Assembly: GCF_000003815.2 (NCBI RefSeq)
Contig: NC_049992.1
Span: forward strand, 11,484,753-11,548,752
DNA from: Branchiostoma floridae
Lineage: Eukaryota > Chordata > Leptocardii > Amphioxiformes > Branchiostomatidae
Reading direction: 5' to 3'
DNA length: 64,000 nt
Shown here: positions 1-64,000 of the stretch, piece by piece
How the letters are laid out: the number at the start of each line of letters is the position of its first letter
How positions within the stretch are numbered: position 1 is the first letter of the stretch
Translations under genes and position numbers: made by a program
Notes under the pieces: model-generated
Told to the model about the DNA's origin: nothing
Seen by the model: the letters and a program-made list of their open reading frames with translations, nothing else
Database searches by the model: none

Positions 1-224
1 ACTTCTTTCACTATCCTGAGTTTATGCAGGCTAGGCTGCCAAATCCAATTTTCAAATAGATTGTCATGAGCATATGAGGTAACAGTGTGAATCAAGCAGT
101 CTGTTTGTTGATATAGCTCAGTAACTACTTACCTGTAATATGACATCTGAGGAAAGGTCAGTCATACCAGGGTATCTTGTAGAAACATTTTATACAATGA
201 TACACTAAACTTAAATGGTACATC

Positions 225-537
225 TTTAGCTAAGGGCACAAGCCGCCGTACCTGCAATTTGTCCGTACGTTTTTTGGGAGGCCACGTCCCCCACGTTTTT
301 CTGAAAACGTGGGAAATGACTGGCAAGAGCAGGAAGGGAGTACGTCAATGCACGGCACCTAAAGTTTTGCCTGCACGCAAAGTTTTACGGCATGTCTGCG
401 TGCTCCAAAATCCGTCTGATTCCTACGAGTTCGTACAGAGGCGGTACTTACCACTTGCGGATACAAAAAGATTTCCCACATTTTGGCACGTAGACAGCAC
501 GTATTTGCATGTACAGTGGGTTGTGCCCTTAGCTTTA
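225..537. mobile_element. Non-autonomous DNA transposon (MITE) with TTTA target duplication
   Basis: A 13-bp terminal inverted repeat, GCTAAGGGCACAA at 229-241 and its complement at 521-533, encloses about 280 bp of non-coding sequence. It is flanked by a direct TTTA at 225-228 and 534-537, which looks like the target-site duplication. No transposase is encoded. It lies beyond the last exon seen of the large minus-strand receptor gene, so presumably in one of its introns. The superfamily is not assigned. Confidence 0.7.
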
Positions 538-593
538 AATGAACCATTGCTACATTCAGTGAATGCACGTTGACTACAGAATACATTATATAC

Positions 594-2417
594 CTATGTT
601 TGAAGACCTGGCCAAGACCATCTCTTCCCTGGTGTTTGTCATGTACTCCAGCACAGTGTCACACAACTCCTCCAGGACATCTGTGATATTGGTCACCTCC
701 TGGATTCCTACAGTCTGGGATAAAACAGGACAAATTTCCTAGGCTGCTGTGCAAAGTTACAAAGTTAAACATTCTAATCTTAAGAAAAAAAATGGGATCA
801 CCTGTACTGGATATCAGACTGGGATGATATCTTTAGAAGGCAAAACTCTCAACATCAATATTCTCAGGCTGCTGTGTAAAGTCAGAACCACATGACATTG
901 CTTTTTGAGTAGAATTGAATCATTCTTTTTGTAAGAAAAAAATTGTGGTCACCAGTACTGGACAGCAGTCTTACCTCTTGAATGTCAGCCCACTGGTCGA
1001 AGTAGGGTCTACCATACAGCAGGCTGGCAATCTCAAGCATGTCCTGAAAGAATACAAGCCTTGTTATGATGGCAAATCTAGCAAGAATATTGTCACAATA
1101 TCCTTAGCAGTAGCCAGTATTTCATTATGTTGCTAATGGGATCCCTGACACCCTGGGGGTAGGCAGCAGCCGGTTAGGCCATGAAATTGACAAACTGTAC
1201 TGTAACAGTATTTTACCTTCATTCTAGCCAAGAAAGGAGAAATTAATCACCAAAAATCAAGTACAGGACATGACATTGACAACAGCATTTTACCTTCATT
1301 CTAGCCAAGAAAGGAGAAACTAATCACTTAAAATCAAGTACAGGACATAGTTTTGTCTTTAGTTAATGATTGACTTGTACAGAAAGAACTTTACATCAAT
1401 GTATTGTTCGCGTCTCGCTCGGCTGCCGTCCTCGTACAGGAGCGGTTTCAGGCGGACGAGGCTGGTCAGGAGACGCTTGGCCTTGAGCAGGTCTCCTGCC
1501 TGCAGGCAGCCGGGGTCCGCTAGGAGGCGCTTCAGATCCTCGTCCAGGTCAGTCACAGCCATCATCTTGCCGTTAATCTGACTCAGCTACGAGCAACAAG
1601 GTCACACTTGTTATTTTGCATATCTATTAGTCATACAGAGTCATATATCATTTTGACAGAATATTACATGTACCTCATTTTCCTGGATACACCAAACACA
1701 GCTCTGAGATAACTCCATGATGTGGAGATACTTAGTAAATACTGATAACCATTTGCCTCTAGTATACACAGAAAACTTGCCCAAGATGTTGCAGAAGAGC
1801 ATCAGGACTTAAAAATCATTATGAAAGACACTTGGAGAAGCAGAGTGGACTTAGGGAAACAGCCTGATATGATGACACACAGCAAAGTCTGATCTCACCC
1901 TGCCATAAATCTCCTCCATGGCTGGGGAGGTGCACCTGGTGAAATCCTCTTCCTCCCAGTGGCCATACCTGCCACACTTCCGGGTTCCAAAGACTGAAAC
2001 AGATCAAACTCACTTCAATCCCAACTTACCAAGACAAGATTAAGTGTTAAGTACAAAGAATTTACATAATTATTCAATTCCGTGTATCTATTGTGTTGGA
2101 AAAAAAACACGCTGACTTCAAGAATGATGACTCTAAGTAACTCTGGGTATTCTTGGTTCCAAAAACTGATCAATGTACATTCAATCCCAATTTACCAAGA
2201 AGAGATACATTAAGTACAAAGAATTTTCATATATTCTAATCGTGTATCTATTGTGTTGAAAAAACTGCTGATTTCAAGAATGATGAATCTTGGTATTCTT
2301 GCAAAATATCGTATAGGCACTGACCACCATCTTGATCTGCACAGGAAACATTCTGTATTTCCTCTGCTTCTACTTCATTCCACACCACACCACAGCGGCC
2401 ACGGACCGTCCTGCATT
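594..2417 (-). other. HormR domain and beginning of GAIN domain
   Basis: Exons 2417-2325 and 1993-1899 encode a cysteine pattern with VVWNEVEAEEIQNVSC, RKCGRYGHWEEED and FTRCTSPAM, matching the hormone-receptor (HormR) domain of adhesion GPCRs (W..., CP-like Cys, R.C...G.W...C.s). Exons 1586-1395, 1043-975 and 714 to about 600 encode helical sequence (GDLLKAKRLLTSLVRLKPLL; TNITDVLEELCDTVLEYM) typical of GAIN subdomain A. The autoproteolytic GPS is not in the window. The last donor may be at 608 (GTCTTC, poor) or 594 (GTATAT). Confidence 0.78.
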
Positions 2418-5400
2418 CTGGGGAGGGATTGACAACAGATAGAGCAAGGATATTATACAGTGATCTTCAACAGGTACATGTACATGTACAACTGTCTTTG
2501 TCAAGTTGCTGAAATCTGCCAGCAGTCTTGATGTTGATATGTGTATATTTTTCAAGAGCAACTTCAGAATAGATTAAAATGTACATGATAAGAAATATTA
2601 GTTTTCCTTAAGGTTATGGTTAAATTCTTGAGTCATTTATATGCATGTCATAAAATCCTTCTTCAATTTGTTGCCAGGCATTGTGGTCTTGAGAAATTTT
2701 GTTTGCTTTCAGATGGTCTAGTTTTGCTTTCAACTAAACCTAATACCGTTTGCCACAACTTTCTTACTTGGCATGTTAGAGCAGAGGTGCTCATTGCACT
2801 GCCCAGTCACAGTTTGGATGCCTCTGCCGTCACTGTCCCCATCACAGCGCTGCCCCGCGTACTCTGGGGCTGGGTTGTTACAGATCCGAGTTCGCTGCCT
2901 GGTGCCCCCTCCACAGCGCCTGGTACAACGTGACCACTCCATCCACGCTCCCCAGCCTCCGTCAACTGTGGTTATCACAAGGTCATACTGATATTTCTAA
3001 ATGACTGGTTGATAGATGATAACATATATAGATGCGATGATAACATATATAGAACTTTATTGCACAACAATTGTACATGGTACAATGTATGGCATAGATT
3101 TGTGGGACAACGTGCATCAATCAATGCTGGACAGCAAACTATTGCCAAGGCAATTCATGCATTACAATTATATACATTGTAAATCACTCACCCTAAAGAA
3201 TACAAGAGGCTAGATCACATTTAAGTGTGTCACAGTCCTTAATACATACAGTCACTGTGCCAACCATGTAGGTTGCTATTTTGTCTCACGACATTGAATA
3301 CATACATTTTTAATATCATACATAATATTGACCAAACAAATCTAATCTGCTGGATTTAAAATTTCTTAATATGTTAATGCATACCCATCAGAACTTAGTT
3401 TAACAACAATGTTTTTACTGATGACTTTCATGCTGGATAAAACATAATGCATTTGACAAAATTTTATTCTTCAGATTTCATACTTATTGTCTAGAAAAAT
3501 CAAAGAAATAGTTTTAACCTGGGCATGGGTTGTTGGTGCAGATCTTCCAGTCCTGTGTGTCGGCAGTGGTCCCATTACAGACAGACTCTGGCTCCACTGT
3601 TGTACCGTTCATGCACGCCCTCGTGCGGCTGTGGGTGGCATTGCCGCAGGTGGCAGGGCAGGGGGAGAAGTCTGACCAGGTGGACCAGTACACCTCACCT
3701 GTAGAAAGAGTTGAGACGAAATCAAGCTTGTGATGCTCTTGCTACAAACAATACAATATACATGTGTATGTGATTTCATAGAGAATTGCACATGTTGGAT
3801 CATTGCTTCAAAACTAATAAATGTTAATTTTGTACATTTGGTTCTGAGTGAGAAACCAGGCAAGGGGAAGTTTCTTCCACAATTTCTTTTTCTTATTTGA
3901 AATGACACTGCTGTATCAGCAATACTTCTCCAAATACATTATTTATGTCAACTTTCTGAATTGTGAATTCTTTGTTATGTATATCAAACTCCTCCACTGA
4001 AAGTCATTGTTGACTCATACCAGGGCAAGGATCAGATCCACAGCCCTGTATCTCTGTGTCGTTCCCTTCACAGTCTCGGCCTCCCCAGCCAGGAGCGGGG
4101 TTATCGCAGGCTCTGGTACGGTTGGCGATCCCTCCGCCACATGATACGCTGCACTGTCCCCACTCACTCCACTCAGACCAGCGACCATCAGCTGTGAAGC
4201 AGATCAACAAGAGTAGGCTCAGAGTGACAAAGCTAAGAAAATTTTACAGTGCTGATGGTTCAACAACTGAGCTGCTGAATTTTAAGTACTTCCCATAGAG
4301 GCAGTGGCCATCTCCATTCCTACCGTAGATTCCACTCATTATAGTCCACTTAGTATTGTAGTAACTGAAATTGTTGTAATATAATGTATATGTGTAATAT
4401 TAGACTGTAACTTTTGTTATCTATACATTGTGATACATTGTCACTGTTGGATGCAATTGTTGCACCATAAATCATCATTGTCATTGCCATTGTATATCCC
4501 TGGGGTCACACAGACCACTACAGTAGGGGCCAGTCCATGAGTATTCAACTTCCATACTCTTCTCATACAAAGTAATTGCTTACTGCTAAACAAAGAAACT
4601 GTATGTACTGTTTTTCAATGGGACTTTGGTATGACCCAGCTGGGGTTTGAATCTCTAATCTTCCATTGCACCAGTCTAAACAACTACATGTCTATGAAGA
4701 CATGATCAGACCTGGACAAGGCATCTCGTTGCAGCGCCGAGTCTCGACCGCCGGCCCCTCGCAGGGTGCGCCGGTGCCCTCCTGTCCGAGACAGACGCGT
4801 GTCCGCTGCTGCGTGCCACGCCCACACTCCAGGGTGCACTCAGAGTACTCCCTCCATTCTGACCACTCCCCATCGGCTGTAGGGGTGTTGAGAGGAGGAA
4901 ACATACATGTAATGCATGTCGTACATTACTCAAGGAAGAACATTACTCAAGGAAGTCATTATAAGTGACTTCATACAAAGCGCTACCATCATCTGCAAAG
5001 ATGGAAAGATGCCTACTAGAGGCATTGCCAAGTTTGTTATGGAAACTTAGATCTCCATTTAATGAATTTGATGTAAAAAAGTTATGTCAGAAACAAGCAT
5101 TTATCATTCAGTATTTGAGCTTGAACTGAATTATAGATTGTTAAGATAATAACAAAGAAATAGAATATTAGTAAAATGAGTCTGTCCATCGTCATTAAAC
5201 ATTTGGCCAAAACTACAAAATGTACCTCTGCCCTCTAGTGACGCTGACAAAGAGTGATGAATGTTACTCGAAATGTCCAGAAGTAAATCTGCTTTTATCC
5301 ACTTTTAGAGATTGAATTGTATTAGTTTGCCTTCTTTACAAAAACTTCATAATGACTAAAAAAGAGGCAAGGAAAGAAATGATTAACAGAACACCAAACC

Positions 5401-8400
5401 TGCACAAGGGTCCTGATGACACTGTCTCTGCTGGGTGCGACTCCCAGGACAGCCTTTCCCACCGAACACTGGGGTGGGGTCGGAACAGCTGCGGACACGC
5501 TGCTGCACTGCAGCTCCACACGACTGGCTGCAGGCTCCCCACGCCTCCCAGCTGGTCCAGCCTCCATGGACTGTCAGTCAAAACAAAAAAATATCACATC
5601 ACGTTTCATACACATAAATCTATCTTATCAGTTTAGCTCAGTTTAGATCAATTCCTGGCACAAGACAATGTCTCCTTGGTAAAGGTAATTAACAGGACTT
5701 TCCCTATACTCCTGAGACTCCAAAAAGACTTTGGTTGGGGTAGTAAGAGGCATTACCCTGCCTTCCAATACCATGTCTTCGATTCAGAGAATAACAACAA
5801 ACAGCCCTTACAGCCTCAAAACAGCTTTTTGCAGTCCTACCTTTTACATAATGATTGATTGAACCAAGTTAGACCTTTATTGCACATTTTTGCCACACTG
5901 GGCTAAGTACAGGTCACAACAAGATTCGTTGAAAAGATTCAGTTAACAGATACAAAATGAAACTATCGTTGGAAAAATTCAACTTCTCTTCGATAATAAA
6001 TAATGAGGTGAGAATTATTTGACAGATACTTGACTTGAGTTTCTACTGTAGCACCTCACCTGGACAGTGGTCCAAGTCACAGGCTATCTCCTGTGTCTGG
6101 AGAGCCTTCCCAGCAGCACCCTCACACTCGATGCTGGGGGACCCGTCCACGTGGTGGCACTGCCTGGTGCGGGTCCTCACCCCGTCCCCACAGCTCTGGC
6201 TACAAGGGCTGTAGGCCGACCAGGTGCTCCACACGTGTACAACAGCTGCAGCAGGTGGCATGAGAAACAGTTCGGTTCAGGCATTTTAAAAACAATTTTG
6301 ATTTAGGTTAAGCTTTGGATAAAGGTAAACTTATCTAGAGTTAGTAGCTGAAAAACAAGAAGTAGTAGCTGAAAAACAAAATTTTATGTGTATACAAGAC
6401 TGTTGCAACACTTTATCATGGGCAGCCAAAGTTTTTTTTCATTCTACTATTAACAATACTACCCAATCATCCAGACCTAACCTTGGTCATAAGCCTAGCC
6501 CAACACTGAACCTTATATTGTATGTGACCCAATATGATCCAATTATACAGATTTTTTTTTGTTATACTCACATGGGCGCTTTGTCAAAGTCACTGCCTCA
6601 CTCTCCTTGCCATTGCTGTACACTGAGACAGCGATCTCATACTCATGCTCCACAGAGAGACCATTCAGGGTCATCCCGGTGTCTGTGATGATCTGTGACT
6701 GTTTGGATGTTGGCCTTCCCACGATGCCATGGGTGATGATGTAGCCCTCCAGGTTCCCGGACGTGGGGCGGTCCCAGGCCAGCTCGATGTAAGTGGTGCC
6801 GCTGGACTCCACCCAGAGGTCAGCGGGAGGGTTGGGGACTGGAACAACACATGATGAAATGTTAAAAACAAAACATGAAATATTCCATACATCTCACACT
6901 TCCAGCACAACATCCATACATCCATACATACATCTCACACTTCCAGCACGTCAATTTTTCCACAAACTATTGCGCGCCATCTTCTTTCAAAGATGCTTCT
7001 TGCACTACCTGGGTTTCAAGGTTTCAAGACAAGAAATATGCATACAAATCAAGTTTTCTACTAACAACTACCTGTAACATTCTGTGGCACCAAGAGATTA
7101 ATTTAGATTTTGAAATATTGTAAATCTTATCATATGCTGCCAAAACATAAGTTTGTGCCATGCTACACAAGTCAAAATGTGTCAAGATTGAACTCTTGAC
7201 AGTTCATTTTTCTACATTAAATTTTACTTTTTTTCATTCTGAATTCTCTTCCTGTGATTTGGATGTTGTACTACAAATTCAAACTTGAACTGAAACCACA
7301 AGCTCTTACATGTTGACTCCCGCAGAATGACAGGCTCGCTGGAGTTCCCGTCATAGTTTGACCTCACATACATCACATAGTTTGCTCCTGCCAACAGCCC
7401 TGTGGCTTCAAAACTTGGTGGGGTGAACGGCCTGTAGGGCGTTGCTCCCTCCCCAGGCTTGGGTATGGCGTCCCCAGTGTAGTTCCCATAGGAAATCTCG
7501 TAGGTGGCAAACTGAAGTGCCTTGGTGAGGGGCGGGGCAGAACCGGACACCCTGTCCAGGCTGACTGTGATGAAGCTGGAGGTTGTTGAGGTGCTTTCAA
7601 CATGCATGTTGATTGGTGGTTCCAGTTCTGAAAACAATAATTAGCATGTCCATGAAGAATATGTATTGTAATCCATAAGCTTGTGTGTGTGTGTAATTCT
7701 GCTTCAGAATGTTTGGTGTGAATTTGCTTTGGCCTTGACAGAAAGTGCTTTGGCCTTGTTAGTCTCAATAGACGGTTGACACCTCCAGTCATTGTTTCCA
7801 GTTACAGAAAGTAGACAACATATTATATGACTGAGTCGTAGTATATGTAGAGTCACATGTCTTATGTTGTGCAGCAGACAGTAAAGAAACTGGCAAAATC
7901 CTACATTGCACAAAGGGGACAACCACACCAGTGACATCAATCGAAACTGCAATCTAACTGGTGTGCACTTTTAAAATCATTCTTCTTTCCTATTTAGAAG
8001 CATCACAAACCTCTTACTTACTTGTCACAGCTACTTCCTGACTTGACCTTGCGCTTGACACCCCAAAGAACACGGTTGTCACTGTGAACTGATACTCCGT
8101 CATCGGCTGTAGTCCAGAGATCGTGGCAGAGGTGCGGTCACCCGGAACTAATGTTGTAAAAGTCTGGCCATCCATGATGTTTGTGTATGTGACTTCGTAA
8201 TTGGTGACTCCGCCCACAACCGGCGGGTTCCAGTCAAGTGAGATGGAGTTGTGGGTGATTGACAGGAGGAGGAGATCGTTCGGTGGATCAGGATCTGTCA
8301 CGGTCAAAGAAAATGATTTTACCTCACAAGTTCAGTAATAGTACTATCATTTCAGTGGATGTAACTTGGCTCATACCTGATCTTGAATCAAGACAACTTT

Positions 8401-11400
8401 CTATGGATACACAATACCTCTCAGTCACTGACAAAAAATAGTGGATGCTATCTCAAATGACTGAAAGTCTTCCAAATCCATTCAGTTCCTCAATCAACTT
8501 TTGCATCGTGTATCTTATTAACTGGTTATCTGAACTTCTATGTGTTAACTAGAGTTTAGATGCATTATAACTGAAGTTTAAGTTTTAGAATTTCTATTAG
8601 TCACATAATGATAAAATACAGAAAACCATTTTGCAGCGATACATGTATAAGGCACTATTTTCTTCCCATTTTCGACTTTGTGTAAATCATCAAAAGTCTT
8701 TACAAAATTGGAAGCATGATTGAAAGATAGGAAAAAGTGAGTAAGGTCTTTACCAGTTGGGAACACAATGATCGCTGGTTCACTCTCAGCTCCCGACACA
8801 TCCACCGCAATGACCTTGAACTCATACTTCCTCCCAGGGAAAAGGTTGTTGGATTCCACTGACTTAATCTGGAAAAACAGACAAAACAGATAAGGTGCAG
8901 CTTGTACTACAAGTGAACACATGGGGATGATACAAGACTTTATAGTAGCAAAAAGAATCTTCATTTTGTCTTTTTTGTAAATTTTATCTTTGGCCTTCAA
9001 TCATGTTTTATTTAACACAAAAGAAAACACAATACATCAGATTAAAACAAAATCGAATTACCAATATGACTGAATACAAAAAGATATGTATGTGTAAAAT
9101 GCGATGTAATGCATTGCGTCTTTCAGACATACAGACAAACTGTTTCATCATGAGCACGTGTTAAAGTGTAAATATTTGAAATAATTTGTCTAGATTGTAT
9201 CTTAATTACAGTGTTTAAAAGGATAATAAGGTAGAATTGAACATGTTACTTACAATCCTACCAACATCGGCCATAGGAACTGTTGGGAGCGTCCCAGCCT
9301 CGCCAAGTTCCCGCTTAAAGTTCGCGACCCGTGCCATCCGGAAACCTCGCCAGGAGAAGTCAAGTTCGGTTGTGCTGTGCCGGTCCACATACAAATCTGG
9401 AGGCTGGGGATCGAAGCATCAATATAGACAAATTGATACACAATTGCAACGGCAGCAATATTCCTTCATGGATTTGTAACTGATTTTGATATGACTTGTG
9501 ACAACAATCAGTGATAAGACAAAAAATCACAATCAAATCTACCATGTGACAAATGTACCTTGGTGCTTAACACCATTCACATCATGAAATAATAAACCTG
9601 CCCCTGTGCTGAAAACTATTCGTACCATGCAACAAACCTGTCCTTGCAGGTGCTCAACACCATGCACAATGGGGAAAACCCTGTCCCTGGTGCTAAATGC
9701 CATCCACATTGTAGAACAAACCTGTCCCTGGTGCTGAACACCATTCACACCTAGTGCGTAACACCAACTACACCATGTGATATACCTGTCCTTGGTGCTG
9801 AACACCTTCCATGCTGTATTAAAACCTGCCCCTGGTGCTGAAGACCATTCACACCATGTTAAATACTTGTACTTGTATATAAGTGCTGAACAATGTCCAC
9901 ACTTTACAACAAACCTGTTCCTAGTGCAGAACACTATTCACCCCATGTATCTGTCCTTGGTACTGAACGCCATCCATACCATAAGACAAACCTGTCCTTG
10001 GTGCTGAACACCATTACCACCATGTAAAATACCTGTCCTTGGTGCTGAACACAATATCCATCATGAAACAAACCTGTCTCTGATCCTTAATAGAGAATAC
10101 GTGTTTAACACAAACAAGAGAATTGGAGGTCATAACTATTTACAGCTCCTTGCATCATTGATTTTTAAATAGACCAGCCTGTACCAAAGGAGAGTAGGCA
10201 CGGTCCTCAGGCCCTCCTTCATCCACCAGCCCATCACAGTCATTATCCAGACCATCGGCATGGAGGCCGTCATCAGCTGACACAACGCAGGGGTTGATGG
10301 GAGCAAACCTGCAACAAGAAAGAAATTGAATCACTATGTTACATATGCATGTCTTAAGTGTCTATGCATCTCTTTGTTATCTGTGTGTGTATCATGCTCC
10401 AGGAAACAATTCTAGTTTTAGTGTTGTGCTTGCTTGCTTGCTTAGGGCAGTCCGTCTGTGCCAACGATGACATCACTGTTAGCTGTCAAAGTCTTAGTGC
10501 AGTTGTATTTGGAGTTTTAGTGTTGTATATGGAGTTTTTAGTATAATTGTATTTGGAGTTTTTAGTATTGTATTTGGACAATGGTGCACAAAACTAAGAT
10601 TCCATAGAAAGAAGATCATTTACTCTATGCAGTTTGTGAGATACTTACATGAAAAGGAAGAATGTATCGACTACCAGAAGGTGTTTACACTTTGACAAAT
10701 CTAAAAATAATGAAGGTCAGTTTCTATCATCCGCTCTTACCTTTGCCCCCCAGGGTAGCTGTATGACTCTCCTCCTGCCGTCCCATACTGCACCACACCA
10801 AAGGCTCCCTGAAGGCTGTTGTGCTGGAAGGTGGCGGTGGTGGCACCTGGACTCATGTTCTTAGTGGTAGCTGAGTAACCTGACTCTTGGCTCCAACCAG
10901 AGACAGCTGGGAGGAACAAAGAACAAACAGTGTAAGGCTTGAAAGGGAAGGGGGGGGGGCAAATGAAGCAGCAATGAAGAATATTTACCTCACTGTTACT
11001 TCTATCATCTTCATTCCCACCCTTGCATATTTTAATTGACTTGAGAAAATAACATCACTAGAAATTCCATGTAAGAGACAAAAGTGGTGGTCCTAATCAA
11101 GAAGCAGTTCTTCATACAGTAAGCTGTCTTCAAAAGATTCAAGGAGTGAGTAAAAAAATAGATCAATTTAACAGTAAGCAGGAAAAGAAAGCATTTCTAC
11201 ATAACTGTGAAGAAAACACCTTCTAGAGAACTTTAAGTAAAACAAAGGAGATTGTAGATGAAGATGTACCTGTAGTTATCTCTGACATGACACCAGTTTC
11301 CTGTGCAGTGCTTACACTAAGGATGGCAGAGTTGGTCCAGTCAGAGATGGCAGCGAGACCGTAGTCTGATGTGTACTGCTCCACTGGTGGGATGACTGTC

Positions 11401-14400
11401 ATGGATGGAGCACGGCCACTCTAATTCAGATATTGATAAAAGTGCTGTGTTAGTTGCTGCTAACTGTACTCTAATTCAGTAATACTACATTTCTACTGTG
11501 GAACAAGACACATGAATGTGTGATGATGTTTTGTCTGTACGATGTTTTGATAATTACAGAATACTGGGTATTACTACAGTAACTATTTGAAGCACGTGAT
11601 TTTGTCCACTTATATGACTTTACTACGAAAGGCAGAGGCCTGGTGAAGTTGATTTGGCTCAAAACAGGTAAATCCTTCAAGGAGATTTCAGACTATATGG
11701 GGAAGTGTTGATAGCAAGTCTTAGTTCAAGAATGACCCTGATTAAACTTACCCCCCCATTGGTATACTGAGCCACCAGGACTGGGTAGTCAGCTTGAATG
11801 ACTGTCACAGCACTAACATCAATGGATGCAAATGATCCTGCACTGATCGGACCACTGTTTGCGCCGTTTATGGAGTAGTCAGTGAGTTGTGATGCAATCA
11901 CCCTGACTTTGTCTGTACCTCCATCTGTATGTAGAACAATGCCAGTAAAATTACAATTCAGTTTGCAGTATGCTGCAGGATTGCTGATAAACATGCCTGG
12001 ATTAGATGTTAGATGTGGTCAACTGCTCTATCTGCAGCCAATGATGTTCACATTGTACATTCCCTCTACTCATACAACTTATTTGAGCAACTGGATGGAC
12101 TTTGTCAAATGCTCTTATGCTCTTTCATTGTTCCCCAGTTTTACATGAAAAACAGGTTGATGACATGAGCTGAAATATTCTGGTTAAACAATAAGTAAAT
12201 GTATAATGCACTACCTTTTGTCAGTAACTGTAGCTGACAAAAGGCAACAGCTGCTTCCTGACATTTCTGACCACTTTTGACATCTAAACAGTTGCTTGAG
12301 TGACTTTTGTATTGTGTACTGATGATGATGATGATTGATTCTCCTGTCGAACAGTCACTTGCGAGGTGGGTTTGTTGACCTGTTTGCCTGACCTGCACAT
12401 GACTTTTCAAGGTGAAGGAGGGGTGTGCACTTCCTTCTCAACCCTCTTACAAGTACAGGAACTGGCAGATGAAGCTTCCTCCCACCCCAACTCGTTTATA
12501 GCGGGTGCATCATGCCCGAACATGCCTCTAAGATCTGCTGCTGTGTATACAAATTGTGTACACTAAGACAACTTCATACATCAGTTTTAGATACACCAAA
12601 ACACATGCATTCACGTCTGTCCCTTAGGATATTCCATGCAGAAGAACTTACTGAGTGGTTTGACCACAAAGGTGCTCCCCCAGGTGTAGACAGGAGGTAG
12701 GTACTCCACCATGTACCCTGCATCTCCTGAACCCACCACAGCACCATCAGTACCACTCAGGACTGCTATCGGCTTGTCAGAGATGACCTGTGAACAAATG
12801 AACAAGGCACCAACATGTCAGGCTTGAGTGATCTCAGTAGCTTAGCTCTTTAAAGCTTTCCTGGAAGGCTTAAAATACCAGCCACACAAAACTTGTACCA
12901 ATTGATATTATTTTTGGTAGTGAGGAAGCTTTATAGCTGCTATGACTGAGGAAGCACCCAGCAGCCAGCCAGATCATTGGAACCTTTCCTTGAATTTGGA
13001 AAATTTTTAGTGCAGCTAAGAAGTAGTAAGAATCACTTAAAAAGGAAATAGAATCTGATGTGCAAAATCGATATCCCAAGGTGTATGTTTTCAGGCTTGG
13101 ATATTTTTCCAATGAAACTATACAAAATGTGTACAAAACTGTTAGACTTATAACAACGTGACAGTTGAAACTAACCCTTGTTCCAGTGAGATCCCCTGCA
13201 GTCGTTGAAGCCACAAACTGTACCGTTTCCATTCTGTGCACCTCTAGTATGATATCCTGTCCACTACTGTAGGTGTGGGATCCAGAGCGGTCCTGTGCCC
13301 CCTCAAACGTCACTCCAGCAGTCAGAGTGATCCTGACCATGGTACGGTCATGTACGCCAATCATCACAACTCTGGACCTGCCAGTACTTCCTGGGAGTGG
13401 GCAAATGTAAAGAGATAAAGATGTATGTTTGTTGACCCCAAAACAGCAGAACAAGTTGTGTCAACATAACCAACAGTATATTTCTTCCATTCTTACAATA
13501 GTTTCATCTATGAACATTCTGTTTCAAATCAAATGGCTTGCAAGTAACCATTTGACAATAGGTAATACTACCATCTTACGTCTTACATCTAGCTCTATTC
13601 ACTGTTTGGCATTTGACAATTAGTCGCTGACTTTTGATGCAAAATTCCTCAACATTTGTACCTTGGTAACTGGCCACATAGTACTCTTTCCCCAGCACAT
13701 CTGTGGGCAGGGCCATGTAGCCATCTTTATTGCCCCGACCATAAACCGTGATCTCGTCATTGGCCTTGATGAGCCAGCTGTTGAACTGCCCCGTCCTGCC
13801 TGATCCGGACACGACTGGTTCACTCAGTGTTTCCTCATGCACCAAACCGGCAGACTAGAAAACAAAGAAAAAAATGTCAGAGACCTCAGTCTTCAGAGTA
13901 CTCTGAAACAACTGCTGATTTCAAATGTCATCACAGACATACTCAACAGTGAGCATTACAAATCATTATTTGGAAGATTTTGTTTTGTATCTATCAGAAA
14001 TCATATGAAACATTTTGAATGCCATCAGTGTCACTTTACAAGCATCTATTTCCTTTATGCTTGAGGTGTTGCAGAAAAAGGGCACTAATGTGATTAAAAA
14101 ATGAAAATTTATTCATTTGAATCTACAGCTATTTGCATATACCTACACTAAGTGTAATATTGCTGCCTATTTGTTGATCGTTCAATCCGAAGATTTGAAC
14201 AGTGGTGTCCAAGTAGGATGTGGCCCTGATCAGTGCCTTCTTGTTGGTAATGCCAGCTGGAAATGCCAGGAGAAATTCAGTCCCAGCATTGTCAGGCAAA
14301 TTGTATCCTGCAAAAAATATTTGTAAAATCAACAAACTTCATCCGTCTCTCATAATTCAATCAAGTGTTAAAAGCGTAAAATAAGCTCTCATGTTCCATA

Positions 14401-14987
14401 TTGTTGACATCAATCTTATATCTCTTATAACTATGCTATCAATTGGAACCATTTAACTGAAAACCGCATCATTTTGTCTTGACTTTTACACACCAAAGAC
14501 GACAGGCTAAATGTGAAAATATATTTGGAAATCTAAGAGCTCATGCAGCAGCATTTACATTCTACTTCCCTGATCGTTTTCAATCTTCCAGCCACTTTAA
14601 AATCATGATCCTGGGAGCCCTTCCAAGAACAACAAAGTTTGTAATAGAAGAGCAAAATTTTGTGCTAGAATTATGCACACTTTGGGTGTGTCTGAACACA
14701 ACAACCCTTCTAGCATTAGTCCCAATTAGATCCTGGCTTTGAAATATGCCATTTACCATTTGTCTATCCACAGGAGGCTGAAAATATTCTTAGAAAGCAG
14801 TTCCAAACTTTGTAAAACATTCCCTGTTTTTTTACCCATGAACAGAAAACAACCCTGATGATTTATTGAAAATAGTCATTGTAGCAAAAGGTAAAACCTT
14901 ACCTTGTCTCCCTTCAGCCAAAGGTGACTCCAGCAAGCATACCACAGAGAAGACCACCACAGCCTTGAAGAAACTATGCCAAACCAT
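594..14987 (-). CDS. Adhesion GPCR-like receptor, 5' 25 exons; IgGFc-binding/FN3/TSP1/HormR/GAIN ectodomain (3' end outside window)
   Basis: Very large modular surface receptor read on the minus strand. Exons (high to low): 14987-14903, 14307-14147, 13854-13662, 13390-13176, 12787-12652, 11924-11752, 11420-11270, 10906-10741, 10308-10185, 9403-9254, 8868-8754, 8294-8022, 7627-7310, 6838-6572, 6245-6060, 5570-5400, 4876-4712, 4191-4021, 3698-3519, 2965-2768, 2417-2325, 1993-1899, 1586-1395, 1043-975, 714 to about 594 or 608. All junctions are AG/GT and keep frame through about 1385 codons. Order: signal peptide (1-27), IgGFc-binding N-terminal domain (about 30-425), DGLDNDCDG segment (about 427-468), FN3 x4 (about 470-842), TSP1 x6 (843-1199), HormR (about 1200-1262), start of GAIN (1263 on). 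HormR followed by GAIN is the adhesion-GPCR signature; the GPS and 7TM are expected left of base 1. The start ATG precedes a clear hydrophobic signal sequence. The last exon's donor is uncertain. Confidence 0.82.
2768..6245 (-). other. Six thrombospondin type 1 repeats, one per exon
   Basis: Exons 6245-6060, 5570-5400, 4876-4712, 4191-4021, 3698-3519 and 2965-2768 each encode one TSP1 repeat with WxxW (for example WSEWSEWGQC, WGAWMEWSRC) and six cysteines. All are bounded by phase-1 introns, so each could be shuffled or skipped without loss of frame. The WxxW motifs are potential C-mannosylation sites. CSQSCG, CSVSCG and CPATCG fit the C-x-x-S/T-C-G O-fucosylation pattern, while CTLECG and CTRRCG do not. 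In BAI-type adhesion GPCRs, TSP1 arrays also precede the HormR and GAIN domains. Confidence 0.92.
6572..9403 (-). other. Four fibronectin type III domains (five exons)
   Basis: Exons 9403-9254 plus 8868-8754 make the first FN3 (LDFSWRG near the start; PGRKYEFKVIAVD near the end). Exons 8294-8022, 7627-7310 and 6838-6572 each hold one whole FN3, with the conserved Trp (ISLDWNPP, IELAWDRP) and Tyr corner (MTEYQFTV, AGANYVMYV, EHEYEIAVSVY). The three whole-domain exons are bounded by phase-1 introns on both sides. The 7627-7310 domain lacks the usual early Trp and is the most divergent. Confidence 0.85.
9545..10085. repeat. About 41-bp degenerate minisatellite
   Basis: Around twelve imperfect copies of a unit containing CCTGTCCTTGGTGCTGAACA and an ATTCACACCATG part. 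Copies start near 9638, 9680, 9721, 9785, 9825, 9867, 9914, 9951, 9991, 10032 and 10073, mostly 38-47 bp apart. The array lies in the intron between the metal-binding-like exon and the first FN3 exon of the large receptor gene. A related but weaker motif occurs near 55.1-55.4 kb. Confidence 0.85.
10185..10308 (-). other. Exon for acidic DGLDNDCDG metal-binding-like segment
   Basis: This single exon links the IgGFc-binding region to the first FN3 domain. It encodes NPCVVSADDGLHADGLDN followed by DCDGLVDEGGPED. The spacing of Asp, Asn and Gly in DGLDNDCDGLVDE resembles short calcium- or metal-binding repeats of the MopE/thrombospondin-like type seen in many secreted proteins. Metal binding is an inference; the motif is seen directly. 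Confidence 0.6.
11270..14987 (-). other. Exons for signal peptide and IgGFc-binding-protein N-terminal domain
   Basis: Seven exons. Exon 1 encodes MVWHSFFKAVVVFSVVCLLE, a typical signal peptide. The next exons carry features of the IgGFc-binding protein N-terminal domain family (recalled as PF17517, found at the N-terminus of FCGBP and in many invertebrate and bacterial surface proteins): GTEFLLAFPAG in exon 2, repeated beta-strand units such as ATSYLDTTVQIFG, EYYVASYQ in exon 3, VVMIGVHD in exon 4 and PIAVLSG in exon 5, then a stretch like YPVLVAQYTNGG in exon 6. The domain finishes in exon 8 with FGVVQYGTAGGESYSYPGG. The role in this receptor is unknown; ligand binding is an inference from its N-terminal position. 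Confidence 0.72.
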
Positions 14988-15060
14988 CTTTCCACAAGTT
15001 GTCCCCCTAACTCCCCCCCTGGACATTGGTAACTCTCCCTGCTCACTTATCACTCTGTAA

Positions 15061-17792
15061 AGTTTCCTTTCACAACGGAAGAAACGGTTTGCTCAAAAGA
15101 TGGACATTTTTTTCCAAGGAAATGTGGCTGGCTCGTTTCTTCGTCCGTGGCGCACCTTGATAAAGTCTTGCATGTGATGGAATTTCAGTGACGTTTCTAG
15201 CAACTCATTATGCACCTACCAATGCAAAACTACATGGCACTCTATGCACCACCAAAATAAACTTCAAACTCAAAACACAAACTAACAATAGCAGTTTGGT
15301 TTTTCCTTGAACAGAGGGTGAATATTAAACTCCAAAACAGGACACTATCAACTGAAAGTTTTTGATGTTTGATGTTGAAGAATTTTTGTAAGACCCTCTT
15401 GCCTGACTAGATAGGTGCCAGCAGAGTATATCTTGTTGCCATGGTAATTTTAAGGATGGATGAACAAACAGGATCTTTGCGCCCATCTCATTAATATTTC
15501 ATGTCCTTGCTATTGTCCCAATTCCCATTAGTCTGATTAGAGACCTTGTTGCTGATCAGAGATACTCAGGACTTTTGTCGTTATCTTTGCCAGTCTGAAC
15601 CATAATGTTGTCTTTGCTGTTGTTAACATTCCAAAATACACCAAAAATTCTCACTATGCTTTAAAAAAAAAAATTTCTATAAGTGAAGTTTTCTTTTCTT
15701 CTGCACAAAAATTGATAGTATCTCAAAAATTTGTCCAGAGAGAAAGTGATCATAAGACTAGTTGTTATGATGAATAATTAATACATTCATCATGGCAAGG
15801 TATTAAACATTAAAGCCACAGACACAAAGGATGCTTTTGTACATGATGCTCACTTGGAAGGTGGGTGAGAAAAGTGGAATGATTAAAAGGAAGATGTTTT
15901 GTGGTATGAAAGTAGTCTGGGACAGGCTTTTAACTTAAGGGCTGCCAAAATTAAGTAGGGCAGAAAAGGGGCCAATGACACCCTGCAAATATGTAAAGAA
16001 TATGTGTTTCATCAGTCAGTACCACTATAGACAATGCTAATCCTTGCATCCATTAGAGATATGAGGCACAGCCACAAAATCATCTTGAAGTTCTGTAGTA
16101 CACACTAAATGTTTGGTTTGAGGCTAGACAGACAGGATAATGATATATTTTTATCCTGCCCTGAGTGTGACGACAGTTTGTAATTTTATATGACATTGTG
16201 CTATTTACCATTGTCCTTACAGGTTTCTGTTCGTGAGCCAACCTTGGGTGATTGTCATGAGGACAAAGGTTGCTATGTATGATGTTACAGACAGAACGTT
16301 AAGGATAAGAGATGATAGCATTTGATATTGATAGAGAGGAAACTGTTGGAAATGTACACATGTACATGTACATGTACCATGGCAAGATAGGAGGTCAAGA
16401 AAAATCAAGATAGCTGAAGCCTGAAAGGATTAGAGGAAAAGGTTACACAGAAAATATCAAGACTTATTCTATTCCCTTTGACATTGAACAATTACATGTA
16501 TTTAGACTGCATTGAAATTTGAAGAAGATATTTTCAGCAATTTTATTTGCCTCTTTCTTGATGTATTTCTTTCATTTAGTTAATTCAAGATCCTTTCCAC
16601 ACTTCATGGTTCATAACCACAGCAAATGCTAATAAAAAAGAAATGTCCAAACTTGTACAGAAACCTCTGTGATATTAAGATTTCTTATACTCTATGGTTT
16701 CTTTCAGTGCTAACTTATAAGATGTACATTTTAGTTCATTTGAGATTGCACATGGAGCTTTATTATGAATGTACAATGCAATGACCTCTATACACTTGTG
16801 ATTTTGAACTATTTTGATCAAGATGTTGCTATACACAAAAATAATTTGAAGGCTTTTCAATTCATAGAATGAAGCCCTCTAGCATTTGCAATTATCTCTA
16901 TTGCAGCTTTCAATAAAAAAATACAATATCAACTTTAATTTGGATTGATTATCTTAGTCAAATGTATAAGAACATAGGCCATAACAAAATAATAAACTAA
17001 ATCTAAAGAATTGGACACAGTACAGATAAATAGCTTTCATCTTTTTTTATAGCCTGGCATTCAGTCTACTTGTTTGATGACTTTTGAATTGTGTGATTTT
17101 TATCATCAAGTTTTGTCTGTTAGACACTAAAAGATATACATGTATGGATATCAACTCTGATAGTTGATTCCTTGATTCCTGTGCATGGTCTTTTGGCACT
17201 GTTTGACTGCTTGAATGTGTTATTGCAACATGGCATTAAGAAGCATTTGTAAAAAAAAATTTGCTAGTTGTATGAAACGCAATAATTGCACTTATGGTAA
17301 TTTGAATAAATATCATACAAATGTACATTTGATTCCAATTCATATATTAGTGTTGCTCATATTGCTATTATGTAGTAATATACAATAGATCTGGGGTGCA
17401 GTAGAATGATGTAACTTTTGTGCTCAATTGGCAGTGGCAAGACCCGGCAAGGAAGACAACTGAAGAATGTTGTTGATGTGTCTTGACTTACACTTGACTT
17501 TCACTGCAGAAGCAGCTACTCCCTTCTAGCAAAGAGGCTAGAAGTCACTTCTGAAACATAAATGTCAAACATCATTCTGATGTTTCCACTTCACTGTGTC
17601 ACTGACAAAAAACAACGGATGTTGTTTGAAATGTCTGACCGTTTCCAAAATCACATTGAGTAACTGCTTTTTGATTCTGATTATTTTTCAAAATGACAAA
17701 GCTATAATAAAGTGAAAACTGAGTGGAATCTTTAAACAAAAATGTGAGAAGGCACAAAGAACAGGTTAGTCTGTTCTCCATATGCATTCAAG
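15061..17792. other. Intergenic region, no gene seen
   Basis: AT-rich sequence between the first coding exon of the large receptor gene (its 5' flank) and the last exon of the pore-like membrane protein gene (its 3' flank). I see no coding exon, RNA gene or clear transposon. A short TACATG run lies near 16355-16380. The promoter of the receptor gene and the 3'UTR of the other gene should be here, but neither can be placed from sequence alone. Confidence 0.6.
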
Positions 17793-20700
17793 TTAGCTAG
17801 CCAAGTTGCTGAACATTAAAAAATTTACAAATACATTGTAATTAAGTTTACCATGTGCATATGAAGTGGCAAGACTACGTCGCCCAGCCCTCTCCAGTTC
17901 CCCAGTCAGTGCCACTGAGTCCACCTGCAGATCCATGATGACAGGACCAGGGCCGCTGGGCACGCCGGATGCCATGGTGAAGATGGATGCAAAGTACACA
18001 AAGCTGAGCAGCATCTGGGAGGAGAGACAAGAAAACAACTTTGAAAAAACAAATTAATGCAGCTTTTCTATTTCCATGGATAGTTACAACAGGTTGATAC
18101 GTTACTGATGAATAAGAATAAAAGACACACTCTGTCTCTTTTTCATAACCCTTGCATGCTTTATTGCTATCGATGTTTCAGTAGCCGTCTGTCACCTTAA
18201 TTCAATTCTCAGTGGTTCACATGGTACTGCAGTTATAGGTGTCACTGCTTACAAAATGCAGTCACAAAAAAATTATTTAAAATCATTATCAAACATAAAG
18301 TACTTACAATTTTTCTGAGGAAGGCGACAGACAGTCAACAAAACATTGGTGGTAATAAATAAAGCAAGGGTTGTGCTAAAAGGCTTCTTATTTATCTTTT
18401 CTAGTTGCTAGGATTTTAGACTTCTAAATATTCTGTGATTTTCATTCAGTAACCATGTCAGCTCGATTTGCTACATTTGATTTAAATTTGTTTACTGACC
18501 TGAACACAGACCACCAGGTAGTTGTACCACTCAGTTGGAACAATGTCACTTGCACCTGTAAAAAAACAATTACAGAATGTATTGACAGGTAATGTGGGTC
18601 CTGATATTCCCAAATAAATCCTTGTGCAGGAAAATCTACATCACTTTTTGTCATTAAACCAGATTTTCACTTGCCATTAGAAGTACAAGTACCTGGACTG
18701 TGATAGTAAATTCATTCTGGGAGTGGAAATTTAAACAAATCAAGCAGACCTACCACAGAGAGTGCCTGTGGACATGGAGAAGAAGACCATCTTGATGAAC
18801 AGGACCACCACCAGTTCTGGTGTCTTAGCATCATCATCATGTACAGCTCTCCAACTCTTGGGCTGAATCAAAACAAAAATACTTTTCAGTACATTAATCT
18901 CCAATCCTGTCTTTAACTCAATCTTTCAGCAACTTTTCATCTACAGAATAGACAACAACCTAGCAGTGATGTTAACTATTAAACAGATCTTTTTTTTGTC
19001 TTCTACGGAGTGTCTTATTCTGTCTTTCTGAAAGCATACGGTGACACTCACCAGTTCTGATACCGTTCTAAAAGTCAACTTTACAGAAGCCACAGGTACA
19101 GCATGCAGCACAATAATGTGCTAACACATTAGCTATGAAGTACAAGTACAGGCATCTAGTGCTAAAGCTTCTCATATTCCATAGCCAGGGTTGGTGCCAC
19201 TGCTGTTATTATCAAATGTCTAAAAACAAGAAGTGAACCGCAGTAACTTTTGTTTTACTTTAAATTTAATCCTTATCATCAATAATCAACAAACATGTGA
19301 GCTCATGTTGCCAAAATTGTACGTAAATTTTACAGTTTTGAACTTCCTTCACTTGTTGAGTGCCATGTCCCGAGCTAGGTTCCGGTAAGCGATTTGCAGA
19401 GAATCGAACGGGGTGAGACTGTTCACGCAGTGAAGGAAATCGCGCGGGTTCGATTCTCTTCACTTGGATGCGGAGCGCGCACGGCGATGGTGAGCCTATA
19501 CTATCGTGCGAGACTATTCCCCTGGTGATGAAACGCGCACGAGCGCGATTCTCATCACTTTAAGGCGGAGCGCGCACGGCGATCGTGAGCCAATACTACC
19601 GGCCTACTAGACAACTTAAACGTTCGAATACTAGTATCTTCACTTCAAGGCGTCGCGCGAACGCCCGTCATTTTGAAAGACGTTGGGTACGGGTGCTGAC
19701 ACATTTTTGACAGCGATACTTGTCGATAACGTATAGTAAGACTCACTCTGAATTCTCATTTCTGAGTTGGAATTTAACCCTTCGCCGAGAATGTAGTAAC
19801 GTTACTAATCACGTAAGTCGGCAACAAAACAGAGACAAATAGTTCACGTAAAACCAACATTGTTTGTTTTTTTCCTACTAAAACCTTCTACATAACCGCC
19901 TTACATACCACTGCAAATTCATAACGTTACATGAAATATATACAAATACATCATACCTATCCTGTGTATTCAGTTTCTAACTACATAGTAGAACTAGAAG
20001 TTATGTTAGTTAAGCCAACAGAACTTGAACAGATACGCAGAGATTAAAATCTCAGAGTATGGCTGCGTCGGTCCACTGCCCGACGACCAGGAACGTCCGA
20101 TGGCGACGCTCCGACCCAGGAACAGGAACTTCATGCCGAGTTGCACCCTTGAAATCCCTTGACGACCAGCCAGCGGATAAAACCCAAATTCCTATCTACC
20201 GATATACTACTACCGATGTAGCTATACAGCTAGCGATGATTAACTAAGGGATATCAACTTATCTAGAAATAGTAACTGAAAGTAGCCGGTAAAAATTGGA
20301 AAGGTCTATTATTATAGCGGATAAACGTCTCACATGGGTGTCTGGTTAAGTTTATTGAAGGAAACAAAGTGACAATTTAAATATTTCATACGGTTGTTAA
20401 ATGTTGCTCCATATTCAAGGAAGCTGGTCAAATTACTTATATTTTGTAAAAAGTTTATTTGATATATCTTGATACGCTTCTCCCCTGCTATTATAATTAG
20501 AACGTCCCCTAAATCGTGGGAATCCCCAGTACAGAAGTTCGCTACATGGAAGTTGTACTGGGTGGCGGTCCTTTGATCGAGTATCATATGTGCCGCGCCG
20601 ACGTCAATCAATTTTGAAAGCACAACTGCGTGTCATGCAATGCATGACGGTATAGCATCAGTTGTCGGTAGAAATAAATATTTGTATGCCTTGTAGTAAA

Positions 20701-23700
20701 TGCACCAAACATTAGTGTCTTCTCCCTTTAAACTGGTGCATGGGTAATGTTTTGTAAGAAAAGTGGTGAGAATGGGTATCAGTCTAAAATATACACTTTG
20801 AAGGGATAGTCGATATCGACGGCGTGGGACGGACAGGATGCCCACGAAAGTGCGTGCGTCGCCCGTCTGAAAAAGGGCATTAATGAATCACATGTACCGG
20901 TATCATTTCTATATGTTCTTTACTGCGCTGTATATAAACGAGACTGATATAATTATGTGTAATCACTTGGAAAAGTAAATAATACACACGTACATGTGCA
21001 TCGTCTGAATGAAAATGTAACAGGAAATCGCATGTGGGAGAAACGTCCACAAAGACGGGAAAAGACATGATAGATAGGAAATGATGATAGGAAATATATG
21101 TCAGGAAACTTCTAGAAAATGTTTCCAGGGTACTTATTATTAGCATTGGGTACTTTGATAGACTTTGAGACTTTAAATGTACTTAGCTTTAATATGCACT
21201 ACCACTAAGGAAGATATTTATACAAAGACGAAATAGATTAGAATGAAAGTTTCCGTAACAAAATGACCGGACCCGTTCACAAATCGGCTACGTATGAAAT
21301 TTCAAACGTAACAGCAGTCGTTGGGATTGTCATGCCTTATAGGACTACACAGCTAGCCGACTCGGCGGTGCGTTAAGGTCAAGGCCACCGTGCCCCCGCT
21401 CACAGCGCACCGAGACGCCGGCGCTATAAAATACCTGCAAAGAAAAAAGTTGAAGTTTTAAGTCATGAATCGACTAGAGCTTCCAGATCAATAAAATTGC
21501 GACTCAGTAAACTTCATACGTCGGTAGGTATGGCCAAGGAGGTTATATAAGCATAACCTACTTGGTATGGCATTTTCGCCTGAGCGACAGTCAGGCAACT
21601 TTTAACAGGGAATATCCATATCCACAGCTGAAGATTTCACATTAAAAACACGATTTCCTGCGAAGTTTCCTGCCACGCCTGGTGCATGATGGTATAGCTT
21701 GGGTGGGAAAAGCCGCCATTTTTCTTGTTTTGTTAACGCTACGTCGCAGCGTAAGTGAGCAAACCCGCTGTTGTGTTACTGGAATATGGGCAATGTTTGG
21801 CGAGGAATATAATTATGCGTATCTATAGATAATATACACCCATGAAAGAACATTGGACACTTTCATTTTATTTTTCAATTCGACTTTTATGTCCACGAAC
21901 CAGACCGGAAGAGTCACTCAAAAACTAGTATACGATCTCAGAGTCAAAATACGTATATAGGTAAGCTTCGAGTATTTCAAATATACAGAAACAGAGCATC
22001 TTCATGAAGACCAAGAAGCTTTAATAGTAACGTAATATGGTTCATAATGTCTTTTAGTTTTTAGGATTGTCATGCTTTGACTACAGCGAAACGACTCGGG
22101 TGGACTGACGGCCGGGGCCGACATAGCCTGGATTCCATACCCCAACCTCAAGATATATCTTTCGTGTTGGGGTCTGGCAACATGGCTGTAGAAAGGTTCT
22201 CGAAGGCCCGTTGATCAGTGGGAGGAGAACCTAGGATTGATGACCACTCTCACCACAGGTAGCCAGCTACAACACACCACAGTTGGTCAGCAGGCTATCA
22301 CAGTAGCGAATCAGCTACGTTATGGATTCAAAAAGGACAGTTGGGGGTCTTTAACCAATCATGGCAGGGGTGTAATTACCTCCTGCTGATCCTGTGTTGT
22401 TCTATTGGTGGGGTTTTTTGCCCACTATAAGGTGCAAAATTGAGAAGACTTCCTATCCCATCCGGCCAGACCCCTGCACGATAGATACTTGAGATCGGGC
22501 TGGGGTTTGGTAACCAGGCTAGGGCCGACAAGGTCACTGTGAGCGGCTCCGCTCAGTGAGCGCACCCAAGTTCGCCGACGCTATGAAAATATTTGCCTAG
22601 CAAAGTGAAAATTATAGTCATGAGATCGACTAGAGCTCCAAGGTCGTTAAAAGTGTTCTACGAGCCCAATCTACACAAATGATGTACTGAGTATATGTGG
22701 TGCCTAAACTAGGGGATGTGCCGAGTTGTCCTGATACCGCCGTGCGCGCTCCGCCTTCAAGTGATGAGAATCGCGCTCGTGCGCGTTTCATCACCCGGGG
22801 AATCGTTTCGCACTGTAGTACAGGCTCACTGCCATCGCCGTGCGCGCTCCGCATCCAAGTGAAGAGAATCGAACCCGCGCGATTTCCTTCACTCCGTGAA
22901 CAGTCTCACCCCGTTCGATTCTCTGCAAATCGCTTACCTGTTCTTACCTGATGTCCCACCTCTAGTCTGTAGGTGCATGTGTACAGCCCAGCAAACAGCA
23001 GCACAGTGGACAGGTAGGACTGGCCCAGGAACGAGGCACTGGCTTTGTGTTCATACAGCTGCTGAGTCAGCTTCACTGTGGAAAATTACATAAACTTCCA
23101 GTCTCCATCATTACAATCCTGAAATGTACATGCATATCTTAGATACGCCAAAAATATCTTCATTTACACCTAATGAACATATGAATACGAGTATATTTGA
23201 ATGGGACTTTCTATGACTGGCCCAGGTAGGAGGCACTGGCTCTGTGTTCACTTTTCACTGGCTGATGCTCCAACCCAATAACCTGGCAACATGACTGCCA
23301 AAGGATTCAACTCAATTCACTTATATAACAATGCTGCATAGCACATAGCGTGTATGTTTTAACGTTTTGACTATGATTGTTTAGCAAACTTATTGTACAT
23401 ATTGTACCCAATTCAGGGAGGCTTGTATAGCTCCCCCTGCCTATGTACTTTTGAGGAATGATAATAAATGTTTCTACTTACAATGCCAATGAAAAACCTC
23501 TATCATCTACATGTACAAATGTATATTCACCAATGTGACCTACCTGATGTGTAGATCACAAGGACCAGGTTCACCAACTGGAAGGTGATCATTATAACTA
23601 TTCCCTGCAAAAAAATTAAGTTATTGACACAGATTAATAATACAAACATCCAACACCATAGTCAGTGACATACCATTTGTAATCTTCCTGATACAGCAAT

Positions 23701-26146
23701 TGTTTGAAAGCAAAGTACCTTTTAAAAGACACCTCTCAGTTATCATAGAAGGATTGAGTACAACATTAAAATCATAGCTGTTACTATTACAGTGGATGCT
23801 ACTAACTTGTTTAACATGTGATTAACATGTGATTATTTACATGTTAATGTTTGTAACAACACCACTCTTAACAAAGTATGGCACAGTAAAAGAATGGTGA
23901 TCAACTTACAGCTATGAAGATGTCATTGTTGTCAGCAGGGTGTGCCAAGTCAATGAGAGATAGAATCCCAACATACAGAGACTGGAGAAACACATGCAAA
24001 ATATGTAAATGACATTGGAATGTTTAAAAACATAATTTTCATACATAAGATTATGAGTATGATACAAGACTGGAAGACAACTACTATAAACTCATATGGC
24101 AACACATAATGACATAAGGGTTTACTTCTCTTTAGAGCAATTTTACCATGGTCATGTTGTGTTAACATTCATAACAGAACAGCAAGAAAATCATGCACAT
24201 GCATTGCACAAAGATCAATATTATTTTTATTCATTTTCTTCTTATCTAATGTACACATGATGTGGCTCTCCTTTGACACAGTAACAATTGATTAATTATA
24301 TTGCAACACCAGCCAGTAGCATAAACATTCAGAACTCTAGAATTTGCACCATTGACCTGCAATTCAGAAGCAGCCAGTATGCTACAATGACAAAAGAGAA
24401 AGTATAAAAGCCTCCATTATACCTGCCACAGCAGTGTAATAATCAGTAGATGTTTTGTGATCCTTTCAATACACGGTGAGGACCATTTGGTCCACCAGGA
24501 GACCCGCGAGCTGGAGCTCTGGGAGGATGTCGGAGAGGAACCACTTCGGAAGGTCACGCCATGCTGACTGGTCAGTCTGTGCTTCAGCGTGGTCAATGTC
24601 CTGTCCAGGTGGTTCACAAGGCCTTTGAGCTCCTCTAGCTCTGCTTGGTTCAGGGATGGAACACTGCCACTGGAATCATATTAAAAAAAACTTATCATGT
24701 TATAGCCTGATTTAATCGCGCTTCTTAGGCCCGTCCTACATTGCCGCGCCCATCCGCGGGGAAGAGGCTACAAGCTACAAGTGCCATCGTCTGGGACCCG
24801 TACACCAACAAAGGGATACAGGCGGTGGAGGCCGTCCAGCACAGGGCTGCCCGAGTGACCCTTAATGACTACCGGCAGACTAGCAGCGTGACACAAGTGC
24901 TCACCGACCTGCAGTGGCGCCCTCTCTCCGAAAGGAGGAGGAACGCCCGCCTCACCCTTTTCTATAAAGTAGTCAACAATAATATTAATATAGACGCCAG
25001 CAATATTCTCAAGCCTGCCCAAGGGTGCACCCGGGGTAGTCACAACTACAAATACCAACCCATATTTGCACGAACAGACATTTACAAGAACTCATTTTTC
25101 CCACGCATGATACCCGAGTGGAATGCCCTGCCTGGCACGGTTGTAAGTGCTCCCAACGTTGAGTGCTTCCGTGCCAGGCAGGCAGCCTGCCCGCCCTAAC
25201 CAGGGAGCTTCAGCTTTCCCCCCTACTATGCCCCACGCGGGGCCATTTGGGGGTATTACCATGCAGATGCAGCTCCGGATAGCGGAGTTTGTGTTAACAC
25301 AGACTAATCATGTTATGACTCAAAAGTTTATGATCAATGAAAACTGATCAGTGCCTTGTCTGGATGACAAACTGTTTCCAGGGCCTTAACAAACAAACTC
25401 CTTGGCTCTTGGGCTAACATGCCCCCAAGGAAATTCTTCAACAGACCCCCTCTCCCACGGACTCTTTCTAGGGGGCCTGTGCTAACATTTCCTTGCTCTG
25501 GAAACAGTCTGGCATTCCAGGCTACTCAGTGCCCTGTCCAGGTGTTTGACAAGACCTGTGAATTCCTCTTTCTCTGCTTAGTTCGGGATGCCACACTGCC
25601 ACTGGAATAATTGTAAGAAATTAGAGGGGTGAGTAAGAACAGAAAGAAACAGACATGCCGACACCCGGGATCGAACCCGGGTCGACGGATTACAAACCAG
25701 CAGCGAAACCACTGTGCTAGAAAAGGCTGATCAGCCAAGGCTACTTAAAACCCCTCTATTACATAACAACATTTATATATAACTTTCAAAGTGGAATAAC
25801 AAAAGAGTTGTAAATTATAATCGACAAATAAATTATTGATCCTGAGAGAGAAATAATGCATTTACTACATTAACGTTAACGTTATATATAATGTTATATA
25901 TATATATAACAGTATACAATAGCTTGTTTTTGTGCTTGTTAAAAGGATGGGCTTTGATCTTTGGTCCCAATCAAATATATCCCACCAACAAGTTTACACT
26001 GCTCAAACAAAGCGTTAGTTCTAGCAAATATTTTGGTAAAAGTTGCAACAAACTCCCAAAGATAGTCACCTTGTGAAGTCTCCTTCGGATGCATTTATCG
26101 AGCTCAGGATGGGGACTATGTCTCCTTCATCTCTACAGGAGCTCAT
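17793..26146 (-). CDS. Multi-pass membrane protein with two-TM K+-channel-like pore module and altered filter
   Basis: Eight exons: 26146-26070, 24669-24423, 23981-23910, 23604-23544, 23075-22948, 18862-18754, 18555-18500, 18014-17793, in frame throughout, 323 aa if the last exon runs to the TAA at 17793. The N-terminus is polar with a short predicted coiled coil (QAELEELKGLVNHLDRTL, about 32-52) and a Ser-rich stretch. Hydrophobic segments lie near 100-120, 131-152, 175-190, 210-228 and 243-266. The end reads FFSMSTGTLCGASDIVPTEW and then VVCVQMLLSFVYFASIF, laid out like the pore helix, filter and inner helix of Ion_trans_2 K+ channels (consensus near YFS..T.TTVGYGDI.P). Here TVGYGD is replaced by TLCGASD. 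I do not recognise a named orthologue and the channel function is inferred. The gene shares a divergent promoter with FARSB. A GTAAAC near 17848 could be a donor to an unseen 3' exon. Confidence 0.75.
18147..18372. repeat. Imperfect inverted repeat
   Basis: The left arm starts AACCCTTGCATGCTTTATT. The right arm ends AATAAATAAAGCAAGGGTT. The inner parts contain CTGTCTGTC-like and GGAAGGCGACAGACAG sequence in opposite orientation. The two arms look like inverted copies of the same repeat end, lying in the intron between exons 7 and 8 of the pore-like gene. It could be a fold-back element or two LINE 3' ends; no coding capacity is seen. Confidence 0.5.
21320..21530. repeat. Direct repeat, copy A
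   Basis: Begins GGGATTGTCATGCCTTATAG and passes through GACTCGGCGG, GCGCTATAAAATACCTGCAA and AATCGACTAGAGCTTCCAGA. It is colinear with copy B (22055-22690), which has the same landmarks in the same order (GGATTGTCATGC, GACTCGGGTGG, GACGCTATGAAAATATTTGC, GATCGACTAGAGCTCCAAGG). The copies are diverged. They lie inside the long-TIR element. Confidence 0.55.
22055..22690. repeat. Direct repeat, copy B, split by a MITE
   Basis: Diverged direct copy of 21320-21530. It is longer only because a 398-bp MITE (22124-22521) with its 9-bp target duplication is inserted in the middle. Removing the MITE and one target copy restores colinearity with copy A. Confidence 0.55.
22124..22521. mobile_element. Mutator-like MITE with exact 9-bp target duplication
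   Basis: The terminal inverted repeats start TAGCCTGGATTCCATACCCC on the left and, on the complement of the right end, TAGCCTGGTTACCAAACCCC. The 9-bp direct repeat GGGCCGACA at 22115-22123 and 22522-22530 flanks them exactly. A 9-bp target duplication is usual for Mutator-like elements. The interior is non-coding. It is inserted in direct repeat copy B, so it is younger than that duplication. Confidence 0.75.
24725..25270 (+). pseudogene. Dead non-LTR retrotransposon fragment (C-terminal end of LINE ORF2)
   Basis: A 5'-truncated LINE remnant in intron 1 of the pore-like gene, antisense to that gene. The readable part, 24741-25199, contains the conserved block after the reverse transcriptase: AIVWDPYTNKGIQAVEAVQ, RAARVTLNDYRQTSSVTQVL, ERRRNARLTLFYKVVNN, then SHNYKY, YKNSFFPRMIPEWNALP and an ending like VECFRARQA. 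This is usual for CR1/jockey-like LINEs. Upstream (LRPVLH..) the frame shifts, and no RT catalytic motif or endonuclease remains. About 70 bp of 3' sequence follows the stop. It cannot be active. Confidence 0.85.
25527..25612 (-). pseudogene. Broken partial copy of exon 2 of the pore-like membrane protein gene
   Basis: On the minus strand this matches the first about 80 bases of exon 2 (24669 down to about 24592), including the acceptor (ATTCCAG, then TGGCAGTGT) and CACCTGGACAGG near the end. A one-base deletion after the CATCCC shared by both copies shifts the frame and leads to an in-frame TGA. The LINE fragment lies between this copy and the real exon. It is probably an exon duplication that has decayed. 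Confidence 0.65.
25657..25727 (-). pseudogene. tRNA-Thr(TGT)-like sequence (SINE head or tRNA pseudogene)
   Basis: A 71-nt minus-strand segment contains an intact A box (TAGCACAGTGG, 25719-25709) and B box (GGTTCGATCCC, 25677-25667), a perfect T-arm (ACCCGGG/CCCGGGT) and an anticodon-loop-like TTTGTAA giving anticodon TGT. The acceptor stem pairs only over its first three bases and the anticodon stem has a mismatch, so a functional tRNA is unlikely. No clear SINE body was delimited. Confidence 0.55.
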
Positions 26147-26616
26147 TTTAGGCCATAGTCACGAGCTTCGCTCCCAAAATCGCTCGCGGAAACGTTGGGA
26201 ATGACGACAAATTCGTAAATAGGTCAACGTGTCCGATAAGGGAGGTCAAAGGTTCCCGCCAGATTAGTCAACTTTTGGAAAGGGGACACTGATCCTAAAT
26301 TGCTACCTTTTTAGAAATTGTTTTGTCAAATTTATTGATATTTATATATAAAAGGAATACATTATGTGCTGTTTTTGTTGTTTTTAAATGATAAGCATAT
26401 AAGAGAGGTCTTTTTTATCGATATTTCACTTTTCAAATAACGCCCCCTTTTTCATAAAGAGAGTTACCTTCCCAAATCTCGCGAGATTTTAGATACGAGA
26501 AACGGCGAGACATTTCATCATCTTTTCATGAGGAGCAAAGAACAACACTGACTGTCTCTCTGTCCTTTTTCAAGCAATTCTGACAGTTATCTCGGAGATA
26601 GCGGTATAGAGCTGCC
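26147..26616. promoter_or_regulatory. Divergent promoter between the pore-like gene and FARSB
   Basis: Only 470 bp separate the two start codons, which point away from each other. The palindrome TCTCGCGAGA is at 26477-26486. This motif is known from TATA-less, often bidirectional, housekeeping promoters and is bound by BANP in vertebrates. CpG dinucleotides are frequent near 26160-26210. I see no TATA box at a convincing position. Shared use by both genes is an inference from geometry. Confidence 0.65.
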
Positions 26617-29600
26617 ATGCCAACCATAGGAGTAAACAGAGATCTCCTTTTCGAGAGGCTCGGACGGACGTACAGTGAGTAGAGCGTCTCTTTGTTGTTG
26701 CTGCATGCATCCGGCATCTGAACATGTGGACCGACCCGCCCCCCTCCCACACCTTCATATCGCAGAACTTTAAATTTATATAGAAAAAATGCACAAAGAG
26801 AAGTGCTCTATAGAATCTCTCATACGCTTTGCTGTAACAATCTAGGCGTGCTTTGGTTAGCCTATGTTATAATGGCTATCAATTAAATTTTGCAGTGGGC
26901 AGGGTTCTGCTTCACAATAAGATAATTTATCTTGCAAAATTTGCTAGTGCCTATTCAATAAAGAAATTGATTTTACAGCTTGTCCTGTGTTAATTTTTGC
27001 AGCTGAAGAGGAGTTTGATGAGCTAATGTTTGACTATGGACTGGAACTGGATGAAGTGGTAAGTCAGACAGGATAGAGCTCATCAATTTTGATAGGCTAT
27101 TTATATCAATTAAACAATATTCTTAGTTTATAGAAGAACATTTGATTCATTTGCAAGTCAGGAATCTAAAATTTAGATAAGATGTAGGCTATATATTAAT
27201 CAGTCAAAGAATGACATGAAACAAAAATAAAGAATATTTGTATTTTGAGCCCTGTACATCATTCCATATGTTAGTTTGTCAAGTATTACAAATGAAAACC
27301 AATAGTTTGTTGAGACAGGCTTTGTCTAGAAATTTGATCATCACTCTTTTGAACTAGAATATAACAGTTAAATGACAATATATTAGTTTATTTTGCATAC
27401 CTGGTAAACCACCTTAAGGTGTAACACACCAAGCTGCATATCCAGATAGATTGATTTGATCCACTCACACCAGGAAGGATCCCTACTCTTTTTGATAAGT
27501 GTGATGGGTTCTTAACTTCTTTAGCATGCTCGAGGTGTGTCTCTCCTCAAACACAGGAACTCTATTAAACATCATATCTGAAATGTCTGAGGAACAGCCC
27601 TAACCGAAGCTAGGTATTCATTTTTATCTGTGGTAAGTGCTTTCCCCAAAGGCACAAGATCGGTGGCACATCAACAGATTCGAACCCAGAACCTCTTGGT
27701 TATGAATCAAACACCCTGAGAATTGCCCACATGACCCCATATTTGTACTCCTTATCCACAGACTTCAGAGAAGGCCATGTTGGAGAAAGAGCAGGGTGTG
27801 ACGGCACAGGGGGCGTCTGAAGCCATCATCTACAGGATAGAGATACCTGCCAACAGGTGGGTGGGGGGAGATGCACTCTTAATAGTCTCCAAGCAGATCT
27901 TACACTAACATAAGATAGTCTCATAAGCTGGCAAGGTAGTGTAACTTGCAAAGTAGTGTAGCCACTCTTTTGCCGGGTTATGATGCTACATTTGTATCTT
28001 ATGCCACCATAGGATCTGCTTTGAGATTACACTCTTACTACTGGTGATGATTATGATTTATAGGGTGTGGTCAGGAAGAATCATGGTGGGAGATAAGATT
28101 AGAAAATACACAATTTGCTTTTAGGTTCTTCTAGAGAAGACTTTTATTATCATATATAAGCAGACCAAACTATATGTACTGTATGACCAAGGAGGTTATA
28201 TAATTAAACCTCCTCAAGGTATGACTGAATTTACTTCATTTTCTATTCTATATCATTTGATGGATGGTCATCATGTCAACTCCCTGGTACATGTTCATGT
28301 AGTTGGGTATGAACTGATGATGAAGATGATTTACTTTTGTATAGAGTACAGATAATTATTTCTGACTTCTCTGTTTTATTCTACAGATACGACTTACTGT
28401 GTTTGGAAGGACTGGTGAGAGCCTTACTAGTTTTCAAAGAAAAGTAAGTATACATTCATGATTGTCTGCTTATACCTGTTTTCTTAAAGCCTACATATGT
28501 GCATGAAGACTCACATTCTGTCAACTATTGATGTGGCTCATATTCTAGACTTGAACACAGACAAAGTGTTTGTTTTTTACAACATATTGATTGATACTAA
28601 TTTTCATGTCATATATTTATGAGATTTTAGCCTTCTTACCATTCTGCCAATGCATAAATTGCTTTGAATGATATGTTTTCTTATGCTTCTGCTGTCATTA
28701 GAGACTTAATCATTGTTAATGTTTTTACAGACAGAAGGCCCCCAGGTACAAGGCTATCCCCCCTGCTGATGGCAACTCCCAACAACTCATCATTCAAGAA
28801 GCAGTAAGTTTCTAGACTTGTTTGAGCATTGCACAAAATCACAAATTTCTACTATGGTCAGCAAAAGCCCAATAATTACATCATAAAGCTAGGTCAGGAA
28901 AAAACTATATAGCATCATTTCCTTTCCCCTTTGGGAGTCAAATTAATAACTACACAACTTAAACTGCATCCTCTTCAATATTTTCATCCTGCTGTAAGTC
29001 ATCCCCCAGAGGTTCCCCAAGTGCTTGTCGTAGTCTGGCCCAGAAGAGAGGAACATGCTGCTGTTTGTTGGGCCAGCGTAGGTAGGTGTCCCTGTTAACG
29101 ATGTTATTCAGCAGCGGGTAGCGCTCTAAGACACGGTCAGGGATGTTCTCCAGAAACACGAGAATCAGGCTCACCCTACGCGGGTCGAACAGGTGATATC
29201 TCCCCTGGGACATCTGCAGCTCGTAGTTGCACCAGCTGCTTCGTAGGAAACTCCTCGTGATGACGCAGACAGTTTTCCTGCTCGTTTCCACGGCATCTCG
29301 GATGTTGTGTAAGATCAGTTTCCCGCCTACAAAGTCACGTTCTGCGATACACAGGTGGTAGTGAGGAGGGCGGTCTTCCAACATTGGGGACAACATGCGG
29401 GACACCCAGGCTTTGTCATTGCTGCTGTATGCCACAAAGGCGTCGTATCTAAACTGCTGCGGTTGTTCCCGGATTTCTTCATATCCACGAAGACGGAGCC
29501 TAACTCTAAACCACATGTAAGCAAAGTAGCCACTACAGAAGTTGACAAGGACAGCAGAGAGCATGTAGAGGAGAAGGAAAGAGGTGGATATGGCACAGGC

Positions 29601-32600
29601 ATAGAGGTCACGGTGAGAGGCACAATCAGGGTGAAAATTAGGCAGATCTGTGCCGTGGAGGTCAGGAGGAGTGTTACATTGGTACCACCCTTCTGTCCAT
29701 CCCTGCACTACAGAAGGGTGAGCATCAGCCCAGGATATAAACCACTCGATCTGACAGTCACAAAAGAAGGGGTTATTGTTGATGGCCAATTTGTCTAGTC
29801 CTGGTAAAATGGTCTCAAAATTGGACTCATTCAACAAGGTTATGCTGTTCCAACCTAGGAATAGGGTTTGTAATTTGGGAGAAGCTGAGAACAAAGTCTG
29901 TGGAAGGTACATTATTTTGTTTGACGACAAGTCAACTGAGCGTAGGTTTTTATGAACTTTAAACAACTCAGCAGGAAGGTATGTTATGAAAGATTCAGAC
30001 AGGTCAATGACCTCTAGATTAGGCATGCCATAAAAGATACTGTTGTTTGAAAAACTAGACCAGATTTCTCCTGTCTCCCTCATAATCAGGGTAGTCAAAG
30101 ATACAAGCCCATGAAATATCATCCCATGGCCAGGTGTTGTAGCAATCCAATTTCCACTGAGGTTCAGCTCAGTTAGATACCTGAGTTTTTCAAAGATAGT
30201 AGGATTAGGCCACGGAAAAGGAGTAGCAAATAGTTTGTTATAGGACAAGTCCAAGGTTTCTAGTGTTGTGTTTTCAGGGAAGTTTAAAGTGTTGTCTTGT
30301 AGAAAGAGTTGGTTGTGACTCAGGTCAATGTGCTTGATGCTGGCAAGACTGGTGAAGTCTATGATGCTATATTGAGATAAGTGGTTTGTGCCAACATTCA
30401 GCACTTCAAGAGATCTTAAACTGGAGAACACTAACTTTGGTAATTGAACTATGTTATTTCCATACAAATCAAGCTCTACTAGGGATGTTAGATTAACAAA
30501 TGTCTTGCTCGAAACAGTTTCTATATTACTCTCTCTCAATGTCAGTATCTTCAGATTATCCAGTCCAGCAAAAGTGTTGTCCACCAAATTTGTCAGGTCT
30601 TTCTCATCAAGCTGAAGAACCTCTAGGTTTTGAAGCCCTCTAAAACCAAATGATTCAATTTCTAATTTATTAAAACCCCAAATGAGATACAAAAATTTCA
30701 GGTTTGTGAGGTCATCAAAGTCACCTTGCCGGATGATTGTAACATCAGTTTGATCCATGTTAAGTTCTGTCAGAGTTTGTGCTACCCCTGACAGTGCAGC
30801 CTTCGGAATCTGTGTCAGGGAAACATCTGATAGGTCCAAGACCTGTAAACTAGATAATCCATGAAAAGCTAGTCCAGATAGTTTAGTTAGTATGTTTTCT
30901 GCTAGGTTTAGGTTTCTAAGATGGTTCAATCCCTGAAAAGCATTATCTTGTATTTCATTGATCATTACATGCTTCAGTGTCAATGTCTTCAAGCTTGTGT
31001 TCTGTAGACAAGCAAAAGAACCAGCCTGCATGACTGGAATGTTATAATTGTTTAGTCTTATTTCTGTGATGTTACAGGCACTTAAGCCTTCAAGTGCCTC
31101 TTGTAAGTTTGATAACAAAATAGGAATGCCAGACAGGTCCAATTTGTGTACAGTACTAAACAGAGTAAAGAAAGATTTGTCAATATGAGTTATCGGGTTG
31201 TCGGAAAAGTCTAGTAGGTCAAACCCATGCGAAAGGAAAGGCTTGAAATCAGAATAGTTCAAAGACGATATGTTGTTTCCAGACAGAATTAGTTCACGCA
31301 GTGAAGACATCTTAACAAAATCACTTGAAAATTTGCAGCTGATGAGTTGATTGCAGGAAATATCAAGACTTTTGAGATTCAAACCTTTCCAAATGTCAGC
31401 TTGTAGTATGTTATGTAGACTGTTGTGGGAGAGGTCAAGATTTTGCAGAGTAGAAAGAGAGGAAAATAGCTTAGCAGGCAGATACGACAAATGATTCCTT
31501 TTCAGTGACAACTTCTCCAAGTTGGAAAGGTTATAGAAGGCAGCTGGTTCAATAACTGACAGTCTGTCGTGTTCTAAGTTGAGAACTTCTAGAAGATGTA
31601 GAGAAGAAAAGGAGTTGTTCCTTATTGTCTGGATGTCATTGCTGGATAAGTCCAGCTCGATGAGATCATGAGGAAGGTTGTTTGGAACCCATGTCAGCCC
31701 ATCCGAGGTGCAGTCAGCAGTCTGGTTCACAATGGTACATGGAGTTCCTGAGATTAACAAGAGAAATGATCTTCTAATTAAAGTCTCTTCAAGTTAAATG
31801 ATAAATTGTGAAGTAAAAGGTATGAATGATGTATGGTCCTGCATATGGTATTGATTACAAGCAAGATGTTTGTGAATGTACAATGATCATATTTCTAGGG
31901 ATAGTCAGTCTTTATGCAGAGGTGAAGTCTGGATCAATATGTATGGACAAATACATATACTGTACATGTATGTGCAAATTGTTAAGTTCATTGTGCATCC
32001 TCAAGGTAGCAGAACACAGTTTTCGGCCTATGGTGATTTCTATAGTTAAGGACCACAAGGTTACTGACATCGACGGGGATAGAATTATAGTAGGGTGCAG
32101 TTTTGAAGCATGACAAACTAATATATTGAAGTCTAGGGTATAATCTACAAAATTTAAGTGAAAACAAAAAAAATGTGTCGCTTTTTTTAAATTTCGCCAC
32201 CCTCTTTTAAATGGGTCCTTCCATCCAGCAGGGCCATGCGGACTGCAGCCAACTCACTGAGGCAGTCAGTTGTAAAGGTCGCGTGCATTGATACACCGAA
32301 TGGCCAAACAAAATGATCCTATACATACGATCTAAAAGTTGACTCATTATACTACCATATAGCAAAGTTCATACCCCGCTGTCTTTCACGTTACTAGTCA
32401 GGGCTCAAAATACCACCTGCATATGCAGGTTAGTGCAGGTAAAATTGGAGCTGTGCAGGTATTTCTGGTGTCTACCTGCACCTAACCTGCACCGGTCCAT
32501 GTACTGGGTTTTGCTCATAAATGTCGTTTGATGTAGGTGTATGCTGATTCTTATAAGCTGTTACCACCTGGAAAGTAGAAAAGAAAAATAGCAATAGTTC

Positions 32601-35600
32601 CTGAGCATTTCTAGTGTAATCCATACTTTCTGAATTCAGAGTGGTTCAGGTAAAATTTTTCTGATGCAGGTAATTTTCAATGTTACCTGCACCAGTGCAG
32701 GTATGCAGAAAAAAGTATTTCGAGCCCTGCTAGTACAGTGTATACATATGCTAGAAGAATTTGGTTGCACTACTGTTTTTACCCCTGCGTCATAGGCAAG
32801 GGAGGTCGTGTGGAAATGTTCTGCAACCTCAAAGTGCCAAAAATTTTCTTAACATTTTCTCACAACACCCCTTCCCCCTCTACACATGCACACTGACTCA
32901 CACATGCAGACAATCCTTCCCATAATATATGATTATATCAAGTTGTTACCATACCTTTTGTTGTAACAGTTGTGCATAGGGCTAAAACTATGCCAAGGAA
33001 TAAAACCTTCTCCAGTGCCAACAGTTTCAGCCTGGTGCATGTACTGTATTGTACATCTTGTCCCAAGGCCATTGCAGGACTTGAGTAAAGACTCAGCATT
33101 TCTAATGAATAAGAAATATTCTGTTACCAGGACTGAAATAGGTTCCGATTCTAAAATTTTCAAAACAGGCCATTTTATCATAACATACTGAATGCTGAAT
33201 TATTTCATTAGGAGATGTACATAAACCTAATTATTAAGTTCATGGTGCTGTGTTTACCTATTTTTATGAATTCAAATTTCAATACATAGTGTTACATTAA
33301 ATCATGTGGTAAATTTGATTAATGTTTCCATGCCTTTTTATAGATTTTACATTTGTCCTTCCTGGAGAAAACATTGGTTAGAAATAGAAATCTAGATGTG
33401 TGCCTTAGAATAGAAATAAGGTTACCTACCTGACTAACACTGAAAATGTAGCAAGAAACATCCAAGACAAATTAGAAAATAATCATGTATAGCCAGTGGC
33501 CAGCAGAATGTGACTGGTAAGTACCTTTGAGCTTAGTTTCTACCTTAGTTTCTTATCTAAATCCTCAACAAAATGAAAGAGAAACAACAGAACTTCCCCT
33601 TTCATGTGTACATGATTATAAACACTCACCTGATAATTATATTTTAGCCATACCATAGGTATGGTGAAATATATTGTATTCGTAATGTTTCTTTCTTTCT
33701 TTCTCCTGTCAAATCTTCAGAACACGGTATCTCCGTTGTTCCTCAACCGAATGACTTGAAATTTGGCACAAGGGTAGAGTGGGCCAATACCCTCGGGCGT
33801 TTTTTTCATTTTTTCCATATCTGTCTCTTAAATGATTTTATTAAGGTTTTTTGGTCATCTTAAGACCAAAACTGTATATTTGGGCCCCCTGTACCCTGGT
33901 ATTAGAACCGAATGAGCTGAAATTTGGCACAGATGTGCCTTGATAAGTCCCCCATATAGATTCAATATCAGTTTTGGTGTACAGTACAACAAAATGCTTA
34001 TTTTTGCGATTTTTTTACCAATTTTTGACCAAAAAAAGGACACTTTTGGCCCCTGTACCCTGGTATTACAACCAAATGAGCTGAAATTTGACAGAGATGT
34101 GCCTTGATAATGCCCCCATATAAATTTAAGAACACTTTTGGTGTACAGTACAACAAAATGCTTATTTTTGCGATTTTTTGACCAATTTTTGACCAAAAAA
34201 GGACACTTTTGGCTCCTGTACCTTGGTATTGCAACCGAATGAGCTGAAATTTGACACAGATGTGCCTTGATAATCCCTTCATATAAATTCAATAACACTT
34301 TTGGTGTACAGTGCAACAAAATGCTTATTTTTGCGATTTTTGGCCAATTTTTGACCAAAAAAAGGACACTTTTGGCTCCTGTACCCTGGTATTACAATTA
34401 AATGACCTGAAATTTGGTATAGATAGGCATTAGATACTTGGTAACAAGATTCAAGTAAAATTTTTGACATAAACAACTTTAAAATGATTAATTTTGGCAC
34501 TTTTCTGAGGGGAAATTTGTTTTCTTTTGGCCTCCTGACGTGACCTTCCGTGACCCCGCACAGAGCCACACCTGTGCGCGTCAGCCGGAGAGTTAATTGA
34601 ATCAAAGACCTAGCCAATCAGCGAAGAGGAGGCCAAAGGCTAATTAATATTCATAAGCGGGGCCTCATGATCCCGTATATAGCAGTGTTCCCGCCAGGGG
34701 GAGCAAAGCCCGCCTAAGGCTCTCGCATTTTAGACTATTCAGAAGGCTTTATATTGTATCAGTTCTTAGGGGCATATCTATGATAATCGCAGCAGTCACT
34801 TAACTTCTCTTCAGGAGTTTAGCGTAACACTGTTTCAGGTCAAACCGTCAAAGGCAACTAAAAACAAACTTTAACGTTACTGAGTTCAACAGTACTTATA
34901 ACTTGTTATCCGAAGTTGAAACGCTAGCGATGGTATTTTCGCTGCGCTGTTAGCTCCGTGCGACTGTTGTTGACGGTCTTATAACGGTATATTTTGCACC
35001 CCTGTACCCTGGTATGAGTAACATTTGGTATAGATAGGCATAATATAGTTGGTAAAATGATCCAAGTAAAATTTTTGGCATAAAGTACTGTAAAGGGCTT
35101 AATTACAGCACTTTTTTTAGGGGAAATTGGTTTTCTTTCGTTCTCCATGCCGTGACCTTTCGGACGTTCACCCCACAGAGCCGACATCTGCACCTGCGTC
35201 TAGCCGGCAGGAAGAGTTAATTCAATTAATGGTTCAGCCAATCAGCGAAGAGGAAAGCGAAGGCTAATTAATATTCATAAGCGGGACCACACAATACGTT
35301 AACTTGAAGACTCAGGCCGTACAGACTTCTCGCCAGGATTTTTTCAAAGCGTCGGACAGGGGTCCGGGGGCCGCCGAATGTCCCTGGCGGGGTCCAGGGG
35401 CAGGGCCACTGTGGGGGGGACCCAGGTGGGCGAAGCCCCCCCGGAAGCTCTTGCATTTTAGGCTATTGAGAAGGCTTCTTTTATCAGTTTTTTTAGGGCC
35501 ATATCTACGATAATCGTAGCAGTCACTTACTTCTCTTCAGCAGTTTGACTTTAAAATATTTCGGGTCAAAGCTTCAAAGACAACTAAAACCTCATAAACA

Positions 35601-38600
35601 ACAAACTTTACTTAGCTCAACAGTATACAAAAATATTGTACGGGTTGCCATCCTTAGTTGAAGCGCTTATTTATAGCGCTAGTATCTTCGCTGCGCCGTT
35701 AGCCGCCGTGCGACTTTTGTTGACGGTCTGATATCCCTACGTCGCCGCCTCGCTGATATTCCCACGGACATGTTTCAAAAAAAATACCCAGCAAAAACCG
35801 CTGTTCTGCGTCAAATTCTATTCTATAAAACTCAGTGTTACAGTCTAAATATTTTGTAGAAGCACCGCTGTAGGAAAGAAGGTCCAAGCAATGTAAAACA
35901 TCACGTAGCATGAAGTTCGCTGTCAACTGGCACACAGCACATGACTGTTTGAAACTCTAAGTCTAATCAACAGCCGTGTTTGATTGATAGCCGGCGGTCC
36001 TATGATGAAGTCGGCGAAAGGTGCGTTAGTTAGAAAATCTGCGTTTAGTTTTGATACGTAATTATAAGTTAGACAGTGGCGAGAATGATTATTTTCTCAT
36101 CAATATTTCTCTTCAGAATTATTTGAACTTAATTGTACATCTAAACAATTGGCTTACCTGTGCAATGTTTATATGATTAATGATCAGTGTACTGAAATCA
36201 TGTGTAACGTATGGCTCCTAGTCAATAGATCAGCATTTTCTCTATAGTGACCACCTGTCTATAGTGGCCACATTTCCTAGTGCTGTTGTTGTTTGGCATA
36301 AACTTTGAACATTTAAATTGTAAGTAACTTTAAACTGCCAGAGTTTCAGCCCAATAAAACACTCTCAGCGCCAGGGTATGAACAGACTGACCAGACAGAC
36401 GAAAATAAATCCTCGAACAAGGTTCAATCGTATCTTCCGGGTCTGGCAGGAAGTTGTTAAACTAAAATAAGAATAGGCTCGATGGTTGATTGCATACAAA
36501 GTAAAACAGTTTAACAGTTTTACAGCTTGAAGAAAACAAACGCTCCTACAGTACCTGCACCTGCTTGATAATTATTAAATCGTATGCCCTACTTGAATAA
36601 AAAAAGTTCATTGCAATAATAAATGTACCCACATCACAAGGAGCTTATACTTTTTTAAACTTACACCTAGTTATCGTACTGAAAATTGTTAATGACATTA
36701 CATGAAGTCATTCAACAATTTTCAGTCATGATGAAAATTTTCTGAATGGAAGGTGTGATTATTGTCATTTTCTGAAAAATAGAAGCAAGCTCTGTTTTTA
36801 CCTGGAGTCAATTCACAATACCAGTCCACTTTGGGGGATAATGTACTGTTAAGAGGATGTTCCATTTTTGCGCAGGGGTGATTTGGAACAGTCCAATGTT
36901 GCGTGGGAAGGGGTATGGCTGAAATATGCTGTATTTGCTCTTAAGCAAATGTCGGCCTTTCTAGTACACAATATGTCTGTATGGGAAATGGATCATATGA
37001 TGATGACTCATATATAATTATATATAACAAAACCTGACCTGACTTTTAAACAGTCTGCCTGTTACACACTAAGTCTTTCCTTGCAACTTTCAGCTGATTT
37101 CTAAATTACATTTTAAGGATGTGTACAGTAGACTACTTGTGTATGTTTTAGAACACGATGTGCCATGTCCATGTAGATCTAGAGGTTTTTAGACATTGAG
37201 AGTGAGACACAAAACATGACTGCTTAAAGGGTTAGCATAGGTCATGTTTACTAGTACTAAACAAAATGGTACATACATTTGTAAATTTTGTATGTATATC
37301 TGTGGTATCTATTTTGTCAACTACTACAAGTACATGTAAATGTGTAATGCTATGTGATTTCTCCCAGTATTGATTTCTTTTTTTGAAGTTAAGAGTTGTC
37401 TAAAAACAGGAAGTTGACCTGAATGAAACACCTTGTGGAATGAATAAACATAGTACCAATTACCCCAAGTACTAGTATAGTTATACATGTACTTGCCTGA
37501 AGTTGCACTGAACACAAAGGACGTAAAGTATTGTACATATTACACTTCTTTTTCACAAGTTATTGCTTCCTTGCAGAGCATTTCAAGACAATCTGACTCA
37601 CAATCATTACATATTTGCTCTTTAACTATGCTAGGCTCCTCAGTTCTACTGATCACAATATGCAATAACTCAGTACACAATATGTAGGATTCTAGATTAT
37701 TTCTTTTTATTCTGCAGCACACAAGAATACATACTATTACGTTTTCAATCATGTATACAAGCTGTGAATATTGACGTTAGTACAGGAAAACTGTACCATC
37801 CCTTCCCTTTAGAGGGTAAATATTGACAAATGCATTGATTAAACTATGTCTTCCTCAATGCCATCATCTTCTTGTAAGTCATCCCCCAGAGGTTCCCCTA
37901 GTGCTTTTCGTAGTCTGGCCCAGAAGAGAGGAACATGCTGCTGGTTGTTGGGCCACCGTAGGTACGTGTCCCTGTTAACGATGTTATTCAGCAGCGGGTA
38001 GCGCTCTAAAACACGGTCAGGGATGTTCTCCAGAAACACAAGAATCAGGCTCACCCTACGCGGGTCGAACAGGTGATATCTCCCCTGGGACATCTGGAGC
38101 TCGTAGTTGCACCAGTTGCTTTGTAGGAAACTCCTTGTGATGATGCAGACAGTTTTCCTGCTCGTTTCCACGGCATCTCGGATGTTGTGTAAGATCGGTA
38201 CCCCGCCTACAAAGTCACGATCTCCGATACACAGGCGGTAGTGAGGAGGCTGGTCTTCCAGCATAAGGGACAACACGCGGGACACCCAGGCTTCATCATT
38301 GCTACTGTACGCCACAAAGGCATCGTATCTAAACTGCTGCAGTTGTTCCCGGATTTCTTCGTATCCACGGAGATGGAGCCTAACTCTAAACCACATATAA
38401 GCAAAATAGCCACGACAGAAGTTGACCAGGACAGCAGAGAGCATGTAGAGGAGAAGGAAAGAGGTGGTTATGGCACAGGCATAGAGGTCACGGTGAGAGG
38501 CACAATCAGGGTGAAAATTAGGCAGATCTGTGCCGTGGAGGTCAGGAGGGGTGTTACATTGGTACCATCCATCTGTCCATCCCTGCACTACAGACGGGTG

Positions 38601-41600
38601 AGCATCTGCCCAGGATATGAACCACTCGATCTGACAGTCACAAAAGAAGGGGTTATTGTTGATGGCCAATTTGTCTAGTCCTGGTAAAATGGTCTCCAAA
38701 GTGGACTCATTCAACAGAGTTATGCTGTTCCAAGATAGGAATAAGCTTTGTAACTGGGAGTTAGCTGAGAATAAAGTCTGTGGAATGTACGTAATTTTGT
38801 TTGATGACAAATCAACTGAGCGTAGGTTTTTATGAACTTGGAACAACTCAGCAGGGATGTATGTAATGGAAGATACAGATAGGTCAATGACCTCTAGGTT
38901 AGGCATGCCATAAAAGATGGTGTTGTTTGAAAAACTAGACCAGATTTCTCCTGTCTCCCTCATAATCAGTGTAGTCAAAGATACAAGCCCATGAAATATC
39001 ATCCCATGGCCAGGTGTTGTAGCAATCCAATTTCCACTGAGGTTCAGCTCAGTTAGATATCTGAGTTTTTCAAAGATTGTAGGATTAAACCATGGGTATG
39101 GAAGAACAAATAGTTTGTTATAGGACAAGTCCAAGGTTTGTAGTGTTGTGTTTTCAGGGAAGTTTAAAGTGTTATCTCGCAGAAAGAGTTGGTTGTAACT
39201 CAGGTCAATGTGTTTAATGCTTGCAAGACTGGTAAAGTCTATTATACTGTATGGAGATACGTTGTTCCTGCCAAGTTTCAGCACTTCAAGAGATCTTAAA
39301 TTGGAGAACAATAACTGTGGTAATTGAACTAGGTCATTATCATACAAATCCAGCTCTACTAGGGATGTTAGATTTACAAATGTCCTACTTGAAACAATTT
39401 TTATATTACAATCTCTCAGTGTCAGTATCTTCAGGTTGTCCAGTCCAGCAAAAGTGTTGTCCACCAAAGTTGTCAGGTCTTTCTCATCAAGCTGGAGAAC
39501 TTCTAGATTTTGAAGTCCTCTAAAACCAAATGGTTCAATTTCAAGTTTGTTAAAGCCTAAAGCAACATACAGATATTTGAGGTGAGTTAGGTCACTAAAG
39601 TCATCTTGCTTGATTATTTCAATATCACTTGGAAACATGTTTAGTGTCCTCAGAGTCTGTGCTACCTCTGACAGTGCATCCTTTGGAATCTGTTTCAAGG
39701 GAACCAATGAAAGATCCAAAACCCGTAGACTAGATAATCCATGAAAAGCTAGCCTTGATAGTACAGTAAGGTCAGTTCCTGCTAGGTATAGGTTTTTAAG
39801 ATGGTTCAATCCTCGAAAAGCGTTGTCTTGTACTTCCTTGATATTTGCATTCTCCAGTTTCAATGTCTTCAAGCTTGTGTTTTGTAGACAAGCAAAAGAA
39901 CCAGCTTGAATGACTGAAATGTTATAATAGTTCAGTCTGATTTCTGTAATGTTACAGCCACTTAAACCTTCAAGTGCCTCTTGTAAGTTTGAAAGCAAAA
40001 TAGGAATGCCAGACAGGTCCAAAATGTGTACAGCACTGAACAGAGTGAAGAAAGGTCTGTCTATTTGAGTTACGGGGTTGTCAGAAAAGTCCAGTAAGTC
40101 AAACTCATGCAATAGGAAAGGTTGGAAGTCAGAATAGTTCAAAGATGACACATTGTTTCCAGACAGAATTAGTTCACGCAGTGAAGACATCTTAACAAAA
40201 TCACTTGAAAATTTGCAGCTGATGAGTTGATTGCAGGAAATATCAAGACTTTTGAGATTCAAACCTTTCCAAATGTCAGCCTGAAGTATGTTATATAGAC
40301 TGTTGTGGGAGAGGTCAAGATTTTGCAGAGTAGAAAGAGAGGAAAATAGCTTAGCAGGCAGATAGGACAAATGATTCTTTTTCAGTGACAACTTCTCCAA
40401 GTTGGAAAGGTTATAGAAGGCAGCTGGTTCAATAACTGACAGTCTGTCGTGTTCTAAGTTGAGAACTTCTAGAAGATGTAGAGAAGAAAAGGAGTTGTTC
40501 CTTATTGTCTGGATGTCATTGCTGGATAAGTCCAGCTCGATGAGATCATGAGGAAGGTTGTTTGGAACCCATGTCAGCCCATCCGAGGTGCAGTCAGCAG
40601 TCTGGTTCACAATGGTACATGGAGTTCCTGAGATAAACAAGAGAAATGATCTTCTAATTAAAGTCTCTTCAAGTTAAATGATAAATTGTGAAGTAAAAGG
40701 TATGAATGATGTATGTTCCTGCATATGGTGTATNNNNNNNNNNNNNNNNNNNNNNNNNNNNNNNNNNNNNNNNNNNNNNNNNNNNNNNNNNNNNNNNNNN
40801 NNNNNNNNNNNNNNNNNNNNNNNNNNNNNNNNNTATGGTATTGATTACTGTTTTGAGGACAAAGAAGATGTTTGTGAATGTACAATGATCATGTACCATA
40901 TTCGCATTTCTAGGGATAGTCAGTTTTTATGCAGAGGTGAAGTCTGGATCAGTATATGTATTGCCAAATACATGCTGTACATGTATGTGCAAATTGTTAA
41001 GTTCATTGTGCATCCTCAAGGTAGCAGAACACAGTTTTCGGCCTATGGTGATTTCTATTACTATACAATGTAGTTAAGGACCACAAGGTTACTGACATCG
41101 ATGGGGATAAAATTAAAGTAGGGTGCAGTTTTCAAGTATGACGAACTAATATGTTGAAGTCGAGGGTATAATCTACAAAATTTAAGTGAAAACAAAAAAA
41201 ATATGTCGTTTTTTAAAATTTCGCCACCCTCTTTTAAATGGGTCCTTCCATCCAGCAGGGCCATGCGGACTGCAGCCAACTCACTGAGGCAGTCAGTTGT
41301 AAAGGTCGCGTGCATTGATACACCGAATGGCCAAACAAAATGATCCTATACATACAATCTAATTCTAAAAGTTGACTCATTATACTACCATATAGCAAAG
41401 TTCATACCCCGCTGTCTTTCACGTTACTAGTCAGGGCTCAAAGTCCTGCATATGCAGGTTAGTGCAGGTAAAATTGGAGCTGTGCAGGTATTTCTGGTGT
41501 CTACCTGCACCTAACCTGCACCGGTCCATGTACTGGGTTTTGCTCATAAATGTCGTTTGATGTAGGTGTATGCTGATTCTTATAAGCTGTTACCACCTGG

Positions 41601-44600
41601 AAAGTAGAAAAGAAAAATAGCAATAGTTCCTGAGCATTTCTAGTGTAATCCATACTTTCTGAATTCAGAGTGGTTCAGGTAAAATTTTTCTGATGCAGGT
41701 AATTTTCAATGTTACCTGCACCAGTGCAGGTATGCAGAAAAAAGTATTTTGAGCCCTGCTAGTACAGTGTATACATATGCTAGAAGAATTTGGTTGCACT
41801 ACTGTTTTTACCCCTGCGTCATAGGCAAGGGAGGTCGTGTGGAAATGTTCTGCGACCTCAAAGTGCCAAAAATTTTCTTAACATTTCCTCACAACACCCC
41901 TTCCCCCCCTACACATGCACACTGACTCACACATGCAGACAATCCTTCCCATAATATATGATTATATCAAGTTGTTACCATACCTTTTGTTGTAACAGTT
42001 GTGCATAGGGCTAAAACCATGCCAAGGAATAAAACCTTCTCCAGTGCCAACAGTTTCAGCCTGGTGCATGTACTGTATTGTACATCTTGTCCCATGACCA
42101 TTGCAGGAGTTGAGTAAAGACTCAGCATTTCTAATGATTAAGAAATATTCTGTTACCAGGACTGAAATAGGTTCCGATTCTAAAATTTTCAAAACAGGCC
42201 ATTTCATCATAACATACTGAATGCTGAATCATTTCATTAGGAGATATACCATAAACCTAATTATTAAGTTCATGTGCTACCTACTAGTATGATTATGAAT
42301 TCAAATTTCAATACATAGTATTACATCAAAATTTAATGGTAAATTTGATTAATGTTTCAATGCCTTTTTATAGATTTTACATTTGTCCTTCCTGGAGAAA
42401 ACATTGGTTAGAAATAGAAATCTAGATGTGTGCCTTAGAATAGAAATAAGGTTACCTACCTGACTAACACTGAAAATGTAGCAAGAAACATCCAAGACAA
42501 ATTAGAAAATAATCATGTATAGCCAGTGGCCAGCAGAATGTGACTGGTAAGTACCTTTGAGCTTAGTTTGTACCTTAGTTTCTTATCTAAATCCTCAACA
42601 AAATGAAAGAGAAACAACAGAACTTCCCCTTTCATGTGTACAAAATTATAAACACTCACCTGATAATACACAATATGTCTGTATGGGAAATGGATCATAT
42701 GATGATGACTCATATATAATTATATATAACAAAACCTGACCTGACTTTTAAACAGTCTGGCTGTTACACACTAAGTCTTTCCTTGCAACTTTCAGCTGAT
42801 TTCTAAATTACATTTTAAGGATGTGTACAGTAGACTACTTGTGTATGTTTTAGAACACGATGTGCCATGTCCATGTAGAGGTTTTTAGACATTGAGAGTG
42901 AGACACAAAACATGACTGCTTAAAGGGTTAGCATAGGTCATGTTTACTAGTACTAAACAAAATGGTACATACATTTGTAAATTTTGTATACGTATATCTG
43001 TGGTATCTATTTTGTCAACTACTACAAGTAGATGTGTAATACTATGTGTTTTCCCAGTATTTATTTCTTTTTTTTAAGTTAGGAGTTGTCTAAAAACAGG
43101 AAGTTCACCTGAATGAAACACCTTGTGGAATGAATAAACATAGTACCAATTACCCCAAGTATAGTTATACTGGCCTGAAGTTGCCCTGAACACAAAGGGC
43201 GTAAAGTATTGTACATATTACACTTCTTTTTCACAAGTTATTACTTCCTTGCAGAGAATTTCAAGACAATCTGACTCACAATCATTACATATTTGCTCTT
43301 TAACTATGCTAGGCTCCTCAGTTCTACTGATCACAATATGCAATAACTCAGTACACAATAAGTAGGATTCTAGATTATTTCTTTTTATTCTGCAGCACAC
43401 AAGAATACATAATATTACGTTTCAATCATATATACAAGCTTTGAATCTTGACGTTAGTACAGGAAAACTGTATCATCCCTTCCCTTTAGAGGGTAAATAT
43501 TGACAAATGCATTGATTAAACTATGTCTTCCTCAATGCCATCATCTTCTTGTAAGTCATCCCCCAGAGGTTCCCCTAGTGCTTGTCGTAGTCTGGCCCAG
43601 AAGAGAGGAACATGCTGCTGTTTGTTGGGCCAGCGTAGGTAGGTGTCCCTGTTAACGATGTTATTCAGCAGCGGGTAGCGCTCTAAAACACGGTCAGGGA
43701 TGTTCTCCAGAAACACGAGAATCAGGCTCACCCTACACGGGTCGAACAGGTGATATCTCCCCTGGGACATCTGGAGCTCGTAGTTGCACCAGTTGCTTTG
43801 TAGGAAACTCCTCGTGATGACGCAGACAGTTTTCCTGCTTGTTTCCACGGCATCTCGGATGTTGTGTAAGATCGGTACCCCACCTACAAAGTCACGTTCT
43901 GCGATACACAGGTGGTAGTGAGGAGGGCGGTCTTCCAACATTGGGGACAACACGCAGGACACCCAGGCTTTGTCATTGCTGCTGTATGCCACAAAGGCGT
44001 CGTATCTAAACTGCTGCGGTTGTTCACGGATTTCTTCATATCCACGAAGACGGAGCCTAACTCTAAACCACATGTAAGCAAAGTAGCCACTACAGAAGTT
44101 GACAAGGACAGCAGAGAGCATGTAGAGGAGAAGGAAAGAGGTGGTTATGGCACAGGCATAGAGGTCACGGTGAGAGGCACAATCAGGATGAAAATTACGC
44201 AGATCTGTGCCGTGGAGGTCAGGAGGAGTGTTACATTGGTACCACCCATCTGACCATCCCTGCACTACAGAAGGGTGAGCATCAGCCCAGGATATGAACC
44301 ACTCGATCTGACAGTCACAAAAGAAGGGGTTATTGTTGATGGCCAGTTTCTCTAGTCCTGGTAAAATGGTCTCAAAATTGGACTCATTCAACAGAGTTAT
44401 GCTGTTCCAAGATAGGAATATGGTGTGTAATCTGGAAGTAGCTGAGAACAAAGTCTGTGGAATGTACGTAATTTTGTTTGATGACAAGTCAACTGAGCGC
44501 AAATTTTCATGAACTTTAAACAACTCAGCAGGGATGTATGTAATGGAAGATACAGACAGGTCAATGACCTCTAGATTAGGCATGCCATAAAAAATGGTGT

Positions 44601-47600
44601 CGTTTGAAAAACTAGACCAGATTTCTCCTGTCTCGCTCATTATCAGGGTAGTCAAAGATACAAGCCCATGAAATATCATCCCATGGCCAGGTGTTGTAGC
44701 AATCCTATTTCCACTAAGATTTAGCTCAGTTAGATACCTGAGTTTTTCAAAGATTGCAGGATTAAACCATGGGACTGGAAGAACAAATAGTTTGTTGTAG
44801 GACAAGTCCAAGGTTTCTAGTGTTGTGTTTTCAGGAAAGTTTAAAGTTTTGTCTCGCAGAGAGAGTTGGTTGTAACTTAGATCAATGTGCTTGATGCTAG
44901 CAAGACTGGTGAAGTTTATTACACTGTATGGAGATACGTTGTTCCTGCCAACTTTCAGCACTTCGAGAGATTTTAAATTGGAGAACAATAACTGTGGCAA
45001 TTGAACTAGGTCATTTCCATACAAATCCAGCTCTACTAGGGATGTTAGATTTACAAATGTCCTACTTGAAACAATTTTTATATTACTCCTCGTCAGTGNN
45101 NNNNNNNNNNNNNNNNNNNNNNNNNNNNNNNNNNNNNNNNNNNNNNNNNNNNNNNNNNNNNNNNNNNNNNNNNNNNNNNNNNNNNNNNNNNNNNNNNNAA
45201 GTTGTCAGGTCTTTCTCATCAAGCTGGAGTACTTCTAGATTTTGAAGTCCTCTAAAACCAAATGGTTCAATTTCAAGTTTGTTAAAGCCTAAAGCAGCAT
45301 AAAGATATTTCAGGTTAGTTAGGTCACTAAAATCATCATGTTTGATTATTTCAACTTCAGTTTGAAGCATGTTTAGTGTCCTCAGAGTTTGTGCTACCTC
45401 TGACAGTGCATCCTTTGGAATCTGTGTCAAGAGAACCAATGAAAGATCCAAAACCTGTAGACTAGTCAAACCATGAAAAGCTAGCCTGGATAGTACAGTA
45501 AGGTCAGTTCCTGCTAGGTATAGGTTTTTAAGATGGTTCAATCCATAAAAAGCGTAGTCTTGTATTTCTTTGATATTTGAATTCTCCAGACTCAATGTCT
45601 TCAAGCTTGTGTTCTGTAGACAAGCAAAAGAACCAGCTTGAATGACTGAAATGTTATAATAGTTCAGTCTGATTTCTGTAATGTTACAGCCACTTAAACC
45701 TTCAAGTGCCTCTTGTAAGTTTGAAAACAAAATAGGAATGCCAGACAGGTCCAAAATGTGTACCGTACTGAACAGAGTGAAGAAAGGTCTGTCTATTTGA
45801 GTTACGGGGTTGTCAGAAAAGTCCAGTAAGTCAAACTCATGCAATAGGAACGGTTGGAAGTCAGAATAGTTCAAAGATGACACATTGTTTCCAGACAGAA
45901 TTAGTTCGTGCAGTGAAGACATCTTAACAAAATCACTTGAAAATTTGCAGCTGATTAGTTGATTGTAGGAAATATCAAGACTTTTGAGATTCAAACCTTT
46001 CCAAATGTCAGCTTGTAGTATGTTATATAGACTGTTGTGGGAGAGGTCAAGATTTTGCAGAGTGGAAAGAGGGGAAAGTAGTTCGACAGGCAGATACGAC
46101 AAATGATTCTTTTTAAGTGACAATGTCTCCAAGTTGGAAAGGTTATAGAAGGCAGCTGGTTCAACAACTGACAGTCTGTTGTCTCCTAAGTTGAGAATTT
46201 CTAGAAGATGTAGAGAAGAAAAGGAGTTGTTTCTTATTGTCTGGATGTCATTGCTGGATAAGTCCAGCTCGATGAGATCTTGAGGAAGGTTGATTGGAAC
46301 CCGTGTCAGCCCAGCCAAGGTGCAGTCAGCAGTCTGGTTCACGATGGTGCATGGAGTTCCTGAGATTGACAAAAAATGTATCCTCCATTTAGAGTCTCTC
46401 CAAGTGAAATGATAACTTGTGGATTAGATTAGAAGCTATGATGCATGGTACTGCATTGATTATTGTTAGGAGTACAAGTAAGAATAATTACTAAAATAGA
46501 TCATACTAAAATTTGAATATTTGGAATATACATGATTGTACGTGTACATGTACCATATTCTCTTTTTATAGATAGTAAGTCCCTTTCTGTAGAGATGAAG
46601 TCTGGATCAGTATGTATAGCTAAATACATGCTTTATGTGCAAATTGCTAATTCCCATGTGGTAAAGTTTTTTATTCTCTGCTAGGACTGTTTAGCCATAG
46701 CCAAAGCTATAGGACTGATATCAATTATGATTTTCCCAGTGGTCATTACCGATCAAAGGAGGCCATATATATCCTCCATGTTCATTATATTTTCATTTCC
46801 TCACAACCTTCCTCCATAGTCATCACAGTCAGGCTTGACCAGATTATGTAATTAGTATCCGTACAGTATGGTATTTTGGACCAGTACATAATTGACTGTA
46901 CCAGTACTGTATTGAAACAGTGTAGTTACACAGTTCTACTTATAATTAGTTATGTGATTTTATAAAGTCGTTACCATACCTTTTACTGTTGTGCATAGTG
47001 CTAGGACTATGCTAAGGCATAAGAACTTCTGCAGTGTAACCAGTCGCAGCCTGGTGCATTGTACATCTTTTCCCATGGTCATTGCAGGATTTGAGTAGAC
47101 TGCAATGATTTCTGATAGATAAAGAAAGAATTATGTTACCAGGACTGGCATAGGCTCAGATTCTCGTAACAAGCCAACTTTTTATCATTACACATTTAAT
47201 GCTGAATCATTTCATTGATGGGAGATGGCTAAATGCATATATGTCTTACAAAAAAGTTTACTTACCTGACTAACAGTGAACACCAAAAGTACAGCAAGAA
47301 ACATCCAAGAAAAATACAAGAATATCATGTATTTCCAGTGGCCAGCAGAATGTAACTGAAAGTACCGTTGACCAAGTTTCCAATGGAAATACTTCTAATC
47401 AGAGTCTTCAAGGAAATGAAACTTTGAAAGAGAAACATGAGAACTTCCCCTTTCATGTGATGGTTAACAGTCACATGATGGTACCCAATATGGGACTCCG
47501 TCTTGCCTGTATGGGAAAGCGGTCACTTGATGATGACTCATACATGATGTGTGTAATATGTATGAGTAACATGTAACATGTTTGACTCCAATATTAGCAA

Positions 47601-50600
47601 CGCTGCCTGAGAGTGTAATGCAGGGCTCTAGCCAGCATCCGTTTTCCTGTCAATTGACGGAAATTTGCTGCGTGTGACGGAAAAATTTTACAACTAATCC
47701 ATCAAGCTTGACAGACAAAAATCTGATAAAAGCTCCTTGATGGAAGCTACAGGCGACTTGGGGACGCCGTCCACGGTCGTAAAACTACTAAAACTACTGG
47801 TTTGCTGTTGTTATGATTGTTGACAATGTGTGTCTGTGCCCCATTTGCATACGATAATCTCATTAAAACCCGTTTTTCAAGGTACCCCGAACTCCTGGAA
47901 TAGTGTTTTCGCAACAATGGAAATTGGCTGACGAAAAAAAATTTCGAGCTGGCTAGAGCCCTGATGTAATGTATTTATCACATTTCCTAATGAATAAATA
48001 ATTGTGTGTAACATTACCTGAATAGACTCTGAAATTTAAAAAAAAAATTATTTTTAAATTAAGGGTCATTTCAGTTTGCATGGAACAAATTATGAAGGGA
48101 AAGATTTATACGGATTGTAAGACAGAAGAGCTTGTCATAAATAGGTAAAGATTCAAACAAGAACAAAGCATGTCCAGATCAAAAGTTACAAAATCAGAAT
48201 TACTAGTTGTGCTACAGTGACAGTAACTACAAATGTAGTTCTGCTGCAGTACCTACCCCACTTACCAAGTATCATTACAATCCATCCAGAGGTTCTAAAG
48301 TTATAGTGACCACAAATATCTGGAAACAAACACACAGACAGACACATATACAGACACACCAAAAACTATACCTCCATTTCTCATGGAGAAAACAAGCTAA
48401 TTTCAAAATATATTTTCTGTCCACACTTTTGTGCAATTTGTTTATTTTGTAATTGTAAGGGACCAAGGTATTAGACATACCTGAAAAATGAGAAGTTGAT
48501 TTAAGTAGAAACACCTTAATGATTAACCACAACTGAGAAATCATTAACTATTAGATTATAGACATTTATGACCCAAGGGAAAGTACACTTCTGCTTTACA
48601 AGTTACTGCTGTGCTTACAGACTATTTCAAAACAACCTGACTGGAAATTCCCATTTAGTCTTGATGTTATACTCATTTGTCGTATTTCATTAGGAATAAA
48701 AAGTCAGCCAGCTTCTAATTGATTTGTTTGTCAGTTTGTTTCAAAAACATCAGCAAACACTGTGTATGTGTTTTTGACATTTTGCAATTCTTTACTGTTT
48801 CCATGAACATTCAGACTGCACAAGTGCGCCCTCATGCAGTTTGTGCGGTATTGCGGGGTGTCAACTTTACCCAGGCCATGTACCAGAGCTTCATCGACCT
48901 CCAGGACAAGCTGCACCAGAACCTATGCAGGTCATACCAACATTTTCATATACTCTAATTGGGTCTAAATCTTGGAATTTTCATGGTTGATTTTATTTTC
49001 ATAGTTTTGTCAGGACTTCCAAATTATTCAAATTATCTCAAATTCATGACACAGAAATATTTCTCCCATGCAAGAGTACTGAACTACAGAATTGTTTCAA
49101 TCAAATGATATAAGACTTTGCAATGCCTCATAAACCACCTGTTCCCTCCCACCGCAAGTCATTGCATACTAATTAGATATTTTCAGTGAATGCTAAAAAA
49201 TCATCGGGGAAAATGTACACTTTTTCTCATTTTTGCACTCCCTCCCACCCGAAACTTAATCAATATACTATTTGAGCATTTTAGTTTTAAAAATGCCTCA
49301 AGGGGTGAAGCAGTACAATCAAGGTGCTGATATTTTCTTTTTCATGCCCACAGAAAGAGAAGCCTGGTTGCCATAGGAACCCATGACCTTGACACCATCC
49401 AAGGTCCCTTCATCTACAATGCAAAGCCACCGGCAGACATCAAGTTCAAGCCTCTCAACCAGACCAAGGAGTACACAGCTGTGGAGCTCATGCAATTATA
49501 CAAGGTTAGCCAGGGGGTTCTTCTCTTTCCTAAACATCCATGCCTGCAGGATTCCTGCTTGTGTCTGTTGTACGTGGTGGGATCAGAAGTGATTCAGAAG
49601 TTTAAATATCGAAATACAAGACAAGAGGAGAAATATACTTGAATCAAGCTAGAAGTTTTTCACAAGCAAAGACCACAGGAATGGTTTTGTTTGTAATTTT
49701 TCTTCTTGATCCTGTAGTCTGACAGCCATCTAAAGCACTTCCTTCACATTATTGAGGACAAGCCTGTGTACCCCATCATCTATGACCAGAATGGTGTGGT
49801 CCTGTCCATGCCACCTATAATCAATGGTAAGGAAGATACCATTTTTTGTTCAGGGTAGTAGCATCAAGTATTGAGTTTCATACATTATAGAAACTATTCC
49901 AATACTGGAATTGCCTAAATAATACTTTAAGATGCATTAGTGACAGGGCTATTGTGTACAAAAATATTAAGCAAACAGGAAACAATTTTTCATTTTCTAC
50001 ACATGACTCATACATATGTGAGGAAACTATGTCTTGACTGAGATTCTCCCAATACCAATTTCACCTTTTTAACTTTAAAATTATTTTTCTGCCATTCTTT
50101 TAACTAACATCCTTTCTAATGGTATTTTCCATAGGTGAGCATTCAAAGATTACACTGAACACCAAGAACATCTTCATCGAGTGTACGGCCACGGACCTGC
50201 ACAAGGCTAAGATGGTGCTGGACTCTCTGGTCACCATGTTTTCTGAGTACTGCCAGACACCGTTCACGTGAGTTCAACCAGCTTTTGTAATAAAAATTAT
50301 GATTTTGATGAAGAGTATTTGAGGCTGTTCATTTTTGAATGGATTTGAACTGATTTACTTGTTTCCTACTAAGAATTTGTATGAAAAATACAAAATGTTT
50401 TTATCTTTTTTTAACTTCACAGAGTGGAGTCTGGAGAAGTCATCACCCCAGATGGTACCAAGCTCACATATCCTGTAAGTAGAGAATAGGGCTTTTTGAA
50501 ATATATAACATTGATACAAAATCCAATAATCTAGTCATGGCACGTCTTTTAATTCCTTTTTTATGCGTTTAAGCAGTGTGATGGTGATGTTAATGAAACA

Positions 50601-53600
50601 TAAATTCTTACTAGTATTACGAGTATAAATCTGACTCTAATTACATATTGCATGAAGTGCTTTTCTTTTGACACTGTGCTCAGCAAAAAAATCAATTTTG
50701 GCTACTACATGCACTGTATGACAGACATTTTATTCACATGTTTGTTTCTTGTGATCAGAGGTTGTTAAGTAAAACATTCATGCCTTTTTTTGGCCATACG
50801 TGTACCTCAGGGGCAGGGCCTTCTCACTCTCTCTAAACTTTCTACTTTCTTTCACCAGGCTCTGCCCTACAGAGAGGAGATTGTTGATGTGGCCTGGATC
50901 AACAAAAGTGTGGGGATAAGGTTTGTTGTTTCTACTTTCTTCAAGTTGTTTTCATAAATCTATCCTAATATCCTTTTTGACCTTGTATTATTGTTCTCCT
51001 GAAACTTTAAAAATTCTATTCCTAAATGCAATATATGTCCTCACTGATGTTGATATGCAAGCTATGATTCATTTTTGTTTTTTGTAGTGAGAGTCCTGAG
51101 TCCATAGCCAAACTACTGACCAGGATGTGCTTGTCATCGGAGGTTGTGGAAGAGTCAAAGGTCAAAGTTGAGATCCCACCCACAAGATATGATATCCTTT
51201 TTCAACTACTGTTTTGGTTCAAAATTGATTGAAAGTGATAGGCATCTTGAGAGAAACACTGAAAAGACCATTCAACAAAAGTTTCTATTAGATCTATGTC
51301 AACCATTGTCAACCTAAATGCCTTTTGTTAAGTTTAGCGGTGTTTGTTTCCTTAACCATTCCCACATATCATCCATGCATGTGATATCATGGAGGATGTG
51401 GCTATAGGATATGGCTACAACAACATCCAGATGACCATACCTAAAACCAACACCATAGCAGACCAGGTGAGTCTTTCAAACATCAGAAGTATGATCTGTT
51501 ATAAAACATACCATGTGCACATATTGAAAGTCAAACGCTTTTGTTTGCATTTGAAGATGATCTAGAGGGGAAGGGCCCGGCAGCAAATAGAATTGTTTGA
51601 CATGGTTCTGGTTAATTCTTACTAAAACAGAATTATAGTTGTTTACGAGATAGGATGGAAGAAAACTTCAAAAAGGAACAACTTTCACAATTTTAAATTT
51701 ATATATAATATACAAAAGTTTAAACCCATTTGTAATATGTCATGTTAAGTGCTACTCTTGAGTCTTGACATGCTAAATATGCAGTAATATTGCCTGTTTA
51801 TGCTTTCATAACCTATGTTGATATAATCATGGACATTATATATACAATTTGTCTTGATTTTTTGCATTTTTAGTTTGGGCTGAATAAGGTCGCAGACCTC
51901 CTGAGACAAGACATCGCAGCTGCAGGCTTCACAGAGGTTCTGTCCTTCTCATTGGTAAGACAGCATCAACATCATTTCATAAACTGTTGTTTGACCAATC
52001 AAAAGTTGTGTTACATACATGTTTGCCTGATGAATAAAGAACACAAAAGACACCCATGTACAAAGTTTGTACAATGTATGTATTGATGTGTTTCTGATTC
52101 TTTGATGCTTGTTGCATGTTCTTCTGTTAGTATAAGACAAAGTCCTTTCCATGATGCATAATTGGCATGTTGAAAATTATTAATACAAATATGTTTTACA
52201 TGCTTATAAAGTGATTGTGTTACCTTCCAGTGTTCTAGAGATGATGTAGCAGGGAAACTGAACAAAGACATTGACTCCTCTGGAGCTGTTCACATTGCCA
52301 ACCCCAAAACCCTAGAATTTCAGGTAAGAAATACAACATTTCCCAAACTGAATATAATAGACAAGTTTACATTTTACATACTGACTAACAACTTACAAGG
52401 TCTTATTTTTAGACACCACAAAAGGTTGTTTTATACAAATGATAGTTTAATAGATTATGAATCTAGTTGTTCAATGAAGTTACTAACATTAATTGATAGT
52501 AATTACAACAGTAATTGTTGCCATGGTTACAGATTGCTAGAACAACCTTGCTTCCAGGCATCCTGAAGACTGTTGCCTCCAACAAGAAGATGCCTCTGCC
52601 CATGAAACTGTTTGAGATCTCAGATATCATGCTACAGGACAAGGACAAAGGTTGGTTCTACAAGCTATGTTCTTTAGCCATTATCTGTCACAATTTTCTC
52701 TATGTCCTCTTTAGTAAATTCATTTTTGGTCAAATCTCTTGTTACACATTTTATAGTGAATGTGAAATGCTAATTGTAAAATTCATTTATGATTAAAAAA
52801 ATGTATAGAAATAAGTTCCAAAATGTGAAATTTGTTTTTTACATATTAAGCAACAATACTGGAATAATGGAATATTTGTATTTGGTATTGATGTATGGGA
52901 ACCATGGCAATTCTATGTGCACTGAGGTCTGGTACTTCTCTGTAACTCTTCCTACTTTGTTGTAGATGTTGGTGCGAGGAATGAGCGCCACTTCTGTGCG
53001 GTGTACTACAACAAGAACCCCGGGTTTGAGATCATCCACGGCCTGCTGGACAGGTTCATGCAGCTGTTGGAGGTTCCCTACAGTAAGGAGGGGAGTGGCT
53101 ACTTCATCAGGGCAGCTGATGGTCAGTCCTGGCGTCAAGTCCTTCTATTTCACCTTAAAAAATTATTCATCCTTAAAGTGTACACTTAACAGCTGTTGGG
53201 ATCTTTCTTATTTTCTTTGCATTCCTTCAATGACCTAAGACGAATGGGTAAGTTTGGAGTAAGTTAGACGTCCTGCTATAACGTTTTGCAACTATTGCAA
53301 GGAATCTCAAACTACTATTCAAGTGATTACAAATTGGGAAGGGGCAAACTAGAGGAAACATGAAATATATGTATTTTCCAAACGGGTCATAAGACCTTGT
53401 TCTGAATGTTAACTGTTTCAGTTGTACATGTAGACTGCTCTCATCTTGATACAGAATCTTGATGCTGTAAACTATGTGAAGTTCACTCTTTCTTGAGTTC
53501 AGACACTGACAGTGTTTTGTCTACCTTTGGCAGTCCAGCTGCTAATGCTGTTTAAAAGTTGATATAGATAGAAGAATTTAAAAAAACTGTTTGTCCTCTC

Positions 53601-53757
53601 CACAGATCCCACCTTCTTCCCCGGGCGCTGTGCAGAGGTTGTAGTGAAAGCTCAGGTGGTGGGAAAGCTGGGAGTTCTTCATCCTGATGTCATCACCAAG
53701 TTTGAACTCAACAATCCATGTGCAGCTCTGGAAATCAACCTCGAAGCACTGCTTTAA
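26617..53757 (+). CDS. FARSB: Cytosolic phenylalanine--tRNA ligase beta subunit
   Basis: Beta subunit of the cytosolic (alpha-beta)2 PheRS that charges tRNA-Phe. Eighteen exons: 26617-26674, 27003-27058, 27762-27856, 28387-28443, 28731-28803, 48815-48930, 49354-49504, 49718-49826, 50135-50267, 50423-50474, 50859-50920, 51088-51191, 51366-51466, 51874-51954, 52231-52323, 52533-52650, 52966-53121, 53606-53757, giving an uninterrupted 588 aa (human is 589). The start [90 protein letters not shown] and FFPGRCAE follow the human protein closely from end to end. Expected order is an N-terminal arm, B3/B4 editing domain (about 120-275), B5 domain (about 300-370) and a catalytic-like core. Intron 12 (51192-51365) is AT-AC with a U12 branch site. 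Intron 5 is 20 kb and carries three TLR genes on the other strand. Confidence 0.97.
28959..33072 (-). CDS. Toll-like receptor, copy 1 of 3 (nested in FARSB intron 5)
   Basis: Two coding exons: 33072-32955 encodes the start and signal peptide (hydrophobic core [11 protein letters not shown]), and 31747-28959 encodes the rest, about 968 aa in total. An untranslated exon probably ends at 33430 (CAG, then GTAGGT). The ectodomain has more than 20 leucine-rich repeats and a single cysteine-rich C-cap (CDCQIEW...C...C), the layout of vertebrate-type TLRs. One membrane span follows ([15 protein letters not shown]) and then a TIR domain (about 800-950). TIR landmarks: YDAFVAYSS (box 1), [10 protein letters not shown] (box 2/BB loop, Gly where MyD88-using TLRs usually have Pro) and LFWARL (box 3). 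Pattern recognition and TIR-adaptor signalling are inferred from the family. The large exon could start at an in-frame TTG, but the splice acceptor there joins in frame to the signal-peptide exon. Confidence 0.93.
31748..33637. repeat. Segmental duplication, TLR 5' region (partner 40628-42667)
   Basis: The intron, signal-peptide exon, 5'UTR exon and upstream flank of TLR copy 1 are almost identical to those of copy 2, apart from a few substitutions, small indels and the N gap. Similarity stops at TGATAAT (33637), where a 3.3 kb insertion begins on this side. Confidence 0.9.
32399..32729. mobile_element. MITE with CAGGGCTC termini, copy in TLR 1 intron
   Basis: The terminal inverted repeats are CAGGGCTCAAAATAC and GTATTTCGAGCCCTG. 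They are flanked by the direct 5-bp CTAGT (32394-32398 and 32730-32734). The interior repeats the word GTGCAGGT or its complement many times and has no ORF. The same insertion is at 41432-41758 in the TLR 2 intron with the same flanks, and absent from TLR 3, so it preceded the TLR 1/TLR 2 duplication. Confidence 0.75.
33720..34530. repeat. About 163-bp tandem repeat array
   Basis: Units contain CTGTACCCTGGTATTACAA, AATGAGCTGAAATTTGGCAC and CAAAATGCTTATTTTTGCGA. The CTGTACC marker recurs at 33889, 34053, 34216 and 34379, which is 163-164 bp apart, with a more diverged unit before. A further unit start occurs at 35002. The long minus-strand reading frame over this array follows from the repeat period, not from coding selection. 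Confidence 0.85.
34379..35730. repeat. Two direct repeats of about 0.6-0.7 kb, each with a CCAAT-box block
   Basis: About 34379-34985 and 35002-35730 share, in order, CTGTACCCTGGTAT, AGCCAATCAGCGAAGAGG, TAATTAATATTCATAAGCGG, GCATTTTAG.CTATT, ATCTA.GATAATCG.AGCAGT and GTTGTTGACGGTCT near the end. The second copy has extra GC-rich sequence (about 35330-35440). CCAATCA followed by an AT-rich block resembles a promoter, perhaps from a mobile element; no transcript is evident. Confidence 0.7.
36966..37838. repeat. Segmental duplication, TLR 3' flank (partner 42668-43515)
   Basis: The sequence downstream of TLR copy 2 is almost identical to that downstream of copy 3, starting ACACAATATGTCTGTATGGG and running into the stop codon, with small indels. 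TLR copy 1's 3' flank is only weakly similar. Confidence 0.88.
37839..42101 (-). CDS. Toll-like receptor, copy 2 of 3 (nested in FARSB intron 5)
   Basis: Same gene structure as copy 1: signal-peptide exon 42101-41984 (start [10 protein letters not shown]) and large exon 40627-37839, about 968 aa. A 5'UTR exon probably ends at 42460. The first quarter of the ectodomain is almost identical to copy 1. The middle LRRs differ strongly, for example [12 protein letters not shown] against [12 protein letters not shown]. The C-cap, membrane span and TIR domain are again close. TIR landmarks are [20 protein letters not shown] and LFWARL. The reading frame is intact. The assembly gap at 40734-40833 lies in the intron, not in coding sequence. 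Confidence 0.93.
40734..40833. other. Assembly gap (100 N)
   Basis: Exactly 100 N, the usual placeholder for a gap of unknown size. It lies in the intron of TLR copy 2. Confidence 0.99.
41432..41758. mobile_element. MITE with CAGGGCTC termini, copy in TLR 2 intron
   Basis: Same element and same CTAGT flanks (41427-41431, 41759-41763) as the MITE in TLR copy 1, carried along by the gene duplication. The left end differs slightly (CAGGGCTCAAAGTCC). Confidence 0.72.
42668..43515. repeat. Segmental duplication, TLR 3' flank (partner 36966-37838)
   Basis: Near-identical to the 3' flank of TLR copy 2. The junction at 42667/42668 joins the 5' flank of copy 2 directly to the 3' flank of copy 3 and serves as the empty site for the 3.3-kb insertion between copies 1 and 2. 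Confidence 0.88.
43516..47082 (-). CDS. Toll-like receptor, copy 3 of 3 (nested in FARSB intron 5; interrupted by an assembly gap)
   Basis: Signal-peptide exon 47082-46980 (34 codons, five fewer than copies 1 and 2) and large exon 46359-43516. A 5'UTR exon probably ends at 47266. The 100-N gap at 45099-45198 splits the LRR region, so two open frames appear, but the corresponding stretch in copy 2 is 45 bp, a multiple of 3, and both sides are in frame with copy 2. The gene is therefore probably intact. The middle LRRs are close to copy 2. In the TIR domain, [20 protein letters not shown] matches copy 1 while [10 protein letters not shown] and [13 protein letters not shown] match copy 2, which makes it a mosaic. 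The upstream region is diverged from the other two copies and lacks the CTAGT-flanked MITE. Confidence 0.9.
45099..45198. other. Assembly gap (100 N) inside TLR copy 3
   Basis: Exactly 100 N. By comparison with copy 2 the missing coding sequence should be about 45 bp, so the N run overstates the gap and is out of frame. Confidence 0.99.
47267..48814. other. Rest of FARSB intron 5, right of the TLR cluster
   Basis: Contains the probable 5'UTR exon and promoter region of TLR copy 3 (about 47267-47480) and one hAT-type MITE. The remainder up to the FARSB exon 6 acceptor is AT-rich with no exon, RNA gene or further repeat recognised. Confidence 0.6.
47621..47963. mobile_element. hAT-type MITE
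   Basis: Perfect 16-bp terminal inverted repeats CAGGGCTCTAGCCAGC at both ends, flanked by GTGTAATG (47613-47620) and ATGTAATG (47964-47971), an 8-bp target duplication with one difference. CAGGG-type ends and 8-bp duplications are characteristic of hAT transposons. Length 343 bp, non-coding. Confidence 0.82.
51192..51365 (+). other. FARSB: U12-type AT-AC intron in FARSB
   Basis: The donor is ATATCCTTTTT and the acceptor ends CCCAC. The branch site TTCCTTAAC (51348-51356) lies about 10 nt before the 3' end. All three match the U12 (minor spliceosome) consensus. Using them joins PPTRYD to IIHACD in frame, exactly as in the human protein; no GT-AG pair does this. Confidence 0.95.
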
Positions 53758-54937
53758 CCAATCAGCTGTTAGCTTTAGGGTGGTGTAGTATCCTATAGGA
53801 AGTGGCTATGATTATCCCATCATGCAGCATCCTCTTAGAATGTCAAATATGGGCATGAAGCTTATCATGTGACCATGCAATTCTGTCACATTCAGAATGA
53901 TTACTCCATCAGCTTTGCAACCTTGTGTCTGGCAAAGAACAGTCATGAGATATTGCATGAAAAGGGCTTTATTCCACTTTAAGAACATATTGAACAATTT
54001 GCTGGAAGTAATGTGACTGACAGTCCAATGTATGCTCAAAGGTAGTATGTAGGAATGGATATTGGAGGGAACAACAACAGTAATATATAAGTTAAGGAAA
54101 AGGGGCATAGACAAGAGAAGGGTAGGGATTAATAAGGGTAATATAAGGTTTCTTGGGAGACACTGTAAGATGTAAATTGGTACCATATCTGTGGTTCAGA
54201 TATGGCCACAGACTAGTCAATGTGGGAAAACTGTGTACTATAATTAAAACAGGCTACTTGGTGAGATGACCCTGCTTCCCCTATGTGTGATGCTACAGTA
54301 TGAGGAACCTACAATATGAGATCTTCACAAAATTATCCAATTGGCAACTATGAACACTTCCTTGTAGAATGACTAGATAGTAATTGTCAAAATCTATGTT
54401 ATACAGTACAGCCACCATCCATGGATGAAGGTCCTTTTGTGTGAAAATAGCTTGTCACTGGTGACGTTTGGCTCAGGGTGTCACAATCTTGTCAATGATG
54501 GGTAGATAGTTTTAATATCTAACGTTTGAAATGCTTAAATGAATGGCAGGACTGTAAAATTTGACATGGGAGTGAGACTCAACATTTGTTAATGAAAATA
54601 TCTACAAAATCTTATATTTCGAATTTTGTGTAGTTTAAGTGTGTATGAAGATGATTTTAATATCTACATGCCTATATTTGTCATTATCATTACTTGATAC
54701 TACATTCTGTAGGCTTATGCACTTTTCATGCCATAACAGAAAGTGCATTATAAGGTGTTATTTTGCAGATGAAATATTGAAATATACCGTTACTCTCTTA
54801 CTCAAAAAAAAATTTCTATGCGCATGTATGACAAAAAGTTAAAAGAAGTTTCCTGTTTTGAACAATTTTCCTGATAGTTATAACATTACCAATCTGCTAA
54901 GACTTGTAACATTGACCTAAAGCTGCCCATTGCTATG

Positions 54938-54943
54938 AATAAA
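54938..54943 (+). terminator. FARSB: Polyadenylation signal, probably of FARSB
   Basis: AATAAA about 1.18 kb after the FARSB stop codon, the best-placed canonical signal on this strand. Confidence 0.5.
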
Positions 54944-55119
54944 GGACCAACTTTCAGTACTTCTGATGACAGATTTGTTTTACTTTGAAAGTTTTTGGTA
55001 GTTTACTGCCTATACTTTGAATGACATTACCAGCGTGGTTATCCCTTCCTGTCCCAGGTGCATATCTTGTATGTAAACAGTGCAATTCCTGTGCTGCAAA
55101 AATACCACAGACATGATTA

Positions 55120-55400
55120 TATAACTGGCGCTAGCGCTGAACATGTACTACAGGTCACAAACGTTTTTAATGTCATTGTCCGTAGCGCTGAATAAGTGCT
55201 AACGTTACAGACACTTACGTTACCGTTCCCGGTGCTGAATTAGGTAGTGTCCCTGTCCCTGGTGCTGAAAAAGTGTTACATACAGTATCATCCCTGTGCT
55301 GTAACTAATACGGACATTATACCATCCCAATCCCTTGTGCTGAATAAGTAGTACAGACACTGCACGCTGTCGTTGGCGCTGAGTGAGTATGTCACAGACA
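55120..55400. repeat. Degenerate GCTGAA-containing repeat
   Basis: Several loose copies of GGTGCTGAA or GCGCTGAA followed by a TAAGT or GTTACA word, spaced roughly 40-60 bp. One copy (CCCTGTCCCTGGTGCTGAA) matches the unit of the minisatellite near 9.5-10.1 kb. Weakly conserved. Confidence 0.5.
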
Positions 55401-55922
55401 CCCCCTACCACATGACACCACAGTCATTTGTGTTTTTATTCTTCTGGTGATCAGCAACGTACCAGGTACTGTAACCATGGCGAGTAAATGCAAACGTCAG
55501 CACTATTTTTAGAAAGGTTGTGTTATCATGTAACACATCCTATTTGTTACAACACTAACTGTTGTTACGTTTGAAAAAGTGTGGACGATTATGATTTCGA
55601 ATGACCCCACGTAAGGTCACAGTCGAACAACTGGAATTACGTGATATTCGATAGTTGTGACATTGCCACATTCGAATTCGATCGTTCCATTGGAACCTTG
55701 ATTAGAACAGAACAATAAGTTCTTCGAACGCACGGAAATGGAACACTCATTTAAATCGACAATTAACGGTAATTACAACAACATTATGGCATATTACTAG
55801 ACTCTTGATTGGGGCAAAGACAACAAACAACGTGTGCTGCAAGAAAGGTTTTCGTTTCAAACGTAATTCGGTAGTGAGTTCTGGAAGCAGTTTTGGCGGG
55901 AAGGAAGGGAACACCTGATGAA

Positions 55923-58900
55923 ATGGCGGAGGGGGACAAGGTGACCCGTTCCAGCGCCACAGAACTTGTCCAGAATCTAGACATCTCATCTTTGGATGGA
56001 GACACGGCGAAAGTACTTCTCAACAAGATTCTCACAAGTCTTGAAGATGTTGCCAAGATGAAGTCGTCAACCACGACCGCTGATGAACAAAAGCATGTCT
56101 CTTCTCCTCCGGACGAAGTCAGACGAGCATCTGAAATATTGTTGGGCATGAAGGGCGTCGACCAATCAAATCCCGCCTTGTCTCAGGGCGCTGAAAATCG
56201 AAATCAGACCGGAGCAAACAAGGCCAATGGTACGTAAGAGTGTACAAAAGTAAGATCTACCTACATGTAAGGGACGCCATGGTAAAGGGTAGCTTTGCAT
56301 AAAAACGAAAAGGATACGATACGGATGTAAATAGAAGTAAGAGAGTTAAATAGCAAATATGGGAACATATTCCTGCAACGATAAGGCAAAACAAAATTGG
56401 TCGCTATTGTCAGGGTATAATTAGCTAGGTTGAAGTTTTCGATAGAAGAATTTATCTAAATTTACCCTTTTCCAGCACCTTCTTCTTCCGATGACCTCGC
56501 TTCCCGCACCAAGAGCGCCATCTCCACACTGGCAGATCTGTGCACGGCGCTGAGAGATGTTGAGCCGCAGGTACCTCTGGTGTTATGATACGTTATTATA
56601 TAGGCTGGATCCATGGAATAAGACTGGATCCATGGAATAATCAGAAGAGGATTTTGAACCCGTCAAAAATTCGGACCATCCAAAAGCTCCCCTGGCGTAC
56701 AATGTTTTATTGCACCATAAAGTATCCCACTCGACTTATTGCATTTTGAAAGAAATTGGATCTACTGATAGACAAACAGAAGCAACTCCATTGCATTAGC
56801 TAGGTGTCTTTTTATTTCGCAAAATATGATTGAAATGTGCGATAGTCTTGCAGAAAGTGACAGCATTGTACACTCGCAAAATGCGAGAAACATATTATTA
56901 CCTAACATCGCATCGGTTTGTTATTGAAATGTGTTTATAACGATTTGTTATCAGGTTGTTAACGAAGTACTCCCTCAGCGTTACCATCACTTGGTTCCTT
57001 CCACATCGGCACCCGCTGTCAACGTTGTTCAAGAAGTGAGCTCGAGAATTCCTGTTTCCAAAGTCAGTTCAGAACACACTGCTGGTACTGAAACTCCTGC
57101 ACTTCCGTCCTCGGTCGCTGGTGCTCAAGTTCCATCTCCAAAAGTATGAACACATATGAATTTCCTTTGAAGTTCTAACTTCAAGAATGGACATATACAG
57201 AGTTGAATCGTAAACTTTTTCAACAAACACGTACAAGTTGCGACTTATCAAACTTTATCGTTCACTTTTCAGTAGAAAGTAGAACAGTGCATTTAGCTAC
57301 CAAGCTTTCGTATACAGTAATGGGTTTCCATGCAAGTCTGATTTCATGTAATGATCTTGTGTGCATCCTTCCGCAGAGGATCTTCATTCCCGGTAAGACT
57401 ACGATCCGCCCGATGCCTGATTACTGCCGAGTAATCTTCCACCCATCGAGTCCAGACATGGACAACAGGAAACGTAGGGCCAGGACTGTCTTCTCAGCAC
57501 AACAGGTGGGCAACTAACTTCAAAATCCATTATTCAGTTACAAAATGCTGCGTCTTTTGAAATTTGATCAATCACTTTGAATATCTTAAAGTGTTTTAGT
57601 ATCAAGAATTGATTTAATCCATATTCCCCTTCTCCGAACTCTGCTTAGTTGAAACGTTTGGAGGAAGAGTACAAGAAGTGCAGCTACCCTGACAAGGAAC
57701 GTCGCCAAACCGTGGCGGAGGCTACAGGACTGACGGAGGGATGCGTGCGGATATGGTACCAGAACAGACGAGCTAAGGACCACAGGTAGGGTCATCCACC
57801 TTTCGAACATCACCATCTTACACAGTTAACATCTTATCTTATACATAGTGTACAGTTAACAAAATAATCATTCTTAATATTGATACTGATCGGAATATTT
57901 GAACATTTGCTCTATCGTGATGACTCAAGAAATCTGCGTGTAGATCATTTTACCGCAAGATTCTTGAATAAAATATTTGTGTTTATTCTCTTATAGACTG
58001 AAAGATTCAGAAAGGCAGCGTGAAGGCATGTCAGTGTCGTCAACGTCACAGCCGGAAATGTCAGGCAACCTTTCGTCACGTCCGGTAGAACCTGTCAGGT
58101 TGCCTCAATCAGAGACGGCTCCACCAACAACACTCAATCGGGCTGAGGAGGCTGCGATGGAGGCGTTGGTTAACTTATCCTCTACAACTTCTACAAGGAC
58201 GACGGCTGCAAATAACCCCCAGAATAACCTCGATTCTGCAGCACAGAGTGACGAAGCATTGTCTGGATTTGATACGAAGCCTTCCGTGACCGAAGGCGCT
58301 TCACCATGCAAAAACAAGAATGCAGCTTCGACTTTAGAACACGCAAAGCAAAGCACCGTTGCTAATCTTCAGCTAGCTCAGGGGATCAAAGAACAGCCAC
58401 AAATAAGACAGACTAAGCAGGACAGTAATAGCAAGTTGATTCCAGCGGCGTATACATCGACCATTGACAAACAGTCAGGCGATCTGCGGTCAGCTCCGAG
58501 CGAACACGTGGAGAAGACGTCGCGTACGTCCAGCCAACCGTCGCAGAGAGCGATGATTGCCTCCCTTGTCGCACAAACGATGAGACATGCGGAAGGTCTG
58601 GACAGTAAGAGATCAGCGGTACCTATTGCGGTGGTCAACATCCCCATTGTTCGACTGGAAGGTAACGCAGACAAATGTGCAGCTGGTTCAGCAAAGGGTT
58701 CTGAGAAAATGAAGCATGTGCCATGTGTTGCCGTTACTGCAAGGGTTGGACCAGGAGGTTCCAAAAGAGGGGATTCGCCACTACAGTCTGGAGAAGTCGT
58801 ACACCGTGCTGCCTCCATTGGAATCCCCTTTCATGCCCTTCAGTTTCAAAATCAGTGGACAAAGAAATCTCCAACCTTAAGTCAAAGGAATGATTCTTCA

Positions 58901-60634
58901 ACCACCGTGACGTCAAAAATACCGACGAATGTTCAAATCTCCACAGGAAATTCGCCCTGTCCTGAAGCAACAATCACTTGCACGTTGACATCCTCCAGCG
59001 CGTCTAAGATACCTCCTCTTCTTGGATTTTTCATCTCAGATGCACAAGCAAAAGCGTCAGCCAGCTCATCAAATAAAAAAATACAGGACGCGAAAACCTC
59101 AGCAGAGAGACATGAAGCAAAAGCTAAGGTCTCTTCCTCTGATATTCCCTCGACAATTGTGCTTCGCCTACAGCCTAGACCTACGACTGTGGTAGTAGAA
59201 AAGCCATGCACTAACTCTGGGAAGCCTGCAAAAGACTCTGAGAAAGAAACGAACCGACCGACTTCCAGTACAGATGACTGTAGTTCATCAGCACCAGGCA
59301 CGACGGATCGAAAGAGAAAAGCAAGTGAAGAGGAAAGCGTTAACAAAGTCGTGCAGACTAAGATGTGGAGGGAATTGAAGGAAGAAAAAAGCGTGGCAAA
59401 GAGAACCAAAAACACAACCAAAGTGAGTAAGAAGCCCAGCCCATCGCAAATGATACAACCTGAGAGAGAGGGTGACCTGTATAGATATGAAACTCTGAAT
59501 AAAGAGCTCCCTATAAAAGAAACTACGAAGGGTAGCTGTACACAAGTCCAAGGCACGCAAACAAAGCTGTCAACAACCGACACCAAGTGCCTTAATAAAG
59601 CCAATAGTAACGCCTGTACTGTGGTGTCTGATGGCACTTCTCTGAACTCAAAGAACAGCCATCCGACCACGCTGCACTACAAGAAGGGGCGAATCTGCCA
59701 ATGTCATCAGTTACAGGATATAATCGACTACTGCGTCCGAATGGATCCCGAGACAGCAGCCAAAACTGACAATTTCTGCTCAAATACTAAAGAAGTTGGT
59801 TCTCTCCAAAAACCAAGAGAAGGGAAAGGGCAAACTGGCGAGCCAGTTCCCAGATCTGTCGACTCTGTTCCTAAAACCTGGACGTCAGGAACCGTGCGAC
59901 ATTTGAAGATAACGACGCCAATTTCAATAGCGACGACTACCAGTATTCATTTGTCGAATGCTCGCAGTTTCACAAGACCGGTCGGAGCTGTCCCAATCGG
60001 ATCGGTCCGGGCACCAGGGATCACCAACACCCAGCACGCCAGGGTGTTCCACCGACCAACGCCAGCTCATTTTCGTCACATCAACTTCGCGAAGAAACCC
60101 TGTCCCATACCTGCTGTAGTGATACCAAAGTCTGTACCAACCACTGGACAACTCTTCCTCAAAAATGTTCAAAAGTCGGCCGTTGAAGTAAAACCAGCAA
60201 GAGGCGTTCGCGTCGTCGTCTGTCATCCCTCCAACACTGTGATCCTGCCAACAACTTACACATCACCCTCCACATTCACACGCCCAACAACCAATGCTGT
60301 CGCTCATCGTACATGTGGAGCTGCAGCCATGTTTCGGTTAGGGTCAGTTTTGAAGAGACCCAATACTAGTACTTTCAGACTTCCACTGGTCATGAAACCT
60401 GCAGAACGCGTGACTGCAGTAGCAACCACTGGATACACATCGAGCGGAATCCGTCTTCAGCCTGTCCAGAACAGAGGACAACCGCCTCTGCCACAAGGGG
60501 ACGGGGACGCTTTAAGAAGACTGCAGCGGTTCACCGATGGGTTTATGGAAAGGCACCGCTCAAGTGAGCCCTCTACTGAATCGCGTAGAGATGACAGACC
60601 ACCGCCCCCTAAAGTTCGACGCACGGACATGTGA
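55923..60634 (+). CDS. Divergent homeobox transcription factor with very large C-terminal region
   Basis: Six exons: 55923-56229, 56476-56570, 56955-57143, 57377-57505, 57649-57785 and 57997-60634, in frame, 1164 aa. The homeodomain spans about 228-287. Diagnostic positions: R5, L16, Y20, W48, Y49 (normally F), Q50, N51, R53, seen in VRIWYQNRRAK. It is split by introns after Q12 and within codon 58, neither being the common 46/47 position. The N-terminal part starts MAEGDKVTRSSATELVQNLD and has no known domain. The last exon supplies about 880 residues rich in Ser, Thr, Pro and Lys with basic patches (DRKRKASEE, PPKVRRTDM at the C-terminus). Nuclear DNA binding is inferred from the homeodomain. 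I cannot place it in a named class; a lineage-specific lancelet homeobox gene is possible. The ATG chosen is the first one in frame; no closer upstream ATG exists. Confidence 0.88.
57467..58005 (+). other. Homeodomain-coding segment across three exons
   Basis: Exon 4 ends with residues 1-12 (KRRARTVFSAQQ), exon 5 carries residues 13-58 (from LKRLEEEYKK to QNRRAKDHR) and exon 6 begins with the last two residues. Helix 3 reads EGCVRIWYQNRRAKDH. The loop lengths equal the standard 60-residue homeodomain, with no TALE insertion. Confidence 0.9.
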
Positions 60635-61614
60635 TACTTCTCCCAGGCAATGGTCGATTAACAAGTTTGAAATCGCCTGACTTTGAATTCTACCAATGAG
60701 TAATATTGTGCTAGCAGAGGACACAACTTTTCTGCTGTATAAAATGTGTTAGTTGAAACCGTAAAGTGAACGTTATTAGTTTCATAGAAAATTTTCCTTT
60801 GCAGAGAAGATAGTCTTTTAATGTTTTCAACATTCATGTGTTTTGCTGATAAAATGTTGTATGAGATTGGAAAGACAAGAAACCTCCTGTTTGAGATAAA
60901 TGATTACCCAATGCAACGTAGACAATGTACTCTATAGCATATTATGTGTAAATCATTTAGAAGTTTCATTGAATAGTACAGTTGAAGGCTTGGAAAACAA
61001 ACATCAGTTCGAAGAAGTCAAGCTGTTTACGTTGTATTATAAAAAATATTGTAGGATTCAAGGTATCAAGAAGACAAAATGCTACAAAATTTACATTGTA
61101 AAAAAAACTTTGAAGTTCTTATTTATTGCAAAGTTCATTGTATTTTGAATACAGTAATTTATGTACAATTTTTCACACTGTCGATAAGAGTTGCATAAGT
61201 TACATTCTATGGTTCCATGTCTCACTTCTTCCCTGTTTTAAACAAAATAAAGGAACTAATTCCATTTTCAACTGTGATCAAAAACATATGCCATAGGAAA
61301 TAATTGGTTGGCAAATATGCCATGATAATTACTGATATATCTATGGTGGCTGACTATTTAGTCAATATCAACTACAAAATTTAACATAGATCCTAAAAAT
61401 AGCTATGTTACCACCTATACATATACATAAAACTCCTGAGGGTACAAAAATAATAGGATACAAAAAGTGAAAATATTGGAGCACAAACAAAGAAAATACA
61501 GACACTGTTTCCCAAAATAGTCGACAAAATACAGTTCTGATGAAACCTCAAAAACCTTATAAAATAACAAGATGAGCATTTAAAATGATAGTCTTTTTGT
61601 GTTTGCATGTGGTA
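60635..61614. other. Homeobox gene 3'UTR and convergent intergenic region
   Basis: AT-rich 3'UTR of the homeobox gene up to about the AATAAA at 61246-61251, then the 3' region of the convergent coiled-coil gene. No other gene seen. Confidence 0.6.
61246..61251 (+). terminator. Polyadenylation signal, probably of the homeobox gene
   Basis: AATAAA about 610 bp after the stop codon, in an AT-rich 3'UTR. Confidence 0.5.
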
Positions 61615-63704
61615 TCATAAGATGCCCAGTCGGTCAAATCTGTCCCGCTGACTGGTGTCTCTGGAACGGTCCCTAGAGTCAGCCTCTAGATAGTCTGCAA
61701 GTCTCGTGATCTTTTTCCTGCTCTCCTGTAAAACATGAAGATTCTTTTTTTAAACTACATTCACCATTTCCCTTGAAAGGCAAAGAGCATTGTAAAGTCT
61801 GTCTTGCTCCAGCAGGATTGTACCAGAAAGGTGAAGACAGTGAATATTGATTGTAGTTTCCTACTAGTACTTTTTTTAGAAATGGACAAATGTCTTCGGG
61901 TTTTGAAAAGTTATGAATATCATGATACTGTTCCTACTCTACTAACCCTGATCATCTGTTTGGCCTTCTCGGCCTGCTCATCAGCCTTCAGTCTCTCCTC
62001 CTGCAGGGCAAACCTGCTCTCTAAAGTCACCTGGTGTAGGGTCTCCTGGGTTCTCCTACATAACAAACAAACAACACACTCATTGATAGTTCAGTTACAT
62101 CTTTCATTATCATATCAGCAATGCTATGAGACAAATGATATTTGCAATATGATTAGAAATGAAGAAAATAAGTGCTAATTCCTTTTTTATGTTGGAAACT
62201 TTTCCTGTTTACCGTCCTGATCGTGCCCATCAATACAGCATGTCTGAGTCTATTGGTTAAAACAGAATATAACAACAAAAGGGTTAAAGATTGAGAACTA
62301 ACCTTGACTTGTCCAGCTCTGTCTGAAGATTGTCAAACTTGGACTTGAACCACTCATGGGCATCCTGGAGGTTTTTGGATACCTTTGGAGAAGATAATGT
62401 TCAACAGTTATCACTTACATGGACATAATACATGGTATGTGTAGATAGGGACTTTTAACCCAGAATCTGAACAGCCGGAATCCAGACAGCTAGATTATGA
62501 TATGGAGTAAAGTAATATCAATATTATGGATATGTAAGGAAGTCTTTACTGCCTGTAGAAAAAGATACTTGAAATGCCTTACCTCCATTGACTCATCATT
62601 AGCAGCAAGTAGTCTTTCTTCTATGTCTTTTCTTTTGCTTTCAATCTTTTTGGCTTTATGCTGAAAACATGACATGGGTGTAAGACTGTTATTTGAGCCT
62701 ATTTGTCACTATTGTAGAGGGGGATCACTGTCAGTTCAAGAGGACAACTGAACAGTCTTGTGACCAAAGTACTGTAAATGCATTTAAGTTCGCGGGGATT
62801 TAATTTTGCAGTAGCGGGAAAAATGACTTTACGCGGTGGTTTTAAGTTCGTGGTAGCACTATGCACTGTAGTTTCTTATTGCCATGGAAAACTGTTCGCG
62901 GTGGATTTAAATTTGCGGTGAAGTGGCCACAGGGAACCGTGAACATGAAACCACCATTAACATTTCTGTATTAACAGTAGCACATAATTACCCCAATAGA
63001 GTTGTGTTGAAGCTAGTTCATGTCTAATGTCTTTAAGATATAAAGTAACTGTGAACATATTACAAGTAATTACCTTACGAAATAAATGACACTTTTTCTA
63101 AAGCCCAAAAATATTATTAGGGCTACAGATATCTGCTATGGGTGCCAATGATGTTCATATTTGTAGTATCACATGTGACAAAGGTCAATTATGATATCAA
63201 TTTGGTGTTCTTGAACCTGTATCACTGCCAAGAAATAAGAACTCACCTTGTATTTTTCAGTCCTTTTTCTTTCCTTTTCAAGTTCATCTTCTTGGTGCCT
63301 GCAAAAAGAAAATTGATTGTTTTTTTATACTTAACAAACCTTTTATCAATCAGGTTAAAATACCAGTCTTCTTACAAATGTTCAGAAAAGGGTCAGTACA
63401 AAATACAAAAGTCTGGTACGACTTACTTCACCACTTCTGAAGCCTCTACCTGAGCCCTAGCCAGGGCCTTCAGCTCTGACTTCAGACTGTTGATCTCCTC
63501 CAAAAAATTACTGATGGTTTTTGCCTGTGAAAAAAAAATGAATTTGTCATATTTCCCCACAGGACAAAGATATTATAAACTCACAACATTTTGATTAATG
63601 CTGAAAAAATGAAACAAAGAGTAATGTTGCAATACCTGTTCTTTGTTCTTGCTGATATATTCAGTCTTCACCTTTTCCAAAGACTCCAACTCAGACTGTA
63701 TGGA
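61615..63704 (-). CDS. Coiled-coil protein, C-terminal exons (5' part outside window)
   Basis: Seven in-frame exons on the minus strand: 63704-63636, 63524-63427, 63298-63247, 62660-62583, 62382-62303, 62055-61947 and 61725-61615 (TGA), giving the last about 198 residues. The sequence is almost wholly charged, heptad-like helix: SELESLEKVKTEYISKNKEQ, EEINSLKSELKALA, DELEKERKRTEKYK, ESKRKDIEERLLAA, then NLQDAHEWFKSKFDNLQTEL, EERLKADEQAEKAKQMI, and a basic-acidic tail ending RFDRLGIL. A long coiled-coil cytoskeletal or centrosomal-type protein is likely. The EWFKSKFDNLQ piece recalls intermediate-filament rods and, from memory only, CCDC150-like tails; neither is firm. The gene converges on the homeobox gene. 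More 5' exons must lie beyond base 64000. Confidence 0.78.
62770..62979. mobile_element. Short MITE with TACTGT ends, TA target
   Basis: The left end is TACTGTAAATGCATTTAAG and the complement of the right end is TACTGTTAATACAGAAATG. The interior has TTAAGTTCGCGG-type repeats. Ends in TA on both sides fit a Tc1/mariner-type TA target. It lies in an intron of the coiled-coil gene. Length about 210 bp. Confidence 0.6.
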
Positions 63705-63813
63705 CTAAAAGACAAAGGTAAACATTAGTTATCAGATTGGTACCTTTTTTTGGTCTATTTGTGTTTCTTCTTTGATACCATATGACGCTGAAATACAGCT
63801 TTTTCTATTGAGA

Positions 63814-64000
63814 GTGTGAAGTCAGTAGGAGGATTATCAAAGTAAATGTGACTTCAGCACCAGAGACAGGACCAGTGTGAAGTCAATAGGAGGATAATCA
63901 GTGTGAATGTGAGTTCAGCACCATGGACAGGATCAGTGTGAAGTCAGTAGGAGGATAATCAGTGTGAATGTGAGTTCAGCACCACGGACAGGACCAGTGT
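63814..64000. repeat. 61-bp minisatellite running off the right edge
   Basis: The unit starts GTGTGAAGTCAGTAGGAGGA. Copies begin at 63814, 63875, 63936 and 63997, exactly 61 bp apart, with few differences. It lies in an intron of the coiled-coil gene and continues past the window. Confidence 0.93.

Follow-up and report, generated by a model that had tools for sequence, protein, structure and literature searches.

Natural ligands are known for few adhesion GPCRs. Human BAIs (ADGRB) carry four or five TSP1 repeats and a long cytoplasmic tail with a PDZ-binding end, while latrophilins (ADGRL) carry lectin and olfactomedin heads. The best known member of the IgGFc family sits in mucus. FCGBP harbors VWD-type repeats after its IgGFc domain, and the human protein binds IgG, a property that cannot be transferred to the amphioxus receptor described below. 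A 2008 survey reported discoidin, CUB, C-type lectin, SRCR, Kringle, and somatomedin B domains, among others, as heads of amphioxus adhesion GPCRs; IgGFc is absent from the domains named in passages of its text and in the Figure 2 legend (PMC2246102). Searches of open-licence articles turned up no IgGFc-headed adhesion GPCR, although one sponge figure legend leaves room for such a protein (PMC8242945). The gene described here encodes a known kind of receptor, an adhesion GPCR, and its IgGFc tip is an apparently new variant.

The window, a stretch of 64,000 nucleotides from Branchiostoma floridae (NC_049992.1, positions 11,484,753 to 11,548,752), and the DNA adjoining it very probably hold one gene for a complete adhesion GPCR with an IgGFc-FN3-TSP1-HormR-GAIN-GPS-7TM architecture, as judged from its sequence. 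On the minus strand, 25 exons join as one open frame from 14987 down to 594, limits identical to those of the span claimed in the earlier note. The product of this part comprises a signal peptide, an IgGFc_binding domain with an Asp-rich tail, four FN3 domains, six TSP1 repeats, HormR, and the start of GAIN. The open frame continues past the window edge, and within the next 10 kb of the genome 13 further exons supply the rest of GAIN, the GPS, and seven helices, giving a total of 1821 residues. Both the GPS and the 7TM, whose absence to the left was to count against the original reading, thus occur in that DNA, in the expected order and on the strand of the other exons.

The full model has 38 exons, GT-AG borders at 37 of 37 introns, and no stop in 1821 codons. 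Splice sites were chosen by eye for GT-AG and matching phase; therefore, neither feature is an independent test of the model. Weak donors number at least four, those of exons 16, 17, 19, and 37. A second in-frame ATG upstream, near 15025, is an alternative possible start. The open frame at 14580-14789, between exons 1 and 2, has a sub-cut-off match to an unrelated family and was kept out of the model. Beyond the gene, the Pfam search covered seven open frames of the window.

Exon 1 (14903..14987; all window coordinates here are on the minus strand) provides the start codon and the signal peptide MVWHSFFKAVVVFSVVCLLESPLAEG, a hydrophobic segment spanning residues 1-19. Exons 2-8 (10741..14307) encode the IgGFc module, with exons 2-5 at 14307-14147, 13854-13662, 13390-13176, and 12787-12652 and exons 6-8 at 11924-11752, 11420-11270, and 10906-10741. 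The PF17517 match covers residues 126-413, corresponding to exons 3-8; exon 2 is counted in the module because single-frame relatives align from head residue 4. In the joined protein, IgGFc_binding is matched over its entire profile (1-297 of 297) at 1.1e-45 and 156.6 bits, against a cut-off of 25.6. Before splicing, the same domain is spread over three raw frames that score 37.8, 28.7, and 28.9 bits. IgGFc_binding, fn3, and TSP_1 are all above their Pfam cut-offs already in unspliced sequence. A sequence comparison of the head with solved structures yielded no relative, the single match at E ≤ 1 (0.041) being unrelated.

Exon 9 (10185..10308, DGLHADGLDNDCDGLVDEGG) encodes the acidic DGLDNDCDG segment. 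Its presence had been noted earlier and stands, but it does not resemble a domain of its own: most likely it forms the end of the IgGFc module, because a like motif closes other IgGFc frames of the genome. The ending GDGVDNDCD is found in four of the seven printed IgGFc frames from elsewhere in the genome (L021, L022, L023, and L030); L024 has a shortened form of the acidic motif, and L026 and L028 stop before its position. A separate metal-binding domain was rejected on these grounds as the less likely reading; the Pfam label of the exon, MopE, scores 15.3 bits, short of the 27 required.

Pfam reports four fn3 and six TSP_1 matches in the joined protein, the numbers of FN3 domains and TSP1 repeats proposed from the raw letters. 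FN3 domain 1 is split over exons 10-11 (8754..9403, as 9403-9254 and 8868-8754); it was assigned by eye to a joined-protein fn3 match, and exon 11 has a weak raw-frame match. Domain 2, on exon 12 (8022..8294), is the best fn3 stretch (residues 559-632) and is also seen in the raw frame. Domain 3, on exon 13 (7310..7627), is a joined-protein fn3 stretch assigned by eye, while domain 4, on exon 14 (6572..6838), is seen in both raw frame and joined protein. TSP1 repeats 1-6 occupy one exon each, from exon 15 to exon 20 (6060..6245, 5400..5570, 4712..4876, 4021..4191, 3519..3698, and 2768..2965), and every one is matched by TSP_1 in raw and joined sequence.

HormR is placed on exons 21-22 (1899..2417, as 2417-2325 and 1993-1899) and the N-terminal helical part of GAIN on exons 23-25 (594..1586, as 1586-1395, 1043-975, and 714-594). 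GAIN, PF16489, is matched in the joined protein at 2.2e-11 and 44 bits (cut-off 26.5), while a scan of nine raw frames reported none at E ≤ 1. HormR has no Pfam report at E ≤ 1 in the joined protein; it is recognized by alignment, in that the HormR-GAIN stretch as a whole aligns about equally with BAI3 (4dlo) and latrophilin-3 (6vhh) at E of about 2e-7. Of the proposed HormR and GAIN pair, Pfam thus bears out the latter, and the former is seen through these structures.

Exons 26-38, encoding the rest of GAIN, GPS, 7TM, and tail, run outside the window from C14:11484703 down to 11476356, with the GPS exon at C14:11482058-11482166 and the seven helices on exons 31-37 (C14:11481642 down to 11476492). 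The GPS (PF01825) is matched over its full profile (1-45 of 45) at 4.6e-8 and 33.9 bits against a cut-off of 22.5, and 7tm_2 (PF00002) over positions 7-249 of 250 at 2.6e-19 and 69.9 bits. When overlapping windows are merged, one N-terminal and seven further hydrophobic segments are seen. The protein therefore has the sequence features of an adhesion GPCR (class B2): GAIN, a GPS with H-X-S/T, and a secretin-type seven-helix domain.

The receptor shares with the BAIs a TSP1 array, HormR (here by alignment only), GAIN, GPS, and 7TM in that order. In contrast, the amphioxus gene adds the IgGFc head and four FN3 domains in front and has six TSP1 repeats. Its cytoplasmic tail, for which the exon model allows two possible ends with the last exon uncertain, is short in either, unlike the long BAI tail. 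The residues at the cleavage site are H-F-S with Phe, as opposed to R-L-S with Leu in BAI3. The 58 structure matches include no ADGRB seven-helix chain for comparison. No BAI-group receptor was seen in amphioxus by the 2008 survey (PMC2246102). Given the cleavage-site residues, this survey result, and no subfamily-specific support, BAI membership was rejected as a claim; the description "BAI-like" holds for the layout, in which HormR and GAIN directly follow a TSP1 array, but not for assignment to ADGRB.

Latrophilins share the HormR-GAIN-GPS-7TM part, and among adhesion GPCRs of solved structure to which HormR-GAIN-7TM aligns, ADGRL3 is the best match (1.7e-26). Pfam reports no lectin or olfactomedin head in the joined protein. 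With FCGBP and other IgGFc_binding proteins, the gene shares the full PF17517 domain; unlike FCGBP, the amphioxus protein is a predicted membrane receptor, and no VWD family, as expected of an FCGBP orthologue, is reported by Pfam at E ≤ 1 in the joined protein.

The GPS triad is H-F-S, and the Phe of CVF is aligned with Phe in ADGRL3 and with Leu in ADGRB3, at a position whose residue is tied to cleavage (PMC13062082). Triad and Phe are consistent with the published self-cleavage rules, and GAIN is predicted to cleave itself, probably, between the F and S of H-F-S. The N-terminal fragment would then consist of the signal peptide, the IgGFc module with its Asp-rich tail, four FN3 domains, six TSP1 repeats, HormR, and GAIN, and after the cut, head and stalk would stay non-covalently on the seven-helix part. 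The putative tethered agonist is SSYALLTKHY, the first residues of that part. Once the IgGFc head has bound a ligand or surface, the latter may pull on or remove the N-terminal fragment, upon which the freed agonist would enter the helix bundle and signal via G proteins. Cleavage, tethered agonism, G-protein coupling, and activation by force or ligand are inferred from the adhesion GPCR family. The tentative ligand candidate, with somewhat less than even chances, is a surface rich in glycans, be it mucus, matrix, or microbe. The domain name alone suggests coupling to mucin or IgG; IgG binding by the head was dropped as a claim, that name being its sole basis. A tip domain of a kind familiar mainly from a mucus protein may here be wired straight to intracellular signaling, and the head offers a discrete module whose ligand capture can be assayed, on a receptor with the sequence marks of self-cleavage.

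A receptor lacking self-cleavage or G-protein signaling, and serving as an adhesion protein on a silent seven-helix anchor, is unlikely: the sequence has H-F-S, Phe at the cleavage-linked position, and a hydrophobic core in the tethered agonist. It gains some weight from human B2 (HLS) and G5 (HLT), adhesion GPCRs that have the right motif and are uncleaved or hardly cleaved (PMC13062082), and from the divergence of the seven-helix part, at 26 and 35% to the two further places detected in the genome, nearest relatives that are weak. Assembly artefact or pseudogene is barely credible; two assembly gaps lie elsewhere in the window, but the gene itself is free of N and its 38 exons are free of stops.

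In another reading, the model fuses two adjacent same-strand genes, one for a secreted IgGFc-FN3 protein and one for a TSP1-HormR-GAIN-7TM receptor. Exons 12-20, with three FN3 domains and six TSP1 repeats, are all of phase 1-1, and phase therefore cannot separate the two cases. Window 1-15000 has ten polyadenylation-like hexamers on its minus strand, as two genes might have, yet none of the ten falls in the FN3-TSP1 junction intron, whose 326 bp are within the 260-781 bp range of the window's other introns. A crude scan of that intron and of the stretch holding the TSP1 introns found no signal-peptide-like first exon. The order IgGFc, TSP1, GPS, 7TM also repeats at a second locus, although a duplicated gene pair would give the same. 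On the sequence side, then, the separation that the earlier note had allowed for finds a short intron lacking leader-like start and hexamer, and an order that recurs; two genes are very improbable. Somewhat less improbable, albeit still a poor prospect, is a single gene with two starts, yielding the full receptor and a head-less one that begins in the FN3 introns near 8964. An ATG with a hydrophobic leader there reads into exon 11 (MKILFATIKSCIIPMCSLVVQAAPYLFCLFF); no other candidate emerged from the four scanned regions, and plus-strand controls gave none. However, the leader test is crude, and this start falls inside FN3 domain 1, leaving a partial domain. A single gene for the full receptor is the preferred reading.

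The second locus (C14:12152000-12192000) lies 0.66 Mb from the first and is known from domain pieces, of which IgGFc, TSP1, GPS, and 7tm_2 follow one another on a single strand as they do in the receptor gene. In common with the first locus are IgGFc pieces, here with a GDGIDNDCDQFVDEE tail, a TSP1 array, a HormR-like stretch, a GPS, which here reads HLT, and a 7tm_2 piece; FN3-like stretches are present under the cut-off. The two heads are 33% identical, while the second is 37-46% identical to the other IgGFc modules compared; therefore, the loci need not share one head capture. A tree of ten heads combined both receptor heads with the eight, among 62 IgGFc places, that have a long single frame, leaving out multi-exon IgGFc clusters on C3, C12, and elsewhere; in it both receptor heads are long branches, so that the tree does not tell one capture from two. 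Unlike the first, the second locus has extra F5/8C, C-type lectin, SUEL lectin, CUB, and CPW_WPC domains. It is conceivable, if doubtful, that two or more adhesion GPCRs of this chordate lineage form a family that reads mucus, glycan, or microbial surfaces via an IgGFc head, with F5/8C and two lectin types as additions in the second member and with a barrier-type module wired to tethered-agonist signaling. An IgGFc module can apparently occupy the tip of a signaling receptor, perhaps at two places on one chromosome; IgGFc clusters at most 40 kb upstream of a GPS number two, against 0.036 expected under uniform placement.

On the minus strand of the window, 25 exons running from position 14987 to 594 join into 1389 codons with no stops, interrupted by 24 introns of 260–781 bp. 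In this by-eye exon model, exon 1 encodes a signal peptide, exons 2–8 the IgGFc module, exon 9 an Asp-rich stretch, exons 10–14 four FN3 domains, exons 15–20 six TSP1 repeats (one per exon), exons 21–22 HormR, and exons 23–25 the start of GAIN. The observation of the earlier note, an adhesion GPCR-like receptor with an IgGFc-binding domain at its tip, is real. TSP_1, fn3, and IgGFc_binding all exceed the cut-off before splicing in raw-frame Pfam scans of the minus strand (window 1–8400 and 8300–15500). Exons 12–20 are phase 1-1 throughout, the usual mark of shuffled modules.

The GPS and seven helices that had been anticipated to the left of the window were looked for, and both are present on the minus strand. 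A search of the genome (513,431,437 bases in 431 contigs) places a GPS at C14:11482076–11482162 and a 7tm_2 piece at C14:11478522–11478698 (C14 is the contig that holds the window, which spans C14:11484753–11548752), and reading of the adjoining DNA adds a further 13 exons from C14:11484703 to 11476356. The whole model has 38 exons and 1821 aa, with GT-AG in 37 of 37 introns. Because splice sites were selected by eye to be GT-AG and in phase, neither property tests the model; the gain in score upon joining the exons does. With Pfam, GAIN goes from no match in the nine raw frames scanned to 44 bits in the joined protein, 7tm_2 rises from 32.8 (single exon from the genome search) to 69.9 bits, and IgGFc_binding climbs to 156.6 bits, with its profile covered in full (297 of 297). 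Hydropathy, with overlapping windows merged, yields the signal peptide and seven more segments. Judged from its sequence, the receptor is a complete adhesion GPCR. Donor sites are weak at no fewer than four exons (16, 17, 19, and 37), and the C-terminus has two alternative tails: ITVKRQLVREMQEPKNDS as modelled, or one ending NPPVYIP that is reached by splicing to a later exon. Close to the gene's 3′ part, two open stretches (870–1112 and 3521–3730 of L009, the DNA of that region) carry near-identical TVTxLAVIIGLPC phrases and look like a repeat rather than exons.

For the HormR-GAIN-7TM part, the best match among solved adhesion GPCRs is ADGRL3 (1.7e-26); the 58 solved-structure sequences at E ≤ 10 also take in class B1 receptors and one unrelated chain (E 9.6). 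HormR-GAIN alone is about equally close to BAI3 (1.7e-7) and ADGRL3 (2.1e-7), and Pfam reports no HormR in the joined protein. Therefore, the receptor is an adhesion GPCR without a nameable subfamily; of the proposed “BAI-like adhesion GPCR”, the second term stands and the first applies to the layout. No BAI-group receptor turned up in a 2008 survey of amphioxus (PMC2246102).

According to a 2026 study, the canonical cleavage motif is H-X-S/T, and its histidine is held in place by a phenylalanine, F803 in latrophilin-1, with L821 at the BAI3 position (PMC13062082). Counting back the published distances, with the latrophilin-1 spacing assumed equal in ADGRL3, leads to the Phe of CSFW in ADGRL3 (33 residues) and, for BAI3 (34 residues), to the Leu of CVLW; the Phe of the receptor's CVFI aligns with both. 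The receptor thus carries H-F-S plus the corresponding Phe, as does ADGRL3 at the latter position, in contrast to the Leu of BAI3. Self-cleavage appears likely but not certain, since in the same study the motif is insufficient by itself (human B2, with HLS, crystallised uncleaved) and flexible flaps matter (PMC13062082).

Whether the head and the remaining ectodomain belong to one gene was addressed by a crude scan for signal-peptide-like starts that covered intron 9, the FN3 introns, the FN3–TSP1 intron, and the TSP1-intron stretch. The 326-bp FN3–TSP1 intron harbors no such start and none of ten polyadenylation-like hexamers. On the tests that sequence allows, the reading as a single receptor holds. 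The one start found in the four regions lies near window 8964 (minus) within the FN3 introns and reads into exon 11, while the plus-strand control gave none; a head-less form of the receptor begun there is possible.

IgGFc_binding (PF17517) matches 62 places in 23 clusters of the same genome. At eight of these (L021–L024, L026–L028, and L030), the whole domain or the greater part of it lies in one open frame; the receptor head plus tail, by contrast, spans eight exons. A single-frame module such as L021 matches residues 4–429 of the head plus exon 9 at 36%. GDGVDNDCD ends four of the seven printed single-frame modules (L021, L022, L023, and L030); L024 has a truncated version of it, and the frames of L026 and L028 run out before reaching it. 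Because relatives' frames end in a like motif, exon 9 most probably forms the module's own C-terminal end: the acidic segment described earlier is present, but would belong to the IgGFc module and not form a separate domain. No solved structure related by sequence to the head was found, and binding of IgG or mucin is suggested by name only, the domain being named after a human protein.

A second locus, C14:12152000–12192000 (pieces L019 and L012–L015), may encode a giant lectin-bearing adhesion GPCR. Its IgGFc pieces (C14:12155572–12157885, plus; profile positions 27–160 and 190–297) include the acidic tail and are followed on the plus strand by FN3-like stretches below the cut-off, TSP_1 (two stretches in L012, six in L014), a HormR-like stretch, a GPS with HLT (C14:12188629), and a 7tm_2 piece (C14:12190241). 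F5/8C, C-type lectin, SUEL lectin, CUB, and CPW_WPC domains lie before and between these pieces. The locus may hold a single very large receptor gene, or two or more genes. An IgGFc cluster and a GPS in the right order and strand within 40 kb occur as two pairs, versus 0.036 expected under uniform placement (23 clusters and at least 40 GPS places, 150 of 195 GPS candidates having been scored). At 33% identity, the two heads are less alike than are the second head and the eight other IgGFc modules compared (37–46%); long branches leave the head tree undecided. This divergence, together with the second head's closeness to other modules, argues against a simple story for the two loci. Tandem repeats of ~41 bp occupy window 9631–10078 in intron 9 of the receptor, and phrases resembling their translation occur at ~32480–32960 of the joined second-locus pieces.

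We could not find a description of an IgGFc-headed adhesion GPCR in the open-licence literature searched. The host probably belongs to a group of animals whose adhesion GPCRs are known to bear unusual heads: those of amphioxus number 37 in the 2008 survey, their new heads including somatomedin B, Kringle, C-type lectin, SRCR, and CUB, and the survey's passages on these receptors and figure legend do not name IgGFc among them (PMC2246102). In a sponge survey, a figure legend names “IgGFc-binding” and “GAIN” under “other domains” for a figure depicting GPCRs, SRCRs, lectins, NLRs, and TIR receptors; the text leaves the bearing protein unstated, so the figure may already show an IgGFc-GPCR from a sponge (PMC8242945).

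Elsewhere in the window, Pfam gives no match in a plus-strand open stretch at 57179–57514 or in the 888-aa open frame that follows it (57968–60631, plus). The former ends RKRRARTVFSAQQVGN, which resembles the beginning of a homeodomain. Toll-like receptor genes, three in tandem and all intronless, lie on the minus strand at 28962–31793, 37842–40673, and 43519–46423, the third broken by an assembly gap (45099–45198). Both complete genes have LRR and TIR by Pfam, and the three proteins are 82–92% alike.
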